Program-made: the position numbers and the translations under genes
The notes under the pieces: generated by a model
What the model was told of the DNA's origin: nothing
Database searches by the model: none
The model's input: only the letters and a program-made list of their open reading frames with translations
Shown: one piece after another, positions 1 to 64,000 of the stretch
Position numbering within the stretch: position 1 is the stretch's first letter
Layout: each line of letters starts with the position of its first letter
From: Alphaproteobacteria bacterium
GTDB lineage: Bacteria > Pseudomonadota > Alphaproteobacteria > Rhodobacterales > Rhodobacteraceae
Direction: 5' to 3'
Length of the DNA stretch: 64,000 nucleotides
NCBI GenBank assembly: GCA_024280735.1
Contig: JAJRPO010000046.1
Coordinates: 1 to 64,000, forward strand

Positions 1-1
1 A

Positions 2-139
2 GATGCCTACAATTACGCACGCAGATTGAAAACCCTCAACGGCCTCACGCCATTTGAATACATCTGCAAAATCTGGACATCTGAACCGGAAAGGTTCACT
101 CTAAATCCAACCCATCACAAGCTGGGACTATACACCTAG
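2..139 (+). CDS. IS481-type transposase, C-terminal end (cut by left edge)
   Basis: An open frame of 45 codons runs in from the left edge to a TAG stop. Its translation contains YNYARRLKTLNGLTPFEYIC followed closely by KIWTSEPERFTLNPTH, which I recognise as the conserved C-terminus of IS481-type DDE transposases that end in the LNPTH region. The catalytic residues would lie to the left of the window, so I cannot tell whether the gene is intact. No inverted repeat marking the end of the element was identified with confidence in the bases that follow. The ankyrin-like gene starts 27 bases downstream, so the element probably inserted just upstream of it. Confidence 0.75.
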   Translation, partial: DAYNYARRLKTLNGLTPFEYICKIWTSEPERFTLNPTHHKLGLYT

Positions 140-165
140 GGGCTGGCATACGATGTGATTTGGAA

Positions 166-780
166 ATGAAATATTTGAAATACGAGACCGGAGATAACCG
201 CATTGCGGCCCTTCCTGTTGACAAGGCAAAAGCATATCCGCTGTCGGATATTTTCAGCCTTTTGGAGGACGGTATCGGCACAACTGAAATAATCCTGTTT
301 CACGATATTCTGGATTATTGTTCGCTGAAGGAAATCAAACCGGATAAAGATTTTGAGACCCATCTTTTGTTGGCCTGTTGCAACGGCGAAACGGCACATG
401 TTAATGCCTTGCTGGAATTTGGTGTGGACCCGGCTTGCAAAAACGCTGATGGCGAAACACCAATCAGCTCGGCAGCGGCTTGGTCACATGACGGCATTGT
501 TATTTCACTGGCCTATCAAGGTGCTGCAAAGGAAATCCGTTTCGGCGAGGAATTTGAAGCCTCAACGGTCATCGCCAATTGCAATCCGAATACCATCTTG
601 GACTATTTGGGTGAGCTTGGCGATGAGGTGAAAATTCTAGCGGAAACCGACTTCATTCAGGCGGTTTTGCATTTTGACCGAATTGATATTCTAAAACGGT
701 TGTTCCAGACCTACGGGGCGGAACTGCCAAGTAAAACGCTGGCTGAATTGGAGGCAGAAATTGGCTCCAAAGGCCCCTAA
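166..780 (+). CDS. Hypothetical protein with an ankyrin-like repeat
   Basis: A 204-residue soluble protein with no signal peptide or membrane segment. The middle (about residues 65-115) has an ankyrin-like pattern: LLLACCNGETAHVNALLEFG, then DPACKNADGETPIS, matching the helix-turn-helix-loop of one clear repeat and a degenerate second one. Such repeats bind partner proteins; the partner is unknown. I chose the ATG at 166; a TTG two codons earlier is in frame, and neither has a strong ribosome site. The gene is richer in A and T than the genes that follow and stands alone between a transposase end and a repeat-filled gap, which suggests it was acquired horizontally. Confidence 0.6.
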   Translation: MKYLKYETGDNRIAALPVDKAKAYPLSDIFSLLEDGIGTTEIILFHDILDYCSLKEIKPDKDFETHLLLACCNGETAHVNALLEFGVDPACKNADGETPISSAAAWSHDGIVISLAYQGAAKEIRFGEEFEASTVIANCNPNTILDYLGELGDEVKILAETDFIQAVLHFDRIDILKRLFQTYGAELPSKTLAELEAEIGSKGP

Positions 781-796
781 TTTTCAAAAAAATCGC

Positions 797-890
797 CGCC
801 CGCCGCAGGCGCATTTTGCGCAGCAAAATGCGCGGCCCAACAAATCAAGGGAATTTTAATTCCCGCAGATTTGGCGGGAGCCTCCCGACA
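797..890. repeat. Palindromic intergenic element, three stacked inverted repeats
   Basis: Three perfect inverted repeats follow each other: an 11-base stem GCGCATTTTGC (809-819 with 823-833, loop GCA), a 7-base stem GGGAATT (849-855 with 858-864) and a 6-base stem CGGGAG (875-880 with 882-887). The close packing and the position in a gene-free gap fit a dispersed palindromic element of the kind found between Rhodobacterales genes. Copy number elsewhere cannot be judged from this window. Confidence 0.55.
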
Positions 891-1077
891 AGCACCTAGC
901 GCCCTGCACAGCAGAAATTGCTGGCAGGGGGAAGGCATTTTCCAGAGAGGGAAAATAGTAAAGGCGGGCCCGCCATTGCGGTTATATGCCGTTCAGGGGT
1001 TTTAAGCCTGCACCTAATGATCTTTCGGTGATTTGGCGATTCCGGTCGGGGTGTTAATCCGATGGTTCCGAAACCTT

Positions 1078-1110
1078 GGGTGAACCTCCTTGCTAATAGG
1101 AGGAACACCC
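1078..1110. other. Strong stem-loop, possible structured RNA or terminator part
   Basis: GGGTG-AA-CCTCCT, a 7-base loop, then AGGAGG-AA-CACCC: eleven base pairs interrupted by a symmetrical AA/AA internal loop. There is no run of T on either side, so it is not a plain intrinsic terminator. One arm carries an AGGAGG and the other its complement, the layout of a sequestered ribosome site, but no gene start follows it. I do not recognise the RNA family. Confidence 0.4.
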
Positions 1111-1182
1111 GTAAACCACATTTTGACGTCGAGGCAGGTTATAGCGCGCAAACCCCTGCGATCCCGTTAACCATGCGTTCGC

Positions 1183-1596
1183 TCATCCCTGGAAAAACGC
1201 ACGGCGCACGCGGATGGCGATCCAGATGGCGAGGCCGCCAGTCCCCAGAAAGACGCCGAGAAACAGGAACGGGTGGCTGTTGTGGAAATCTGCCAGTGCC
1301 AGCATGCCGATCAGCACAAACCCTGCCCATATGAATGACAGCATCACCATTGCGGGGGCAAGCCAAAGGTGAAAGTCGTCTATGCGGGTCGGGGTTTGTT
1401 GCAGGTAACGGCGCATGTTGGCGGGGCGAAAGCTGGTCATCAGGAAAACGGCAAGGCAGCCGTAAATCGGCACAATCATCAGACGAGCCAGCAGGGCGAT
1501 GCCGGTGTCATCGGGGTCGAATGTGGGCACGATGGTTATAACGGGCAAAGCAAGGGACATCACGATCAGGGCGGTATAGCGGGCAATCAGGTTCAT
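1183..1596 (-). CDS. Small integral membrane protein downstream of doc
   Basis: A 137-residue protein with about four hydrophobic segments (roughly residues 5-25, 35-55, 80-105 and 110-130) joined by short polar loops, including an arginine-rich loop at about 60-70. I do not recognise a family. The start at 1596 is chosen because its ATG overlaps the doc stop in an ATGA, which implies translational coupling to the toxin. A start seven codons earlier is possible. The coupling makes this a third member of the phd-doc operon, although it may only be carried along. Function unknown. Confidence 0.6.
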   Translation of the reverse strand: MNLIARYTALIVMSLALPVITIVPTFDPDDTGIALLARLMIVPIYGCLAVFLMTSFRPANMRRYLQQTPTRIDDFHLWLAPAMVMLSFIWAGFVLIGMLALADFHNSHPFLFLGVFLGTGGLAIWIAIRVRRAFFQG

Positions 1597-1970
1597 TGCG
1601 CAGCCGATCGCAGCCAAATGGCGAGGTCAGACGCGTCCACTTGGGATTGGGCAACACGGATGATAAGCGGGCCGATTTCGTCGAATTTCCAAGGGATTTC
1701 CACTCCGTTAATATCCAATGTAACATCGAGTGATTGATGGGCTGTCCGCTTATTTCCATCGTTAAAACAATGTCCTGTGGCGATGGCAACACAATAGGCA
1801 GCAGCCAGATCGAAAACGTCATTAATCATGCCATAAGCAAGGCGGTTGTCTACCCGTGCCAAGGCCCCCTCTAGTGATTTGTCGAGGGCGCGGCCTGGCA
1901 ATTCTCCGGGATTAAGAACTTCGTCATGAATACACTCAACTAGTTCTGCTGAAAGAAGGTGATAGGTCAT
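1593..1970 (-). CDS. doc: Doc toxin (Fic/DOC family)
   Basis: A 125-residue protein of the length usual for death-on-curing toxins. The active-site motif HCFNDGNKRT is at residues 67-76. The histidine, phenylalanine, acidic residue and NKR fit the Fic/Doc consensus. Studied Doc proteins phosphorylate elongation factor Tu and stop translation; the same reaction is inferred here. The start overlaps the end of the antitoxin gene in an ATGA, the usual antitoxin-first layout. The toxin is probably neutralised by direct contact with the Phd-like antitoxin and repressed with it at the shared promoter. Confidence 0.88.
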   Translation of the reverse strand: MTYHLLSAELVECIHDEVLNPGELPGRALDKSLEGALARVDNRLAYGMINDVFDLAAAYCVAIATGHCFNDGNKRTAHQSLDVTLDINGVEIPWKFDEIGPLIIRVAQSQVDASDLAIWLRSAAQ

Positions 1971-2215
1971 TTGTCTTTAAGGTAATCAAGGACAGGTTGA
2001 TTGACAGCTTTGCGCTTGCGCAGTGAGGCCATAACCTCCTCGCGGGTGGCATAACGCGGCTCTTCGGTCACGACGTTTTCGGCGGGTACAAGGTAAGCCA
2101 CGCATTTGGAGTTTTTCATCACCGCCACAGGTTTACCGCCTGCACGCTCCAGCACTTTATGCGGTTCACGCATTTCGGTCATGGTGGCGATGTGGTTGGT
2201 CAGCAGGCGGGTCAT
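1967..2215 (-). CDS. phd: Phd-type antitoxin
   Basis: An 82-residue protein with the Phd/YefM pattern: an N-terminal segment (about 1-50) containing MTEMREPHKVLERAGGKPVA, in which the antitoxin makes a DNA-binding dimer, then AYLVPAE and a charged, probably flexible tail that would wrap the toxin. The ATG at 2215 is preceded by GGAG at seven bases; the longer open frame upstream has no such signal and would run over the promoter. It is the first gene of a phd-doc operon, coupled to doc by a 4-base overlap. A palindrome overlapping the promoter (2234-2255) is the likely autoregulatory operator. Confidence 0.88.
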   Translation of the reverse strand: MTRLLTNHIATMTEMREPHKVLERAGGKPVAVMKNSKCVAYLVPAENVVTEEPRYATREEVMASLRKRKAVNQPVLDYLKDK

Positions 2216-2233
2216 GAGGGCACTCCAATTCAA

Positions 2234-2274
2234 AATATACGGTACAATGTATATTACACAGCCCATTTTGTCAA
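2234..2274 (-). promoter_or_regulatory. phd-doc promoter with palindromic operator
   Basis: On the minus strand TTGACA (2274-2269) lies 17 bases from TACATT (2251-2246), a perfect -35 box and a weak -10 box. A perfect inverted repeat AATATAC-N8-GTATATT (2234-2255) covers the -10 region. This is the expected geometry for repression by a Phd antitoxin dimer; binding itself is inferred. Confidence 0.6.
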
Positions 2275-2279
2275 GATGT

Positions 2280-3209
2280 TCAGGTTTTCCGCTGTTTGGC
2301 CAACGGGTGGTGCTGCATCACCAGTTTTTTGAGGTTTTCGTCCAACACATGGGTGTAAATCTCGGTTGTTGCCACATCTGCGTGGCCCAGCAACATCTGG
2401 ATCACCCGCAAGTCAGCGCCGCCCGCTAACAGGTGAGTGGCAAAAGCGTGGCGCAGGGTGTGGGGGGTGACGGTGGCGGGGCTGACACCGGAGATCACGG
2501 CGATTTCCTTGACCAGCGTGTAAAACCGAATGCGTGTCAGGTGGCCGAGTTTACCACCCGACGGAAACAGGAACCGCGAGTTGGGTTTGCCGGCTATTCT
2601 GGCAATTTCCTGTTTGGCATCCCGCATTTCCAGCCAAGCGGCAATCGCCATTTTTGCGGGCGGAGACAGGGGCACCAGCCGTTCCTTGCCGCCTTTGCCG
2701 CGCACCAGCACCATTTCCGGATTGCCGCGCACGGCGCCATCGGGCAGGGAGACCAGTTCCGTGACCCGCATCCCCGTGGCATAAAGCAGTTGCATTAGGC
2801 AGGTGTTGCGGGTGCGATCAAAGGGGTTGCGGCCCGTATGGACTGCGCCTTGCAACAGACGGTCCACATCGGCCTCGCTGAGGATTTTCGGCAGGTGGCG
2901 TTTTTTGCGCGGGCCTTTGATTTGCTGGGCGGGGTTGTCTTGGCGCAGGCCTTCTTCAAAGGCAAAACGATAGAGCTGTTTAACCGAGGACAGGCGGCGC
3001 GCGCGGGTCGATTCGGCCAAACCGCGGGTTTCCAGCGAAATCAGATAATCCTCAACATTGTGGCGCTCGGCGGTGGCAAAATCCAATTTGGCATTGCTCA
3101 GGTGTTCTTGAAATTCCAGCAGGTCAGCGCGGTAAGATTTCAGGGTGTTTTCCGCCGCGTCCTGTTCTGCGTACATTGCTTCCAGAAAGGCACCAATCCA
3201 GTCGCTCAT
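2280..3209 (-). CDS. xerD: Site-specific tyrosine recombinase XerD
   Basis: A 309-residue tyrosine recombinase, normal XerD length. Residues 1-90 form the SAM-like core-binding domain. The catalytic domain shows Arg148 in ATGMRV, lysines 172/175 in GKGGKER, His250 and Arg253 in TPHTLRH, His276 in LLGHADVATT and nucleophile Tyr285 in EIYTHV. XerD with XerC resolves chromosome dimers at dif under FtsK control. The start ATG overlaps the stop of the upstream exported protein (ATGA), so the two are co-translated. The link with the shikimate genes on the other side is common in Rhodobacterales as I recall it. Confidence 0.93.
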   Translation of the reverse strand: MSDWIGAFLEAMYAEQDAAENTLKSYRADLLEFQEHLSNAKLDFATAERHNVEDYLISLETRGLAESTRARRLSSVKQLYRFAFEEGLRQDNPAQQIKGPRKKRHLPKILSEADVDRLLQGAVHTGRNPFDRTRNTCLMQLLYATGMRVTELVSLPDGAVRGNPEMVLVRGKGGKERLVPLSPPAKMAIAAWLEMRDAKQEIARIAGKPNSRFLFPSGGKLGHLTRIRFYTLVKEIAVISGVSPATVTPHTLRHAFATHLLAGGADLRVIQMLLGHADVATTEIYTHVLDENLKKLVMQHHPLAKQRKT

Positions 3210-4747
3210 ATCAGGTCTTGGCGGCTGAGGGTCAGCAGTTGGATGGCAATATCGGTGGCCTCACTCTGCAAACCGGCGGCCACGAGAACCGCAAGCGCGG
3301 TTTCAACGGCCTGCGGGTCATTCAGGCGGTTGTCGCTTAACATATCAAGCGCCTTTAGAACCGCATGACCTTGGCGCCCTGTTGCGACATTATCCAGCAA
3401 AGGATGACGTAGCCCGGACCCGGAAAGTGCCGCACTCACGGCTTCTTGCATGTCGGTTGTGGGCTGTGCGCTGGACAGTTTTCCCTGTGCCAGTGCGACC
3501 AAAAACCTGTCCGAGGGCGACTTGCTGCTGAACCTTGCGGCCAGTTGGGCGCGATTCTGGTGTAACAGGGCCAGTTTGAAACGCACAGACGCGGCCATTC
3601 CTGTGAGTTCGATATCGTTGATGCGGGGGAAAACCATATCAGCCAACACATATTCCAGCCCGGCCAGCGCCAGCGCATTATAGGCCTTGGGTAAGGCGGC
3701 GGACAATTCTTGGCTGTCATGCCCTGCCAGTGCCGCGCGCAAAGCCTGTACCGAACGCACCCGATCCCAAACCCCGCCGGAGGCCGAGGCGCGAGACTCG
3801 TTAAAGGCCTCTATTAACAGGGTGGATGAAATGGATTGTGCCCGCACCAGCCGTTCTGCCGCGGCCAAGCGGTGCCGCCAACCTGCGTAGTTTTGCAAAT
3901 CGCCCTGCAAATAAGCCAACGGCAAAGATTGCCCCGTGCGCGGCAGGGCCAGCGCTTCGCGCATGGTAAATATCAGCGGCGTTAGATGTTTGGGCGCGGG
4001 GGGATCAGGCTCACCCGCATACAGTTCCGGATCCAGAAACATTGCCAGCAATATCGCATCATTTTTGTTGATTTTACCAAGCGAGCCTGCGCTGCGCAGT
4101 GTCAAAGCCGCCGCCGCCCAATCGCCAGAGCGAAACAGGCAGAAGACCCGCGCCTGAAAGGTGGGCGTCAGGCCGGGATCGCCGAGCATGGCAGCGCAAG
4201 CCCGTTCCGCCCGCCCGGTCAGAAGGCTGATGTCAAACCAACGGCGAAACAGGGCGGCATTGGGCGTGCCTGTCAAATCAAGCAAAGCCTCCGCCTGATC
4301 GAGCGCGCCTGCGGCCAACAGGTGATCAAGGCGCGCCAGCAGCATGTTGCCATCTTGGCTGTGGCCGATCGGAACTTCTAGTTCTGCCAGCAATATGTGG
4401 TGCATCAAGGCAGTCACGGCAGGCAGGGCGTTGGCCTTATGGGGGCGTAACTTTTGCGCCAGGCCGTCGGGGTCGCTATCGCCCCAGAAATTACTTGGCA
4501 GGCCGACAACAGAGGCCGGTAATATTCCCACCGCATCCAGTTTCACATCATCAAGCGAGGTAACAGTGATCACTTCGGTTGCAAGGCCGCGCGCGCCGCC
4601 CAGAACCGGCCTTTTGCTCGATAATCGAATGCTGTCTGTGGTCAATGCCTCGGACAGTTTGAACGGGGTCACATTTTGCCCGGCCGCAAAACCGGCAGTG
4701 CCAAGCAACAGCCCCAAGACGGCCGCGTTAAGGGTTTTAACCGGCAT
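3206..4747 (-). CDS. Conserved exported helical-repeat protein beside xerD
   Basis: A 513-residue protein starting with a signal peptide (about residues 1-24, LGLLLGTAGFAAGQ). The rest is rich in alanine and leucine, with many amphipathic helices (for example HHILLAELEVPIG, ALDQAEALLDL, LNDPQAVETALAVLVAAG), suggesting TPR-like solenoid folding in the periplasm. No catalytic motif is visible. I chose the ATG at 4747 over a TTG four codons upstream because the signal peptide then begins with a short basic segment. Its start overlaps the end of the 44-residue gene before it by 11 bases and its stop overlaps xerD, so the three form one operon. Function unknown. Confidence 0.7.
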   Translation of the reverse strand: MPVKTLNAAVLGLLLGTAGFAAGQNVTPFKLSEALTTDSIRLSSKRPVLGGARGLATEVITVTSLDDVKLDAVGILPASVVGLPSNFWGDSDPDGLAQKLRPHKANALPAVTALMHHILLAELEVPIGHSQDGNMLLARLDHLLAAGALDQAEALLDLTGTPNAALFRRWFDISLLTGRAERACAAMLGDPGLTPTFQARVFCLFRSGDWAAAALTLRSAGSLGKINKNDAILLAMFLDPELYAGEPDPPAPKHLTPLIFTMREALALPRTGQSLPLAYLQGDLQNYAGWRHRLAAAERLVRAQSISSTLLIEAFNESRASASGGVWDRVRSVQALRAALAGHDSQELSAALPKAYNALALAGLEYVLADMVFPRINDIELTGMAASVRFKLALLHQNRAQLAARFSSKSPSDRFLVALAQGKLSSAQPTTDMQEAVSAALSGSGLRHPLLDNVATGRQGHAVLKALDMLSDNRLNDPQAVETALAVLVAAGLQSEATDIAIQLLTLSRQDLI

Positions 4748-4871
4748 TTGGTGCCACAATTATGGTAACTTCGGTTTGCGGTGCGGAAAGATCGCCAAAA
4801 TAAGAGAATCCAACCAGCCCGATAAAGGCCAAAACAACCAAATAAAACGCGTATCGTATCAATCTACCCAT
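4737..4871 (-). CDS. Small single-pass membrane protein (44 residues)
   Basis: MGRLIRYAFYLVVLAFIGL opens the protein: a basic start followed by one hydrophobic helix (about residues 7-25), then a short acidic and polar tail with GDLSAP. I recall similar small proteins at the same position in other Rhodobacterales, between the xerD-side exported protein and aroK, which is the main reason to call it real. The last 11 bases overlap the start of the exported-protein gene, implying coupling. The divergent aroK starts 121 bases away, so the region between holds promoters for both. No function is known. Confidence 0.65.
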   Translation of the reverse strand: MGRLIRYAFYLVVLAFIGLVGFSYFGDLSAPQTEVTIIVAPNAG

Positions 4872-4992
4872 TGAATTTGTCCATCTGCTGTATATTTTCG
4901 GTTCAGGGCTTGCCTTGTTATGGGGCGATGTTATCACCCCTTTTGGAAAAGGGTAATGATTAGCTGAGCCTTCAAGCGGTTTTTCGCGATTC

Positions 4993-5571
4993 ATGAAGAT
5001 CAATACGGGGAAATTCGTCACAGTGACGTATCGTCTGGAAAAAACCATCGCCTTTGTCGGGCTTATGGGCGCAGGTAAAACTGCTGTTGGTACCCTCGTG
5101 GCGCAAAAGCTGGGCGTACCGTTTGTAGATTCTGACTGTGAAATCGTCAAAGCTGCCAATATGTCTGTGGCGGAAATCTTTTCCCGCGACGGCGAGGCAT
5201 TTTTTCGGGCCAAAGAAACCCAGGTTCTGGAACGCCTTTTACAAGGCTCGCCGTGTATATTGTCCACGGGGGGCGGGGCTTACCTCGCATCGCGGAACCG
5301 TGCTTTGATCGGCGCGCATGGTCTGGCGCTGTGGTTGCAGGCGGATTTGCCTTTGTTGTGGGGGCGGGTGAAACACAAAACCACACGGCCCTTGTTGCAA
5401 ACGGATAACCCGCGTCAAACCCTGTCAGATTTGTTTGACGCGCGGGCGCCGTTTTACGCGATGGCGGAAATGGCGGTTAAGTCTGAAAATGGCCTGTCGC
5501 TGACGGCGATGGCTGACAAGGTAATCGCGGCGTTGGTGGCGGACCCGCAAAGTGGCGTGAGCCAGAGGTAA
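4993..5571 (+). CDS. aroK: Shikimate kinase
   Basis: A 192-residue cytoplasmic kinase that phosphorylates shikimate with ATP in the fifth step of the chorismate pathway. The P-loop GLMGAGKT is at residues 23-30, the substrate/Mg-binding DSD at about 46-48, STGGGAYL in the middle, and the lid arginine in TTRPLL. The start at 4993 lacks a clear ribosome site and leaves about 18 residues before the first beta strand, so a start a few codons later is possible. The stop is three bases before aroB, and the two form the usual aroKB operon. Confidence 0.93.
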   Translation: MKINTGKFVTVTYRLEKTIAFVGLMGAGKTAVGTLVAQKLGVPFVDSDCEIVKAANMSVAEIFSRDGEAFFRAKETQVLERLLQGSPCILSTGGGAYLASRNRALIGAHGLALWLQADLPLLWGRVKHKTTRPLLQTDNPRQTLSDLFDARAPFYAMAEMAVKSENGLSLTAMADKVIAALVADPQSGVSQR

Positions 5572-5574
5572 AAC

Positions 5575-6687
5575 ATGCAAGAAACGGTTCATGTCGCACT
5601 GGGTGCGCGATCTTACGATATTGAAATCGCGCCCAATTTGCTGGCGCGTTCCGGCGAGCTGATTGCCCCCTTGCTGCGCCGCCCCAAGGTGGCGGTGATT
5701 ACCGATGAAACGGTGGCAGGCCTGCATCTTGCGACGCTCGAAGCGGGGTTGGGTAAAGCCGATATCAAGACAGTAACCTTGAAACTGCCAGCCGGTGAGG
5801 CGACTAAATCCTGGGCCAATATTCAAGTTTGTGTTGAGTGGCTGCTGGCCGAAAAGATCGAACGTGACGACATTCTGATTGCCTTTGGTGGCGGTGTGAT
5901 TGGTGATCTGGCAGGCTTTGCCGCCGCGATTTTACGGCGGGGTATCCGGTTTGTGCAAATCCCGACAACATTGCTGGCGCAGGTTGACAGCTCTGTTGGC
6001 GGTAAGACGGGGATTAATTCACCGCATGGCAAAAACCTTGTGGGTGCGTTCTACCAGCCGCAAATGGTGCTGGCGGATGTTGCGGTTCTGGAAACCCTAA
6101 CTGCGCGGGATTATTTGGCGGGATATGCCGAAGTGGCCAAATACGGCCTGCTGGGGGATGCAGAATTCTTTGACTGGCTAGAGGAAAACGCCGCCGCCGC
6201 CGCCGCAGGTGACGTGGCCAAACGCATCAACATCGTGCGCCATTCCTGCCAGATGAAGGCGGATATTGTCGCGCGGGATGAACATGAGCGGGGGGAGCGC
6301 GCATTGCTGAACCTTGGTCACACCTTTGGCCATGCACTCGAGGCCGCAACGGGGTATTCGGATCGGCTGGTTCACGGCGAGGGGGTGTCAATCGGCACCG
6401 CACTGGCGTTTGAAACCTCGCAACGCCTTGGCCTGTGTTCGCAAGAAGCCCCGAGCCGAGTGCGCGAGCATTTCAAAATGATGGGCATGAAAACCGATTT
6501 GGCAGATATTTCGGGCGATTTACCGGATGCAGAGGCGTTGATCACCCTGATGGGCCAAGATAAAAAAGTCAGCGACGGGGTGATTGGCTTTATCATGGCG
6601 CGCGGTATCGGGCAGGCCTTTGTCACCAGAGATGTCGATTTGGCCGTGGTTAAGAAAATCCTGCAAGACGCGCTGGGGCTGCGTTAA
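5575..6687 (+). CDS. aroB: 3-dehydroquinate synthase
   Basis: A 370-residue enzyme that converts DAHP to 3-dehydroquinate, second step of the chorismate pathway, using NAD and a metal ion. Seen are the NAD-binding segment AFGGGVIGDLAGFAAA, the family signature IPTTLLAQVDSSVGGKTGIN, the metal-binding HTFGHALE and the following LVHGEGVSIG. Length is typical. It follows aroK by three bases. Its TAA stop overlaps the stop of the convergent DUF900 gene by four bases (TTAA shared). Confidence 0.96.
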   Translation: MQETVHVALGARSYDIEIAPNLLARSGELIAPLLRRPKVAVITDETVAGLHLATLEAGLGKADIKTVTLKLPAGEATKSWANIQVCVEWLLAEKIERDDILIAFGGGVIGDLAGFAAAILRRGIRFVQIPTTLLAQVDSSVGGKTGINSPHGKNLVGAFYQPQMVLADVAVLETLTARDYLAGYAEVAKYGLLGDAEFFDWLEENAAAAAAGDVAKRINIVRHSCQMKADIVARDEHERGERALLNLGHTFGHALEAATGYSDRLVHGEGVSIGTALAFETSQRLGLCSQEAPSRVREHFKMMGMKTDLADISGDLPDAEALITLMGQDKKVSDGVIGFIMARGIGQAFVTRDVDLAVVKKILQDALGLR

Positions 6688-7727
6688 CGGTCAGCTTTGA
6701 ATACATCGGCGAGAGTTTCCAATTGTCCTGCCGATTTTTTGATCAGCGCCAACAGCGTGGGGGAGGTTGCCAGCAAGAAATGGTTACCCACGTCGCCATC
6801 GGAGAACTTAGACAAGTCGAAAAATTCGATGTCCCTATTCTGAATTTTCTGCGAGCCAAAACTATTGCCAACACGTTTAGGTTCGCCGGACAACCAACTG
6901 GAAAAACGCAATATTCTGTCATTGCTTGAACCCAACACCAAAAAGGGTTTGGGCAGCGGCGACAACTGCGCCACCTGAATATTGAATAAATCCACGTCAA
7001 TGTCGGGTGAAATCAGGGTCACAGACTGAATTTTCGCTTGGATTTTTTTATCGCCGTGTAGGTAAATTTGGCGCAAGGCCTCCATCAACAACTGCGATCC
7101 CATGGAGTGGGCGGTCAAGCTGAATTGGTCGATGTCGGATGCGGCCAAAACTGTTAGCAATTCCACCAATCCATCGCGGGCAAAAAGAACGCTGTCGCGG
7201 TCATAGGTATACAGCCGCGCCTGCGCCGCCGAGGGCCACGAATACAGCACTGCTGGCGAGGCCTCCTCGTAGTCATGTTTCAGTTGGGCAACGCGATACA
7301 GGCTCTCGGCGAAATTGTTATTGTAGCCGTGAACAAAGACGTGGGCCACGCGTTTGCCGGCACTCAGGGCCGCTGGATTGGAAAAGGCGCTGTTGATCCG
7401 CGCCTTGAATAATTGCGCGTTTTCCAGATGGGTGTAACGGGCAACACCGATGTCCTGCTGCGGGTCGACTCCGCCCGTTGGCCATTCAAGGTTTCCGACT
7501 GTATGCGTCGGGGGAATCGAGACATCGTAATTTGCATAACTCACGCGGTAAGAACGGGTTTTGCCAAAACCGCCGTCAACGGTTCTGGCGCGGTTTGTGG
7601 CCACAAAAACTGTTTGAGTATTCTGCGCCTGTTCCGGCGTTTGCAGAAAACCAAGCCCGCCACGCTGCTCGCACCCCACTAAAAGCAGAGTAACGAGAAT
7701 AAAGGATAATACGGTTCTAGCTTGCAA
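6684..7727 (-). CDS. Alpha/beta hydrolase lipoprotein, DUF900 family
   Basis: A 347-residue protein with a lipoprotein signal (LVTLLLVGC, acylated Cys19), so it is probably anchored in the envelope. The hydrolase fold shows HVFVHGYNNNF (oxyanion region), the nucleophile elbow TAHSMGSQLL and a late histidine in GDVGNHFLL. This matches the DUF900 family of serine hydrolases; the substrate is unknown. The only sensible start is a TTG at 7727 preceded by GAGAG, since no ATG or GTG lies before the signal sequence. It converges on aroB and is separated from the OmpA-like gene by 35 bases, reading into it from the right. Confidence 0.75.
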   Translation of the reverse strand: MQARTVLSFILVTLLLVGCEQRGGLGFLQTPEQAQNTQTVFVATNRARTVDGGFGKTRSYRVSYANYDVSIPPTHTVGNLEWPTGGVDPQQDIGVARYTHLENAQLFKARINSAFSNPAALSAGKRVAHVFVHGYNNNFAESLYRVAQLKHDYEEASPAVLYSWPSAAQARLYTYDRDSVLFARDGLVELLTVLAASDIDQFSLTAHSMGSQLLMEALRQIYLHGDKKIQAKIQSVTLISPDIDVDLFNIQVAQLSPLPKPFLVLGSSNDRILRFSSWLSGEPKRVGNSFGSQKIQNRDIEFFDLSKFSDGDVGNHFLLATSPTLLALIKKSAGQLETLADVFKADR

Positions 7728-7762
7728 GTTAGGCTCTCAAAATGACGGGGTGAACTGGGGAT

Positions 7763-8407
7763 TTAACTCAGAACCTGCACCTCTACGCGACGGTTCTTGG
7801 AGGAGCCGGGGTTGGCTGCATCTGCGGGGCGCATTTCGCCTTGGCCAACGGCTTGCAGGCGATCCCCGCCAATCCCGCAGTCACTCACCATATAGCGCAC
7901 AACTTCGTCGGCGCGGGCCTGTGACAGGCGTTGGTTATAGGCGGCGCGGCCTTTGGAATCTGTGTGGCCAATGATCTGGTAACGGCCCTCGCCGCTGTCG
8001 GAGGCAATTGCCTGACACAGGGCATTGAGCTGGGTTTTGGATTTGGTTTGCAATACTGCGCTGTCAAAATCAAAATAGATCGTCAGATCGATTGTCAGGG
8101 CTGCTGCCACCTCGGCTGGCATGGCGGCAACGGCAACAACGGGTGCCTCGGCACCGTCAACGGGCGAGAGTTGCAGGGCACCGGTGCGTGCGGTCTGGGT
8201 ATCGTCCTGGGTGGCTCCTTGAGCGGTCATTGTTGTTTCCTCGCCGGCCTCTGGCGTTGATTCTGTCACAAACGCCAAGGTACGGCTGCGCTGCGCTTGC
8301 AGGCGTTTCAGGATGTCGTCAGCGGTCATTTCCTGCGCATGGACCAGCGGCGCAGACAGGGCCGCCAAAGTGGTGGACAGGACCAGGAATTTAGCAGTGC
8401 GAAACAT
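7763..8407 (-). CDS. OmpA-like peptidoglycan-binding protein, end of the T6SS left arm
   Basis: A 214-residue exported protein: signal peptide (about 1-24, ending APLVHAQ), a linker rich in threonine and alanine, and a C-terminal OmpA domain with YFDFDSAVL, the peptidoglycan-binding IIGHTDSKGRAAYNQRLSQA and the closing NPGSSKNRRVEV. It would hold the cell wall from the periplasm or outer membrane. The ATG at 8407 has GGAG seven bases upstream. It follows ppkA by 81 bases in the same direction, so it is probably a T6SS accessory gene; TagL-like anchoring of the secretion machine to peptidoglycan is an inference. Confidence 0.85.
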   Translation of the reverse strand: MFRTAKFLVLSTTLAALSAPLVHAQEMTADDILKRLQAQRSRTLAFVTESTPEAGEETTMTAQGATQDDTQTARTGALQLSPVDGAEAPVVAVAAMPAEVAAALTIDLTIYFDFDSAVLQTKSKTQLNALCQAIASDSGEGRYQIIGHTDSKGRAAYNQRLSQARADEVVRYMVSDCGIGGDRLQAVGQGEMRPADAANPGSSKNRRVEVQVLS

Positions 8408-8488
8408 TATCAGTCTCCTTTGGGATACGGCGGGTTGGGTTTTCCAAACTCTCACCACAGTGAAATCAACTCAGCGCGATGATAGCAT

Positions 8489-11254
8489 CTATGGTTCGGT
8501 GATTAAGGAGCGAAAAGTCACTATTCCGGCAGATTCATCCCCAAATTGCAATTTATTTTGCACCGCATCCACAAAAGCGGCATTGGATTCGGCCCTGGGG
8601 CGTAATTCATTGAACAACGGTTTCGGCGTGACCACGGCGACAATCATGTTTGCGCCAAGGGGTTCCACCACTTTGAAACCCAATTGCGCGACCGAGGCCT
8701 CGGCAATCGGGAAGGCCACACGGATCCGGCGGATGCCACCCTTTACGGTGCCGATCGTTTGCAGTTGGTTCTGTTTGCGGGCCTGATGCGGTAGCAGGTG
8801 GAAAACCTGATCTGACTGGTCGATGAAAATGACGCTCATATACCCTTTGGCGCGGGCATCTATCGCGATATCGATCACGGGGTTTTCGCCCAGATGATAG
8901 CTATCGCCCAAAACCGGATTCTCCGAACCGCCCAGCGTATAATCTACCCGTAATTTGCTGGAAGGTACAGCTGGCAAGATTTGCAAAACCGCACAGACAC
9001 CATCGTTGATGACCGATAAGTCGTTGATCACAGAGCGCCCCGGCGCGGCGTCGTTAAGGTATGCCTGCACCTTGGGGATTTCGGCAGCGGTTGCCAGATT
9101 GCCAAAAACGGTCAAGGCATCACCGGGACCTATGATGCCATTATTTCCGCCGCCCAGATGCAACGGGCCACAGCTGGCTATTTTTTGCAGGCCTGCATTT
9201 ACGTCGGTCATTTTGACCGGCGAAAGCAAAACTGTAATCTGGTCGTCAATCACCATACCCGAGCCTTGCAAAGCGCGGCGCGCGGAATTGAGCAGTGCAG
9301 TACGTTCCGCCGCATTGCGCGCCTTGGCCCGCAACGTAACAGTTTTGTCCGAGGCAGAAATGCTCCAGGCGTCAAGGCGGGCGAAATTCAGCGCGATGGC
9401 AACGATGCGGTTGTCCCAGCCCGCAACCGGCATGCCAGAGGCAGGTTTGATTTCAGCCATCACCGCAAACGCCCCGAGTTGTTCCTCTAGGATCGCGGTA
9501 ATCGGGGGCAGGGCGTCAGCAGACGGGAGGTTGCCCCGCAGGATCAACGGGCTGTCCAGGGTCAGGCGCTGGATGCTGAGAGTGTAGGGAGAGGCAACAG
9601 GCAGAACCGTGGGCGCAGCTGTTGGCGCGGTGTCAGGTGTTTGCAGCAATGCTGTTACTTGGTTAGGCGTGCTTTGTTGCCCCGGCGACGTGTTTGGCGT
9701 CAACGACTGGTTCGGGATTGCTGTCGGGGAAACCGGAGCCGTCAACTGACCGGGGGAGGAGGCGGGCGGCGCTGTTGGATCAAGTTGGGGGGCCGGCACA
9801 GGCGAGGGGACTGCATCCGCGGAAGGGACCGCAATCGGTTGAGATGTTGACAGGCCAATATCTGGATTGCTGTCAATCGATGGAACCGTGGGATCAGCGT
9901 TGTTGTTTAAGGTCGGTATCGCAACGGTAGGCGTGTCTGGAATCACTGTAGGATCAATTTGCGGTGCTTGGTCTATCACAATCGGAACGGGGGGCTCTGG
10001 GGGCTGCGTATTATCAACGGCGATCTGAATAGGCGGGGATTGGGACGGGGGTGTCGGGCCGAACAGCCCGGCAAAATACCCGCCAGCGCCACCGCCCACC
10101 AGCAACAGCGCGGCCAGACCAATCCACATACCGGATTTGCCTTTTTTCGGCTCTTGCATATCTTGCCGGATTTTATCGATTGTCTGTTCGCTGCCAAGTG
10201 GCGTGGTGACCGGCGGGATGCTTGCCGCCGGAACACTGGTTGGATGTACGCTGGTTGGGTGAACACTCACAGGAGGTACGCTAACGGGCTGAGCTGTTGG
10301 CGTGCGGGGAAACACCACTGTTTTTTCTGTTTCAAAGTCAACAGATGCGGCAGGTGCCCCCCCTGTTGCCATAAAGGCCAGCGCCTCGTCAGCTGAGGCA
10401 AACCGATCGTTGGCATCCGGTTCCACCAAACGGGACACAAGGGCATGTAGCGGCCCTGCCATATCGGAAATATCGGGTTTGTCTGCTTTTGCCTTGATGA
10501 TTTGCATCAAGGACGAACCGGCACTGGGGCTTTGTCCGCGATAGGCGCCAATCAGGGTCATGCCCAGCGAATACAGGTCAGAACGCCCGTCGGCATTGCC
10601 TTCCATTTGTTCAGGGGCCGCGTATTGATATTTTCCGGCAAACCCATCACCAACAACGGTTTTCGCCCCCTCGTTCACGTCTTTAGCGATGCCAAAATCA
10701 ATCAATGTTGCCTGCATCGGATCATCGTCCCGCAGGATCACGTTGTCCGGTGACAGGTCGCGGTGAAAGGCGTTCTTGTCATGGGCGGCTTTCAGACCCA
10801 GCAATATCCGCTGCGCCACCTGAAGCAGCACATCATCGGGAAGTGGACCCGTGCGGCGCATATTGTCGGCCAGTGACATGCCGTGAATGAACTCCATCAC
10901 AATGAACAAAAAACCGCCGTGCATGTCGGCTTCTAGCAAATCGTAATAGCGCACAACCGAAGGGTCGATGACCTCATGCAGGACCGAGGCCTCGCGTTTC
11001 ATCAGGTCGGTGAATTGTTCGTTCTGGGCAAATTCCGCCTTTAGGATTTTAATCGCGATTTCCCGCCCCGAAACGCGGTTGGTCGCGCGGTACACCTCTC
11101 CGGTGCCGCCAGAGGCAACAAGTTCCGCAATCACATAAGTGTTGTTCAGCACATCCCCGGGTTTGAGGATGCCTTCACTAGGGGTATCGGTCACAGAATT
11201 TTCCTGGTTAGCGTTTCTCGCTCGAAGATGGGTGAAAGGTGGGGCATCTGTCAA
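8489..11254 (-). CDS. ppkA: Transmembrane Ser/Thr protein kinase PpkA
   Basis: A 921-residue kinase that in other T6SS systems phosphorylates Fha and triggers assembly. Kinase domain about 40-300: glycine loop ASGGTGEVYRA, Lys69, Glu88, catalytic HRDLSPDN (Asp166), DFG at 186 and AAPEQ. A region rich in Val, Pro and Ser follows, with repeated PTSV units, then one membrane helix (GMWIGLAALLLVGG), a long Pro/Thr-rich stretch, a BON-like domain and a C-terminal DUF4384-like region in the periplasm. Its start overlaps the preceding lipoprotein gene (ATGA). The large periplasmic part suggests it senses envelope state. The matching phosphatase PppA lies at the end of the other arm. Confidence 0.92.
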   Translation of the reverse strand: MTDAPPFTHLRARNANQENSVTDTPSEGILKPGDVLNNTYVIAELVASGGTGEVYRATNRVSGREIAIKILKAEFAQNEQFTDLMKREASVLHEVIDPSVVRYYDLLEADMHGGFLFIVMEFIHGMSLADNMRRTGPLPDDVLLQVAQRILLGLKAAHDKNAFHRDLSPDNVILRDDDPMQATLIDFGIAKDVNEGAKTVVGDGFAGKYQYAAPEQMEGNADGRSDLYSLGMTLIGAYRGQSPSAGSSLMQIIKAKADKPDISDMAGPLHALVSRLVEPDANDRFASADEALAFMATGGAPAASVDFETEKTVVFPRTPTAQPVSVPPVSVHPTSVHPTSVPAASIPPVTTPLGSEQTIDKIRQDMQEPKKGKSGMWIGLAALLLVGGGAGGYFAGLFGPTPPSQSPPIQIAVDNTQPPEPPVPIVIDQAPQIDPTVIPDTPTVAIPTLNNNADPTVPSIDSNPDIGLSTSQPIAVPSADAVPSPVPAPQLDPTAPPASSPGQLTAPVSPTAIPNQSLTPNTSPGQQSTPNQVTALLQTPDTAPTAAPTVLPVASPYTLSIQRLTLDSPLILRGNLPSADALPPITAILEEQLGAFAVMAEIKPASGMPVAGWDNRIVAIALNFARLDAWSISASDKTVTLRAKARNAAERTALLNSARRALQGSGMVIDDQITVLLSPVKMTDVNAGLQKIASCGPLHLGGGNNGIIGPGDALTVFGNLATAAEIPKVQAYLNDAAPGRSVINDLSVINDGVCAVLQILPAVPSSKLRVDYTLGGSENPVLGDSYHLGENPVIDIAIDARAKGYMSVIFIDQSDQVFHLLPHQARKQNQLQTIGTVKGGIRRIRVAFPIAEASVAQLGFKVVEPLGANMIVAVVTPKPLFNELRPRAESNAAFVDAVQNKLQFGDESAGIVTFRSLITEP

Positions 11255-11709
11255 CCAGCCAGTCTGGTCAGGCGTTGCGCCAGCTCTCGGGTGTCGGCGA
11301 TGGTTTTTTGCAAGGCGGCAAGGCGGGCCTGATCCGTGGTACCGCTGGGCTGGCTGGCGAGGGCCTGTTTGATCTGTGCTTGCGTATTTGCATCAAGGTT
11401 TTCATCCCCCAAACGCACCCGCGCCACGACGATGTCGTGTTTCAGGTGGGCCAGTGCATTTTGTTGCGTGCTGATCCGGCGTTGTACGGAATTGCGTTCG
11501 GCCAGCAGCCGTTGCTCGCGCGCTTGCAGGGCGGCAACCTTTTGTTCACGGCTGGCAATCCGCGCGTCATAGGTGCCATCGGAAATATTCTCGATCCCGC
11601 GAAAAAAGCCGCCGTAAGCCGGATCATCGGGATTGCCGCGCGGGGTGCAGGCGGCAGTCACCAAAACCAGCAGGGACAGGGGGATCAATTTAGGGAGGGT
11701 GCGCATCAT
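11251..11709 (-). CDS. Coiled-coil lipoprotein upstream of ppkA
   Basis: A 152-residue lipoprotein: signal ending LVLVTAACTPRGNP with a lipobox cysteine at about 21, then a long helical, arginine- and glutamine-rich segment (about 55-150) with heptad-like leucines. Residue +2 after the cysteine is Thr, not Asp, so Lol sorting to the outer membrane is likely. The ATG at 11709 overlaps the stop of the previous gene by one base and has GGAG five bases upstream. It is coupled at its end to ppkA. No TssJ fold is apparent. I infer a role in presenting an envelope signal to PpkA. Confidence 0.7.
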   Translation of the reverse strand: MMRTLPKLIPLSLLVLVTAACTPRGNPDDPAYGGFFRGIENISDGTYDARIASREQKVAALQAREQRLLAERNSVQRRISTQQNALAHLKHDIVVARVRLGDENLDANTQAQIKQALASQPSGTTDQARLAALQKTIADTRELAQRLTRLAG

Positions 11710-12395
11710 CAAATCTCCGAAACCAAAGTGGCGGCAATCGATCGCATGGCGGAAATGCGGTTTGCCAGTAATTCATACCGCGCATTCAAGGGCGTGGCTT
11801 GCGGGGTTTGCGGCCCTGTAACGATCATCAAGCTGCGGGCCTCGCCCAATACCGATTGGCGATGGGTGGCGGCCTCGACTGCTTGGTTCATCACAGCCAG
11901 ATTACCGGCGGCCTGTTCACGGGCGCGGGTGACGGCGACCTTGTTACCGGTGGCGCGCGCCGCGGCCAATTGGCCGCGCTGTTCCGCGAGAACTGTCCGC
12001 ATGACCGAAATGGCGCTGGCCAGATCGGCATTGTTGACCGCCAGATCAGCCGACAACTGGTTCAGCTGGGCCTCGCGGGTGGCATAATCAGATTGCAAGC
12101 CGCGCACGTAAGCACCTGACGCAGACCCGATAAAGCGGCCCAATCGCGCACCTTGAAAAGCGCCCTGCATGCCGCCTGTCAAGCCGCCAATCAAGGCACC
12201 AAGTACAAAACCGGCACTGGCGCCCTCGCCAACGGTGGATTGCAAAGCCTCTGCTTTTTGACGCAGTTGTTTTTCAGCCGTTGTTTCTGGCTGCCAGGCA
12301 AAGGCTTTCTGCCCGCCCGGGTCAGCCAAACAGCCCGCCAGGCTGACAATCATCAGAGCCGTAATCAGCTTTGTGGCAAAAAGTCGGAAAGCCAT
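11709..12395 (-). CDS. Lipoprotein with glycine-zipper segment
   Basis: A 228-residue lipoprotein (MIVSLAGCLADPGG, lipobox Cys22). Residues about 58-90 form a glycine-rich segment, GASAGFVLGALIGGLTGGMQ, with GxxxG spacing like glycine-zipper proteins that insert in or pack against membranes. A long helical region follows (about 95-170), rich in alanine, glutamine and arginine. Its first 31 bases overlap the end of the metacaspase gene in another frame, and its stop overlaps the next lipoprotein start, so the four genes up to ppkA are translationally linked. No known T6SS family is recognised. Confidence 0.7.
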   Translation of the reverse strand: MAFRLFATKLITALMIVSLAGCLADPGGQKAFAWQPETTAEKQLRQKAEALQSTVGEGASAGFVLGALIGGLTGGMQGAFQGARLGRFIGSASGAYVRGLQSDYATREAQLNQLSADLAVNNADLASAISVMRTVLAEQRGQLAAARATGNKVAVTRAREQAAGNLAVMNQAVEAATHRQSVLGEARSLMIVTGPQTPQATPLNARYELLANRISAMRSIAATLVSEI

Positions 12396-13951
12396 GAATA
12401 GGTCCCTTGTGTTTCGGCGTCAGCCTCTTGTTGAACATGTCGCAAAAATAATTTTGCGCGATTGGTTTGTTTGTCATCTCTGGCCTGAAAAGACCGCGTT
12501 TGGGCGCCGCCGCCAATGGTGCGAACAACCATATATTCCGAGAAGTTGTTATTGGCCCGTGCCATCAGTTCCTCGTAATAGCCGCGTTCTTGATCCAGCT
12601 TGCCCAGCACTTCGGATTGGGCGCGTTCAATCGCGCGAATGTCGATGACGGCTTGATCCAATATCGGCTTGGCAGCTGGATCATTGCCTGCAACCTGTTT
12701 CATCTCATCGAACGCATCATAGGCAACGATCAAGGTTTGATCGATGCTGGACAGGGCGGCGATATCCACCTGAATTTGTTTGCCAACAGAACCACCAAGG
12801 TACAGCAACAGGCGTGACGCATCGGCAAACAGATTGTCCGATGTCAGCGCCGCCTGATCGCCAAGCGAAGCGCGGTAGGCGGCGGCGGCGGCCTCTAATT
12901 CATCCAGATCAATGGCGCTGCGGGTGCTGGCGGTAAACCCGAGGATGTTCAGGGCGTCGGCCACTTTGGGGGTGTCTTTGGTGATATCGAAGGACGCAAC
13001 TTGCACCCCTGTGCCACTGCTGGAGGCAGTAGCGCTCACATAGCTGAGGCGGGCAATACGCTGGTTGGCAAAATCGGTAAACATGCCCTTTGGAAAGGCT
13101 GCAATATAGTCGCGGTAAGGTTCCACAGTCGTTTTGCTGCTGACACTGCGCCACAGAGTAATATCGCGATTGATCGCGGCCTCGCGCCCTTGGGCATCAA
13201 TACTGTTGTTTACGCTGTGGCTGCCAATCAGGCTTTCTTCGACCCACGGCACTTGCGCGCCGCGTGTGCGCAGCACCACGTCTTGGCGTACACGGCCAAA
13301 CATCAGGCGCACATCAAGGCCCGGTTCATCCAGATGTTTCAGCAGGGCGGTGGTGAAAATGGAATTATTGCCGGTGCCCTCAAAGGCGACATTGCCCGGG
13401 TCGGTGGCATAGGCGATCAGCAATCCGGTGCTGCCTTTGGTGCGGGCAAGGCCGATCTGACGCTCGCCGCTGTCTATGTTGATTTTCAGCGGGTTGTCGC
13501 GACACGCATCCAGAATAACCACGCCGGCATCCGGTGCCGCGCGGGCAAAAGACTCGCGCACCGAGGTCAGGGTCATAGAGGAGGCTTTTACGCCTTTGGT
13601 GCTGGCCTCTGAAAAATCAGCCCCCAGCAGGAAATTCTCGCCTGATACCTGCGAGCCGTGGCCCGCATAAAAAAACATGCCCAGTTTTGCCCCGCGCAAT
13701 TCCTGCTCGAAGGCTGCCAAGGCGCTGTGCATATCGGCGTTAGAGGCGTCTTGGGCCGTGATGACGGTAAATCCCAACGAGGCAAGTTTTTTGCTCATTG
13801 CGGCGACGTCGTTTACCGGATTTCGCAGGGAAAGGGCGGTGTTGTCGTAGCGCCCATTGCCAATCAGCAAGGCGACACGTTCGGCGGCACTGGCAGATTG
13901 GCCCAAAGCCAACACCACAATCCCGACAAATATTTTCGCCCCTATACGCAT
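12365..13951 (-). CDS. Exported metacaspase-like cysteine peptidase (C14)
   Basis: A 528-residue protein with a signal peptide (about 1-22, ALGQSASAAE) and an N-terminal caspase fold: ALLIGNGRYDN, catalytic His98 in FFYAGHGSQ and catalytic Cys150 in VILDACRDNPL. Caspase-like peptidases of this clan cut after basic residues, often in response to a signal; the substrate here is unknown. The C-terminal 250 residues are helical and of no family I know. It is the second gene of the left T6SS arm, 26 bases after the barrel gene, and overlaps the next gene by 31 bases. It may process one of the neighbouring envelope proteins or a T6SS regulator; this is inference from position. Confidence 0.82.
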   Translation of the reverse strand: MRIGAKIFVGIVVLALGQSASAAERVALLIGNGRYDNTALSLRNPVNDVAAMSKKLASLGFTVITAQDASNADMHSALAAFEQELRGAKLGMFFYAGHGSQVSGENFLLGADFSEASTKGVKASSMTLTSVRESFARAAPDAGVVILDACRDNPLKINIDSGERQIGLARTKGSTGLLIAYATDPGNVAFEGTGNNSIFTTALLKHLDEPGLDVRLMFGRVRQDVVLRTRGAQVPWVEESLIGSHSVNNSIDAQGREAAINRDITLWRSVSSKTTVEPYRDYIAAFPKGMFTDFANQRIARLSYVSATASSSGTGVQVASFDITKDTPKVADALNILGFTASTRSAIDLDELEAAAAAYRASLGDQAALTSDNLFADASRLLLYLGGSVGKQIQVDIAALSSIDQTLIVAYDAFDEMKQVAGNDPAAKPILDQAVIDIRAIERAQSEVLGKLDQERGYYEELMARANNNFSEYMVVRTIGGGAQTRSFQARDDKQTNRAKLFLRHVQQEADAETQGTYSWLSDFLPQS

Positions 13952-13977
13952 TACAACAATCAGCCTTTCAATTGCGA

Positions 13978-15210
13978 TTAGAATTCATAGCCAAAGTTAA
14001 AATTAATCCCCTTCACGCCGCGATTGGCGCGGGTCAGGGTAACGCCGAGGCGCACGGAATCCCAAGTCACGCCATTTTTCGACGCGATGGTACCGATAGA
14101 GGCAGACACATCCACCCATTCATCAATATAAGTTGGATTGCCGTATATCTTGGTATGTACCGCCGAGAATTGCCAGTTGGTTGGCAGGCCAAACAGTTGG
14201 AATTCCGTGGGGCCAGAAATCTCGATGCCGTTTTTGTTAATTACATTCTCGACGCCATAATTCACGCCGCTGGTTGTCAGCGATTTGGAATAGGTCAGCG
14301 AGTTGCCGAATACCAACTGATACCCGTTGCGCAGCGATTTGCGATAGTTCGAGGTGATCGAGGCATTCAGCAGAGTTGCATTAATACTTAGCGCGCTATT
14401 GCGTGTCATGCCAAGGCGCAGTTCCGGGGTCAGTGTCCAATGGTCGTAAACCGGAATGCGCAGACCAACACCAATGGAGCCGGAAAATGTGTCCTGCCCG
14501 TTGACGGTGGCAAATGTCAGCGGCGCATCGAGTTTTAGCGCCCAACGCGGATCATCAAAGGGCATGGTATAACTGAGCGGTAAGCTGGTTATATTGGCGC
14601 TGAAGCCGGGGCCTGTATAACGGCCACTTTGCAGGCTAACACCCAAATGGCTGCGCCCCAATGTGCCGCGCCCACGCGCACCACCGGTGAGAGCCGACGG
14701 GCCAACGTCTGTGCCGGAATTAAAGGTCGAATTTGTCATGGTGGTCTGTAGCGAGGCAGGGTTACCGGCCACAGGGTCGTCTGGCGTATTGGCGACGAGC
14801 AATTCGAACGCCTCGACTTCCTTGCCAAATAAGCCCGTTAGGAAAGCACGCATCAATACTTCTGCATCGGCCCGCGTTTCGCCATCGAAACTTGCCAACT
14901 CCTCGCCAGTAGCCGAGTCTAACACTGTAATTTCAGGCGCGCCCGCGCCGGTTTCACTCACCGCATAAACCAGAGAAATCGCCTCGCTGGTGCTTACGGT
15001 AAACGAAATTGTAGCAGAACTGAATTCCGTATAGTCAGGAATTAAAGTGACGTAAGTTGATGTGCCCAAGGCGCTAATGGCCTTGCCTACTGTCGGAAAC
15101 GAAAGGCTCCCGATTGTGACGTCCGCAGCCATTGCCTGAGGCGGCCAAAGGCAACCAGTACCCAACACAAGTGCGGTGATTGCAGTTGACAGATTGAAAC
15201 GGGTTTTCAT
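13978..15210 (-). CDS. Predicted outer-membrane beta-barrel protein in the T6SS left arm
   Basis: A 410-residue protein with a signal peptide (about 1-28, PPQAMAAD). Residues 30-150 look like a soluble beta-rich or mixed domain; about 180-410 show alternating hydrophobic strands with many aromatic residues and end in GYEF, the terminal phenylalanine typical of barrels inserted by BamA. Cues include LRIPVYDHWTLTPELRLGM and VRLGVTLTRANRGVKG. No family is recognised. It is followed after 26 bases by the metacaspase gene. The 184-base AT-rich gap upstream probably holds the promoter. A role in surface sensing or in anchoring for T6SS is an inference. Confidence 0.68.
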   Translation of the reverse strand: MKTRFNLSTAITALVLGTGCLWPPQAMAADVTIGSLSFPTVGKAISALGTSTYVTLIPDYTEFSSATISFTVSTSEAISLVYAVSETGAGAPEITVLDSATGEELASFDGETRADAEVLMRAFLTGLFGKEVEAFELLVANTPDDPVAGNPASLQTTMTNSTFNSGTDVGPSALTGGARGRGTLGRSHLGVSLQSGRYTGPGFSANITSLPLSYTMPFDDPRWALKLDAPLTFATVNGQDTFSGSIGVGLRIPVYDHWTLTPELRLGMTRNSALSINATLLNASITSNYRKSLRNGYQLVFGNSLTYSKSLTTSGVNYGVENVINKNGIEISGPTEFQLFGLPTNWQFSAVHTKIYGNPTYIDEWVDVSASIGTIASKNGVTWDSVRLGVTLTRANRGVKGINFNFGYEF

Positions 15211-15394
15211 TTTATTTCCCCAAAAACCATTAATCGAGCTGATTCAGAAAGCATTAAGTCGACTATCTCCAATTGCCCGGAGAATTGCAAGATTTTCACC
15301 ATTTAATAAAGTATTTGCTGTGACTAACCGCACTTTTCTTTAATTATTACCAACAATTAACCGGAATGGTGCATGATTTTACCCCGAAATCGGA

Positions 15395-16222
15395 TCATCT
15401 GCCGCGAATAAGGCCCTGACGCAGCCACTGATCTATTTTTTCGCGCGACACCTGAAAATGCATGCTGTCCTCGCGACCAAAGCCTGCCCCCCAATACCAA
15501 CCTTCCTTGCGAAAGAAATCGGCCAGCAAGATCAAGCCAAGCTGGGTTTTACCATCGCCCAGCGTGTCCAACTTGCCGTCGATGTTCAAATCCACCGACA
15601 GGCCATAGGCGTGGGTGGAAACGGAACCCGGGCGGCCCCGAATATGGCGCACACACAAGGAACCGGCGGTGTTTATACGGGCATAAAGCTCCGGTTCAAA
15701 AATCTTGACATTCCGGAACACCTGCCTGAGCGCCAGAATAGCCGGCTCCAGCATGGTGACGCGGATGGGGCCAACACTCTCGGTGCGGACCAGTTCCTTG
15801 AGCAAAGGATTGGTCATAGACTGGCAGTTTTCTGAAAGGTCGGGGCGGGGCAGGCCGAATAACTTGGTAAGATAGCTGGAGCCAGAGTTGCTCAGGCCTT
15901 TGTTAACCTCGCGACGGTTAGCGATCAGGACCACCTGCGAAAAACTGTCGGCCAGTAAATCTTCGGTGACCTCATCCGGTTCCGCATATGTTTGCACGCT
16001 GCTGGTCGCGCCGCCACTGTCCTCTAATGCCTGAAAGCGCCGTGTCAGGGCGTTCATGTCGATTGTAAGATCACGGTTTTTTTGCGCCAAAGCATCCAGA
16101 TCAACACGCAACTGCGTAATTTCCGGGTTGGCCGTATCATCCCCGCGACTGGCAAAGTACCAGCCCAGCGGGGCGGTCAGAACAGCGGCAATCACAACGC
16201 CTATTAATATAGTGGTTTTCAA
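15395..16222 (-). CDS. Membrane-anchored M15 peptidoglycan peptidase, TagX-like
   Basis: A 275-residue protein: one N-terminal membrane helix (about 4-23), a heptad-rich segment (about 35-68) that could form a coiled coil, and a C-terminal M15 zinc peptidase domain. Metal ligands are His204 and Asp211 in STHAYGLSVD and His255 in DSMHFQV, with Asp252 as likely catalytic acid. The start is a TTG at 16222 because GGAG lies five bases before it and the membrane helix follows at once; longer versions add only unlikely sequence. In Acinetobacter, TagX, an M15-like peptidase in the T6SS locus, opens the cell wall for assembly; the same job is inferred here. It is the first gene of the left arm. Confidence 0.82.
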   Translation of the reverse strand: MKTTILIGVVIAAVLTAPLGWYFASRGDDTANPEITQLRVDLDALAQKNRDLTIDMNALTRRFQALEDSGGATSSVQTYAEPDEVTEDLLADSFSQVVLIANRREVNKGLSNSGSSYLTKLFGLPRPDLSENCQSMTNPLLKELVRTESVGPIRVTMLEPAILALRQVFRNVKIFEPELYARINTAGSLCVRHIRGRPGSVSTHAYGLSVDLNIDGKLDTLGDGKTQLGLILLADFFRKEGWYWGAGFGREDSMHFQVSREKIDQWLRQGLIRGR

Positions 16223-16495
16223 TCTAACTCCCGCACGGCACCTATGCCGTATGATATCGTGTAACTCATTACATCCGTGGCGTCTATCAACCCCTGCTTG
16301 AAACATCTCCTAACTACTATTTCTGAAAGTGCAAAGAAAAAGAAGGTGAGTTATGGCACACTTATTGGGATTATTTGTTGCCTCAGAAAAGAATTCCTCC
16401 TAACGTGAATTGCATCGGGGGAGCGATAAACGTGTTAAAGCACTGTTTTTATTATCTCTCCCACTATTTGAAACGATCACAAGCGGGTAACTAAA
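16223..16495. promoter_or_regulatory. Divergent control region between the two T6SS arms
   Basis: The 273 bases separate the leftward M15 peptidase gene from the rightward tssA and must carry promoters for both arms. The middle is AT-rich (16310-16470). I see one sigma-54-like pair (listed separately) and no convincing sigma-70 pair. No short gene with a ribosome site is visible. Confidence 0.5.
16354..16368 (+). promoter_or_regulatory. Possible sigma-54 promoter for the tssA operon
   Basis: TGGCAC followed after five bases by TTGG puts the two GG/GG pairs at the ten-base spacing of -24/-12 promoters; the ideal -12 box would be TTGC, so there is one mismatch. It points towards tssA, about 130 bases upstream. 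Sigma-54 control of T6SS genes is known in other proteobacteria, but no bacterial enhancer-binding protein is encoded in this window. Confidence 0.3.
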
Positions 16496-17530
16496 TTGGC
16501 ACTTGATCTTGAAAGATTGCTGGGAAGTTTTGGCGAGGATGAGCCGTCAGGCCCTGACTGCGAATATGAGACAGAGTTTTCCGACCTAACGATTGCAGCG
16601 CAGTCAAAGGGCGACCAGCAAGTTGGCGATCAGGTGATCGAGGCCGAAGAGGCCGATTATTCCGAAGTGATGAAACTGGCCCCCAAGCTGCTGGAACGCA
16701 CCAAAGATTTGCGGGTCGCCGTTATGTTGGCAGAGGCCAATTTGAACCGGTCGGGTTTTGGCGGCTTTAACAATGTTCTGGAATATATCCGTGGGGCGCT
16801 GGAGAATTACTGGGACTCAGTGCATCCGCAACTGGATGCGGATGATGATGATGACCCAACCGAGCGGGTGAATGCCCTGCTGGGGTTGATGGACGATCAA
16901 GGCATGCTGTATCAGATGCGCCGCGCCGCCCTGACAGATGGCAAGGTGATGGGGCGCTATACCCTGCGCCATGTGGCCGTGACCAAAGGCGAGATGACGG
17001 TACCGTCCGATATGGATGAAACGCCGGACGCTGGTTCTATTAATGCGGCGTTTCAGGACACACCTGAAGACAAGATGCAGGAAATCCGTGACGGGATTTC
17101 GAATTCGCTGGCACACGTCAGCGCAATCGAGGCCCTGCTGGATGACAAAGTACCGGGGCGGTCACCTGATTTTGACCCGCTGCGCAAACTGCTGACGACG
17201 GCATCAAATGCGGTGAATGCAGCCCTTGGCGGCACGGTTGAGGTAGCACCGGAAGTTGCTGAAAATACCGGCGGTGGCACGGTTGCCGCAGCGCCAGTGA
17301 AGGGTGGCAGTGTTAGCGGGATCAACAACCAGACAGACGTGAAAACAGCGATTGACCTGATCCTTGATTATTACAAACGCGCTGAACCCTCCTCGCCTGT
17401 GCCGCTGATACTGGCGAGGGCCAGACGGTTGGTTGGGGCTGATTTCATGACCATCGTACAAGATATGGCTGCCACAGCCGAGGACGAAGTACGCACAATC
17501 GGCGGCAATCCCGCCGAAGACCAATATTAG
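16496..17530 (+). CDS. tssA: T6SS baseplate-sheath cap protein TssA
   Basis: A 344-residue cytoplasmic protein. The N-terminal ImpA domain shows LERLLGSFGEDEPSGPDCEY and, further on, NLNRSGFGGFNNVLEYIRGA; the C-terminal part carries the DVKTAIDLILDYYKRAEPSS pattern of the oligomerising end. TssA primes assembly of baseplate and tail in T6SS. The start is TTG at 16496, the only in-frame start close to the conserved N-terminus and about 30 bases after an in-frame stop context. It is the first gene of the right arm, 75 bases ahead of tssB. Confidence 0.92.
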   Translation: MALDLERLLGSFGEDEPSGPDCEYETEFSDLTIAAQSKGDQQVGDQVIEAEEADYSEVMKLAPKLLERTKDLRVAVMLAEANLNRSGFGGFNNVLEYIRGALENYWDSVHPQLDADDDDDPTERVNALLGLMDDQGMLYQMRRAALTDGKVMGRYTLRHVAVTKGEMTVPSDMDETPDAGSINAAFQDTPEDKMQEIRDGISNSLAHVSAIEALLDDKVPGRSPDFDPLRKLLTTASNAVNAALGGTVEVAPEVAENTGGGTVAAAPVKGGSVSGINNQTDVKTAIDLILDYYKRAEPSSPVPLILARARRLVGADFMTIVQDMAATAEDEVRTIGGNPAEDQY

Positions 17531-17605
17531 GATTACGACGACCGAAACTAAATAAGACGGCCCACAGGAACCGGGGCGTTAAACAAAACAACAAGGGAGA
17601 TGGCC

Positions 17606-18115
17606 ATGGCCGACAGCCAAAAATTTATTGCTCGCAACAGGGCACCACGCGTTCAAATTGAATACGATGTAGAGGTGTATGGCGCAGAAAAGAAAATCCA
17701 GTTGCCATTTGTGATGGGCGTAATGTCTGACCTGTCTGGCAAATCAGAGGTCAAGCAACCCGCCATGGCGGATCGCAAGTTTCTGGAAATCGACATTGAT
17801 AACTTTGACGACCGGATGAAATCCATGAAACCACGCGCCGCGTTTCGGGTGCCAAACACCCTAACGGGCGAGGGCAATCTCTCGGTTGATATTACCTTCG
17901 AGAGCATGGATGATTTTTCCCCCGCTGCCATTGCCTCCAAGGTGGAGCCGCTGAAAAAGCTGCTTGATGCGCGTACTCAACTGTCAAATCTGATGACATA
18001 TATGGATGGTAAATCAGGCGCCGAGGATTTGATTGCCAAGGTGATTCAAGATCCCGAACTACTGAAATCACTGTCTGCTTCTGCGAAGCAAGATGACGAT
18101 GCAGGGGAGGAATAA
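17606..18115 (+). CDS. tssB: T6SS contractile sheath small subunit TssB
   Basis: A 169-residue protein that forms, with TssC, the contractile sheath around the Hcp tube. Family features are NRAPRVQIEYDVE, LPFVMGVMSDLSG, the DIDNFDDRMKSMKPRAAFRV segment and the C-terminal helix with LLDARTQLSNLMTYMDGK. The ATG at 17606 is preferred to one six bases earlier because GGGAG then lies six bases upstream; the earlier ATG would touch the ribosome site. The stop is two bases before tssC. Confidence 0.96.
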   Translation: MADSQKFIARNRAPRVQIEYDVEVYGAEKKIQLPFVMGVMSDLSGKSEVKQPAMADRKFLEIDIDNFDDRMKSMKPRAAFRVPNTLTGEGNLSVDITFESMDDFSPAAIASKVEPLKKLLDARTQLSNLMTYMDGKSGAEDLIAKVIQDPELLKSLSASAKQDDDAGEE

Positions 18116-18117
18116 TC

Positions 18118-19605
18118 ATGGCTGAACAAGAATCCCAAACCGACGCAGGCGCGGTAGAAACCACTGAAGGTGATTTTGCCTCGCTGCTGCACAAAGAATT
18201 TCGCCCCAAATCCGACACCGCCAAATCGGCAGTAGAGGAAGCGGTTAAAACGCTGGCGGCGCAAGCCTTGAGCAATACCAATCTGGTGTCAGACGACGCG
18301 ATCCGCTCGATTGAGGCGATCATCGCGGAAATCGACAAGACGCTGACGGCGCAGGTCAATGAAATCCTGCACAATGACGAGTTTCAAAAGCTGGAGGCCG
18401 CTTGGCGCGGGCTGAGCTATCTGGTGAATAACACCGAAACCGATGAAATGCTGAAAATCCGCGTTTTGAATGTTTCAAAGAAGGATCTGGGCAAGTCGCT
18501 GAAGAAATTCAAAGGCACCGCTTGGGACCAGTCCCCCTTGTTCAAAAAATTATACGAGGAAGAATACGGCCAGTTTGGCGGCGAGCCTTATGGCTGTCTG
18601 GTGGGGGACTATCACTTTGACCACTCCCCGCAAGATGTTCAAATGCTTGGAGAAATGGCCAAGGTTGCGGCGGCTTCGCACGCGCCATTCATCACCGGCG
18701 CTGACCCGTCTTTGATGCAGATGGACAGCTGGGATGAATTGGCAAATCCACGTGATTTAACCAAAATCTTCTCAACTCCGGAATATGCTGCTTGGCGCGC
18801 CTTGCGGGAGAGCGAAGACAGCCAATATCTCGGCCTTGCGATGCCACGGTTTTTGGGGCGTCTTCCTTACGGCGAAAAAACCGATCCTGTTGAGGATTTT
18901 GCCTTTGAAGAGGACACCGAGGGCGCGAATAGCGATTCATATTCCTGGGTAAATGCCGCCTATGGCATGGCTGCAAATATCAACCGTTCGTTCAAACAAT
19001 ACGGCTGGTGTTCGCGTATTCGCGGCATCGAGAGTGGCGGCGCGGTGGACAATCTGCCAACCCACAGCTTTCCGTCTGATGACGGCGGTGTGGATATGAA
19101 ATGCCCCACTGAAATTGCCATTTCAGACCGCCGTGAATCGGAATTGGCAGCAAACGGTATGATGCCGCTTATTCACCGTAAAAACAGCGACATGGCGGCC
19201 TTTATCGGGGCGCAGTCCTTGCATAAGCCGGCGGAATACGACGATCCGGATGCGACAGCCAACGCCAAACTCGGTGCCAACCTGTCATACCTGTTCGCCA
19301 CCTGCCGTTTTGCCCATTACCTGAAGTGCATCGTGCGCGACAAGGTCGGCTCGTTTAAGGAACGCGACGACATGCAAAAATGGTTGCAGGAATGGATTAA
19401 CCAGTACGTTGACTTAACACCGGATGTTTCAACTGAATCAATCAAGGCGGAACGTCCACTGGCCGCAGCAGAAGTTGTGGTCGAAGAAGTCGAAGGAAAC
19501 CCGGGCTATTACAGCTCCAAGTTCTTCCTAAGACCCCATTACCAGCTGGAAGGCCTGTCGGTCTCCTTGCGCCTGGTATCTAAATTGCCTTCCGAAAAAG
19601 GCTAA
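18118..19605 (+). CDS. tssC: T6SS contractile sheath large subunit TssC
   Basis: A 495-residue sheath protein of normal length. The N-terminal DFASLLHKEFRPKS (about 19-32) corresponds to the helix recognised by ClpV in studied systems. Core motifs are WRGLSYLVNNTETDEMLKIR, YGCLVGDYHFDHSP, RFLGRLPYG and the C-terminal SSKFFLRPHYQLEGLSVSLR. It assembles with TssB and is recycled by ClpV. It starts two bases after tssB. A second, fused and diverged TssB-TssC protein is encoded at 28172-30139. Confidence 0.97.
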   Translation: MAEQESQTDAGAVETTEGDFASLLHKEFRPKSDTAKSAVEEAVKTLAAQALSNTNLVSDDAIRSIEAIIAEIDKTLTAQVNEILHNDEFQKLEAAWRGLSYLVNNTETDEMLKIRVLNVSKKDLGKSLKKFKGTAWDQSPLFKKLYEEEYGQFGGEPYGCLVGDYHFDHSPQDVQMLGEMAKVAAASHAPFITGADPSLMQMDSWDELANPRDLTKIFSTPEYAAWRALRESEDSQYLGLAMPRFLGRLPYGEKTDPVEDFAFEEDTEGANSDSYSWVNAAYGMAANINRSFKQYGWCSRIRGIESGGAVDNLPTHSFPSDDGGVDMKCPTEIAISDRRESELAANGMMPLIHRKNSDMAAFIGAQSLHKPAEYDDPDATANAKLGANLSYLFATCRFAHYLKCIVRDKVGSFKERDDMQKWLQEWINQYVDLTPDVSTESIKAERPLAAAEVVVEEVEGNPGYYSSKFFLRPHYQLEGLSVSLRLVSKLPSEKG

Positions 19606-19667
19606 ATCATTAGGTCCGGCACTGACGTCGGGCCTGAATTTGAACTAAACTTAAAAGGAGTAATATT

Positions 19668-20195
19668 ATGCTTGATGCATATGGGTATTTTGGCGACGGT
19701 AAAAGCAAGACAGCAGAAGGTCTCGCGGGTGAAACGCTGGACGAGGTAATCGCAAAATGCGGCGGCTTTGACATTCATGACTTTAGCTTTGGCGTAGAGA
19801 ACGTTGTAAACGTTGGATCATCCTCCGGCGGTTTGGGTTCAGGTCGGGTGGAATTGGAACGTGTCGAGTTTTCCAAGAACACCGATACATCCACTGCGGC
19901 GCTGGTTTTGGCTGCCTGTACGGGCCGCCACATCAACGAATTCCACATTTCCCTGCGTAAAGGTGGCGGTGATGTGAAACGCTCTGGCGGCGAGTTCATC
20001 CATATCACGATGAAAAACGTGGTGGTTGAAAGCGTGAAATGGGCGGGCGCTGACGGGGATGAAACCCTGAAGGACAACGTGGTTATGGCCTTTGCCGGCA
20101 TCAAAATCGTCTACAAGAAACAAGACATGAAGGGCGAATTGACGGATGGCGGTGCGGTCGAGTGGAACCAAACCACCAACACGCCAAAAATGTAA
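19668..20195 (+). CDS. hcp: Hcp tube protein (TssD)
   Basis: A 175-residue Hcp-family protein that stacks as hexamers into the inner tube and is itself secreted. Typical features are GYFGDGKSKTAEGLAG at the start, FDIHDFSFG, the loop with GRVELERVEFSKNTDTST and the late VKIVYKKQD-like strand (IKIVYKKQDMKG). AGGAG lies eight bases before the ATG. It follows tssC by 62 bases and is followed by a strong terminator, so a short hcp-rich transcript is expected in addition to read-through. Confidence 0.95.
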   Translation: MLDAYGYFGDGKSKTAEGLAGETLDEVIAKCGGFDIHDFSFGVENVVNVGSSSGGLGSGRVELERVEFSKNTDTSTAALVLAACTGRHINEFHISLRKGGGDVKRSGGEFIHITMKNVVVESVKWAGADGDETLKDNVVMAFAGIKIVYKKQDMKGELTDGGAVEWNQTTNTPKM

Positions 20196-20205
20196 ACAAC
20201 AGGTT

Positions 20206-20247
20206 GTTGCCGGGTGTTTTGCGCCCGGCAACCTCTATTTGTTTTTT
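20206..20247 (+). terminator. Intrinsic terminator after hcp
   Basis: A perfect nine-base stem GTTGCCGGG / CCCGGCAAC with a nine-base loop (20206-20232) is followed by a T-rich tail ending in six T. It lies 11 bases after the hcp stop and 51 before tagJ, in the middle of the operon, so it should attenuate rather than end transcription and keep Hcp made in excess. Confidence 0.85.
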
Positions 20248-20297
20248 GAAACTGCAAGCACGCGTTCGCGTGTTTGCCCCTATTAAGAGCCGGGAAA

Positions 20298-21125
20298 ATG
20301 AGCGCGAGAGAACACTTGAAGGCCGGAGATATTTCGGCGGCTTATGCTGATCTGACAGCACAAATTCGCAAATCCCCCGCAGATGCCAAGCTGCGGGTAT
20401 TCCTGTTTCAAATGCTGTGTGTGCAGGGGGAATGGAAACGGGCGCTGACCCAGCTTAAGGTTATCGGCGAAATGGATCCGATGGCCTTGCCGATGGTCCA
20501 GTCTTACCGTGAGGCGATTGCCTGCGAGATGTTCCGCGAGGCCGTGTTCGCAGGTGAAAAGGCCCCGATGGTGTTTGGCGCGCCTGAACAGTGGGTGGCG
20601 CTGATGATCCAAGCCTTGAAACCGTTGGCGGCTGGGAATGCAACGCAGGCGGCGGATATGCGCGCCGAAGCGTTTGAGGCAGCCCCCGCCAGCTCCGGCA
20701 GTGCGGATGGCAAGGCGTTCAACTGGATTGCCGATGCGGATATGCGGCTGGGTCCCGTGTGCGAAATCATTATGAACGGCCATTATTACTGGGCACCTTA
20801 CAGCACGATTGCACGTCTGAAATTCGAGGACCCGACGGATTTACGCGATCGGGTCTGGACCCCTGCGGAGATCACTTGGGCGAATGGAGGCGAGGTGGTG
20901 GCCTTTATTCCTACCCGCTATCCCGGCGCGCCCTCAACCGGCAATGATGCGCTGATGTTGTCGGCTGAAACCACTTGGGCTGATGCGGGCAGCGATACGT
21001 TTGTGGGGTCTGGGCAACGGTTGTTAACCACAAACAGCGATGACTTGCCCCTGATGGATATTCGCGAAATCCTGCTGGATAACAAGGTTGAAGCCCCGAC
21101 AGGAGATGCCGATGGCGCGGGTTGA
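20298..21125 (+). CDS. tagJ: T6SS accessory protein TagJ (ImpE family)
   Basis: A 275-residue cytoplasmic protein. The N-terminal TPR-like part includes LKAGDISAAYADLTAQIRKS and VFLFQMLCVQGEWKRALTQL; the C-terminal ImpE part has FNWIADADMRLGP, NGHYYWAPYSTI and FIPTRYPGA. TagJ binds TssB in some systems and assists sheath handling by ClpV. The ATG at 20298 follows CGGGAAA; an earlier in-frame start lacks a site. Its end overlaps tssE by 14 bases. Confidence 0.9.
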   Translation: MSAREHLKAGDISAAYADLTAQIRKSPADAKLRVFLFQMLCVQGEWKRALTQLKVIGEMDPMALPMVQSYREAIACEMFREAVFAGEKAPMVFGAPEQWVALMIQALKPLAAGNATQAADMRAEAFEAAPASSGSADGKAFNWIADADMRLGPVCEIIMNGHYYWAPYSTIARLKFEDPTDLRDRVWTPAEITWANGGEVVAFIPTRYPGAPSTGNDALMLSAETTWADAGSDTFVGSGQRLLTTNSDDLPLMDIREILLDNKVEAPTGDADGAG

Positions 21126-21615
21126 ACTGTCAGAGAAAGAGCGGCTCCAGCCGTCGTTGCTGGATCGTTTGACGGATCGACATCCCGGCGAGGTCAAAGA
21201 AAGCGCGCGCGAGCGGGTGATTGATATTCGCCGCCTTCGTGACATTATTCAGCGTGATTTGGCATGGTTGCTGAATACAGCGAATAACAATGCAAATATT
21301 GATCCAAAATTATACCCCCATGCGGCGCGGTCTACTTTGAATTATGGAATTGAGGATATCGCCGGTAAGCTGGCCTCTAAAACCGGTATTAAGACGCTCG
21401 AAAGCACGATAAAGGCGGCGATTTATGCAATGGAACCACGGATCATTGCGGGGTCGCTGGATGTGCGGACTGGCCGCGATACAGATGGGCCGGAAAGTCA
21501 GGTTGCCATTGATATTCGGGCTGCACTTTGGGCCTCTCCTGTGCCGATGGAATTATATCTGCGCACCCACCTCGATATGGCCGATGGCAGTATCCAGATC
21601 GACAAGGTACGCTGA
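21112..21615 (+). CDS. tssE: T6SS baseplate protein TssE (gp25-like)
   Basis: A 167-residue baseplate wedge protein. The start LQPSLLDRLTDRHPGE and the middle RDIIQRDLAWLLNT and STLNYGIEDIAG match the gp25/TssE family, with the glutamate-arginine and NYG features of gp25. The ATG at 21112 has AGGAG six bases upstream; an ATG six bases earlier touches that site. It overlaps the end of tagJ by 14 bases and shares one base with the start of tssF (TGATG). Confidence 0.94.
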   Translation: MARVELSEKERLQPSLLDRLTDRHPGEVKESARERVIDIRRLRDIIQRDLAWLLNTANNNANIDPKLYPHAARSTLNYGIEDIAGKLASKTGIKTLESTIKAAIYAMEPRIIAGSLDVRTGRDTDGPESQVAIDIRAALWASPVPMELYLRTHLDMADGSIQIDKVR

Positions 21616-23489
21616 TGGATACGCGACTGCTCAAGCATTATGAAACGGAATTGGCATTCATCCGCGAAATGGGGGCTGAATTCGCCGAATCCTATCCAAA
21701 AATTGCGGGCCGTTTGGGCATGGACGGGGTTGAAATCAACGACCCATACGTGGAACGATTGGTTGAGAGTTTTGCCTTCCTGACCTCGCGTATCCAGCTG
21801 GAACTGGATTTGCGTTATCCGGTGTTCACCCAACATTTGCTGGAAATCATCTATCCGCATTATCTGGCCCCGACGCCCGCCATGTTTGTGGCCCAGATGG
21901 AACCAGAGCGTGGGTTGTCTGACAAGTTTGTGTTGAAACGCGGCACCCGTATGCGCGCACCACTGCGCGATGGCGACCAGACAGCCTGCGAATTTCGCAC
22001 CGCCCACGAGCTGGACCTGTGGCCGCTGTCCCTGACCGAGGTGCAATATTACGCGGGGCGCGGCGAGGTGGTTGCCGCGGGGCTGGGCAAGAATAACAAC
22101 GCCCGCGCAGCGCTACGATTGCGCCTTAAAACCAAGGCCGGGGTCAAGCTGAAAGAGCTGGATCTGGACCATCTGGATATTTTCCTGCCGGGTACTGATC
22201 GCAAGCCTTGGCAGCTTTATGAACATTTGCTGGCCAATAGCATCGGGTTAACGGGGCGTTCCACCGATCGGCGCGATGATTGGCTGGTGACGCCCAAAGG
22301 GGCAGGGGTTGCGCACCACGGGTTTGAACCGGAACAGGCGTTACTGCCCTATCCCGGCCAGTCCTTTGACGGGTATCGCCTGTTGCAGGAATATTTCGCC
22401 CTGCCGCAAAGGTTCTTTTTCGCGCGCCTGCACGGGCTTGCAGAAATCTGCGCCGCGACCAAAGGCGAGGAAGTCGATGTGCATATTCTATTGTCGGAAA
22501 GCCACCCTGATTTGCAAAACTCGCTGACCTTGGAGAATTTCGCGCTGCATTGCACGCCTGCTGTAAACTTGATGGAAAAACGCTGCGACCGGGTACGCGT
22601 GCGCCGCAAGGATGCGGATCATTTCGTTGTGGTAGACCGCACGGCCCCGATGGATTATGAAATTCACACGATACTGTCGGTTGAAGGCATGGCCTCAAGC
22701 GACAAAGACGATGTTGAATTTCGCCCCTTCTACAGCTCTGACGATTATACCGCAGCGGGCGAAAACCACGAAGCCTATTACGCAATCCGTCGCCGTTACC
22801 GCCAGAGATCAGAGCGGCAAAAGTTAAAGGGAACGCGCACGTCATACCTTGGAACGGATGTTTTTCTCAGCCTTGTTGACCGTGCCGAGGCCCCTTATCC
22901 GCAGGAATTGGAGCAACTGGCCGTGCGGGTGCTGTGTTCCAACCGCGATTTGCCGATGTTGCTGGCAACCGGCAAGGTTGCCGGTGATTTCCTGCTGGCC
23001 GATGGTGGCCCCGTCAGTAAAATCACCGCCGTATCGCCAATATCTGCCCCGCGTGCCTCTCTGGCAGTGGACGGGAACAGTGCTTGGCGCCTGGTCAGCC
23101 ACCTGAGCCTGAATTACCTGTCCATGGATGACGCGGATCGCGGATCAGCCGCGGCGAGCATTCGGGAGCTACTGGGGATTTACACGCCAAAAGGCGACAA
23201 AAACCTTGAAAAACAGCTGGAAGGCATCACCGAGGTGTCATCACGCCCCATCGTGCGGCGGATGAAAGACGAGGTGTTGAGCACCGCCGTGCGGGGCATG
23301 GAGATGAAAGTCACCTTCGACGAGAGCTATTTTGAAGGCACAGGCGTTTACTTGTTGGGGGCGGTTTTGGAACATTTCTTTGCCAAATACGTGTCGCTCA
23401 ATTCCTTTACCGAAACCGTAATCAACAGCACAGAAAGAGGAGAAATCGCCAGATGGCAAGCCAAGAGCGGGAGGCGCCGGATGATCTGA
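21615..23489 (+). CDS. tssF: T6SS baseplate protein TssF
   Basis: A 624-residue protein, standard TssF length. It begins MDTRLLKHYETELAFIREMG and continues with FAESYPKIAGRLGMDG, the family N-terminus, then FLTSRIQLELD and YPHYLAPTPAM. It forms the (TssF)2-TssG baseplate wedge. The start shares one base with the tssE stop, a sign of coupling; the longer open frame upstream lies inside tssE. Its last 37 bases overlap tssG. Confidence 0.96.
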   Translation: MDTRLLKHYETELAFIREMGAEFAESYPKIAGRLGMDGVEINDPYVERLVESFAFLTSRIQLELDLRYPVFTQHLLEIIYPHYLAPTPAMFVAQMEPERGLSDKFVLKRGTRMRAPLRDGDQTACEFRTAHELDLWPLSLTEVQYYAGRGEVVAAGLGKNNNARAALRLRLKTKAGVKLKELDLDHLDIFLPGTDRKPWQLYEHLLANSIGLTGRSTDRRDDWLVTPKGAGVAHHGFEPEQALLPYPGQSFDGYRLLQEYFALPQRFFFARLHGLAEICAATKGEEVDVHILLSESHPDLQNSLTLENFALHCTPAVNLMEKRCDRVRVRRKDADHFVVVDRTAPMDYEIHTILSVEGMASSDKDDVEFRPFYSSDDYTAAGENHEAYYAIRRRYRQRSERQKLKGTRTSYLGTDVFLSLVDRAEAPYPQELEQLAVRVLCSNRDLPMLLATGKVAGDFLLADGGPVSKITAVSPISAPRASLAVDGNSAWRLVSHLSLNYLSMDDADRGSAAASIRELLGIYTPKGDKNLEKQLEGITEVSSRPIVRRMKDEVLSTAVRGMEMKVTFDESYFEGTGVYLLGAVLEHFFAKYVSLNSFTETVINSTERGEIARWQAKSGRRRMI

Positions 23490-24481
23490 GCGCCCTGCAA
23501 GGGCTGGTTGATCATCCGGAGAAATACAATTTCTTTCAGGCGTTGCGCCTGATCGAGGCGACATTTAACGACGCGCCGCGTTTGGGGACATCCAAACGCC
23601 CACGCCACGACAAGGTGCGCCTGAAACAAAAGGTCGATCTGGCTTTTGCGCCCTCTACCGTGGCGGATTTTTCGTTGACGGGCAAAAAAGGCGGGCCGGC
23701 AGAGCTGTCGTCCTATCATTTCGGGGTGTTTGGCCCCAACGGCCCGATGCCGATGCACATTACCGAATATGTGCGCGAACGCCAGCATAACGCGCGTGAT
23801 GACACGTTCGCGGCCTTTGCGGATGTGTTTCATCACCGCTTGATCAGCCTGTTTTACCGGGCTTGGGCCTCGGCTGAACCGACGGCCTCGTTTGATCGGC
23901 CAGGGGACGATATATTTGCGGACCGGATGAAAGCATTCGCCGGATTGATGGGGGCAGGGGCTGCGGACCGCGATGCGATGCCGGACCTGACAAAGCTGCA
24001 ATTTGCAGGCCGCTTGTCGTCGGGTGCCAAGAATGAGGACGGGTTATTGGCAATGATCGCAACCTTCTTTCATGTTCCCGTCGAAATCGAGAGTTTTGTC
24101 GGCAGCTGGCTAGAGTTGGAGGCAGAGGACCAATGGCAATTGGGTGTTGAATCCCGTGACGGAGGGTTGGGTTACGGCACGTCGTTGGGCAGCAAAGTCT
24201 GGTCGCGCCAATCGAAATTCCGCATTAATATTGGCCCCCTAACGCTGGAAGAATACAAACGCCTGCTGCCCGGCGGTTTCAGCCTGTACCGCCTTGGGGC
24301 CATCGTGCGCAATTATTTAGGTGAAATGCTGGATTGGGATGTTAACCTGATACTGGCGGAGGGTCAGGCCCCGCCGACCATATTGGGCGAACAGGGTGAA
24401 ATGGGCTGGACAACCTGGCTGGGGGCACCCCCTAACGATAAACTATTAGACGATTTATATGTAACAGTATCAAGAAACTAG
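23453..24481 (+). CDS. tssG: T6SS baseplate protein TssG
   Basis: A 342-residue baseplate protein. Family features are KYNFFQALRLIEATFNDAP, PLGTS-like RLGTSKRPRHDKVRLKQ, YHFGVFGPNGPMPMHITEY, FADVFHHRLISLFYRAW and RLSSGAKNEDGLLAMIATFF. With two TssF it builds the wedge that joins TssK and TssE. The start at 23453 lies within the end of tssF and is preceded by AGAGGAG. A 74-base gap follows before clpV. Confidence 0.95.
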   Translation: MASQEREAPDDLSALQGLVDHPEKYNFFQALRLIEATFNDAPRLGTSKRPRHDKVRLKQKVDLAFAPSTVADFSLTGKKGGPAELSSYHFGVFGPNGPMPMHITEYVRERQHNARDDTFAAFADVFHHRLISLFYRAWASAEPTASFDRPGDDIFADRMKAFAGLMGAGAADRDAMPDLTKLQFAGRLSSGAKNEDGLLAMIATFFHVPVEIESFVGSWLELEAEDQWQLGVESRDGGLGYGTSLGSKVWSRQSKFRINIGPLTLEEYKRLLPGGFSLYRLGAIVRNYLGEMLDWDVNLILAEGQAPPTILGEQGEMGWTTWLGAPPNDKLLDDLYVTVSRN

Positions 24482-24555
24482 AGTGTGCGCTTAATGTAAA
24501 AATGCGGAATAACAATAGGGTCAAACAACCGACCCAGCAAAGGGAGAATTGAGAT

Positions 24556-27255
24556 ATGTCAGAGATTAGCCGCGTCGCATTGTTCGGAAAACTGAACAAA
24601 CTTGGGTATAAAGGCATCGAGAGCGCCACAGTATTTTGCAAAATGCGCGGCAATCCCTATGTGGAATTGGTGCATTGGCTGCACCAGATTTTGCAAGGCC
24701 AAGACAGCGATTTGCACCGTATTATTGCCCATTTCGATCTGGACCCCTCCCATGTGGCCAAAGATTTCACCGAGGCGCTGGACCGCTTGCCGCGGGGGGC
24801 TAGCAGCATTTCCGATCTGTCGGAACACCTTGGCGATGTGGTTGAACGGGCGTGGACCTATGCCAGCCTGATGTATAAATCCCCCCAAGTGCGCACGGGG
24901 CATTTGGTGTTGGGTATGGTGAAAACCAGCAACTTAAAGCGGCTTTTGACCGGTATTTCTAGCGAGTTTGCCAAAATCAGCGCCGAAGACCTGTCTGATA
25001 ATTTCAGCGATATTGTGGCCGGATCACCCGAGGATGGCATGTCCTCGCAAGATGGTGTTGGCGGCGGCGCGGTGCCGGGCGAGGCGTCGGGGGCGATGGC
25101 CCCGGCCGAAATGGGCAAAGAAGAGGCGCTGGAGAAATTTTGCAAAGACATGACCGCGATGGCGCATGCGGGTGAGATTGACCAGATCGTTGGCCGCGAC
25201 GAGGAAATCCGCCAGATGATCGATATTCTGATGCGGCGGCGCCAGAATAATCCGATCCTGACGGGCGAGGCGGGCGTTGGAAAAACTGCGGTCGTGGAGG
25301 GGTTCGCCCTGCGCATTGCCAAGGGCGATGTGCCGCCCATGCTGAAAGGCGCCCGCCTGCTGGAATTGGATGTGTCCGCCTTGCAAGCGGGGGCGTCTAT
25401 GAAGGGTGAGTTTGAAAACCGCCTGAAACAGGTGGTCGAGGAAGTGCAATCCAGCACCACGCCGATCATCATGTTCATCGACGAAACCCACATGCTGGTG
25501 GGGGCAGGCGGCGCGGCTGGCACAGGGGACGCGGCCAACATCCTGAAACCGGCATTGGCGCGCGGCACCCTGCGCACGATTGGCGCAACCACTTGGGCGG
25601 AATACAAAAAGCATATTGAGAAAGACCCCGCGTTGAGCCGCCGTTTTCAGGTGGTGAAAGTGGAGGAGCCGGATGAAGCCAAGGCAATCCTGATGATGCG
25701 TGGCATCGTTGGGATGCTGGAAAACCACCACAAGGTTCAGGTGCTGGACGAAGGCATTGAAGCGGCGGTAAAACTGTCTGCGCGTTATATTCCGGCGCGT
25801 CAATTGCCGGATAAATCCGTGTCCCTGATTGATACCGCTTGCGCCCGCGTCGCTATTTCCCAACACGCAACCCCTGCCGAGGTAGAGGATTGCGAACGCC
25901 GCATACAGGCGCTGGAGACCGAGCTGGGTATTATTGGCCGCGAGGAAACGGCTGGGTATGACGTCGGCGAACGCCGCGCTACGGCTGAGGCTTCGATGGT
26001 GGGTGAAAAGGAACGCTTGGGAGTGTTGAGCGCACGTTGGCAGCAAGAAAAGACTGTTGTTGATGACATCCTTGCCCTACGCGCGAAGCTGCGCGGCGAG
26101 GGTGGTTCGGTTGATGATGACAGTGCCGAGGCGGTGCCGGAAACCTCTGAAATGAGCGCGGAGGAACGCGCTGATTTGTTGGCGCAGCTCAGGGTGAAAG
26201 ACGGTGAGCTAACCGAAATGCAAGGCGAAAACCCGCTGATCCTGCCCATCGTGGATGAACAGGCCGTTGCTACCGTTGTCGGCGATTGGACGGGCATTCC
26301 CGTGGGCCGCATGGTCAAAGACGAAATAAATACCGTGTTGAATATGGCAGCAGAGCTGTCCAAACGGGTAATCGGCCAAGATCACGCCATGGAAATGATT
26401 GCCAAGCGGGTGCAAACCGCGCGCGCAGGTCTTGATAATCCGTCCAAACCCATCGGGGTGTTTATGCTGGCGGGGACCAGTGGCGTAGGTAAAACCGAAA
26501 CCGCACTGGCGATTGCAGAAACGCTGTACGGTGGTGAGAATAATATGATCACCATCAACATGTCCGAATTTCAGGAAAGCCATTCGGTTTCCACCCTGAA
26601 AGGCGCGCCTCCGGGGTATGTGGGTTACGGCGAGGGGGGGATTTTGACCGAGGCCGTGCGGCGCAAACCCTATTCGGTGGTGCTGCTGGATGAGGTCGAA
26701 AAGGCCCACTCCGACGTACACGAGATATTCTTTCAAGTGTTTGACAAAGGCGTGATGGAGGATGGCGAGGGGCGCTCGATTGATTTCCGCAACACGCTGA
26801 TCTTGCTGACGTCAAACGCCGGGTCCGACATGATTATGGATCTGTGTTCCGACCCTGACCTGATGCCCGAACCCGAAGGCATTGCCAAAGCCCTGCGCGA
26901 ACCGCTGCTCAAGGTGTTTCCAGCGGCATTACTCGGGCGGATCGTCACCATTCCGTATTTCCCGCTCAGCCCCGATATGATCGGCCAGATCACCAAGTTG
27001 CAACTGAACCGGATCGTCAAACGGGTTCAAGAAACCCACGACGTGCCGTTTAGCTATGACGACAAAGTGGTCGATCTGATCGTGTCGCGTTGCCAAGAGG
27101 TCGAGAGCGGCGGGCGGATGATCGACGCGATCCTGACAAATTCCCTGCTGCCAGCAATGTCGGGGGAGTTTCTACGGCGAATGATGGCAGGGGACGCGGT
27201 GAAATCCGTCAGCGTAAGCGCGCAGAATGATGAATTTACTTACGAATTTGCGTAA
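24556..27255 (+). CDS. clpV: T6SS sheath-disassembly ATPase ClpV (TssH)
   Basis: An 899-residue AAA+ protein. N-terminal Clp-N-like domain about 1-160; first ATPase domain with Walker A GEAGVGKTA at about 237 and MFIDETHML; a middle region with coiled-coil character; second ATPase domain with GTSGVGKT at about 640, and the YVGYGEGGILTEAVRRKPYS pore region. It unfolds contracted TssB/TssC sheaths so they can be reused. GGGAG lies before the ATG. The next gene, 75 bases on, encodes a sodium channel. Confidence 0.96.
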   Translation: MSEISRVALFGKLNKLGYKGIESATVFCKMRGNPYVELVHWLHQILQGQDSDLHRIIAHFDLDPSHVAKDFTEALDRLPRGASSISDLSEHLGDVVERAWTYASLMYKSPQVRTGHLVLGMVKTSNLKRLLTGISSEFAKISAEDLSDNFSDIVAGSPEDGMSSQDGVGGGAVPGEASGAMAPAEMGKEEALEKFCKDMTAMAHAGEIDQIVGRDEEIRQMIDILMRRRQNNPILTGEAGVGKTAVVEGFALRIAKGDVPPMLKGARLLELDVSALQAGASMKGEFENRLKQVVEEVQSSTTPIIMFIDETHMLVGAGGAAGTGDAANILKPALARGTLRTIGATTWAEYKKHIEKDPALSRRFQVVKVEEPDEAKAILMMRGIVGMLENHHKVQVLDEGIEAAVKLSARYIPARQLPDKSVSLIDTACARVAISQHATPAEVEDCERRIQALETELGIIGREETAGYDVGERRATAEASMVGEKERLGVLSARWQQEKTVVDDILALRAKLRGEGGSVDDDSAEAVPETSEMSAEERADLLAQLRVKDGELTEMQGENPLILPIVDEQAVATVVGDWTGIPVGRMVKDEINTVLNMAAELSKRVIGQDHAMEMIAKRVQTARAGLDNPSKPIGVFMLAGTSGVGKTETALAIAETLYGGENNMITINMSEFQESHSVSTLKGAPPGYVGYGEGGILTEAVRRKPYSVVLLDEVEKAHSDVHEIFFQVFDKGVMEDGEGRSIDFRNTLILLTSNAGSDMIMDLCSDPDLMPEPEGIAKALREPLLKVFPAALLGRIVTIPYFPLSPDMIGQITKLQLNRIVKRVQETHDVPFSYDDKVVDLIVSRCQEVESGGRMIDAILTNSLLPAMSGEFLRRMMAGDAVKSVSVSAQNDEFTYEFA

Positions 27256-27330
27256 TTTCGCACAGTTTTATTGCTGCCCTGTCGTAACATAACGGGGCAG
27301 CGCCATAGGAAACGGGGAAGCTAGAAGATT

Positions 27331-28170
27331 ATGACACAACAAGACATTCATCCGGCCCCTACAGGGCATCGCGCCAGGCTGGTGATTTGGCTGGAAACAC
27401 CGCTTGTTCGTTATGCCATTCTGACCATAATCATTCTGAATGCGATTACGCTGGGTTTAGGGACATCGCCCAAGGTTATCGAGGCCACGGGCAGTTTGAT
27501 GCCGCGTTTTGACAATCTGGTGATTTATATCTTTGTTTGTGAAATGGCTCTAAAACTCTATGCCTACGGCTGGAAGTTTTTCCGCTCCGCATGGAACCTG
27601 TTTGATCTGGCGATTGTTGCGGTGTCTTTGGTGCCCACCTCCTCCAGCCTGTCGGTTCTGCGTGGATTGCGGGTGATCCGTGTGATGCGGGTGCTGTCCG
27701 CCGTGCCGCAAATGCGCGACGTGATCAAGGCCTTGCTGGACGCATTGCCGGGCATGGGTGCGGTGGTGATCCTGTTGGGGATTGTATTCTATATCTTCGC
27801 GGTGATGGCGACTATTCTGTACGGTGCGGCCTTCCCGCAGTGGTTTGGCACGGTGGGTGAATCGCTGTATTCCTTGTTTCAAATCATGACGTTGGAAAGC
27901 TGGTCCATGGGCATTGTGCGCCCTGTCATGGAGCAGTTTCCCTATGCTTGGGCGTTCTTTGTGCCCTTCATTATTTCCACCGCCTTTGCCGTGCTTAACC
28001 TGTTTATTGGTTTGCTGGTCAACACCATGCAGGCGGCCGTGGAAGAAGCGCAGGATGCGGAGTTGGAGCGGATCATGAACCAAATGACTGAAAGCAATAC
28101 ACGGGTGGAGCAGCAATTAGCGGACATGCAGGCGCAATTGGCAGCCATGCAGAAAACGGCAGGCAAGTAA
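27331..28170 (+). CDS. Voltage-gated sodium channel, BacNav type, inside the T6SS operon
   Basis: A 279-residue, six-helix ion channel. S1-S3 lie at about 26-100; S4 carries Arg111, 114, 117 and 120 at three-residue spacing (SVLRGLRVIRVMRVLSAVPQ); S5 at about 140-165; the pore helix and filter TLESWS at 187-192, identical to the filter of studied bacterial sodium channels such as NavAb; S6 at about 205-234; and a C-terminal heptad-rich tail (about 237-275) like the tetramer-forming coiled coil of BacNav. It should conduct sodium on depolarisation. The stop is one base before the next sheath gene, so it is translated within the T6SS operon. No T6SS role for such a channel is known to me. Confidence 0.93.
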   Translation: MTQQDIHPAPTGHRARLVIWLETPLVRYAILTIIILNAITLGLGTSPKVIEATGSLMPRFDNLVIYIFVCEMALKLYAYGWKFFRSAWNLFDLAIVAVSLVPTSSSLSVLRGLRVIRVMRVLSAVPQMRDVIKALLDALPGMGAVVILLGIVFYIFAVMATILYGAAFPQWFGTVGESLYSLFQIMTLESWSMGIVRPVMEQFPYAWAFFVPFIISTAFAVLNLFIGLLVNTMQAAVEEAQDAELERIMNQMTESNTRVEQQLADMQAQLAAMQKTAGK

Positions 28171-28171
28171 G

Positions 28172-30139
28172 ATGACAGATGACAGTGGATACACCCCGAA
28201 TTTCGGTGAAATCACCGCCCCCAAGCCAGAGATAGCAGCCGGAGACCGTAAACGGATGCGCATTGCCATTATGGGCGATTTTTCGGGCCGCGCGAATAAG
28301 GGCGAGCTGGAAATAGGCGCTGATTTGGCGCGGCGCAAACCGATTAAATTCGATGTGGATACGTTTGAGGATGTGATCGAACGCTTTGCAACGACGTTGA
28401 TGCTGCCCATTGGCAAAGACGGCTCCATTATCGAGGTGGAGCTGGAGGAGTTGGATGCGTTGCATCCTGATGAATTATACGAGAATGTTGAGCTGTTTGC
28501 CGATCTTTCCGCCCTGCGCACCCAGATTTCACGCGGTCGCAATTTGGACAGTGTGATTGCGGACATGCAGGAATGGGGCGAGGAGTTTGGCGATTTCAAG
28601 CTGAACCGCAAAGCGCGCGCCAAAGGCGCCAAAGCCAGCACCACATTGGCGTTGAGCGAGTTTGAGAGCCTGATTGGCGCAGCACCAGAGGAGCGCGAGG
28701 GGTCAGATGTTGACGACCTGATCCAGCGTATCGTTGCGCCGTTTGTGGTGGCCGCCCCTGACGCCGGCCAAGAGGCAATGCTGGAGGCCGTTGACCAAGC
28801 TCTATCAGCGGCGATGGGTAGCATTTTGCATCACCCGGATTTTCAGGCAGTCGAAGCCAATTGGCGCGCCCTTGAGATGATTTCACGGCGCGTCGAAACC
28901 GGCGGCCATCTGGAAGTTGTGCTGTATGATGTGGCCGTCGAGGAATTCACCGCTGATCTGGCCGCCCAAGATGATCTGGGCGCGTGCGGTCTTTATGACA
29001 TGCTGGTCGAGCGCCCGCGACTGGACGAGGCCCAAGGCCCGCTGGCGGCTGTGTTTGGCCTTTATACCTTTGAGGAAACGCCGCCCCACGCGGAACTGAT
29101 GGGCCGTATGGCCAAAATCGCCGCCCATATGGACGCGCCATTTATTTCGGCAATTGGGGCCGGGTTCCTGAACACCAAAACCCTCGACCTGCCGCCGATG
29201 ATTGCCAAGACCTGGGCCAGCCTGCGCGAAATGCCAGAGTCGAAATATGTTGGGTTGGCCAGCCCGCGTTTCTTGCTGCGCCTACCCTATGGTAAACGCA
29301 GTGATCCGGTGGACCCGTTTGATTACACCGAGTTCAACATCAAAGAGGGGCTGCGCTCTCTGTTGCTGGGCAACCCTGCGGTTTTGGCGGCGGTGCTGTT
29401 GTGCGAAACAGTGGCACAACAGGGTTCTGAAATGTCGCTCGGCTCCATTATGTCGGTGGACGACATGCCGTTTCATTTTATGAACGACCAATACGGCGAC
29501 CAGATCGCGCTGCCTTCTACCGAGCGGTTGATCAACGTGCGCATGTCGGCACAAACCATTGATCGGGGGTATATGCCGGTGCTGTCCATTCAAGGGCAAA
29601 ACGTGGTGCGTCTCGGCTCGTTCAACGCGATTGGCGGCGGTCAGGTTCTGGGCCTGTGGTCTGGAGAGGAAGCCAAGGCGCTGTCTTCGGGCGCTATCCG
29701 CAACAAGGTGGACATTGGTTTTTCCTCCAAAATGGAAAAAGCGGCCCCTGTCGCAGCCAAAGCGACGGGTGGCGGTGATGATGATGACGGTGATTTCAAT
29801 TTTGGTAGCGACGACGACGACGATGGTGGTTTTGATTTCGGCGGCGGTGATGATGACGACGGCGGTTTTGACTTTGGGTCCGATGACGATGGGGATGACC
29901 CCTTTGACCTTGGCGGTGGCGACGACGACAGCGACGATAGCTTTGATTCCGGGTCCGATGATTCCAGCGACGACGACAGCAGCGACGACGGTTTTGATTT
30001 CGACAGTGATGATGATGGTGACAACGGTCTAGATGATCTGCTTGCCGGATTTGATGATGACGCAGATGACAATGATGACAGTGATGACGACGACTCCGAT
30101 ATGGACGACGAACTTGCTGCATTATTGGCAGACTTATAA
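28172..30139 (+). CDS. Fused TssB-TssC sheath paralogue with Asp-rich tail
   Basis: A 655-residue protein. Residues about 25-120 align by eye with TssB (RIAIMGDFSGR, then FDVDTFEDVIERF and LFADLSALRTQISRGRN). Residues about 170-530 are TssC-like (FQAVEANWRALEMISRR, then PFISAIGAGFLN, SPRFLLRLPYGKRSDPVDPF). The canonical TssC C-terminus is replaced by another ending, then an aspartate-rich tail from 533. Agrobacterium also carries a second TssC-like gene (TssC40), so a paralogue is known; this fused form with a tail is unusual. It may join the sheath, cap it, or act elsewhere. It starts one base after the channel gene. Confidence 0.82.
   Translation: MTDDSGYTPNFGEITAPKPEIAAGDRKRMRIAIMGDFSGRANKGELEIGADLARRKPIKFDVDTFEDVIERFATTLMLPIGKDGSIIEVELEELDALHPDELYENVELFADLSALRTQISRGRNLDSVIADMQEWGEEFGDFKLNRKARAKGAKASTTLALSEFESLIGAAPEEREGSDVDDLIQRIVAPFVVAAPDAGQEAMLEAVDQALSAAMGSILHHPDFQAVEANWRALEMISRRVETGGHLEVVLYDVAVEEFTADLAAQDDLGACGLYDMLVERPRLDEAQGPLAAVFGLYTFEETPPHAELMGRMAKIAAHMDAPFISAIGAGFLNTKTLDLPPMIAKTWASLREMPESKYVGLASPRFLLRLPYGKRSDPVDPFDYTEFNIKEGLRSLLLGNPAVLAAVLLCETVAQQGSEMSLGSIMSVDDMPFHFMNDQYGDQIALPSTERLINVRMSAQTIDRGYMPVLSIQGQNVVRLGSFNAIGGGQVLGLWSGEEAKALSSGAIRNKVDIGFSSKMEKAAPVAAKATGGGDDDDGDFNFGSDDDDDGGFDFGGGDDDDGGFDFGSDDDGDDPFDLGGGDDDSDDSFDSGSDDSSDDDSSDDGFDFDSDDDGDNGLDDLLAGFDDDADDNDDSDDDDSDMDDELAALLADL
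29768..30136 (+). repeat. Aspartate-rich repeats in the TssB-TssC fusion
   Basis: Codons 533-655 encode about half aspartate, with glycine, serine and phenylalanine. The left part repeats a unit of about 12 residues, DDDDGGFDFGS or close variants, at least four times; the right part is aspartate-serine-rich and ends in a short hydrophobic helix, DELAALLADL. The DNA repeats GATGAC-type codons. Such a tail could bind calcium or a basic partner; this is inference. Confidence 0.85.
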
Positions 30140-30191
30140 CAGAACGTGCCGCCCGTGGCTGGCAATCGTTTGTATTTAGATAGGTGTAGAC

Positions 30192-32558
30192 ATGGCTTTT
30201 GAAACACTCAAAATTGAAGGGCGTAATACCCGGATTCTTTGCCCTGAAATAAATGCAGACCTGTTCTTTCTGCACGCCGATATCAGCGAGGGTATCAGTC
30301 AGCTGGTCACGATCGAGGCAGAATTCCTGACTGACGTACGCGATCTGGACAGCGAAAAGTTTCTTGCCGAAGAAATCATCATCGTTATGGAAGTCGAAGA
30401 TGAAACCGTGCGCGCCTGGAAAGGTCTGTGTATTGAATGCCTGTATATCGGCGAAAGCACGGGAATGGGGCATGGTACCTATGCCCATTACCGTATTCAG
30501 GCGCGTTCTTGGCCCTGGATGCTGACCCGAACCACTGATTGCCGGATTTTCCAGAATTTGAAAACCGAAGACATTATCAAGCAGGTGTTTGGCGATGCCG
30601 GTTTCGCCGATTATCGTTTTAAATTGAATGGCAACTATCAAGAGCGTGAATATTGCGTTCAATACCGCGAATCCGATTTTGATTTCATCAGCCGCCTGAT
30701 GGAAGATGAGGGCATGTTTTATCGTTTTGAACACGATTGGGAAGCTAGCAGCGAGGATGATAAACAGACGAAAGTCTGGATGGAAATAATGGATGACAGC
30801 AGTCAGACAGACCAAATATGGGGCGATTTCAATATCCGGCTGCTGGACAAAGAAAGTGGCCAGCGCGAGGAAAAAGATTTCATTCACAAATGGGAAGAGC
30901 GGAAATCGTTTGATACGGGTCTTGTTACCCTGCGCGATTACGATTTCACCAAACCCAAGGCCGACCTGACCGGCACCCGTAAAGTAACCAAAAAGAAATA
31001 CTCTGATTACGAGCATTACGATTACCCAGGGCGCTATGAGGAACAGGAACGCGGCACCCAGATTGCCGCCCGCAAGCTGGAGGCGATTACAGCAGAACGC
31101 TATCAGGTGCGGGGGCAGGGGTTGTTTAAACAACTTGAGCCGGGCAAGCGGTTTGGCTTGGTTGACCATCCCAATGACACCCAGAACGCCGATTATCTGG
31201 CCGTTCGGATGATCCACAAGCTCAAGCAGGAAAAAACCGATTCCAAGGCGATCAAACGCCCCGAGGATTTTCGCTTTTCCGAGGAAGACATCATTGAGGC
31301 GCATGAGGTGACATTCGTCGCCCAGCCTGTGGATGTTCCGTTCAAACCCAAAGAGGTAACACCCTGGCCGTCAATCGCCGGCGTGCAAACAGCCGTGGTT
31401 GTTGGCCCCTCGGATGAAGAAATTTACACCGATGAATTTGGCCGTATCAAGATACAATTCCATTGGGACCGTGAGGGGAAGGACGATGACAAATCGTCCT
31501 GCTGGGTTCGGGTGATGACGCCGATGTCGGGAAAAAACTGGGGAATGCTGTCAATTCCGCGCATCGGTCAGGAGGTTGTGGTTCAATTTGAAGAAGGCGA
31601 TCCGGATCGCCCGCTGGTGGTTGGCATGATCTATAACGCCGACAACACGGTTCCGATGTCGCAACCCGGCAATAAAACCCAAATTGGTTTCCGCACGGAT
31701 TGCCATAAGAACGACGACGGAGAGGCCTTTCACGAATTTATTCTGGAAGACAATAAAGACAGCGAATTCATCCGTATGGTTTCCGAGAAAGATTATTATG
31801 TCACCGTGAAGAACAACACGGTTATTACCTATGGCACAGGCGACAAAGACGAGGGGACGCTGAAACTGGATGTGTGGAAACAAACCACCGAAACCTTCGG
31901 CGTGGCCTCGGGCGAGGGCGGGTTGGAACAGGAAGTTCAGGATGATTTCAAAAAGACAGTCTGGAAAGGCGATTACCTGCTTGATGTGATGGAGGGGGAT
32001 CGCAAAACCTTTATTAAGTGTGATGAAATCCTGAAAATCGACGGCGATCGCAAGACAAATATCAAGAAAGACGAGATTCTTGATATCAAGGAAGACCGCA
32101 AAACAACCGTTGTTATGGACGATATACTGGAAGTTAAAGAGGATCGCAAAACCGAGGTAGGTGGCAATCAGGAACTCGAGGTAAAGGGTAAGCGTGAGAC
32201 CACTATCAAGAAAGACGATGGCCTTGAGGTCAAAGGCAAGCGCGAGGCCAAGGTTAATAAAAACGATGAGCTAAAGGTCACTGGCGACCGGTTGGTTACG
32301 GTGAAAAAGAACATCAAAAGCGTGGCGACCAAAAGCATTCTGGAACGTGCGACCAAAATGATCATGTTAAAGGCGGATACCAAGATCGTGCTGCAATGCG
32401 GGGCGTCAAAAATCGTGATGTCGCCCACTGGCATCAAAATCACCGCGCCGACGGTTGAGGTGAAAGCAACGGCCAAGGCAGATATCAGTTCACCGATGAC
32501 CACCATAAAAGGCGATGCAATAATGACCGTCAAAGGCGGTCTGGTTATGATTAACTAG
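30192..32558 (+). CDS. vgrG: T6SS spike protein VgrG (TssI)
   Basis: A 788-residue spike. The gp27-like part covers about 1-390 (ESDFDFISRLMEDEGMFYRF is the family signature), followed by the gp5 OB fold (FGRIKIQFHWDREGK, then SCWVRVMTPMSGKNWG, IPRIGQEVVVQFEEGDPDRP) and a long beta-helix with seven 16-residue repeats. The last part (about 714-788) continues as a thinner beta structure. There is no enzymatic C-terminal domain, so effectors would ride on the tip through PAAR or adaptors. It is followed after 10 bases by a DUF6931-like gene. Confidence 0.96.
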   Translation: MAFETLKIEGRNTRILCPEINADLFFLHADISEGISQLVTIEAEFLTDVRDLDSEKFLAEEIIIVMEVEDETVRAWKGLCIECLYIGESTGMGHGTYAHYRIQARSWPWMLTRTTDCRIFQNLKTEDIIKQVFGDAGFADYRFKLNGNYQEREYCVQYRESDFDFISRLMEDEGMFYRFEHDWEASSEDDKQTKVWMEIMDDSSQTDQIWGDFNIRLLDKESGQREEKDFIHKWEERKSFDTGLVTLRDYDFTKPKADLTGTRKVTKKKYSDYEHYDYPGRYEEQERGTQIAARKLEAITAERYQVRGQGLFKQLEPGKRFGLVDHPNDTQNADYLAVRMIHKLKQEKTDSKAIKRPEDFRFSEEDIIEAHEVTFVAQPVDVPFKPKEVTPWPSIAGVQTAVVVGPSDEEIYTDEFGRIKIQFHWDREGKDDDKSSCWVRVMTPMSGKNWGMLSIPRIGQEVVVQFEEGDPDRPLVVGMIYNADNTVPMSQPGNKTQIGFRTDCHKNDDGEAFHEFILEDNKDSEFIRMVSEKDYYVTVKNNTVITYGTGDKDEGTLKLDVWKQTTETFGVASGEGGLEQEVQDDFKKTVWKGDYLLDVMEGDRKTFIKCDEILKIDGDRKTNIKKDEILDIKEDRKTTVVMDDILEVKEDRKTEVGGNQELEVKGKRETTIKKDDGLEVKGKREAKVNKNDELKVTGDRLVTVKKNIKSVATKSILERATKMIMLKADTKIVLQCGASKIVMSPTGIKITAPTVEVKATAKADISSPMTTIKGDAIMTVKGGLVMIN
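31995..32330 (+). repeat. Seven 16-residue beta-helix repeats in VgrG
   Basis: Seven consecutive 48-base units encode variants of GDRKTNIKKDEILDIK with exact 16-residue spacing: the first, GDRKTFIKCDEILKID, starts at 31995, and the last, GDRLVTVKKNIKSVAT, ends at 32330. The alternation of hydrophobic residues fits two beta strands per repeat in the trimeric needle of gp5/VgrG. The DNA copies differ, so the array is old. Confidence 0.85.
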
Positions 32559-32568
32559 AGGGCGCGTT

Positions 32569-33147
32569 ATGGCAAATCCACAAGCATTCAGGAAATTGGA
32601 CAAGCTCCCCATCGTGGGGTTTGGCGATTTCTGTCATCAGGAAAAAATCAAGATAAATGCCAAATTTGGCATCGATCCCGCGGCCCCTTTGACCTACGGT
32701 TTGGAAACCTTATACAATAACAACGCAATGATGGAGTTTTTGCAGGTGCTTTGTTCGGCACTGCCGGCGCGGGAACGGGTTTGGTTTGCCTGCCTTGCGT
32801 GCCGCGATATGCTGCCCAAAGGCGCGCCCAAAACAGCAGTTCTACAAGCAGCAGAGGCTTGGGTTTACAAGCCAAACATCAGGACCCGCAACGCGGTAGA
32901 GCAGGCGTTGAAAGACGCCGATGGTGATGATCCGACGGTTATGGCTGGGGACGCGGCATTTCATGGAATTGTGCCCGGTCTGGAGGATGAGGTGAAAAGC
33001 CCGCCAAACGCCTGCGCCGCCATGGCTTTTGGCGCGGTCCTTCAATCACTTTATGCCAGATCCAGCGAGACCGCACAAAAAGAGAAATGGCAATTGTTGG
33101 CGGCGCGCGGCCTGAATATTGCCTCTGGCGGCAGTGGTGCCATCTAG
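32569..33147 (+). CDS. T6SS-associated hypothetical protein, DUF6931-like
   Basis: A 192-residue soluble protein with no signal peptide. It contains YGLETLYNNNAMMEFLQVLC, then ALPARERVWFACLACRDMLP and VLQAAEAWVYKPNIRTRNAV, a pattern I associate from memory with DUF6931; this was not checked. Four cysteines lie close together in the middle (two in CLACRD). Being between vgrG and PAAR, it could be a chaperone or loading adaptor for an effector, as other families in that place are. RBS GAGGGCGTT precedes the ATG. The function is unknown. Confidence 0.6.
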   Translation: MANPQAFRKLDKLPIVGFGDFCHQEKIKINAKFGIDPAAPLTYGLETLYNNNAMMEFLQVLCSALPARERVWFACLACRDMLPKGAPKTAVLQAAEAWVYKPNIRTRNAVEQALKDADGDDPTVMAGDAAFHGIVPGLEDEVKSPPNACAAMAFGAVLQSLYARSSETAQKEKWQLLAARGLNIASGGSGAI

Positions 33148-33246
33148 AGCGTTTCGACTTTTGTTTGAAGTAAAAAACAACGCAATTCCTATTTGAGCGT
33201 AAGTGAAAGATCAGGAAAAGGCGTTTCAACGATAAGTCGAAACGCT
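33148..33246. repeat. 99-base element with 13-base terminal inverted repeats
   Basis: AGCGTTTCGACTT at 33148-33160 is repeated perfectly inverted at 33234-33246, flanking an AT-rich core. The element begins right after the TAG stop of the DUF6931-like gene and sits inside the T6SS operon. It resembles the palindromic intergenic elements known in alphaproteobacteria, or a small non-autonomous insertion. Transcribed, it would form a long stem. Confidence 0.65.
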
Positions 33247-33333
33247 TAAGCGGGTAGGATCATCCGGCAAAGTATGGTTTAATTGATCTACGCGATCAGG
33301 CAACGGTCGCAAGTTCTTGGAAAGGGGCACAAA

Positions 33334-33636
33334 ATGGGAATGCCAGCAACGCGAATAACCGATATGCACGTCTGCCCGATGGTGACACCCGCCGTGCCGC
33401 CCGTGCCCCATGTGGGCGGGCCAGTGATCAAACCGGTGACGCCTACGGTGTTGATCGGCAATCTCCCGGCCGCCGGGGTGACCAGCACTTGCGTTTGCGT
33501 CGGGCCGCCTGACATGATTGTCAAAGGCTCGATGACGGTTTTGATTGGCAAACTGCCTGCGGCGCGCATCGGCGACATGACCATGCACGGCGGCAGTGTG
33601 GTTGCCGGTCTGCCCACTGTATTGATTGGCGGCTAG
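33334..33636 (+). CDS. PAAR-domain spike tip protein
   Basis: A 100-residue protein made only of a PAAR domain, which sharpens the VgrG tip and holds zinc. It shows repeated LIGNLPAAG/LIGKLPAAR units, typical of PAAR, and the metal-binding candidates His12, Cys14, His26, Cys53, Cys55 and His85. No effector domain is fused. The ATG at 33334 is chosen because an AAGGGG site precedes it and the domain begins at once. It lies between a palindromic element and the fha gene. Confidence 0.92.
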   Translation: MGMPATRITDMHVCPMVTPAVPPVPHVGGPVIKPVTPTVLIGNLPAAGVTSTCVCVGPPDMIVKGSMTVLIGKLPAARIGDMTMHGGSVVAGLPTVLIGG

Positions 33637-33651
33637 GAAGACTATTTCAAG

Positions 33652-35181
33652 ATGACACTCACCCTTCATATCCTTTCCACCGGCGCGCAAGCAGATCGGG
33701 TGAATTCAATTGTCATGGTAGGCGAGGCGCTGACCATCGGGCGCGCTGACACCAATGATCTGGTCCTGCCTGATCCCACCCGTGAAATTTCATCCAGCCA
33801 TGCGGTATTGCAAACCCATGGGGCTGACTATCAGGTGGTGGACACCTCGACCAACGGCACCTTCCTGAATTCCGAAAGCAGTGCTTTGGGGGATCTGCCG
33901 TCGCCGCTCAATAACGGCGATACCCTGCGTATTGGCCCCTACGAGATGCGGGTGGAAATCGACGGGACGGCGCTTGATCTGATGGACGCGCTGCCGGCAC
34001 CGATGGATGCCACGCCGATTATGGATCCGAATGCCAACCCGCTGACAGGCGATGTGCTGGCCGAGGTTGCCTCGATTGATCATGATGGCGGTGATTTTTT
34101 GGATGATTTGCTGGGGGCCGCACCGCCCAACGCGATGAACACACCTACCCGCGACGTGGCCCATGGCGGCGCCGAGGTGATAAACGAGTTTCTGGATGTG
34201 GCACCGGATGAAAACCTTGACGGCGGTGCCAGTGCGGCAGACCATTCCGCCGCAACGCGTGACTATTTTGCCCCCAACGCGGGTGACAGTGCGATACCGG
34301 ATGACTGGGATGATGATTTCTTATCCGGCGATGAAAACCCGTTTGCACCCCCTGCCGCCAATGGGGCGACACCGGATTTTACCCCGGAGCCACCTGCACC
34401 CGTGCAAGTGGATGTCGCGCCAAATAATCCCCCCCCACAACCGGAACCGGTTGCGGAGGTTCCCGAACCAGCCGTGGCACCGGTACCTGTTGTTGAGCAA
34501 ACCCAACCCGCGCCAGAACCCGTTGTGGCAAAGCCAGCAGCCGTTAGCCCGGAAACAAAACCCATAAAAACCCCGCCAGCCACCAGTGGCCCCAATCCGG
34601 CCCGTGGCTTTCTGGAGGCCGCAGGCGTTGATCACAGCCGTATCAATGACGAGGAGTTGGCCGAAATAATGACCCGTTCCGGCACCGTATTTCGCACCTT
34701 GATAGAAGGCGCGCGCGAGGTGTTGATGGCACGCAACACAATCAAAGACGAGCTGCGGTTGGAAAAAACCACCATTTCACCGGATGGCAATAACCCGATC
34801 AAATTCTCGATCAGTGGTCGCCAAGCAGTCGAGGCCATGGTGAAACCCTCGGTGCCTGGATACAAGGCAGGCCCTGCGTCCGCAGAGGAGGCGATGGCGG
34901 ATATCAAAGCCCATGAGGTAGCGATGATGTCGGGAATGGAAAACGCGATCAAATCCCTGCTGGGGCGGTTCAACCCGGACACGCTCGCCAAAAAGATCGA
35001 AAAGGACGGCGGTAAGGGCGGTTTTTTAAAGGGTAAAAAGGCGCGCTATTGGGAGGTTTTTGAAAGTCTCTATGGACAAATTTCCGAGGAAGCAGAGGAA
35101 GATTTCCATTCACTGTTCGGCAAGGAATTCGCCAAAGCCTATGCAATACAAATGAAAACGATAAAGGCCAGCAAAGATTAA
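33652..35181 (+). CDS. fha: T6SS FHA-domain protein (TagH/Fha)
   Basis: A 509-residue cytoplasmic protein. The N-terminal FHA domain (about 22-95) has Gly30-Arg31, SSSHAVLQ (His50) and STNGTF (Asn68), the phosphothreonine-binding residues. A long acidic and then proline/valine-rich linker (about 110-310) leads to the conserved C-terminal T6SS FHA region with RGFLEAAGVD, RTLIEGAREVLMAR and the final FHSLFGKEFAKAYA. Fha is the usual substrate of PpkA and becomes an assembly platform when phosphorylated. The gene begins 16 bases after PAAR. Confidence 0.93.
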   Translation: MTLTLHILSTGAQADRVNSIVMVGEALTIGRADTNDLVLPDPTREISSSHAVLQTHGADYQVVDTSTNGTFLNSESSALGDLPSPLNNGDTLRIGPYEMRVEIDGTALDLMDALPAPMDATPIMDPNANPLTGDVLAEVASIDHDGGDFLDDLLGAAPPNAMNTPTRDVAHGGAEVINEFLDVAPDENLDGGASAADHSAATRDYFAPNAGDSAIPDDWDDDFLSGDENPFAPPAANGATPDFTPEPPAPVQVDVAPNNPPPQPEPVAEVPEPAVAPVPVVEQTQPAPEPVVAKPAAVSPETKPIKTPPATSGPNPARGFLEAAGVDHSRINDEELAEIMTRSGTVFRTLIEGAREVLMARNTIKDELRLEKTTISPDGNNPIKFSISGRQAVEAMVKPSVPGYKAGPASAEEAMADIKAHEVAMMSGMENAIKSLLGRFNPDTLAKKIEKDGGKGGFLKGKKARYWEVFESLYGQISEEAEEDFHSLFGKEFAKAYAIQMKTIKASKD

Positions 35182-35217
35182 GGCCACCGCAATTACGGGG
35201 AAGAGGAGACGCCAAAC

Positions 35218-36561
35218 GTGTCTTGGGAAAGCAAAGTAATCTGGAGCGAGGGGCTGTTTTTACAGCCCCATCACTTCCAACAAAGTGACCGCTATCTGGA
35301 AAGCCAGATTGCCGGAATCGGGCGTGGGATCATGCCTTACGTCTGGGGTGTTCGCGAATTAATGATTGATGACGAATTGCTGCGTCTGGGTAAATTCGCC
35401 ATCAAAACCTGCAACGGCATCACACCGGATGGCACCAATTTCCGCGTGCCTGCGGTGGACGATTTACCGCCCGCGATGGAAATCCCGACCACGGTAAAAA
35501 ACTCGGTGATCTATCTGACGGTTCCGACGCGGCGCCAGGGTGCGGCCGAGGTGGAGTTGGAATTCAAGGCCAATTCGGCCACGCGTTTTCTGCCCTCCGA
35601 GGTGGATGTCACCAATGCCGTTGGCAACGACAAAAAGCAAACACCGATTGCGGTGGGCAAGCTGCGCCTGCAATTCGCCCTTGATGTGGACGATCTTGAT
35701 GATCGCCTGATCATGCCGATTGCCAAGGTGATAGAGGTCCGTTCTGACGGGGAAATCCTGCTGGACCGCAATTTCATCCCCTCGGTCACAGATCAACGTG
35801 CCGCCCGGCCCTTGACGGAGTTTCTGCGCGAAATCGAGGGGCTGTTAAGCCATCGCTGCGAGGCTTTGGCTGGGCGTCTGTCTGACAGCGGCCCCTCCAA
35901 AGGCGTGGCTGAATTGTCTGATTTTCTGTTGTTGATCGCGGTCAACCGCCTGCTGCCGCAGGTGCGCCACCTCATCAGCATTGAAAACACCCATCCTTGC
36001 GCGCTTTATGGTTTTCTTGTTGGCATGGCAGGGGAGCTGTCTACCTTTATGACCACGGAAAAACACACCCCTGAATTTCCGCTGTATCAGCATGACAATC
36101 TGTCAGAGACCTATCAACCGGTGATGCGGGTTTTGCGCCAATACCTGAGCGCGGTTCTGGAACAGAATGCTGTGAAAATCGAATTGCAACCGCGCAAATA
36201 TGGCGTCAGCGTCGCGGTGATTGCCGATAAGCGCCTGTTGGCTGCTGGCACCCAGATGGTACTGGCTTGCAAGGCAGATACCCCGGCGGAAAACGTGCGC
36301 CGCCACATCCCGACCCAAGCCAAAATCGGCCCGGTCGAGGATATTCGCCAATTGGTCAATTCCGCGCTTCCGGGTATTGGCTTGCGCCCCTTGCCTGTGG
36401 CCCCGCGCCAGATCCCTTATCATTCCGGCGTGGTTTATTTTGAGCTGGATCCCGCCAGTTCCTATTGGAAAAAAATGCGTAGCTCGGGTGGCCTAGCCGT
36501 GCATGTGGCGGGGGAATTCCCCGGGTTGGAAATGGAACTCTGGGCCATTCGTGCCAGTTGA
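35218..36561 (+). CDS. tssK: T6SS baseplate-membrane connector TssK
   Basis: A 447-residue protein with the signature WSEGLFLQPHHFQQSDRYLE at the N-terminus, where TssK has its receptor-like shoulder, and IPYHSGVVYFELDPAS towards the end. It links the TssF/TssG wedges to TssL/TssM in the membrane. The start is GTG at 35218, with GAGGAG nine bases upstream. A 15-base gap separates it from tssL. Confidence 0.96.
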   Translation: MSWESKVIWSEGLFLQPHHFQQSDRYLESQIAGIGRGIMPYVWGVRELMIDDELLRLGKFAIKTCNGITPDGTNFRVPAVDDLPPAMEIPTTVKNSVIYLTVPTRRQGAAEVELEFKANSATRFLPSEVDVTNAVGNDKKQTPIAVGKLRLQFALDVDDLDDRLIMPIAKVIEVRSDGEILLDRNFIPSVTDQRAARPLTEFLREIEGLLSHRCEALAGRLSDSGPSKGVAELSDFLLLIAVNRLLPQVRHLISIENTHPCALYGFLVGMAGELSTFMTTEKHTPEFPLYQHDNLSETYQPVMRVLRQYLSAVLEQNAVKIELQPRKYGVSVAVIADKRLLAAGTQMVLACKADTPAENVRRHIPTQAKIGPVEDIRQLVNSALPGIGLRPLPVAPRQIPYHSGVVYFELDPASSYWKKMRSSGGLAVHVAGEFPGLEMELWAIRAS

Positions 36562-36576
36562 GAATGAGGTGATACT

Positions 36577-37959
36577 GTGATCGATGACGATCCATTTGCA
36601 GAAGCAACCGACACGGATAAAACCGTGGTGCGCCTCAATCCGGGGGGGCGTCGCGCGGCGGCGGCATCTTCCTTGATGGCTGACCCGATGGCAGCACCTG
36701 CGCCGATTGTGCAAGCGTCGCCGTCTCCGTCAGTTGCCCCTGCGCAAATGGGCGCGCAGGTGGTGGATGTCAAAGATGCGGCCTCGGGCATGAATGCCCT
36801 GACCGCTGCGGGGGCCTCGTTGTTTTCCTTGCTTGGGCGCATTCGCAATCGCGCACAGCACAATGATCCCGCCGCATTGCGAAATTCAGTGATGCGCGAA
36901 ATTCAAGGGTTCGAGGCGAAATCCTTGCAGGCGCAAATTCCGGCGCAAACGGTAAAAATTGCCCGTTATTGCATTTGTGCGACGCTGGATGATGTGGTTT
37001 TGAATACACCGTGGGGCGGGCGCTCTATCTGGGCGCAGCAATCTATGGTCGGCACTTTTCACAAGGAAACCCACGGTGGCGACCGGTTCTATGAGCTGTT
37101 GACGCGTCTGGAACAAGAACCGCAAGCCAATCTGATGATGCTAGAGTTTATCTTTATGTGCCTGTCGCTGGGTTTTGAGGGCCGCCTGCGCATCGAGGAA
37201 CGAGGGGCCGAAAAACATGCGATGATCCGCGAAGGGTTGGCCAGCCTGATCCGCGCGCAACGGGGACCGTTAGAACACGAAATTGCACCCTTCTGGAAGG
37301 GCCTGAAACTGCCCCATAAACCGCTGTCAGCCTGGATGCCTGCTTGGCTGATATTTGGCCTGATGACGCTTATTTTGGGGCTGAGTTATGTGGGGCTTGC
37401 TTGGGCGCTCAGCAGTGATACCGAGCGTTTGCAAGGGCAGTTGTCCGTGCAAGGGGCCAAAGAAACCATTGTGCTGAAACGCAAAGCCCCGCCACCACCA
37501 CCGCCGCCACCGGTTGAATCAACCCAGATGGAGCGGGTCGCCAAGTTTCTGGAAAAGGAACAGGCACAGGGCCTCGTGACCATTCTGGAGGACGTCAACA
37601 CGGTGACCGTTCGTATCGCCGGTTCCGGTATGTTTAAACCCGCATCCGACACGCTGGTTAGCAAATTCGAGGCCATCATGTTCCGCATTGCAGAAGCCTT
37701 AAACGAGGAAACCGGCAATATCATCATTGCGGGCCATTCCGACAATATCCCGATCCGAACCACCCGTTTTCCCTCCAATCTGGTGTTATCGCTGAAACGG
37801 GCTGAATCGGTGATGAGCCAGATCGCCGGCAGCCTAAAAGACCCTGCACGCATGTCTGCCGAGGGGCGCTCGGATACCGAGCCGCTGGTCTCTAACAAGA
37901 CCAAAGAGGGCCGTTCCAAGAACCGCCGTATTGAAGTCATTTTGATGAAGCAGGGTTAA
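36577..37959 (+). CDS. tssL: T6SS membrane-complex protein TssL with OmpA domain
   Basis: A 460-residue protein. A Pro/Ala-rich N-terminus leads to the DotU/IcmH-like domain (about 70-245, with IWAQQSMVGTFHKETHGGDR and FIFMCLSLGFEGRLRI), one membrane helix (about 250-273), a run of seven prolines at about 306 and a periplasmic OmpA-type domain with IIAGHSDNIPIRT and SKNRRIEVILM. The OmpA part should bind peptidoglycan, making this an evolved TssL. The start is GTG at 36577 with GAGG upstream. It forms the membrane complex with TssM, 4 bases downstream. Confidence 0.95.
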   Translation: MIDDDPFAEATDTDKTVVRLNPGGRRAAAASSLMADPMAAPAPIVQASPSPSVAPAQMGAQVVDVKDAASGMNALTAAGASLFSLLGRIRNRAQHNDPAALRNSVMREIQGFEAKSLQAQIPAQTVKIARYCICATLDDVVLNTPWGGRSIWAQQSMVGTFHKETHGGDRFYELLTRLEQEPQANLMMLEFIFMCLSLGFEGRLRIEERGAEKHAMIREGLASLIRAQRGPLEHEIAPFWKGLKLPHKPLSAWMPAWLIFGLMTLILGLSYVGLAWALSSDTERLQGQLSVQGAKETIVLKRKAPPPPPPPPVESTQMERVAKFLEKEQAQGLVTILEDVNTVTVRIAGSGMFKPASDTLVSKFEAIMFRIAEALNEETGNIIIAGHSDNIPIRTTRFPSNLVLSLKRAESVMSQIAGSLKDPARMSAEGRSDTEPLVSNKTKEGRSKNRRIEVILMKQG

Positions 37960-37963
37960 TTCT

Positions 37964-40900
37964 ATGGGTTTTATCAACCGTTTTTTGGGTTTTTTCTTTC
38001 ACACCAACGGCGTTTTGTCGATTGTGTTTTTGGTGCTGGCGGCCGTCATCTGGTTCTTTGGTCCGCTGTTACAGTTTGGCGACGGGCGCCCGTTTGAAAC
38101 CGTTATGCAGCGCGCGATTGCAATCGGGATCATATTTGTAATCACTCTTTTCCTGATGCTGATAATGGCGTTGTTGCGGATGCGCAAAGCCCGCAAAATG
38201 GCCGAGGTTATTATCGAGGATGAAGACGAAGAAATTGATGAGGGCGATGAGACGGTAAAGGCTGAATTGGCCGAAATGCGCAGCAATATGAAAGACGCGC
38301 TGAAACTGCTGGCCAAATCGAAACTGGGTGGCAAGGGGCGCTCACAGCGGCTGTATCAATTGCCGTGGTATATTATGATCGGCCCGCCCGGTGCTGGTAA
38401 AACCACCGCTATCATCAATTCTGGCCTGCAATTTCCCTTGGCCGAAAAGATGGGCATGAAGGCCGTTGGCGGCGTTGGTGGCACGCGTAATTGTGATTGG
38501 TGGTTCACCAACGAGGCCGTGCTGATTGACACGGCGGGGCGTTACACCACCCAAGACAGCGACGAAGACGCGGACAGTCAGGCGTGGAACGGCTTCCTCG
38601 CGATGCTGAAAAAATTCCGCAAACGCCAACCGATCAACGGCGCGATTGTGGCGATTTCCCTGAGTGATATTTCCACCCAGAATGAAGCTGTACGCAAAGA
38701 AACCGCCACAGCCATTCGCCTGCGTTTGACCGAATTGCGCGAGCAGCTGGGCGTGCGTTTTCCGGTTTATATTCTGCTGACCAAGGCCGACATGATCGTC
38801 GGGTTTTCCGAGTTTTTTGAACATTTGGGCAAAAGCGAGCGCGAACAGGTTTGGGGTTTCACCTATCCGATTAAATCCGCCAAAACCAAACGCAAGCCGC
38901 TGGACGGGTTTGACGACCAGTATACGGCGTTTCTGGAGCGGTTGAACAACCATTCGCTGGAACGCTTGCAACAGGTGATTGACCCGGGCAGGCGCGCCAT
39001 GATTGCCGGTTTCCCGCAACAGGTTTCCAGCCTGCGCGCTGCTGTCAAAGACTTCCTTGGCGAGATTTTCCTCGACAGCAAATTTTCCGAAACCCAGCTG
39101 GTGCGCGGGGTTTATTTTACGTCCGGCACCCAAGAAGGCACGCCCATTGATCGCCTTATTGGTGGCATGGCGCGCACCTTTGGCCTTGGCCGTCAGGCCG
39201 TTGGTGCGGCCACCGGCAGCGGGCGCAGCTATTTCTTGCGCAAATTGATGGATGAAACCATTTTCCCAGAGGCAGGGCTGGTATCGGCGGATGACAAAGT
39301 AGAACGCCGTTACAGGTGGATTGTCGGCAGCACAATCACGGCGGCTGTTTTGGTGACTTTGGGTGTTGTTGGCATCTGGACGAACAGTTTTCTGGGCAAC
39401 CGTGCGCTGGTCAGGGATGCCGATGCCAAAATGGTTGAATTCGCCGAGCTGATTAAACAGGTGCCCGGCAACCCGATTGAGGACACTAATGTTCATGTGC
39501 TGATTCAGCCGTTGAACATCCTGTTCAACCTGCCCGGAAATCCGGCGCAGGGTGATCCAGAGCCGCCGCGCTCGCTGACTTACGGCTTGTATCAGGGCGA
39601 TATTGTGGGCACAGGCGCGGCGCAAACCTATCGCGCCAACCTGAACCAGAAAATGCTGCCCCGCCTGTTGCTGCGCATGGAAGAGTTGATGTTATCCAAC
39701 ATGAACAACCCAACCTTGCTGTATGAGGCGCTGAAGGTTTACATGATGCTGGGTCAACAAGGACCGATGGATCATGATCTGGTTACACAGTGGTTTGCCT
39801 TTGAATGGGCAGCGGAGTTTTCCGAGGAACCGCCGCAGGTGCAGGTCGATCTGATTAAACATCTCACCTCGATGATAAACCAGCCGATGATTTCAATCCC
39901 GCTTGATGGCCCGCTGGTAGAGCAGGTCCAAAGCATCCTGTCTGAAACCCCCGTGGCCCAGCGTGCCTATCGTACAATTGTGGATGGACCAGAGGCCAAG
40001 AACCTGCCGGAATGGACCCTGCTCAAGGCCGGTGGCCCTGCTACGCAACGGGTAATGACGCGGCCATCCGGTTTGAAACTGGCGGTGGGTATTCGCGGCA
40101 TTTATACTTATGACGGGTTTTACAAGGTATTCCTGCCGGCAGCCCTTGATGTGGCGGAACAAATCAAAAAGGAAAACTGGGTTTTGGGGCCGCGCGCCGA
40201 AGACCTGTCAGATTCCAACGCCCTCAGCTTGATCGCGCGGGATGTTCTGGATTTGTATTATTCCGATTATATCGTGCAATGGGAAACCATTATGGGGGAT
40301 GTGGATGTGGTGCCGATGGGATCAATGTCACAGGCCGTCAATGTGATTAACGTGCTGTCCGGCCCCAATTCGCCTATTCTGAAAATCCTGAACGAAGTGG
40401 TGGAGCAGACCCGCCTTGTGGATCGCCAGAGGGGTCTTGCTGTGGGGGCTGTGGCTACAGGGCTGGCCGGAGAGGGCAGCTCTCTGGCAGTCGAAACCCT
40501 TGGCGTGCGCACCTTGCGCCTGTTGTCGGTGTTGCAATCCTCGGCGCCCACGGGTGAAAAACCGCCCAAACCCGGACAGGTAGTACAGGACCGCTTTCAA
40601 TCTTTGAATGATTTTGTCAAAGGTTTCCAAAAGGACGTACCCGGAGAGTTGGATCGGATCATGAAAATCATGACAAAAATCTATCAGGACCTGAATCGCC
40701 TGTCCGTCAGTGGCAACATTAACACCCAAGGCGAGTCTATCCAACGTCTGCAAGAGGCAATCACGCCCCTGACCGGATCGATAAAACGCTGGTCTAACCA
40801 AATCATCGACGGGGCCTCCGGTGCTGCGGCGGGGGGGAAGCGCTCCAAGTTGAACAATCTGTGGCAGGCGCAGGTCTTGCCCTATTGCAAACAGGCGTTG

Positions 40901-41536
40901 GACAACCGCTATCCGTTCTCGCGCAAGTCACGCTCCGAGGTGGGGATACAGGATTTTGCCCGGCTGTTTGCGCCGCAAGGACTGATTGACGGGTTTTTTA
41001 TCTCAAACCTGGCGGGCCATGTGGACGTGACATCGCGGCCTTGGAAATGGAAACGCACGACCGGGAAGGACCTTGGAATTTCGGACAGTGTGTTGCAACA
41101 ATTCCAACTGGCCGCGGAAATCCGCGATGCGTTTTTCCTCGCACCAGGGTTGCCCTCGGTAACGTTTGACCTCAAACCCATCGCGCTTGATCCCAATGCG
41201 CAACAGGTGACGTTGATGGTGGATGGGCAGCAATTGGATTATGCCCATGGGCCGCAACAAACAACGTCGCTGAAATGGCCCAAGGGTGGCAGTTCCTTTG
41301 TGCAGTTCCTGCCAGAGATCAAGGACCGCACCAGCCGTCGCCAGCAAGACGGGCCTTGGGGTTGGTTCCGCCTGCTCGACAGCGCGCAGGTACGCCGCAC
41401 CAATGTGGCAGACCAGACTAGGGTGGTGTTTAATGTGGGCGGGCGAATAGCCGTGTTCCAGATGCGCGCTGGCTCTGCCATCAATCCATTCTCCTCTAAG
41501 GCGGTGCGCAGCTTTCGCTGCCCGAATTCCCTGTGA
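37964..41536 (+). CDS. tssM: T6SS membrane-complex protein TssM (IcmF)
   Basis: A 1190-residue inner-membrane protein. Two membrane helices lie near the N-terminus (about 18-36 and 44-66) and a third at about 452-470. The cytoplasmic part between them has the Walker A GPPGAGKTT at about 140 and DTAGRYTTQDSDED, a GTPase-like fold. The periplasmic part (about 475-1190) contains the usual TssM C-terminal domain that elsewhere contacts TssJ. No TssJ is encoded here. It overlaps tagF by one base. Confidence 0.96.
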   Translation: MGFINRFLGFFFHTNGVLSIVFLVLAAVIWFFGPLLQFGDGRPFETVMQRAIAIGIIFVITLFLMLIMALLRMRKARKMAEVIIEDEDEEIDEGDETVKAELAEMRSNMKDALKLLAKSKLGGKGRSQRLYQLPWYIMIGPPGAGKTTAIINSGLQFPLAEKMGMKAVGGVGGTRNCDWWFTNEAVLIDTAGRYTTQDSDEDADSQAWNGFLAMLKKFRKRQPINGAIVAISLSDISTQNEAVRKETATAIRLRLTELREQLGVRFPVYILLTKADMIVGFSEFFEHLGKSEREQVWGFTYPIKSAKTKRKPLDGFDDQYTAFLERLNNHSLERLQQVIDPGRRAMIAGFPQQVSSLRAAVKDFLGEIFLDSKFSETQLVRGVYFTSGTQEGTPIDRLIGGMARTFGLGRQAVGAATGSGRSYFLRKLMDETIFPEAGLVSADDKVERRYRWIVGSTITAAVLVTLGVVGIWTNSFLGNRALVRDADAKMVEFAELIKQVPGNPIEDTNVHVLIQPLNILFNLPGNPAQGDPEPPRSLTYGLYQGDIVGTGAAQTYRANLNQKMLPRLLLRMEELMLSNMNNPTLLYEALKVYMMLGQQGPMDHDLVTQWFAFEWAAEFSEEPPQVQVDLIKHLTSMINQPMISIPLDGPLVEQVQSILSETPVAQRAYRTIVDGPEAKNLPEWTLLKAGGPATQRVMTRPSGLKLAVGIRGIYTYDGFYKVFLPAALDVAEQIKKENWVLGPRAEDLSDSNALSLIARDVLDLYYSDYIVQWETIMGDVDVVPMGSMSQAVNVINVLSGPNSPILKILNEVVEQTRLVDRQRGLAVGAVATGLAGEGSSLAVETLGVRTLRLLSVLQSSAPTGEKPPKPGQVVQDRFQSLNDFVKGFQKDVPGELDRIMKIMTKIYQDLNRLSVSGNINTQGESIQRLQEAITPLTGSIKRWSNQIIDGASGAAAGGKRSKLNNLWQAQVLPYCKQALDNRYPFSRKSRSEVGIQDFARLFAPQGLIDGFFISNLAGHVDVTSRPWKWKRTTGKDLGISDSVLQQFQLAAEIRDAFFLAPGLPSVTFDLKPIALDPNAQQVTLMVDGQQLDYAHGPQQTTSLKWPKGGSSFVQFLPEIKDRTSRRQQDGPWGWFRLLDSAQVRRTNVADQTRVVFNVGGRIAVFQMRAGSAINPFSSKAVRSFRCPNSL

Positions 41537-42105
41537 TGTTTGGCTATTATGGAAAAATCCCCGCGCAAGGCGATTTCATTCGCAGGCGGGCAGATGTGGG
41601 GTTTGTAAAGGCCTGGGACGCGTGGTTGCAGTTGGGGATTTCTACCAGCCGTGAAAACTTGGGGGATGGCTGGCAAGAGGCTTATGAAAATGCCCCGATC
41701 TGGCGGTTTTGTTTCGGGGCAGGGGTATGTGGACCCGAGCCGATGATCGGGGTGATGATGCCATCACAAGATAGGGTCGGGCGGTGTTTTCCGTTGACGA
41801 TTTTTGCCCGGTTGAAACAGGCAGTGGGGCCGGAGGCTTTGGAAGCTGAACCGTTAATGACATCCCTTGAGGACAATGCATTGAGCGCGCTGGCAAACGG
41901 TGTCGGGAAGCAACAATTGGATATGGCGCTTGAGGCGATGCAACTGCCGGAATTGCCATTAACCGGTGCCACAGGCGGCAGCCATTGGCTTTCGACTTTC
42001 TTTGGTGGTGCTTCGCGCAAGGATAGGAATGATTTCGACGGGCTGCCGCCGGTGTCGGGTTTTGCAGCGCTGCTTGTTCCTAACGGGGAGCCAGCGAATG
42101 TTTGA
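41536..42105 (+). CDS. tagF: T6SS post-translational repressor TagF
   Basis: A 189-residue protein of the TagF (ImpM, DUF2094) family: FGYYGKIPAQGDFIRRRA at the N-terminus, APIWRFCFGAGVCG, and GVMMPSQDRVGRCFPLTI. In Pseudomonas and Agrobacterium TagF restrains the T6SS by binding Fha. The ATG at 41536 shares one base with the tssM stop; a GTG one codon earlier is also possible. The 3' end overlaps pppA by 8 bases, as in the tagF-pppA fusion known from Agrobacterium. Confidence 0.92.
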   Translation: MFGYYGKIPAQGDFIRRRADVGFVKAWDAWLQLGISTSRENLGDGWQEAYENAPIWRFCFGAGVCGPEPMIGVMMPSQDRVGRCFPLTIFARLKQAVGPEALEAEPLMTSLEDNALSALANGVGKQQLDMALEAMQLPELPLTGATGGSHWLSTFFGGASRKDRNDFDGLPPVSGFAALLVPNGEPANV

Positions 42106-42826
42106 TCCCACCGAGAAATTTCTGACCGACGGGGCCACCCATGTGGGGTTGGTGCGCAAATTGAACGAAGACAGCTATTTGTGCCGTCCCGAGATCGGTG
42201 TTTGGATTATTGCCGATGGCATGGGGGGGTATTCGGGGGGGGATTTTGCCTCGCAGACCATTGTGGCGCAGGTGGCAGCGCTGGACAAAAACCTCGGGGG
42301 GGCGGAATTAATGCGGCACGTGCGCGGGGCGATGGTACAGTCGCATGAACTGATCTTGCAAGAAGCTGTGCGGCGGGAAAGCGAAACCATGGGGTCCACG
42401 GCAATTGCCCTGATCCTGTTGCAGGGGCATTTTGTGTGCCTTTGGGTCGGCGATAGCCGCCTGTATCATTGTCGGGACGGGGAGGTCAGCCAATTATCTG
42501 TGGATCATTCACTGGTAAATGAATGGGTTGAGGCCGGAAAACTGACATTAGAAGAGGCCGAGAATCACCCCCATGGAAATGTGATCACCCGCGCGATCGG
42601 GGTCGGAGACGATCTGGAAGTGGATAAGGTGCGCGGGCTGTATGAGCCAGGGGATCGATTCCTGCTGTGTTCGGACGGGTTAACCGGTTACATGGATATC
42701 GAGGCGATGAAGAATATGCTGGCCAATGACCCGATTGACGGGATTGCCGATCGGTTGATCGAGGGCGCGCTGGAAGGTGGTGGCCGGGATAATGTCTCGG
42801 TTATTGTGGTGGAAGTGCCTTTTTGA
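42098..42826 (+). CDS. pppA: T6SS Ser/Thr protein phosphatase PppA (PP2C)
   Basis: A 242-residue PP2C phosphatase. Metal-binding residues are Asp25 in RKLNEDSYL, Asp40-Gly in IADGMGGYSGG, the aspartate of CSDGLTGYM and the one in GGGRDNVSVIVVE. It removes phosphate from Fha and so ends the response started by PpkA, which is encoded at the far end of the other arm. The ATG at 42098 lies in the tail of tagF with GGGGAG upstream. It is the last gene of the right arm, before a terminator. Confidence 0.95.
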   Translation: MFDPTEKFLTDGATHVGLVRKLNEDSYLCRPEIGVWIIADGMGGYSGGDFASQTIVAQVAALDKNLGGAELMRHVRGAMVQSHELILQEAVRRESETMGSTAIALILLQGHFVCLWVGDSRLYHCRDGEVSQLSVDHSLVNEWVEAGKLTLEEAENHPHGNVITRAIGVGDDLEVDKVRGLYEPGDRFLLCSDGLTGYMDIEAMKNMLANDPIDGIADRLIEGALEGGGRDNVSVIVVEVPF

Positions 42827-42840
42827 ACGCCTGTTAAACG

Positions 42841-42865
42841 GTGCCCCTTACGGGGCGTTCCTTTT
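42841..42865 (+). terminator. Probable terminator after pppA
   Basis: GCCCC-TTAC-GGGGC (42843-42856), extended by G-T pairs, is followed by GTTCCTTTT. The stem is short but GC-rich and lies 15 bases after the pppA stop, where the T6SS operon should end. Confidence 0.6.
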
Positions 42866-42874
42866 GAGCGCTGA

Positions 42875-42897
42875 CGCGCGGGGGGCCGCTCCGCGCG
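42875..42897. repeat. Second hairpin between pppA and the SulP gene
   Basis: A perfect seven-base stem CGCGCGG / CCGCGCG with a nine-base GC-rich loop lies between the two converging genes. It has no T run on either side, so a pausing or insulating role is more likely than intrinsic termination. Confidence 0.4.
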
Positions 42898-42925
42898 GGG
42901 GATATATATTAGAACAAAGAAAGGG

Positions 42926-44680
42926 TTAAGCGGCACTGCGCCCTGACATCCGGTCACATTCAAGAAAGATATTCTTGGTGCATATTTCGCAGATCGAGCA
43001 GTCAAGATCACCCATTGTTGCAACAACGGCCTCACCTTTGGACATAGACAAATGGTCCTCTCCCAGTTCCTCAATCACATGAAAACGGTGTAGTGCTTTG
43101 AGCAGCGGCGGGAACAGGGCAACGATGCGGAAGGATCCGCCTTGTTCTTTGACGTCGCGGATGACCTGAATCAACAGGTCAGCCCCCGCAAGATCGATTT
43201 TACCGTTGCCTTTGAGGTAGAGGATCATGTGGATTTGGCCGGGGCGTCGTGCGCGCAGGCGTTTGATTTTACGTTCCACATGTTCCACCGAGCCAAAGAA
43301 CAACGGTCCGTCAATGCGGAAGGTAACGAGTTGCGGGCATTCCGGCAGATCGTGCAATTCGGCGTCGCGGAATTTGCGGCTGCCGTCGGCGGCAATGACC
43401 GGTGCGGTGACCGGCAGTTCGGGGTGTGAACTTTCATAGATGAACACACAGAAGGAGGCGATTACCCCGACGTAAATGGCGAAATCCAGCTCGATCAACA
43501 GGCCGGCGGCAAAGGTTAGCCCCAAGATCACCGTTTCGGGGCGGCTGGAGGTGATGATGTGGTGGACCTCGTGGAAATCTATCAGGCGGTAGGCGACAAA
43601 CAGGATCAGGCCGGCCATGGCGGGGGTTGGGATATGGGCAACCCAGGGCGCAATGAAAATCAGGATCAGCGCGAGGAAGGCGGAGGCGAAAATACCGGAC
43701 ATCGGGGTTGCGGCACCCGCAGCCGCATTGACGCCGGAACGGGTAAAGGAACCGGAGCCTGCATAACATTGAAAAAATCCGCCGACCATATTGGACAGGC
43801 CCTGGCCGATCATTTCCTGATTGGCGCTGAAGGGCTCGCGGCGGCGCACAGCGAAGGCGCGGCCGATGGAAATCGCCTCTAGCAGACCCACAAGGGCAAT
43901 CGCAGCAGCACCGGGGGCGAGCAGGGAGATTTGTTCCAACTCTGTGGCAGGGGGGGCAAAACTGGGCAGAGCTTTGGGCAAAGCGCCAACCATGGCGACA
44001 CCTTTGTTGGCGGCATCAAGCCACCATGCAAGGCCAGAACCGACCAGCAGCGCTACCAGAAAACCCGGTAAGCGCGGGGCAAAACGTTGCACCAGAATGG
44101 CGGAACCCAGTGTCGAAAATGCAATAACAACGGCGATCATATTGAGGCCGTCGATATTTTCCACAACCCGAACCACCCGCTCCAGCACATTACCGCCGCG
44201 TTCCACATGGATGCCCAAAGCACCTGCCAGCTGACTGACACCAATCAGCAGGGCGGCGGCGGCGGTAAAGGCCGTCATCACCGAGTGTGAGACAAATGAC
44301 ACCAGCCCCCCGAGTCGGGCAATACCGGCAATCAGCTGGAACAGCCCCACCATGATCGTGAGGACCAGGGCCATTTGGATATACTGGGCAGAGCCGGGCA
44401 GGGCCAAGTCACTCAACGTGGTGAAAAGAACCGCAGAAATAGCTGTCGTTGGCCCTGACACCATAATCATCGAAGAGCCGAAGATCGCCGCGACCACGGC
44501 CGTGATCATTGCGGTATAGAGGCCGTATTCCGGTGGCAGGCCCGCGATCGTCGCAAAGGCAACGCCTTGCGGCAACACAATGGCCGCATTGGTGAAGCCT
44601 GCAAAAGCATCCGCTTTCAGGGTGTGACGGGTGGTAAATTTGATCCATCTGGGAACAGGGATCGCGGTTCTCATATCCAT
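42926..44680 (-). CDS. SulP-family anion transporter with STAS domain
   Basis: A 584-residue membrane transporter. About 10-12 helices (about 25-410) with FAGFTNAAIVLPQGVAFATI, the SulP entry signature, and GSFTRSGVNAAAGAATPMSG; then a cytoplasmic STAS domain (about 440-550). The family carries sulfate, bicarbonate or other anions. It lies downstream of cbbR in the same direction, so bicarbonate supply for CO2 fixation is an attractive inference, as some SulP proteins (BicA) do that. An odd C-terminal tail holds CSICEIC and a further cysteine. The start at 44680 is chosen because longer versions extend through an unlikely N-terminus. Confidence 0.88.
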   Translation of the reverse strand: MDMRTAIPVPRWIKFTTRHTLKADAFAGFTNAAIVLPQGVAFATIAGLPPEYGLYTAMITAVVAAIFGSSMIMVSGPTTAISAVLFTTLSDLALPGSAQYIQMALVLTIMVGLFQLIAGIARLGGLVSFVSHSVMTAFTAAAALLIGVSQLAGALGIHVERGGNVLERVVRVVENIDGLNMIAVVIAFSTLGSAILVQRFAPRLPGFLVALLVGSGLAWWLDAANKGVAMVGALPKALPSFAPPATELEQISLLAPGAAAIALVGLLEAISIGRAFAVRRREPFSANQEMIGQGLSNMVGGFFQCYAGSGSFTRSGVNAAAGAATPMSGIFASAFLALILIFIAPWVAHIPTPAMAGLILFVAYRLIDFHEVHHIITSSRPETVILGLTFAAGLLIELDFAIYVGVIASFCVFIYESSHPELPVTAPVIAADGSRKFRDAELHDLPECPQLVTFRIDGPLFFGSVEHVERKIKRLRARRPGQIHMILYLKGNGKIDLAGADLLIQVIRDVKEQGGSFRIVALFPPLLKALHRFHVIEELGEDHLSMSKGEAVVATMGDLDCSICEICTKNIFLECDRMSGRSAA

Positions 44681-44800
44681 AAGATGTGCTTTCTTCGTGC
44701 CGAGGAACAGAATGGCGGCACGGCAAGTTGGATTCCGCAATAGCCCGCCCATGTGGTTTCAGGCAAGGGGGAATATGACGATTAGGTGTGGCACAAGCAC

Positions 44801-45727
44801 TCAGTCGAGTGTTGGCAGGTAGTTGGCATTCAGGTCCAAAATGAAATTTAGTACCGTGGCGATGGTGCTGGTGACAGTCAGGTCTTGGCGGTGCAGCAGG
44901 TACCATTGCCGTTCTATCGGCAGGCCGGTAGAGTTCAGCTGCACCAATCGGCCCGATTTGATTTCCTCGGTTGCCGTATGCAGGGAAATCATTGCAATGC
45001 CGAGGTTGGCGATAACGGCTTGTTTGATTGTTTCGTTTGAGCCCATTTCGATCTGGCGATAGGTCATGCCTTCGCCAATCCGATCCAGATAACGAGTCAT
45101 CAGAATGCGGGTGCCGGAGCCTTGTTCACGGGTGATAAAGGTCTCTGCCAGCAGATCTTTGACGGCGACATCTGGTACTTTGGCGAGTGGGTGTTCCGGA
45201 GAGGCGATGATTACATGCGGATGGGCGCCCAGCAAATCCGACACGACGGCGGGGCTGCGGGGCGGGCGCCCCATGATGGCCAGCTCGACAGAGCGATCGT
45301 TCAATTCTGAAATAATGTCCTGACGATTGCCAACGCGCAGGATGACGTCGATTTTTGGGAATGCCGCTTTCAGCAGGGCCACCAATCGGGGCGCAAAATA
45401 CTTGCCGGTGCTGACCACGCCCAAAACCACAATACCTATCTGGCCCGCCCGCAAGGCGCTGATTCTGGCCATGCAGGTGGTCAGGGTTGTGGATATCTGG
45501 TGTTCGGCGGTCAGGGCGGCTTGGCCCTCGGGCGTTAGAACAGCCCCACTTGCGCCGCTGCTTTGCAGTAATTTGCATTGGGTTGCGGTTTCCAGGCCAC
45601 GTAATTGTGTGTGTACTGCCGGTGGGGTCAGGCCCAATTCTGCCGCCGCTGCGGTAATTGATCCGTACTCAAACACTGCGCGTAAGGCTCGTAACTGCTT
45701 GAGGGTTATGGATTCCGGCTTCGGCAT
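44801..45727 (-). CDS. cbbR: LysR-type regulator CbbR
   Basis: A 308-residue LysR regulator: N-terminal winged helix (about 8-67, with LKQLRALRAVFEYGSITAAA and the typical TPPAVHTQLRGLE) and a C-terminal two-lobed sensor domain (about 95-300). It is divergent from fbp across 129 bases, the usual position of CbbR, which switches on Calvin-cycle operons in response to metabolites such as RuBP or NADPH. The assignment to CbbR rests on sequence resemblance and this position. Confidence 0.9.
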   Translation of the reverse strand: MPKPESITLKQLRALRAVFEYGSITAAAAELGLTPPAVHTQLRGLETATQCKLLQSSGASGAVLTPEGQAALTAEHQISTTLTTCMARISALRAGQIGIVVLGVVSTGKYFAPRLVALLKAAFPKIDVILRVGNRQDIISELNDRSVELAIMGRPPRSPAVVSDLLGAHPHVIIASPEHPLAKVPDVAVKDLLAETFITREQGSGTRILMTRYLDRIGEGMTYRQIEMGSNETIKQAVIANLGIAMISLHTATEEIKSGRLVQLNSTGLPIERQWYLLHRQDLTVTSTIATVLNFILDLNANYLPTLD

Positions 45728-45757
45728 TAGATTTTTCTTTCACCAGAGAAGTTATTT

Positions 45758-45770
45758 TTAAATTTCCTAA
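45758..45770. promoter_or_regulatory. Candidate CbbR half-site between cbbR and fbp
   Basis: TTA-AATTTCC-TAA fits the TNA-N7-TNA pattern reported for CbbR binding sites and lies in the AT-rich middle of the cbbR-fbp intergenic region, 31 bases from the cbbR start. The pattern is loose, so chance matches are common in AT-rich DNA. Confidence 0.35.
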
Positions 45771-45856
45771 CAAATCAGTTTATGGAATACAAGCAGTGAT
45801 CATACTGGTGGCGTCAATTGGCAAAACCACACCGAAACAGAGCTGGAACCTGTAAA

Positions 45857-46864
45857 ATGACCGCAAAAAACCCCGTAATCTCGTCTGACAAGATTCCCGA
45901 AGCCCTGTATCCGGTCATCGAATCGCTGTGCAGTGTCTCCATCGACATTGCCAAAATCATTGCCAGAGGCCCATTGGGCCAGTCTTTGGGCCATGAAGTA
46001 GGCGAAAATTCGGATGGCGACGGCCAAAAAGCCTTGGATGTGTTGACGGACGAAATGTTTGCCGAAGGGCTGAGGACGCAAGACGTGCGTTGGTATGCCT
46101 CCGAGGAGCAAGAGGAAGTTGTCGAGTTGAACCCAAAGGGGTCGCTGGCACTGGCGATTGATCCGCTGGACGGGTCGTCCAACATTGATGTGAATGTCTC
46201 CATCGGCACAATCTTTTCGATCTATGACGCCAAACCAGAGGCCAACGAGAGTTTTTTGCGTATAGCCAATGAACAACTCGCGGGGGGGTATGTTATTTAT
46301 GGTCCGCAGGTCGGCTTGGTTGTGACCTTTGGTGCCGGGACCTTGCAATATGTTCTGGACCCGGACGCAGGTGAGTTCATTCTGGTGAATGACGCGCTGA
46401 CAATTCCCGACAATTCAAACGAATTTGCGATTAACGCCTCGAATTATCGCCATTGGCGCAAGCCGGTTCGCGCCTTTATCGATGACTGTGTTGCGGGCAC
46501 AGACGGACCCCGAGAGGAAAATTTCAACATGCGTTGGGTTGGCTCCTTGGTGGCCGAAGCGCACCGTATTCTGACGCGCGGCGGCATCTTTTTGTACCCT
46601 TCCGATGCGCGCCCGGGCTATGAAGATGGCCGTTTGCGCATGACGTATGAATGCGCGCCCATCGCGTTTTTGATAGAGCAGGCGGGCGGTAAAGCCACCG
46701 ACGGTTCTGATCCGATTATGAAGCATTCGGTGAGTAAATTGCACGCCCGCACGCCATTGATTTTCGGTTCAGCAGATAAAGTTGACCGCGTCGCCACCTA
46801 TCACGACCTGCCAGAGCAGGAAGTTTCCGCCTTATTTGGCAAACGCGGCCTGTTTCGCACCTAA
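45857..46864 (+). CDS. fbp: Class I fructose-1,6-bisphosphatase
   Basis: A 335-residue enzyme that hydrolyses fructose-1,6-bisphosphate in the regenerative part of the Calvin cycle and in gluconeogenesis. Metal and substrate residues lie in [31 protein letters not shown] and, later, [17 protein letters not shown] with [12 protein letters not shown]. The ATG at 45857 removes a 13-codon extension that lacks a ribosome site. It heads the operon and is divergent from cbbR; prkB follows after 12 bases. Confidence 0.95.
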
Positions 46865-46876
46865 AGGAGAGACGTT

Positions 46877-47746
46877 ATGAGTAAGAAACACCCCATAATT
46901 GCGATTACCGGTTCCTCTGGCGCGGGTACGTCTACTGTTCAAAACACATTCGAGCAGATTTTCCGCCGTGAAGGCATCAAACATGTGGCGATTGAGGGCG
47001 ATGCCTTTCACCGTTTTGACCGCATAGCTATGAAAGCCGAAATGGAAAAACGCTCTGCCGGTGCAGATGCGTTTAGCCATTTTTCCTATGAGGCCAATGA
47101 GCTGGGGGAGCTGGAGCGCGTGTTTCGCGACTATGGCGAAACCGGCAAAGGCAAATCTCGCCATTATGTACATAATGAGGCCGAGGCGGAAATTCACGGT
47201 GTAGCACCCGGTAAATTCACCGAATGGGCCGCGTTTGAAGATGACACCGACCTGATGTTCTATGAGGGTCTGCACGGCGTTGTTAAAAACGACGAGGTTG
47301 ACCTGCCAGCGTTGGCTGACTTGAAAATCGGTGTGGTTCCAGTGATCAATCTGGAGTGGATCCAGAAAATTCACCGCGACCGCTCGCAGCGTGGCTATTC
47401 CACCGAGGCCGTGACCGATACCATCCTGCGCCGCATGCCGGCTTACGTGAATTGCATCTGTCCGCAGTTTGTGGAAACCGATGTGAATTTTCAGCGGGTG
47501 CCGGTTGTGGACACGTCTGACCCGTTTATCGCGCGCTGGATTCCAACGGCGGACGAAAGCCTTGTGGTGATCCGGTTCAAAGATCCTGCGGGCATTGATT
47601 TCCCTTACCTCACCTCGATGATCGACAACAGCTGGATGAGCCGGGCCAACTCGATTGTGATCCCCGGTGGCAAGATGGATTTGGCGATGCAGCTGATCTT
47701 TACGCCGATGGTTCACCGTCTGATCTCTGACTCAAAACGCGCTTAA
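46877..47746 (+). CDS. prkB: Phosphoribulokinase
   Basis: A 289-residue enzyme of the bacterial class (about 290 residues) that makes ribulose-1,5-bisphosphate from ribulose-5-phosphate and ATP. The P-loop GSSGAGTS is at residues 12-19; further signatures are [14 protein letters not shown] and the acidic catalytic region [28 protein letters not shown] precedes the ATG. This activity has no other common use than the Calvin cycle, so it strongly implies that RuBisCO is or was present in the genome. Confidence 0.96.
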
Positions 47747-47757
47747 GGGCCTATAAT

Positions 47758-49731
47758 ATGACTGATAATACCGAAAATATGATGGCCAACGCCATTCGCG
47801 CCCTGACTATGGATGCGGTGCAGGCGGCCAACTCTGGCCACCCGGGCGCGCCGATGGGCATGGCGGATGTGGCGGCGGTGCTGTTTAACCGTTTTGTCAA
47901 TGTTGATCCGGCGAATGATCAATGGGCCGATCGCGACCGTTTTGTAATGTCCGCGGGGCATGGTTCCATGCTGGTGTATGCCGTCAATCACCTACTGGGT
48001 TACGACGACATGGACATGGATCAAATCCGCAACTTCCGCCAGATGGGCTATCGCACGGCGGGGCATCCGGAATTTGGCCACGCCAAGGGCATTGAATGCA
48101 CAACCGGCCCGCTGGGGCAGGGGATTTCGATGGCTGTAGGCATGGCACTGGCCGAACGGATGCAGAATGCGCGTTTCGGCGATGATCTGGTGGATCACTA
48201 TACTTATGTGATTTCTGGTGATGGCTGCCTGATGGAGGGGATCAGCCACGAGGCCATTGATTTCGCGGGGCATCTTGGCCTCGGAAAACTTGTTCTCTTG
48301 TGGGATGATAACAAAATCACCATTGACGGCTCCACCGATGTGTCCACCTCTATGGATCAGCAAGCGCGGTTCTTGGCCGCTGGCTGGCATGTTCAAACCA
48401 TCGACGGCCACGACAAGGATTCTATCGCTGCCGCGATTACCGCCGCCAAGGCCAGTGACAAGCCCTCTATGATTGCCTGCCGTACCATCATCGGTTTTGG
48501 CGCCCCCAACAAACAGGGCACTTCTGCGACTCACGGGGCACCGCTTGGTGCTGACGAAATCGCCGCCGCCCGCGAGGTTCTGGGCTGGCCACATGCGCCG
48601 TTTGAAATTCCTGACGACGTTTATACCGCGTGGCACAAAGCCGCCAATCGCGGGGCCACGGCGCAAAACGCCTGGGCGGCACGTTTGAACAGCAACGCCA
48701 AGAAGGAGGTGTTTGCCGCCGCCACAGCTGCCACCGATACCGCAGCCGTAACCAAAGCGATGACCGCTTACCGCAAACGCCTTTCCAGTGATGCGCCCAA
48801 GGTTGCCACCCGCAAAGCCTCCGAAATGGCGCTGGAGGTGATCAACGCCACCCTATCCAACAGCATCGGCGGTTCTGCCGATTTGACCGGCTCGAACCTG
48901 ACCAGCACCAAGGGCATGGAATCTGTCACACGCGACAATTATGCGGGCGATTTTGTGAACTACGGGGTGCGTGAACACGTCATGGCCGCAATCATGAACG
49001 GCATGTCTTTGCACGGCGGGTTCAAGCCCTATTCGGGCACGTTTCTGGCCTTTGCCGATTATTGCCGCCCTGCAATTCGCCTCTCGTCCTTGATGCAACA
49101 GCCGGTGATCCATGTGATGACCCACGACAGCATCGGCCTTGGCGAGGATGGGCCAACTCACCAACCTGTCGAGCATGTGGCCAGCCTGCGCGCGATTCCG
49201 AATCTGATGGTTTTCCGCCCCGCTGACGTGGTGGAAACCGCCGAGGCTTGGGAAATTGCGGTAAACAGCCCCACAACCCCGTCGATTTTGGCCCTGTCGC
49301 GCCAAGGTCTGCCTTGCGTTCGCACAACCCACACCGACATGAACATGTCCGCCAAAGGGGCCTATGTTTTGCGTGAAGTTGCAGGCACCCGCGATGTGAC
49401 CCTGATTGCCACTGGCTCCGAGGTTGAAATCGCCCTGAACGCGGCCGATCTACTGGCCGAGAACGGAGTTAAGGCTGCGGTGGTTTCCGCGCCCTGCTTT
49501 GAGTTATTCGCAAGCCAAGACGCCGATTACCGCGCCGCCGTTCTGGGAACAGCACCGCGCGTCGGGGTAGAGGCCGCGATTGAACAAAGCTGGGGCAAAC
49601 TGCTGGGTGATAACTCTGCCTTTGTCGGCATGACAGGTTTTGGCGCTTCTGCGCCAGCGCCAGAACTCTATGAACACTTCGGGATTACGGCGGGTGGTGT
49701 TGCCGCCGCTGCAAAATCCCTGATCTCCTGA
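47758..49731 (+). CDS. tkt: Transketolase
   Basis: A 657-residue thiamine-diphosphate enzyme moving two-carbon units between sugar phosphates. The N-terminal [20 protein letters not shown] carries the substrate histidine, [13 protein letters not shown] is the cofactor-binding GDG motif, and [20 protein letters not shown] is the classic second-domain signature. It follows prkB by 11 bases and belongs to the cbb operon (cbbT position). Confidence 0.96.
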
Positions 49732-49759
49732 TAAAAACCGCACCGTAAGGATAAACCAA

Positions 49760-50824
49760 ATGGCACTTATTACACTTAGACAACTGCTGGATCACGCGGC
49801 TGAAAACAGCTACGGCGTCCCGGCGTTCAACATCAACAACATGGAGCAGGGCCTTGCGATCATGGAAGCGGCCAAGAAAGTAGACGCGCCTGTCATCATG
49901 CAAGCATCGCGCGGCGCGCGGTCTTATGCGGGCGATATTATGCTGCGCCATATGATCCAAGCCTTGGCTGAAATGTACCCACAAATCCCGATTTGTATGC
50001 ACCAAGACCACGGCAATAACGAGGCGACTTGTTCTTCCGCCATCCGCCACGGCTTTACCTCTGTGATGATGGATGGCTCGCTTGAGGCGGACATGAAAAC
50101 CCCTGCATCCTATGAATATAACGTCGATATTACCGAACGGGTTTCGCGCATGGCGCATTGGGTTGGTGCCTCGGTCGAGGGTGAGCTGGGTGTTCTAGGG
50201 TCCTTGGAAACTGGCGAAGCCGCAGAAGAAGACGGGTCCGGCGCGGTTGGCAAACTGACCATGGAACAGCTGTTGACTGATCCTGATGAATCACTCGATT
50301 TTGTCCGAAAAACCAAAGTGGACGCGCTGGCGATTGCCTGTGGCACCTCCCACGGCGCTTACAAATTCTCCTCCAAGCCTACCGGCGAAACACTGGCGAT
50401 CAAACGGATTGAGGCCATTCACGCCAAGATCCCCAATGTTCACTTGGTAATGCACGGCTCCTCCTCGGTGCCGCAATATCTGCAAGACAAGATTAACGAA
50501 TTTGGCGGTGAAATGCCGCAAACCTACGGCGTGCCGGTTGAAGAAATCGAGCGCGGCATCAAATCCGGTGTGCGCAAGGTTAACATCGACACCGATTGCC
50601 GCATGGCAATGACTGCGGCCTTCCGCAAAGTTGCGCAGGAAGATGCAAAACAGTTCGACCCGCGCAAATTCCTGGTGCCTGCCATGGCTGCCATGGAAGA
50701 GCTGGTTCTGGATCGGTTCGAGCGTTTCGGCACCGCTGGCAACGCCCACAAAATTACCGTGATCGACATTGACGACATGGCAAAACGCTACGCTTCCGGT
50801 TCGCTTGATCCAAGCATCGGCTAA
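49760..50824 (+). CDS. fba: Class II fructose-bisphosphate aldolase, Calvin-cycle type
   Basis: A 354-residue zinc aldolase that condenses dihydroxyacetone phosphate with glyceraldehyde-3-phosphate or erythrose-4-phosphate. Zinc and catalytic residues lie in [31 protein letters not shown] and [14 protein letters not shown], and the phosphate site in [15 protein letters not shown]. The length and the KPTGETL segment fit the Calvin-cycle subtype (cbbA). It follows tkt by 28 bases. The next gene is rpe after 66 bases, where form II RuBisCO would lie in Rhodobacter. Confidence 0.95.
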
Positions 50825-50890
50825 ATTACCAACGGTTCTTGCCATAGGGCAAGGACCACCCCCAATTTGCAGCCCCCAGAGGAGACCATC

Positions 50891-51583
50891 ATGGCCTTTA
50901 ATCGTGACATCAAAATCGCCCCCTCCATCCTGTCCGCAGATTTCGCCAACTTTGGCCAAGAAATCCAAGCAATCGAGACCGAAGGCTGTGACTGGGTTCA
51001 TGTGGATGTGATGGACGGGCATTTTGTGCCCAACCTGACCTTTGGCCCACCGTTGTTGGCCGCGATCCGTCCGCACATCAAAACGGTGATGGACGTGCAT
51101 TTGATGATTTCGCCGGTGGATGAATATATCGAGGCCTACGCCGCTGCCGGATCGGACGTAATTACTGCCCATATCGAGGCCGGAAATCACACCCACCGCA
51201 CCTTGCAGGCAATCCGTAACACAGGGGCCAAGGCGGGCCTTGCCCTGAACCCCGGCACCGGTCTGGATGATGTGGAATACCTGCTGGATCTGGTTGATCT
51301 GTTCTGTGTGATGACCGTAAACCCCGGTTTTGGTGGTCAGAAATTTATCCACTCCCAAGTGGATAAGGTGAAAAAACTGCGCGCCATGATCGGCGACCGC
51401 CCGATCCATATCGAAATTGATGGCGGCATCACACCAGAAACCGCGCCCTTGATGGCCGCCGCCGGTGCTGACGTTTTGGTCGCCGGTTCTGCCGTGTTCA
51501 AAGGCGGCAGTGTGGCAAACCCCGCCCCCTATGGCCGCAATATCCGCGCCATTCGCGATGCGGCAAACAAGGTTCTGGGATAA
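50891..51583 (+). CDS. rpe: Ribulose-phosphate 3-epimerase
   Basis: A 230-residue TIM-barrel enzyme converting ribulose-5-phosphate and xylulose-5-phosphate. Signatures are KIAPSILSADFANFGQEI, VDVMDGHFVPNLTFGPPL and TVNPGFGGQKFI, with the last phosphate loop at DGGITPETAP. The ATG at 50891 is preceded by AGAGGAG and the longer frame is excluded on that ground. It is coupled by a TAATG to the next gene. Confidence 0.96.
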   Translation: MAFNRDIKIAPSILSADFANFGQEIQAIETEGCDWVHVDVMDGHFVPNLTFGPPLLAAIRPHIKTVMDVHLMISPVDEYIEAYAAAGSDVITAHIEAGNHTHRTLQAIRNTGAKAGLALNPGTGLDDVEYLLDLVDLFCVMTVNPGFGGQKFIHSQVDKVKKLRAMIGDRPIHIEIDGGITPETAPLMAAAGADVLVAGSAVFKGGSVANPAPYGRNIRAIRDAANKVLG

Positions 51584-52134
51584 TGGCCGTTATCCCCCCC
51601 GTATGTGATTTCAACTGGCAGGCGCCTGATTTCAGCCTGCCGGGAGTGGATGGCAAAACCTACACCCTGGCTGATGTGGCAGGGCCAAACGGCACGCTGA
51701 TCATGTTCATCTGCAACCATTGCCCTTATGTGCTGTCGGTCATGGAGCGGATCAAGCGCGACGCCAAAGCCTTGCAAATGGCCGGTATCGGCGTGGTCGC
51801 GATCAACGCCAATGATGCGGATGAATATCCCGATGACAGCTTTGAAAATATGGTCATCATGTCAAACAACGAGGGGTTCACCTTCCCTTATCTGCATGAC
51901 GAAGACCAATCGGTTGCGCGCAGCTATGACGCCGCTTGCACTCCTGATTTCTTCGGCTTTAACACCGATGGCAGCCTCCAATACCGTGGCCGCCTTGATG
52001 CCAGCACTAAAACTGCAGGCCCAAATGATTTGCGCCGAGAGCTGTTTGCAGCTATGACAATGGTAGCGAAGACGGGCGAGGGACCGAGAGAGCAAATCGC
52101 CTCTATGGGGTGTTCTATCAAATGGAAAGCCTAA
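51583..52134 (+). CDS. Thioredoxin-fold (redoxin) protein in the cbb operon
   Basis: A 183-residue AhpC/TSA-type thioredoxin-fold protein. The active site is CNHCPYV (Cys44 and Cys47), with NWQAPDFSLPGVDGKTYTLA before it and the cis-proline loop at AACTPDFFGF. It lacks a signal peptide and is cytoplasmic. Such redoxins reduce disulfides or peroxides; the substrate is unknown. It shares one base with the rpe stop (TAATG), so it is co-translated with the Calvin enzymes, whose activity is often redox-controlled. Redox tuning of the cycle is an inference. Confidence 0.85.
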   Translation: MAVIPPVCDFNWQAPDFSLPGVDGKTYTLADVAGPNGTLIMFICNHCPYVLSVMERIKRDAKALQMAGIGVVAINANDADEYPDDSFENMVIMSNNEGFTFPYLHDEDQSVARSYDAACTPDFFGFNTDGSLQYRGRLDASTKTAGPNDLRRELFAAMTMVAKTGEGPREQIASMGCSIKWKA

Positions 52135-52138
52135 CTTT

Positions 52139-52804
52139 ATGAAATCTATTGTTTTTGACCTGGACGGCACACTCGTAGATAGTGCCCCAGATATTCACGC
52201 GACAGCTGTGAAAATGCTCGCGGATGAGGGTAAATCACCGCTTGATCTGGAAACCATTCGCAGCTTTATCGGCAACGGCATCCCGAAACTAGTGGAACGG
52301 GTGAGCAGAACCTGCGATCTTGATCTAAGAGTTGAAAACCAGACGCGTTTGTTGGAACTGTTTGTTAAGCATTACAGTGATGCTCCTGCCGAACATTCCG
52401 TGGTTTATCCCGGTGTTGTTGACCTGTTGGAGATGCTGGAATACAGAGGCTATTCCTTAGGTGTCTGCACCAACAAGCAAGAGGCCTTAAGTAATGCAGT
52501 ACTGGAACAGCTTGGCCTTGCTAAATACTTTCCCGTAGTGGTTGGCGGCGACACTTTGCCTGTACATAAACCCAACCCCAAGCCTTTATTACATACATTT
52601 TCGGAGCTAAATGCACGACATAAATTTTATGTCGGCGACAGCGAAGTTGATGCTGAAACCGCCAAGGCGGCTGGGGTAATGTTTGCACTTTATACCCAAG
52701 GGTATCGAAAAGGTCCGGTGTCCGAGATGCCACATCAGTTCGCATTTTCCCATTACGATGCTCTTGGGAAGATTATCATGACCTCATTTATGTTTGCTGT
52801 GTAA
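52139..52804 (+). CDS. gph: Phosphoglycolate phosphatase
   Basis: A 221-residue HAD phosphatase. Motif I is FDLDGTLVDS (nucleophile Asp7), followed by the helical cap (about 15-85), motif II CTNKQE, motif III lysine in VHKPNPKPL and motif IV YVGDSEVDAETA. It removes phosphate from 2-phosphoglycolate, the product of RuBisCO oxygenation, which fits its place in the cbb operon (cbbZ position). It is noticeably richer in A and T than its neighbours. It starts 4 bases after the redoxin gene. Confidence 0.9.
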   Translation: MKSIVFDLDGTLVDSAPDIHATAVKMLADEGKSPLDLETIRSFIGNGIPKLVERVSRTCDLDLRVENQTRLLELFVKHYSDAPAEHSVVYPGVVDLLEMLEYRGYSLGVCTNKQEALSNAVLEQLGLAKYFPVVVGGDTLPVHKPNPKPLLHTFSELNARHKFYVGDSEVDAETAKAAGVMFALYTQGYRKGPVSEMPHQFAFSHYDALGKIIMTSFMFAV

Positions 52805-52862
52805 CTCACTTCGACATTTCAACTCCAAGTAAGGCGCGCTCTCGCGACCAGAAGGATACTCC

Positions 52863-53603
52863 ATGGCCATTGAAGCCCTGATTTTTGATGTAGATGGCAC
52901 GCTTGCCGAAACCGAAGAGGCCCACCGCGCGGCCTTCAACGCGGCGTTTGTAGATGCAGGTATGGATTGGAAATGGTCGCAGAACGATTACCGCATCCTG
53001 CTGAAGACCACCGGCGGCAAAGAACGGATGAAGGCACATCAGGAAACCTTGCCCGCAGCCACGCCGCAAATGTCTGACATCGAAATCGCCGCCCTACACG
53101 CCGCCAAAACCAAAATCTATGTGCAGATATTGGCCGAGGGGAAATTGGAACTACGCGCTGGCGTTGCCGAGTTGATAACAGCGGCCCGTGCGGCGGGCAT
53201 CCGCGTTGCCATTGCCACCACAACCAGCCGCCCAAACGTCGATGCGCTCTGCGAATGCTGCTGGGGCCAACCCGCCGACGATATTTTTGAGGCCATCGCT
53301 TGCGGCGACCAAGTCGCAAACAAAAAACCCGCAGGCGACGTGTTTGCCTTGGCACTGAAACGCCTGAACCTAACAGCTGATAAATGCGTCGCCTTTGAAG
53401 ACAGCTTGAACGGCGTAAAATCCGCCCAAGCTTGTGACTTGCCCGTAGTGGTCACTCCGTCGATCTATACAGACGACGATGACTTTTCCGACGCGGAGTG
53501 TGTGATAGCCACGTTGCAGGACGCAGATTTATGCGGCGCGGAGGGCCTTCCGTTTAAGTATCCGATGGCACATTTGCAACCACTTCGCAGGAAAATAAAC
53601 TAA
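52863..53603 (+). CDS. cbbY: HAD hydrolase CbbY
   Basis: A 246-residue HAD phosphatase with IFDVDGTLAETEEAHR (nucleophile Asp9), the C1 cap, motif II IATTTSRPNVDALC and motif IV CVAFEDSLNGVKSAQA. CbbY removes phosphate from xylulose-1,5-bisphosphate, an inhibitor formed by mistakes of RuBisCO. Its retention suggests a functional RuBisCO somewhere in the genome. It ends the cbb operon, 58 bases after gph. A weak hairpin (GGGCT/AGCCC at 53648-53663) follows between the converging genes. Confidence 0.9.
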   Translation: MAIEALIFDVDGTLAETEEAHRAAFNAAFVDAGMDWKWSQNDYRILLKTTGGKERMKAHQETLPAATPQMSDIEIAALHAAKTKIYVQILAEGKLELRAGVAELITAARAAGIRVAIATTTSRPNVDALCECCWGQPADDIFEAIACGDQVANKKPAGDVFALALKRLNLTADKCVAFEDSLNGVKSAQACDLPVVVTPSIYTDDDDFSDAECVIATLQDADLCGAEGLPFKYPMAHLQPLRRKIN

Positions 53604-53680
53604 GGCGGCAATGCGGACAAAGTGTGAATTCACCGCGTCAGTTCCAAGGGCTGCTCCCAGCCCAAAGTTGAAGCGGCGGT

Positions 53681-54628
53681 TCATGCAGCAGGTATGATTG
53701 GTCTATCTGCTGAATGAGGCCCTGGAACATGGCCAGACGGAACGACTGACGCCGCTCCCAGAACGTGTTTCTCTTGATCGTCAAAGAAAATATGCGCCCC
53801 CATAGCATTAAGGATTGGAGCTTTGCTATTCGACCCAACGAAATGAGCCTCATCAGCTGGGGTGCCCCAAGCTCTTAACGTTTGAATCACGCGTTCGTGA
53901 GCAGGTGCATTCCTAGCAGTAACGATCCCTATTCGTACTTTGCTCACGCCAGGTTCATACAAATGGACTTCGCGCAGTTTGGATAACTTTTTCAGAAAGT
54001 TTCCAAATGGACCTGCTTGCATAGGGTTCTTTGCATTTCTCTGCTCATGTTCAAAAAAGGCCATTAGGCCACTATTTTTGTAAATAAGGTCAGATTCTGG
54101 GCTAAAGACAACGGCGTCTCCATCAAAGGCAATTCGTACTTCATTATCTTGGCTCTTTGTATCGTCAACGTCCGGTGGCGTAACAAGGCGAGCTGCGGCA
54201 GCACCTGCTGTTACCGCTGCCTGGACATCTGAAACATGGTTAGAAAGGAACAAGTCAACACCCCAGGCAGGAACGTATGGTCCCAGAGCGCGCCCACTAG
54301 TAAAGGTACCCAACTTAATATCAAGACCAAATTTCCGAACCGAATTAAAGGCACGAAGAGACAAATCAGGTGAATTACGTGACATTAGAATAACTTCGAC
54401 AAACGGCTTGTCGTTGTCCTCGTTGAGTTTCAATAAACGATCAACAACCTGAAACCCCGAACCCTTTTTTAGCGGGATATTTTCGCGCTCAAGTTGTAGT
54501 TCAACATATGCATCAACACCTTCTTTTTCAAATACTGCATGCTCTTCCTCAAGGTTGAACAATGCGCGGGTTGAAATCCCTATCCTCAAAGGACAATTTG
54601 CTAACTCGCCTCGTATGTCCAACATCAT
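53681..54628 (-). CDS. 5'-nucleotidase, cytosolic type I family
   Basis: A 315-residue protein resembling the cN-I family of 5'-nucleotidases: PLRIGISTRALFNLEEEHAV, then IPLKKGSGFQVVDRLLKLN near the start, an acidic IAFDGDAVVFSPESD in the middle, and VRIGIVTARNAPAHER with HIFFDDQEKH late in the sequence. It should release nucleosides from nucleoside monophosphates. The gene is richer in A and T than its neighbours, and the 184-base region upstream holds nothing I recognise; transfer is possible. It converges on cbbY. Confidence 0.78.
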   Translation of the reverse strand: MMLDIRGELANCPLRIGISTRALFNLEEEHAVFEKEGVDAYVELQLERENIPLKKGSGFQVVDRLLKLNEDNDKPFVEVILMSRNSPDLSLRAFNSVRKFGLDIKLGTFTSGRALGPYVPAWGVDLFLSNHVSDVQAAVTAGAAAARLVTPPDVDDTKSQDNEVRIAFDGDAVVFSPESDLIYKNSGLMAFFEHEQRNAKNPMQAGPFGNFLKKLSKLREVHLYEPGVSKVRIGIVTARNAPAHERVIQTLRAWGTPADEAHFVGSNSKAPILNAMGAHIFFDDQEKHVLGAASVVPSGHVPGPHSADRPIIPAA

Positions 54629-54812
54629 TACTCCATCCTAATCGTCGATCAAATGCAAGACGGGATCAGAACTCCCATACCCGATCAAAGGAATATACGG
54701 TTTTACGAATATGAATACAAGAAGCCTGCCACCAATGCGTACCAATTGCACACCCTTTGCGTACCACAAATCAGACACCAGAATCAGCCCCTAACCCCGA
54801 AACCTTAACACC

Positions 54813-55955
54813 CTACACCCCGCGCCAAATCCAGCCGCCGCCCCAGATACGTGTGCCGGTAGTCTCGTAGAAGACACAAGCCTGCCCGGGGGCCACGCCT
54901 TCCTCGGCTGCCAGCAATTCAACTGTTGCCTCGGTGGCACTTAGGGGCCGCACGATGGCCTCTTTTGGGCGGCGTGTAGAGCGCACGCGCACCGAAACAT
55001 GCCACTCGGTACGGCTCTCGAACGGTTCATCCCCCAGCCAGTTAATTTCGCGCACAGGGATCACGGTCGTTGCCAGCGCCTCCTTAGGGCCAACGATCAC
55101 ATGGCGCAGGTCTGCATCCAATTTCACCACATACAAAGGATCGCCGCCACCAATGCCAAGGCCGCGTCGCTGGCCGACTGTATAGTTGATAATCCCGTCG
55201 TGCTGGCCCAGAATGCGCCCGTCCAAATGCACGATGTCACCCGGGCTGGCCGCCTCTGGCCGCAGCTTTTCGATCACGGCGGCGTAGGAGCCGTTAGGGA
55301 CGAAACAGATGTCTTGACTGTCGGGCTTATCAGCCACACTTAGCCCGAATTTCACTGCAAGTTCACGTGTTTGCGCCTTGGACTTCAAGTGACCTAGCGG
55401 GAAGCGCAGGTAGTTGAGCTGCTCTTGCGTGGTGGAAAACAGGAAGTAAGATTGGTCGCGGTCGCCATCCGCGGCCTTATGTAATTCGGCCTTTTCCGCG
55501 CCATCAAAGCGCTGAATATAATGCCCGGTTGCCATGCAATCCGCATTCAGATCTTTGGCGGTTTCCAGCAAGTCGCGGAATTTCACTTTTTCATTGCAGC
55601 GGATGCAAGGCACAGGGGTCGCCCCCGCCAAATAACTGTCCGCGAACTCGTCAATGACGCTTTCCTTGAACTTATTCTCATAGTCCAAAACGTAATGCGG
55701 AAATCCCATGTCATCGGCCACGCGGCGTGCATCATGGATGTCGCGCCCTGCACAACACGCCCCCTTCTTGGCCAGCGCCGCCCCGTGGTCATAGAGTTGC
55801 AGGGTAATGCCAACAACATCATAGCCCTCAGACGCCAATTGCGCCGCGACAACCGAGCTGTCGACCCCGCCAGACATCGCCACCACCACACGGGTGTCGC
55901 GCGGCGCTTTGGCAAAGCCCAGCGAATTCAGTTCTGTCTTTTGATCAAGCGCCAT
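54813..55955 (-). CDS. mnmA: tRNA 2-thiouridylase MnmA
   Basis: A 380-residue enzyme that puts sulfur on uridine 34 of Lys, Glu and Gln tRNAs. The PP-loop [12 protein letters not shown] binds [17 protein letters not shown] holds the first catalytic cysteine, and [11 protein letters not shown] the second. ATGHY and [17 protein letters not shown] are further family marks. The ATG at 55955 leaves a GTG two codons upstream as an alternative. The gene stands alone, divergent from sciP over 120 bases. Confidence 0.95.
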
Positions 55956-56075
55956 AACCACAAACCCCTTTTTACGCGGCTTTAACCTAAAACCTTATGT
56001 AGTCTCAATCCCCGTTTTCACCAACAGTTAAGGCTTATCACGCCAAAAAGGGGGCCAGAACCTATGAGGTGAAAG

Positions 56076-56354
56076 ATGTATATCAAAAAGGAACCGGGTC
56101 CAGTGTTCATTACATTGCCCGATGGCAGCAAACTGTGCCGCTCTGACCTGCCCCCCAAAGACACCTCTCGCTGGGTGGCGCGGCGCAAGGCACGGGTGGT
56201 TATGGCTGTGGTGGGGGGGCTTATTACCAATAAAGAAGCCTGCAATATGTATGAGTTGTCGGATGATGAGTTGGAAAGCTGGGTCATGGCGGTGCGAAAA
56301 CATGGAACCGCCGCCCTGCGCGCGACCGCGTTGCAAAAATATAGACAACTTTAA
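56076..56354 (+). CDS. sciP: SciP-type regulator (DUF1153), CtrA inhibitor
   Basis: A 92-residue helix-turn-helix protein of the DUF1153 family: ITLPDGSKLCRSDLPPKDTS, then RWVARRKARVVMAVVGGLIT, which is the start of the DNA-binding helices, and CNMYELSDDELESWV. In Caulobacter SciP binds DNA with CtrA and blocks recruitment of polymerase during G1. The gene lies 93 bases ahead of ctrA and reads towards it, which supports the assignment. Confidence 0.88.
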   Translation: MYIKKEPGPVFITLPDGSKLCRSDLPPKDTSRWVARRKARVVMAVVGGLITNKEACNMYELSDDELESWVMAVRKHGTAALRATALQKYRQL

Positions 56355-56363
56355 GATGTTTTG

Positions 56364-56398
56364 GTAACATTATTTAACAATTGTAACGACTGATTAAC
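56364..56398 (+). promoter_or_regulatory. Candidate CtrA binding sites upstream of ctrA
   Basis: GTAA-N7-TTAAC at 56383-56398 differs from the CtrA consensus TTAA-N7-TTAAC by one base. A second pair, GTAA-N6-TTAAC (56364-56378), has spacing one short. They lie 50-84 bases upstream of the ctrA start, which fits autoregulation as in other alphaproteobacteria. Confidence 0.5.
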
Positions 56399-56447
56399 CA
56401 ATTCAGCTCAAGTTGGAGCAAAGAAGCGCTATTGTTTGGAGAATATC

Positions 56448-57161
56448 ATGCGAGTTCTGCTAGTCGAAGATGATCCTACTACCTCAAAGAGCATCGAATT
56501 CATGTTGTCGAATGCCAATTTGAATGTCTATGCAACCGATTTAGGGGAGGAGGGGGTCGATCTTGCTAAACTTTATGATTACGATTTGATCCTTTTGGAT
56601 TTGAATTTACCGGACTTATCTGGCCATGAAGTTCTGCGTCAATTGCGCGTGGCCAAGGTGCAGACGCCCATACTTATCCTGTCGGGAAACGACGATGCCT
56701 CTGAAAAGGTTAAGGGATTCGGTTATGGGGCCGATGACTACTTGACCAAACCGTTCTACCGCGAAGAATTGATTGCCCGTATTCATGCAATTGTGCGCCG
56801 CTCCAAGGGACACGCACAATCGGTCATTGATACCGGGCTGATACAGGTTAATCTGGATGCCAAGACGGTTGAATCTGGCGGCAAGCCTGTGCATCTGACG
56901 GGCAAAGAATACCAGATGCTGGAGCTGCTTTCGCTGCGTAAAGGCACAACTTTGACCAAAGAAATGTTCCTCAACCATCTTTATGGCGGCATGGATGAAC
57001 CGGAGTTGAAAATTATCGATGTGTTTATCTGCAAACTTCGTAAAAAATTATGCGAGGCAACGGGCGGAGAGAATTATATCGAAACAGTGTGGGGCCGTGG
57101 GTATGTGCTGCGTGATCCTGTGGTCGATGCACAGCAAAGCAAACTTGCCATTGGCGCTTGA
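56448..57161 (+). CDS. ctrA: Cell-cycle response regulator CtrA
   Basis: A 237-residue OmpR-type regulator. Receiver domain about 1-120 with the acidic pair VEDDP, phospho-acceptor Asp51 in [13 protein letters not shown] and Lys103-region YLTKPF; winged-helix DNA-binding domain about 130-230 with [13 protein letters not shown] and [11 protein letters not shown]. CtrA controls motility, gene transfer agents and other traits in Rhodobacterales. The ATG at 56448 is preceded by GGAG at six bases; a start four codons earlier is excluded on that ground. Confidence 0.96.
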
Positions 57162-57227
57162 CTGTTAACGGCACTCCCTTCAACCGAAACAGATGCGCAG
57201 GATTAAGGGGTCCTGACCCTAGGATAT

Positions 57228-57845
57228 TCACAGCTTCCAAAGGCTTAAAACCAACCCGATTGCGATCAGCCACATGACGCACCCAATGCCAAAATCCAGG
57301 ACCTTCCACGTTTTGGCGGTTTGCATGACGGGGGCGAGCAGCCGCGCGCCATAGCCTAGCCCAAAGAAAAAGGTAAAGGATGATGCGACCGCAGCCAGCC
57401 CGAAAGCCAGCTTTTCTCCCTCGCCAGTAAACTGGGTGGAAACGGCCCCAATCAACCCAACCGTATCAAGATAGACATGTGGGTTAAGCCAGGTACACGC
57501 AAAGACAACAGCCAGAGCCGGCCAGAGTTGTAAACCTTCACCGCGCAGTTCCATCTCGTAATTGCCGATCCACACGGCGCGAAAGCGGGTTAAACCGTAG
57601 GCAAACAAGAAGATCGCGCCAAAGATTGTCAGAACCAGAGGCAGGGCAGGGTAGAAGGAGATAAGTTTATCAAACCCAGCAACACCAAGCGCAATAAGCA
57701 GCGCGTCAGAGAGCGCGCAAAACAAACACAAAACAAAGACATGGGACCGCAGCAAGCCCTGTCGCAGAATAAAGCTGTTTTGTGCCCCAATCGCCAGTAT
57801 CAAAGAAAAAGCAGTAAAGAAACCGGTCAGAGCCGCCGATATCAT
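57228..57845 (-). CDS. argO: LysE/ArgO-type amino-acid exporter
   Basis: A 205-residue membrane protein with six predicted helices, of normal LysE-family length. The N-terminal SLILAIGAQNSFILRQGLLR and the central ACTWLNPHVYLDTVGLIG match ArgO/LysE, which export arginine or lysine. The start overlaps the DUF502 stop (ATGA), so it is translated from the same message. No LysR-type regulator (ArgP) lies alongside. Substrate is inferred from the family only. Confidence 0.85.
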   Translation of the reverse strand: MISAALTGFFTAFSLILAIGAQNSFILRQGLLRSHVFVLCLFCALSDALLIALGVAGFDKLISFYPALPLVLTIFGAIFLFAYGLTRFRAVWIGNYEMELRGEGLQLWPALAVVFACTWLNPHVYLDTVGLIGAVSTQFTGEGEKLAFGLAAVASSFTFFFGLGYGARLLAPVMQTAKTWKVLDFGIGCVMWLIAIGLVLSLWKL

Positions 57846-58549
57846 GCGCTGTTTTTGGGTTTTGTCAGGGTCGCTTTTCCAACAAGGGTTTCATCTTTAC
57901 TAGGGGGCATCACCAGCCCCGCTGAAATCACCAATTTGGCCGCTGCCTCGACATCCATGTCCAGGATATGCACATCTTTGCGCGGCACAAACAGCAAAAA
58001 ACCAGATGTCGGATTGGGGGTTGTTGGCAGGAAAACACTCATCATTTCTGACTCGCCTGCGCGTGCCAGCAATTCGCCCTTGGTTTGGGTCGACACAAAT
58101 GCGATCGCCCAAATTCCTTTGCGGGGGTATTCGATCAAACAGGCTTTTTCAAAACTGGAATTACTCTGGCTCAGAACCGTCTCAACGATCTGTTTCACAC
58201 CATTATAGATCGAGCGCACCACGGGCATCCGGTCCACAAGACTCTCGCCATAGCGCAGCAATTGGCGGCCAAAAATTCCTTTGGTCAAGGCACCGACAAT
58301 GGTGGTGAACACAAGGAAAACGACAACGCCATAGCCCCGTATTTCAGCGCCGGTATATGTCGCAGGTTTATAGGCCTCGGGAACCAGTGGCAGAACGCGG
58401 TTGTCAACAAAGCCGATGAAAGCCCAAACCATCCAGATGGTCAGGGCAATGGGAAGAACAATCGCCAACCCTGTCAGGAAATTGCCGCGCATGCGGACAA
58501 AAAGACTGGGGCGATTGCGTTTTGGCGCAGGATTTGGATTTTTGCTCAT
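57842..58549 (-). CDS. DUF502 family membrane protein
   Basis: A 235-residue protein with two membrane helices near the N-terminus (about 20-50 and 70-95), starting with a proline-, arginine- and lysine-rich segment. GNFLTGLAIVLPIALTIWMV and PVVRSIYNGVKQIVETVL are typical of DUF502, as is FLPTTPNPTSGFLLFVP. The function is unknown; the family is widespread in proteobacteria. It is coupled by a 4-base overlap with the exporter gene downstream. Confidence 0.85.
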   Translation of the reverse strand: MSKNPNPAPKRNRPSLFVRMRGNFLTGLAIVLPIALTIWMVWAFIGFVDNRVLPLVPEAYKPATYTGAEIRGYGVVVFLVFTTIVGALTKGIFGRQLLRYGESLVDRMPVVRSIYNGVKQIVETVLSQSNSSFEKACLIEYPRKGIWAIAFVSTQTKGELLARAGESEMMSVFLPTTPNPTSGFLLFVPRKDVHILDMDVEAAAKLVISAGLVMPPSKDETLVGKATLTKPKNSA

Positions 58550-58619
58550 GGGAACCGTTTTACTTGCCGATAAAGTTACTTAGGGTCTGATCCCTTTGCA
58601 CGCAATGCCAAATACGTTC

Positions 58620-59525
58620 TTATGCTTCCTTCAGGGCAATCGCAATTTCTGCGCCCAGCCGTGCGTTGTTCTTAACCAACGCAATATTTGACACCAATGA
58701 ACGTCCCTCGGTTAACTCTACAATTCGGGCCAGTAAAAATGGCGTAACCTCTTTTGTTGCAATCCCTTTGGCGTCTGCCTCCGCAACCGCTTGCTCGATG
58801 ACGGGAGTCAAATAATCTGCCGGAATCTCGGCTTCAAGGGGAATCGGATTGGCAACGAGTTGCCCCCCTGCGAGGCCAATTTTGGCGCGCATACGGTGGG
58901 CCGCGGCAATTTCAGCGGCGCTATTCATGCGCAACGGGATCGGAATGTTCGATATGCGCGACCAAAATGCCGGGAGAACATCGGTTTTATAGCCAATGAC
59001 CGGCACGCCCAAGGTTTCCAAAACTTCCAGCGTTTTGGGCAGATCAAGGATGGCCTTGGCACCTGCACAGATAACGGTAACGGCAGTTTTAGACAATTCA
59101 CGCAGGTCTGCGCTGATGTCAAAACTGTTTTCTGCACCGCGATGCACGCCGCCAATCCCGCCGGTTGCGAACACTTCGATACCCGCAAGATCGGCGCAGA
59201 TCATCGTGGCGGCAACGGTCGTGGCACCGGTTTTTCCGCTGGCAAGGGCAACCGCAAGATCGGCGCGTGACAATTTCATGGCATCCGGCGTTCGGGCAAG
59301 GCTGTCCAATTCACTGTCTGACAGGCCAATGTGAATTTTACCGCCCATGATGGCAATTGTGGCTGGCACGGCGCCATTATCCCGCACAACGCGTTCAACA
59401 TCACGCGCGGTTTTCAGGTTTTGCGGATAGGGCATGCCGTGGGTGATAATGGTGCTTTCAAGGGCAACAATGGCACGGTTTTCAGCGCGGGCAACTGCGA
59501 CTTCGTCGCTATAGGTCAGGGTCAA
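58620..59525 (-). CDS. psuG: Pseudouridine-5'-phosphate glycosidase
   Basis: A 301-residue enzyme that splits pseudouridine 5'-phosphate into uracil and ribose 5-phosphate. The N-terminal ALESTIITHGMPYPQN, the middle GKTGATTVAATM and VFATGGIGGVHRGAE, and NPIPLEAEIP late in the sequence are PsuG marks. Its start overlaps the stop of the kinase gene by four bases (ATGA), giving a compact psuK-psuG operon for breakdown of modified nucleosides. No dedicated transporter is beside it. Confidence 0.94.
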   Translation of the reverse strand: MTLTYSDEVAVARAENRAIVALESTIITHGMPYPQNLKTARDVERVVRDNGAVPATIAIMGGKIHIGLSDSELDSLARTPDAMKLSRADLAVALASGKTGATTVAATMICADLAGIEVFATGGIGGVHRGAENSFDISADLRELSKTAVTVICAGAKAILDLPKTLEVLETLGVPVIGYKTDVLPAFWSRISNIPIPLRMNSAAEIAAAHRMRAKIGLAGGQLVANPIPLEAEIPADYLTPVIEQAVAEADAKGIATKEVTPFLLARIVELTEGRSLVSNIALVKNNARLGAEIAIALKEA

Positions 59526-60415
59526 AGCGGGGTCTCCGTCGAGATGTATTTGGCGGTTGTTTCAAGGGCGAATTGCAGGGCAGGGGTGTCCTTTAACCCG
59601 TTGATTTCTGCCGCAATATGGGATGCCATAAACACATCTCCCGCCCCTGTCACGCGCAAAACTTTCACATCTGGCGGCGGCAGGGTGATAACATCGCGGC
59701 CAACAGCTATGGACGCGGGGGCGGGGCCATCGGTAACAATTGCGCGGTAAAGGCCATTTGCAACCAGTCTTCTGGCGGCCTCGGCGGAATTGTTGATTTT
59801 TGCTTCCAACAGGATATTTGCCTCTATCAGATTTAGATAGGCCGTTGCCTGTTTGTGGCTGCGAAACGGCGAAAGGCGCTCCGCTTTGCCCGGGCTGGCG
59901 GGGGCAAGGCGTATGTCGGCGGCGTTGAATTCGGGCGCGCCGGCGATGTGGGCCAGCGTTGTTTGTGGCAGGTTGCCCTCGCAGATGATCATGCCAGTAT
60001 AGGGTTTTTCGGGGGTCCCAAGGCGCCCGTCCTGCAATGGGGCGATTACCTGATCGGCCAGTTCTTCCAGCGAATGGGCATCCGCGATTGCAGCAATCAA
60101 ACCGTTTTCGCCTTCAATTGCCATATACTGGTCGGTCGGGTGGTCTGGAGACACAAAAATAAACTGGGTATCCATCCCGCGCGCCGCACAATTAAGCAAT
60201 AATTCGCGCCCGCCGCTGTCGTCACCAAGGGCGGACAACAAGGAAACCGGCAAGTCGTGCATTCGCAGGGCCATGGCGATGTTCATGGCGACACCGCCCG
60301 GAATGCGCAGGATATGGCCTGGCACGTCCTCTCCCGCAGACATTTTTCGCGGGGTGCGCCCGACGATGTCCCACAGGACCGAGCCGATGCACAGGATTTT
60401 TTTTTGTGTTTTCAT
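59522..60415 (-). CDS. psuK: PfkB-family kinase, probable pseudouridine kinase
   Basis: A 297-residue PfkB-family sugar kinase: N-terminal CIGSVLWDIVGRTPRKMSAG, the first signature region with PGGVAMNIAMAL, and the catalytic VTGAGDVFMASHIAA near the end. Because it is translationally coupled to psuG, pseudouridine is the likely substrate. No start upstream of 60415 is better; the 38 bases to the next gene hold no clear promoter. Confidence 0.88.
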   Translation of the reverse strand: MKTQKKILCIGSVLWDIVGRTPRKMSAGEDVPGHILRIPGGVAMNIAMALRMHDLPVSLLSALGDDSGGRELLLNCAARGMDTQFIFVSPDHPTDQYMAIEGENGLIAAIADAHSLEELADQVIAPLQDGRLGTPEKPYTGMIICEGNLPQTTLAHIAGAPEFNAADIRLAPASPGKAERLSPFRSHKQATAYLNLIEANILLEAKINNSAEAARRLVANGLYRAIVTDGPAPASIAVGRDVITLPPPDVKVLRVTGAGDVFMASHIAAEINGLKDTPALQFALETTAKYISTETPL

Positions 60416-60453
60416 GCGGCCTTTTTGGCGTGTATATGAAGCCGAGGCAAGAC

Positions 60454-62646
60454 CTACCAGACCCAGAAAATCATATCATCCGGCGGCAGGCAAACCTCGT
60501 CATTGCAGGCTTGCAGGGTCAGACGGGCGCGGGCGGGGCCGTCGGAGGGTGCCTTGTATGGCAGGGTCATGGTGAAACCTTTCTCATACAGGGCAAGGGG
60601 TGTTTCACTGAAACCAAGCTCTTTGATTTCAGCGACGGGATAGGTGGCTGTTGCAACGGGGATTTCATCAACGGCCATTTCCATGCCAATCAAATAATCC
60701 TCTAACGGGGCATGGGCGTTGATGTGCCAGCCTTTAGCGAGGCGAATAGTAACGGCAAGCTCGCCTTTTGCTCGATCCGCCATGGCAAAAACCCGTACCG
60801 CGCCGCCGTTCGAGAGCCGCATCGGGCCGACTGGGCCGCCTATATGTTCCGCAATGGCGCGCAGGGTTGCGGCGCGCTGGCCCGGGCTGTTGATTGCATC
60901 AATCGCAAGGGCGGCGGCAAGGCGGGGGGCGGCCTCTCCCACGCGGGCTTGTCGGCGATCGAGGCCGTCGAGCAATGCCAGCGCAAGGGCATTTCCGGCG
61001 GCGGTTTCCGTGTCATCCAGCGGGCGAAACGGGCCGAGTCCGGTGGCATCCGCCGTCATACGCATCGCCTGATCAGGATCGGCGAAATTGGCAACCATAC
61101 TGTCTGCAAGGCGTTGCGCAGGGACCAGCCATTTTGCGCCGTCCTTAGGCGCATAGTCATAGAGCGCCAGCAGCGCGCGACCAAATGCACCATAATCGAG
61201 CAGCTGCGCCGGCACATCGGCGCGCCCGTCAAACCAGATACGGTTCAGCATGCCGTCAGACCACATGTCCGAAAGGATAAAATCGGCGGCTGTTTTGGCA
61301 GCGGTGTAATAGTCGGGTCGGTTCAGGATTTTGGAAGCCTCTGCCAGTGTGGCGATCATTTCACCATTCCAGGCGACAATGATTTTTTGATCTTTGATTG
61401 GAGCGCTGCGCAGGTTGCGGGCAAGGCGCAGGCGTTCCAATACTGCATCAAACGCCGCAAGGTCCAGGCCAGCCTCTGCTAGGGCAGTCAGGGGTAGTTC
61501 TGGCAAGTGAAGGATATTTGCCCCCTCAAAGGTTCCATCCTCGATGACCTCAAACATATCAATCAGGTCTTCGGCATTTGCCCCCAGAGCCGACCTTATT
61601 TGATCCGGTGTCCAAGAATAAAACACCCCCTCCACACGTTCATTTTGCTTATTCAGGGAATCCGCATCCTCTGCGCCGTAAAACCCGCCATTCGCTGCGC
61701 GCATATCGCGTAAAACATAATCAAATGTACGGGTCGCGGCGCGGGCATAGTCCGGATTTCCGGTGGCAAGATAGGCGCGCAGCAGCAGGCGGCCAATCAA
61801 GGCCTGATTATACAGCATCTTTTCAAAATGCGGAATATGCCACTCGGGATCGACGGAATAGCGGTGAAAACCGCCGCCCACATGGTCGTGAATGCCCCCT
61901 TTTATCATGCCATCAAGCGTGGTTGTTACGGCGTTTAGAACCTGATCATCGCCCGTGCGCATTGCCTGATCCATCAAAAATAGCAGCAGCGATTCACGGG
62001 GGAATTTGGGCGCGTCGCCAAAGCCCCCGTAAAATTCATCGAGGTTGGTGATCTGCTGCAATGCCGCCGCATGGATTTCTGCGCCTGAAACCTCACCTAG
62101 AATCGCCGTTTGATCCAGATAATCACGCATCTGGTTTGCGATAGCAAAAGCCTCAGCCGTGAGGGCAGGGCGGTCCTCGGCCCAAACGTCGGTGATGGTG
62201 TTGAGGACTTGGGTAAAAGCATCGGGCGGAAAATATGTGCCCGCATAGAATGGCTCGGCGTCGGGCGTCATAAACACCGATGTAGGCCAGCCAGAGCTGC
62301 CCGTGAGCATGGTTGTTACCAAGGAGAACTGCTCATCAAGGTCCGGCCTGCGCTCGCGGTCGATCTTGATGTTGATGAAATTCTTGTTCAGCAGGATGGC
62401 AATCGCTTCATTCTCGAAGCTCTCTTCCTCCATCACATGGCACCAGTGGCAGGCGGCATAACCCACGGAAACAAAAATCATTTTATCCTCGTCGCGGGCC
62501 TTGGACAGGGCTTCCGGCCCCCAAGGGTACCAGTCAACAGGGTTGTTTGCATGTTGTTGCAAATACAGGGAAGCCTCGCCTGCAAGTTGGTTTTGGGCGT
62601 GAACGGGCGCTCCAAACAGAAGCGAAATAAAGATCAAAAAGCGCAT
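60454..62646 (-). CDS. Exported DUF255 thioredoxin-fold protein fused to a DsbD-alpha-like domain
   Basis: A 730-residue protein with a signal peptide (about 1-17). The N-terminal thioredoxin-like DUF255 domain has [14 protein letters not shown], active-site CHWC (Cys66, Cys69) and [12 protein letters not shown]. An alpha/alpha-barrel region (about 180-600) follows, as in YyaL/SSP411 proteins. The last 110 residues resemble the N-terminal domain of Dsb[15 protein letters not shown] and [10 protein letters not shown] with two cysteines. The fusion suggests a periplasmic redox enzyme. The ATG at 62646 is chosen as the signal peptide follows it; the open frame extends upstream without sense. Confidence 0.82.
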
Positions 62647-62890
62647 GAAAGACCTATTTTGTTTGACAGATGTACAGTAGGAGAGATTAGCGAAAAAGTC
62701 AGGTGAACTTTGGGTGATCACGGCAAGTCGTTTCAGCCCTTGCCATTCCCCGCAATCCCAACTATATGCGCGATTACTAAATCCACAGGCGGGGTTGTGT
62801 GTCTTGAGGGAGAAATCCTTGAGGCTCCACCGGTTGGACAGCAAATGTTGTCCTGCTCCCGCTGAGGCTAAACCGGAAAAGGAACTTCCA
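62647..62890. promoter_or_regulatory. Divergent region and rpsB leader
   Basis: The 244 bases separate the leftward DUF255 gene from rpsB. The right half holds a structured leader (listed separately) and an AAGGA ribosome site seven bases before the rpsB start. The left half probably carries both promoters, though no strong box pair is visible. Confidence 0.5.
62830..62876 (+). promoter_or_regulatory. Branched stem-loop in the rpsB leader
   Basis: CCGGTT (62830-62835) pairs with AACCGG (62871-62876), enclosing an inner hairpin GGACA-N8-TGTCC (62836-62853) and about 17 further bases. It ends 14 bases before the rpsB start. In many bacteria ribosomal protein S2 regulates its own message through such a leader; whether this structure does is not known. 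Confidence 0.45.
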
Positions 62891-63658
62891 ATGGCTCTAC
62901 CAGAGTTTACATTGCGCCAACTGCTCGAAGCAGGCGTACACTTCGGCCACCAGACACATCGCTGGAACCCACGTATGGACCAATATATTTATGGTTCACG
63001 TAATGGCATTCACATTCTTGACCTGACGCAAACCGTTCCTTTGTTGGACGCGGCGTTGAACATCACCCGCGAAACCGTTGCCAAAGGTGGCCGTGTTTTG
63101 TTCGTTGGTACCAAGCGTCAGGCATCCAAAGCTGTTGCCGAAGCCGCCGAGCGTTCCGCACAATATTACATGAACCACCGTTGGTTGGGGGGCACGCTGA
63201 CCAACTGGCAGACCGTTTCCAAATCCATCACCCGTCTAAAGCAATTCGACGAGCAGCTGGAAACTGGCGCCGACGGCATGACCAAGAAAGAACGCTTGGG
63301 CATGGAACGTCAGCAGGGTAAATTGCAAGCATCTCTGGGCGGCATTCGCGACATGGGCGGCGTGCCTGATTTGCTGGTTGTCATCGACACCAACAAAGAA
63401 GCGCTGGCTGTGGCCGAGGCCAACAAGCTGGGCATTCCAGTGATTGCTATTCTGGATTCCAACTCTGCGCCTGAAGGCATTGATTTCCCGATTCCGGGCA
63501 ATGACGATGCGGCCCGTGCGATTAACCTCTACACCGATCTGATTGCCCGTGCGGCATTGGACGGCATGGCAGCTGCCATGGGTTCCGCCGGTATCGATAT
63601 TGGTGCAATGGAAGAAGCCCCAGTTGAGGAAGCTTTGGAAGCACCAGCAGCAGGCTAA
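62891..63658 (+). CDS. rpsB: Ribosomal protein S2
   Basis: A 255-residue small-subunit ribosomal protein. Marks are [54 protein letters not shown], then [12 protein letters not shown] and the final [18 protein letters not shown]. The ATG at 62891 follows AAAAGGAAC; the upstream part of the open frame lies in the leader. It is followed by tsf, the usual arrangement, after a hairpin. Confidence 0.97.
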
Positions 63659-63682
63659 ACGCCCGTCGTTCCACAGATTTTG

Positions 63683-63705
63683 ACGGGGGCGCAAACCGCC
63701 CCCGT
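63683..63705 (+). terminator. Hairpin between rpsB and tsf
   Basis: A perfect eight-base stem ACGGGGGC / GCCCCCGT with a seven-base loop, followed by TTTGC. The T run is too short for a complete terminator, so partial termination or mRNA protection, giving more S2 than EF-Ts, is likely. Confidence 0.55.
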
Positions 63706-63734
63706 TTGCAATTCCCTATTCTAGGAGAGAAAAA

Positions 63735-64000
63735 ATGGCTGTAACAGCTAAAATGGTTAAAGAACTGCGCGACCTTTCCGGCGCAGGCATGATGGACGCG
63801 AAAAAAGCGCTGGTCGAAGTTGGTGGCAACGTCGAAGAAGCCATGGACTGGCTGCGCACCAAAGGTTTGGCTAAAGCTGCGAAAAAAGCGGGCCGCACGG
63901 CCGCCGAAGGTCTGGTTGGCGTGACTGTTGAAAACGGCGTTGGCGTTGTGGTTGAGGTGAACTCCGAAACCGACTTCGTTGGTAAAAACGCCGATTTCCA
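63735..64000 (+). CDS. tsf: Elongation factor Ts, N-terminal part (cut by right edge)
   Basis: The first 88 codons of EF-Ts, which exchanges GDP on EF-Tu. The start [20 protein letters not shown], then [20 protein letters not shown] is the UBA-like domain; [13 protein letters not shown] is the EF-Tu-contacting signature. TAGGAGAG precedes the ATG. The rest lies beyond the window. Confidence 0.97.

What the first reader, a model, noticed from the sequence alone, without database searches (positions are those of the whole stretch)
27331..28170. A bacterial voltage-gated sodium channel encoded inside a T6SS operon
Seen: a complete BacNav-type channel (S4 arginines 111, 114, 117, 120; filter TLESWS at 187-192) lies between clpV and a sheath-like gene, with one base between its stop and the next start. 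Known: BacNav channels occur in marine alphaproteobacteria. Inference: depolarisation or sodium entry may signal attack or membrane damage to the secretion system, or the channel may adjust the ion gradient during firing.
Basis: partly seen in the sequence, partly recalled or inferred. Interest (0 to 1): 0.9.

Follow-up and report, generated by a model that had tools for sequence, protein, structure and literature searches.

The report
Sodium channel paired with injection machine
Many marine bacteria carry a dedicated voltage-gated sodium channel gene inside the operon for a harpoon-like weapon, nearly always locked to an odd sheath-like gene, which suggests that the weapon is controlled by, or controls, membrane voltage.

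Summary
Window 27331-28170 encodes an intact BacNav channel (four S4 arginines, TLESWS filter) inside a full T6SS cluster, between clpV and a sheath-like gene. It is no one-strain oddity: of 394 genomes of the family, 36 (36 genus codes) carry this channel type and 36 of 36 copies lie in a T6SS cluster; 7 loci from another collection agree. These channels form one clade; 84 of 84 ordinary BacNavs examined show no T6SS gene in the DNA held. Channel stop and next sheath-gene start overlap or lie one base apart in 40 of 43 loci. Selection is purifying; the NavMs R119 site is basic in 4 of 43 against 61 of 77 ordinary channels. No paper listed in my searches reports the link. Best guess, untested: depolarisation or sodium entry through the channel controls a sheath step through TssCL. 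Effector and hitch-hiker look unlikely; a structural anchor is not excluded.

The parts
27331..28170 (+). BacNav-type voltage-gated channel of the T6SS-linked clade (nav)
27661..27690 (+). codons 111-120: S4 voltage-sensor arginines R111, R114, R117, R120
   Evidence: arginine at all four sites in 44 of 44 clade rows (L003 included) and 77 of 77 ordinary BacNavs
27889..27906 (+). codons 187-192: selectivity filter TLESWS
   Evidence: 44 of 44 clade rows and 77 of 77 ordinary BacNavs
27718..27720 (+). codon 130 (Asp), site of NavMs R119 in the S4-S5 linker
   Evidence: R/K in 4 of 43 clade members vs 61 of 77 ordinary BacNavs; role of R119 from passages of PMC5316852
28030..28167 (+). C-terminal cytoplasmic tail (codons 234-279), coiled-coil-like; begins in the conserved NTMQxAVE
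   Evidence: alignment A1; coiled coil inferred from sequence, not computed
28172..30139 (+). tssCL: sheath-like protein (TssB-like + TssC-like parts, acidic tail, C-terminal LAALLADL); short form without the N-terminal TssB
   Evidence: family named in PMC9515649
24556..27255 (+). clpV / tssH
27272..27302 (+). 11-bp hairpin in the clpV-nav gap, not followed by a T-run; possible mRNA processing or attenuation site
   Evidence: 96-nt stretch, z -2.2; the terminator scan lists no site here
30192..32558 (+). vgrG / tssI
32569..33147 (+). DUF6931 protein
33283..33636 (+). PAAR protein
16496..24481 (+). tssA, tssB, tssC, hcp, impE/tagJ, tssE, tssF, tssG
33652..35181 (+). FHA protein TagH
35218..41536 (+). 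tssK, tssL (OmpA-type), tssM
41533..42826 (+). tagF and pppA-like PP2C phosphatase
8489..11254 (-). PpkA-like Ser/Thr kinase with a likely membrane segment; the only Pkinase match in this (71% complete) genome
   Evidence: the name PpkA-like is my inference from the domain and place

Best explanation
A dedicated paralogue of the bacterial voltage-gated sodium channel has become a built-in accessory of one T6SS subtype of this Rhodobacteraceae-type family and works as a pair with the fused sheath protein TssCL. SHOWN: T6SS-only location in what was examined, single clade, joint distribution with TssCL, overlapping or abutting genes, intact voltage sensor and filter, purifying selection, clade-specific residues at the linker and lower S6. 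INFERRED: it still opens on depolarisation and passes Na+; the two genes are translationally coupled. PROPOSED and untested: opening near the T6SS membrane complex, after a rival's hit or pore toxin or after the cell's own firing, gives a local Na+/voltage signal that TssCL reads, either by contact with the channel's cytoplasmic face or through its very acidic tail and linker, and that permits or ends a sheath step (assembly, or contraction and recycling). The kinase-phosphatase-FHA-TagF proteins of the same region would set the general on/off state.
For: Family census of 394 genomes: T6SS-type channel in 36, 36 of 36 inside T6SS clusters; TssCL in 40; both in 35. Among 54 clusters of the subtype (36 with the channel, whose TssCL state is taken, and 18 without it that had a readable clpV-vgrG interval): 35 both, 1 channel only, 5 TssCL only, 13 neither (Fisher p 1e-7, kinship not corrected). 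Tree of 101 rows: 44 clade rows form one side of a branch, SH-aLRT 98, quick method. Ordinary BacNavs: no T6SS gene in the DNA held for 72 of 72, 5 of 5 and 7 of 7 second copies from genomes that also hold the T6SS-type channel. Stop-to-next-start distance -11 to +1 in 40 of 43 loci (in L008 the next gene reads as a lone tssB, see report). S4 and filter unchanged in 44 of 44. dN/dS 0.05-0.26. NavMs R119 site R/K in 4 of 43 vs 61 of 77, p 4e-14, kinship not corrected. Nine clade-specific sites: 35, 127, 137, 144, 151, 229, 232, 237, 252.
Against: No described function for any of these T6SSs: PMC9515649 section 12 (read) says so for the symbionts and the reference roseobacters. Five TssCL genomes do without the channel and one channel genome does without TssCL. 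On the ClpV tree only 4 supported independent contrasts exist; the two traits go the same way in 3.3 of 4 on average, not significant. Channel and TssCL show no specific co-divergence beyond the shared T6SS history (partial r -0.04 to 0.16, 29 loci). Other parts of the NavMs interaction motif are kept in the clade: W77 43 of 43, R118 43 of 43, Q122 as Q in 34 of 43, E229 as E/D in 39 of 43, so the gate-side change may be modest. No complex or structure could be modelled.
Confidence: 0.42

Rival explanations
1. Structural anchor: the tetrameric channel body and its C-terminal bundle fix TssCL (and so a sheath or baseplate end) to the inner membrane; ion flow is not needed.
For: Tight gene coupling to a sheath-like partner; several clade-specific residues lie in the S4-S5 linker and lower S6 by alignment with NavMs.
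Against: Filter and all four gating arginines are invariant in 44 of 44, which a mere anchor would not need; no contact between the two proteins is shown.
Confidence: 0.2
2. Ion balance or energetics: the channel offsets or restores ion gradients disturbed by firing or by incoming pore toxins and has no signalling role.
For: A T6SS effector that depolarises cells exists (Tse4, PMC12169545: listing and abstract start seen); BacNavs conduct Na+ (general knowledge).
Against: Gives no reason for the link to TssCL rather than to T6SS in general; 13 readable clusters of the same subtype lack both; for 7 of the 36 genomes I fetched a second, ordinary BacNav.
Confidence: 0.17
3. Hitch-hiker: an ordinary BacNav that came to sit in the operon and keeps its housekeeping role.
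For: Presence changes 9 times on the ClpV tree, so it is not essential; no function is known.
Against: One clade, in T6SS clusters in 36 of 36 genomes with 36 different genus codes; overlapping stop/start in most loci; ordinary copies coexist elsewhere in at least 7 of these genomes.
Confidence: 0.12
4. Secreted effector: the channel is delivered into rivals and depolarises them.
For: A channel-forming T6SS effector is known (Tse4, abstract start).
Against: Pfam finds no delivery domain; no sign of fast divergence; in 42 of 43 loci the next gene found is sheath-like (40 abutting, L138 and L139 after 43 and 52 bases; L117 is the exception) and not a candidate immunity gene.
Confidence: 0.04

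Closest known systems
BacNav channels, nearest solved NavMs (5hvx, 6sx5)
   Same: Six-helix Ion_trans match, S4 R-x-x-R-x-x-R-x-x-R, TLESWS filter, S3 Trp (W88 = W77), cytoplasmic tail
   Different: Own clade; R119 counterpart replaced in 39 of 43; Q127 in 42, T232 and V237 in 43 of 43; in T6SS clusters in every judged case. The NavMs chains whose alignments were printed read PTMR where the clade reads PQMR; alignments of other solved BacNavs were not looked at
TssCL fused sheath protein of roseobacter T6SS (PMC9515649, passages and section 12 seen)
   Same: Same protein family in the same kind of T6SS cluster; long form = TssB + linker + second TssB-like + TssC-like part
   Different: The paper's main text has no occurrence of 'channel' or 'ion transport'; the window's TssCL is the short form without the first TssB
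T6SS membrane-damage sensing through PpkA/PppA/FHA (H1-T6SS of Pseudomonas aeruginosa; recalled, listing)
   Same: FHA protein, PP2C phosphatase, TagF and a PpkA-like kinase are encoded here
   Different: No ion channel is part of that pathway as far as I recall; TagQRST homologues were not searched
Channel-forming T6SS toxin Tse4 (PMC12169545, abstract start seen)
   Same: Ion channel linked to a T6SS
   Different: That is a secreted weapon; this is a conserved gene abutting a sheath-like gene

Membership tests
BacNav voltage-gated sodium channels | Ion_trans six-helix domain | tested here: met
   Pfam PF00520 E 1.9e-40
BacNav voltage-gated sodium channels | Four S4 gating arginines at three-residue spacing | tested here: met
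   R111, 114, 117, 120
BacNav voltage-gated sodium channels | TLESWS-type filter | tested here: met
   residues 187-192
BacNav voltage-gated sodium channels | Tetramer that conducts Na+ on depolarisation | not testable with these tools
TssCL sheath fusion (PMC9515649) | Second, TssB-like part plus VipB N-terminal domain in one protein | tested here: met
TssCL sheath fusion (PMC9515649) | N-terminal full TssB domain and long linker | tested here: not met
   absent in the window copy (655 aa); the TssB start is present in 33 of the 40 rows (recount); the window gene is a short-form member by its core
T6SS accessory component | Encoded in the cluster and co-inherited with it | tested here: met
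T6SS accessory component | Needed for or changes T6SS activity | not testable with these tools
   needs deletion and imaging
T6SS effector | Recognisable delivery domain or adjacent immunity gene | tested here: not met
   Pfam finds only Ion_trans and PKD_channel; next gene is tssCL; cargo effectors without such a domain are not excluded by this

The most novel reading that the evidence does not exclude
A voltage-gated sodium channel is an integral, dedicated part of a contractile injection system: it makes sheath assembly or firing electrically controlled, with TssCL as the cytoplasmic reader of membrane voltage or local sodium. It would give this clade of BacNav channels a concrete cellular role.
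Probability: 0.35. Interest if true: 0.95.

Novelty: new variant of a known kind. Interest (0 to 1): 0.86.

Why it matters
What bacterial voltage-gated sodium channels are for in the cell is largely open (general knowledge), although they are model channels for neuroscience. Here a whole clade is tied by operon, distribution and overlapping genes to a machine with a visible, quantifiable output (sheath assembly and contraction), so the role becomes directly testable. If the link is functional, membrane voltage joins phosphorylation as a control of T6SS, and TssCL gains a partner to be studied with.

Tried and rejected
Specific co-divergence of channel and TssCL (mirror-tree, 29 of 42 loci with all genes readable): partial r between -0.04 and 0.16, not significant. 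Independent-contrast test of joint gain/loss: only 4 supported pairs, not significant. Phages and viral contigs as carriers: one distant phage record (35% identity) and no confirmed viral contig (108 pattern matches, none confirmed). Spread outside the family: the TssCL query in 385 genomes of the class gave matches in 70; one outside the family (G540, 212 bits) stands well above the other genomes (113 bits or less), whose matches I take for ordinary sheath proteins though I opened only one of them (G538, ordinary TssB and TssC matches); around the G540 gene 20 kb hold no other match to my T6SS queries, and its channel is on another contig. Promoter-like sites in 24300-30300 are not above chance (3 found, 3.7 expected), terminator-like ones are (15 vs 7.1) but none is in the clpV-nav gap; no Rfam match in 16000-43500. 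L003 falls in the clade, but its contig ends just after the channel and its upstream part looks foreign; I dropped it from counts of 43 and say so where 44 is used. L008: the ORF after the channel is a lone 171-aa TssB followed by an ordinary TssC start; its contig begins with the other half of a tssC (about 241 and 252 aa), so I take it for an assembly loop at the TssB repeat, but it was counted with the TssCL loci. In L004 and L009 the contig ends before the TssC-like part and in L002 there is a run of unknown bases; these too were counted as TssCL, on their TssB-plus-linker start. The gene found between clpV and nav in many loci was considered as part of the unit and rejected: it is absent in the window and in others, and variable. 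Of the TssK rows without a T6SS-type channel I fetched 40 loci, best-scoring ones first and then a choice of lower ones; the rest were not fetched. Only 57 of 89 ordinary channels went into the tree. The ORF tables were cut, so the stretch before TssCL in L162, L167 and L168 was judged alone.

Full report
OBSERVATION. The window (contig C61 of a genome that is 71% complete, in 88 contigs) holds a T6SS cluster: tssA, tssB, tssC, hcp, impE/tagJ, tssE, tssF, tssG, clpV, nav, a sheath-like gene, vgrG, DUF6931, PAAR, FHA (tagH), tssK, tssL, tssM, tagF and a PP2C phosphatase. The finding's ORF is exactly as described: 27331-28170, 279 aa, S4 arginines 111/114/117/120, TLESWS at 187-192, one base before the next ATG. 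It matches Ion_trans (E 1.9e-40) and the solved channel 5hvx (E 1.5e-77). It is the only Ion_trans match in this incomplete genome.

RECURRENCE. A search of 394 genomes of the family (393 genera) with the protein found a match in 271. Best scores fall into two groups: 36 genomes at 323 bits or more (window's own included; 36 different genus codes) and the rest at 307 bits or below. I fetched the DNA around all 35 others of the first group and the next 5 in rank. By tblastn with the window's T6SS proteins, 35 of 35 lie in a T6SS cluster and 0 of 5 of the next do. Of 80 loci from the species-genome collection, 7 (L002, L004-L009) lie in T6SS clusters; L003 (contig end, foreign-looking upstream part) cannot be judged; L010-L081, 72 of 72, show no T6SS gene in the DNA held, which for some is short. 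For 7 genomes with a T6SS-type channel I fetched a second channel copy; 7 of 7 lie away from T6SS genes. In plasmid records 39 match; of six opened, five are T6SS clusters (Leisingera methylohalidivorans, L. aquaemixtae, Ruegeria conchae, Parasedimentitalea psychrophila, Qingshengfaniella alkalisoli), where the channel is annotated only as 'ion transporter', and one (Peteryoungia, 54% identity) is not.

ONE CLADE. In a tree of 101 rows (44 clade rows with L003, 57 of 89 ordinary channels) the T6SS-linked channels form one side of a single branch, SH-aLRT 98; the tree is of the quick kind and has long branches, one of them (L139) in the clade. Nine sites separate the groups at 90% against 20%: 35, 127, 137, 144, 151, 229, 232, 237, 252 (44 rows against 77). 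By the alignment, window 88, 129, 130, 133 and 240 correspond to NavMs W77, R118, R119, Q122 and E229. PMC5316852 (abstract and passages seen) describes an interaction motif in which R119 of the S4-S5 linker bridges to E229 of the tail and which is linked to gating. The R119 site is R or K in 4 of 43 clade members and 61 of 77 ordinary ones; W77 and R118 are kept in 43 of 43, Q122 in 34 of 43, E229 as E/D in 39 of 43 but not in the window, which has A. The gating arginines and the filter are unchanged in 44 of 44. So sensor and pore are kept while part of the coupling region at the cytoplasmic side has changed. That this reflects a cytoplasmic partner is inference.

PARTNER. The gene after the channel belongs to TssCL, a TssB-TssC fusion described from roseobacter T6SS clusters (PMC9515649: passages and section 12; genes without a known T6SS function are drawn as 'other', and the main text has no occurrence of 'channel' or 'ion transport'). 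Of 33 complete proteins in the table (40 rows, 7 cut off), 26 have 1059-1712 aa and 7, the window's included, 535-721 aa (recount). A TssB start is present in 33 of the 40 rows; it is followed by a long acidic linker with repeats, a second TssB-like part and a TssC-like part without a match to the second VipB domain. All 33 complete ones end in LxALLxxL, one with one more residue. Census: TssCL at E below 1e-40 in 40 of 394 genomes; 35 have both, 5 TssCL only (G077, G175, G188, G263, G318), 1 the channel only (G162, where the best TssCL match is at the level of ordinary sheath proteins). Of 40 further TssK loci fetched from genomes without the T6SS-type channel, 18 are of the same subtype with a readable clpV-vgrG interval: 13 have neither gene (vgrG follows clpV within about 320 bases in 12; in L153 a 1.5-kb stretch with another gene lies between), 5 have TssCL alone. 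The 2x2 table is 35, 1, 5, 13 (Fisher p 1e-7); this ignores kinship. On a ClpV tree of 61 clusters the channel changes state 9 times and TssCL 7 times, and among 4 supported independent pairs they go the same way in 3.3 on average, too few for significance.

COUPLING AND SELECTION. The channel's stop and the start of the next sheath gene overlap or lie one base apart (-11 to +1) in 38 of 42 loci by rule-based start choice, in L114 by reading the junction (TTGA overlap) and in the window (+1): 40 of 43. In one of these, L008, the next gene reads as a lone tssB and I suspect an assembly loop; in L002, L004, L009, L120, L123, L126 and L132 the sheath gene is cut or holds unknown bases before its end. 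The exceptions are L138 (+43), L139 (+52) and L117 (no tssCL). In contrast the clpV-to-channel gap varies from 10 to 3207 bases and often holds a variable gene; three such proteins were scanned and none reaches a Pfam cut-off. dN/dS in the 25 closest pairs is 0.05-0.26 where dS is finite (23 pairs).

WHAT IT DOES. Shown: a channel paralogue confined to T6SS clusters in what was examined, co-distributed with TssCL and abutting it, under constraint, with sensor and filter intact. Inferred: it conducts Na+ on depolarisation. Proposed: it supplies a voltage or sodium signal (or a voltage-dependent contact) that TssCL turns into control of a sheath step. The region also encodes FHA, PP2C, TagF and, divergently upstream, a PpkA-like kinase that is the only Pkinase match in this genome, so the channel may act beside the phosphorylation pathway. 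Against a specific protein pair stands the lack of co-divergence beyond shared T6SS history. Rivals are listed with what would refute them.

NOVELTY. Seven literature searches were aimed at the link and three at the background. No listed title or abstract start joins a voltage-gated sodium channel with a T6SS cluster. The lists were partial (20 of 42; 15 of 284; 8 of 25). The one hit was checked and is unrelated (passages); TssCL is named only in PMC9515649. The library holds only openly licensed papers, and supplements were not searched. TssCL itself is known since 2022. I class it as a new variant of a known kind: known channel family and known T6SS subtype, in a conserved union that I did not find in print.

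Noticed in passing
window 7763-16306 (-): Divergent from tssA: PpkA-like kinase (8489-11254; weak OmpATb-like and DUF4384 matches after a likely membrane segment), a caspase-domain protein (12365-13951), an OmpA protein (7763-8458) and a peptidase M15-like protein (15395-16306); may be T6SS-linked.
   Followed up: partly
L002 8732-9901, L007 8904-9905, L008 8364-9656: Variable Lys-rich helical-looking proteins (333-430 aa, some with a glycine/alanine-rich hydrophobic stretch) between clpV and nav, none over a Pfam cut-off; a gene of similar look sits between clpV and vgrG in L153. Could be effectors or adaptors.
   Followed up: partly
window 28172-30139; L005 10809-14864; L112, L124: TssCL linker and tail carry repeated acidic-Leu motifs and a conserved C-terminal LxALLxxL; they look like short docking motifs (the recalled FliM-type EIDALL is similar) and may bind a T6SS partner.
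   Followed up: partly
window 27272-27302: Strong 11-bp hairpin between clpV and nav without a T-run; possible processing or attenuation site.
   Followed up: partly
L229 9535-11007 (-) (G540, another family): A TssCL-like protein (34% identity) with no other match to the window's T6SS proteins in the 20 kb around it.
   Followed up: no
plasmids NC_023136, NZ_CP127249, NZ_CP081104, NZ_CP042263, NZ_CP041164: The channel-T6SS cluster lies on plasmids in these five records, so it may move between strains.
   Followed up: partly
L003 1-7756: A contig filed as Planctomycetota ends in a channel of this clade and the end of a helical gene like that of L002; its upstream part looks unrelated, probably a chimera or mis-binned contig.
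   Followed up: partly
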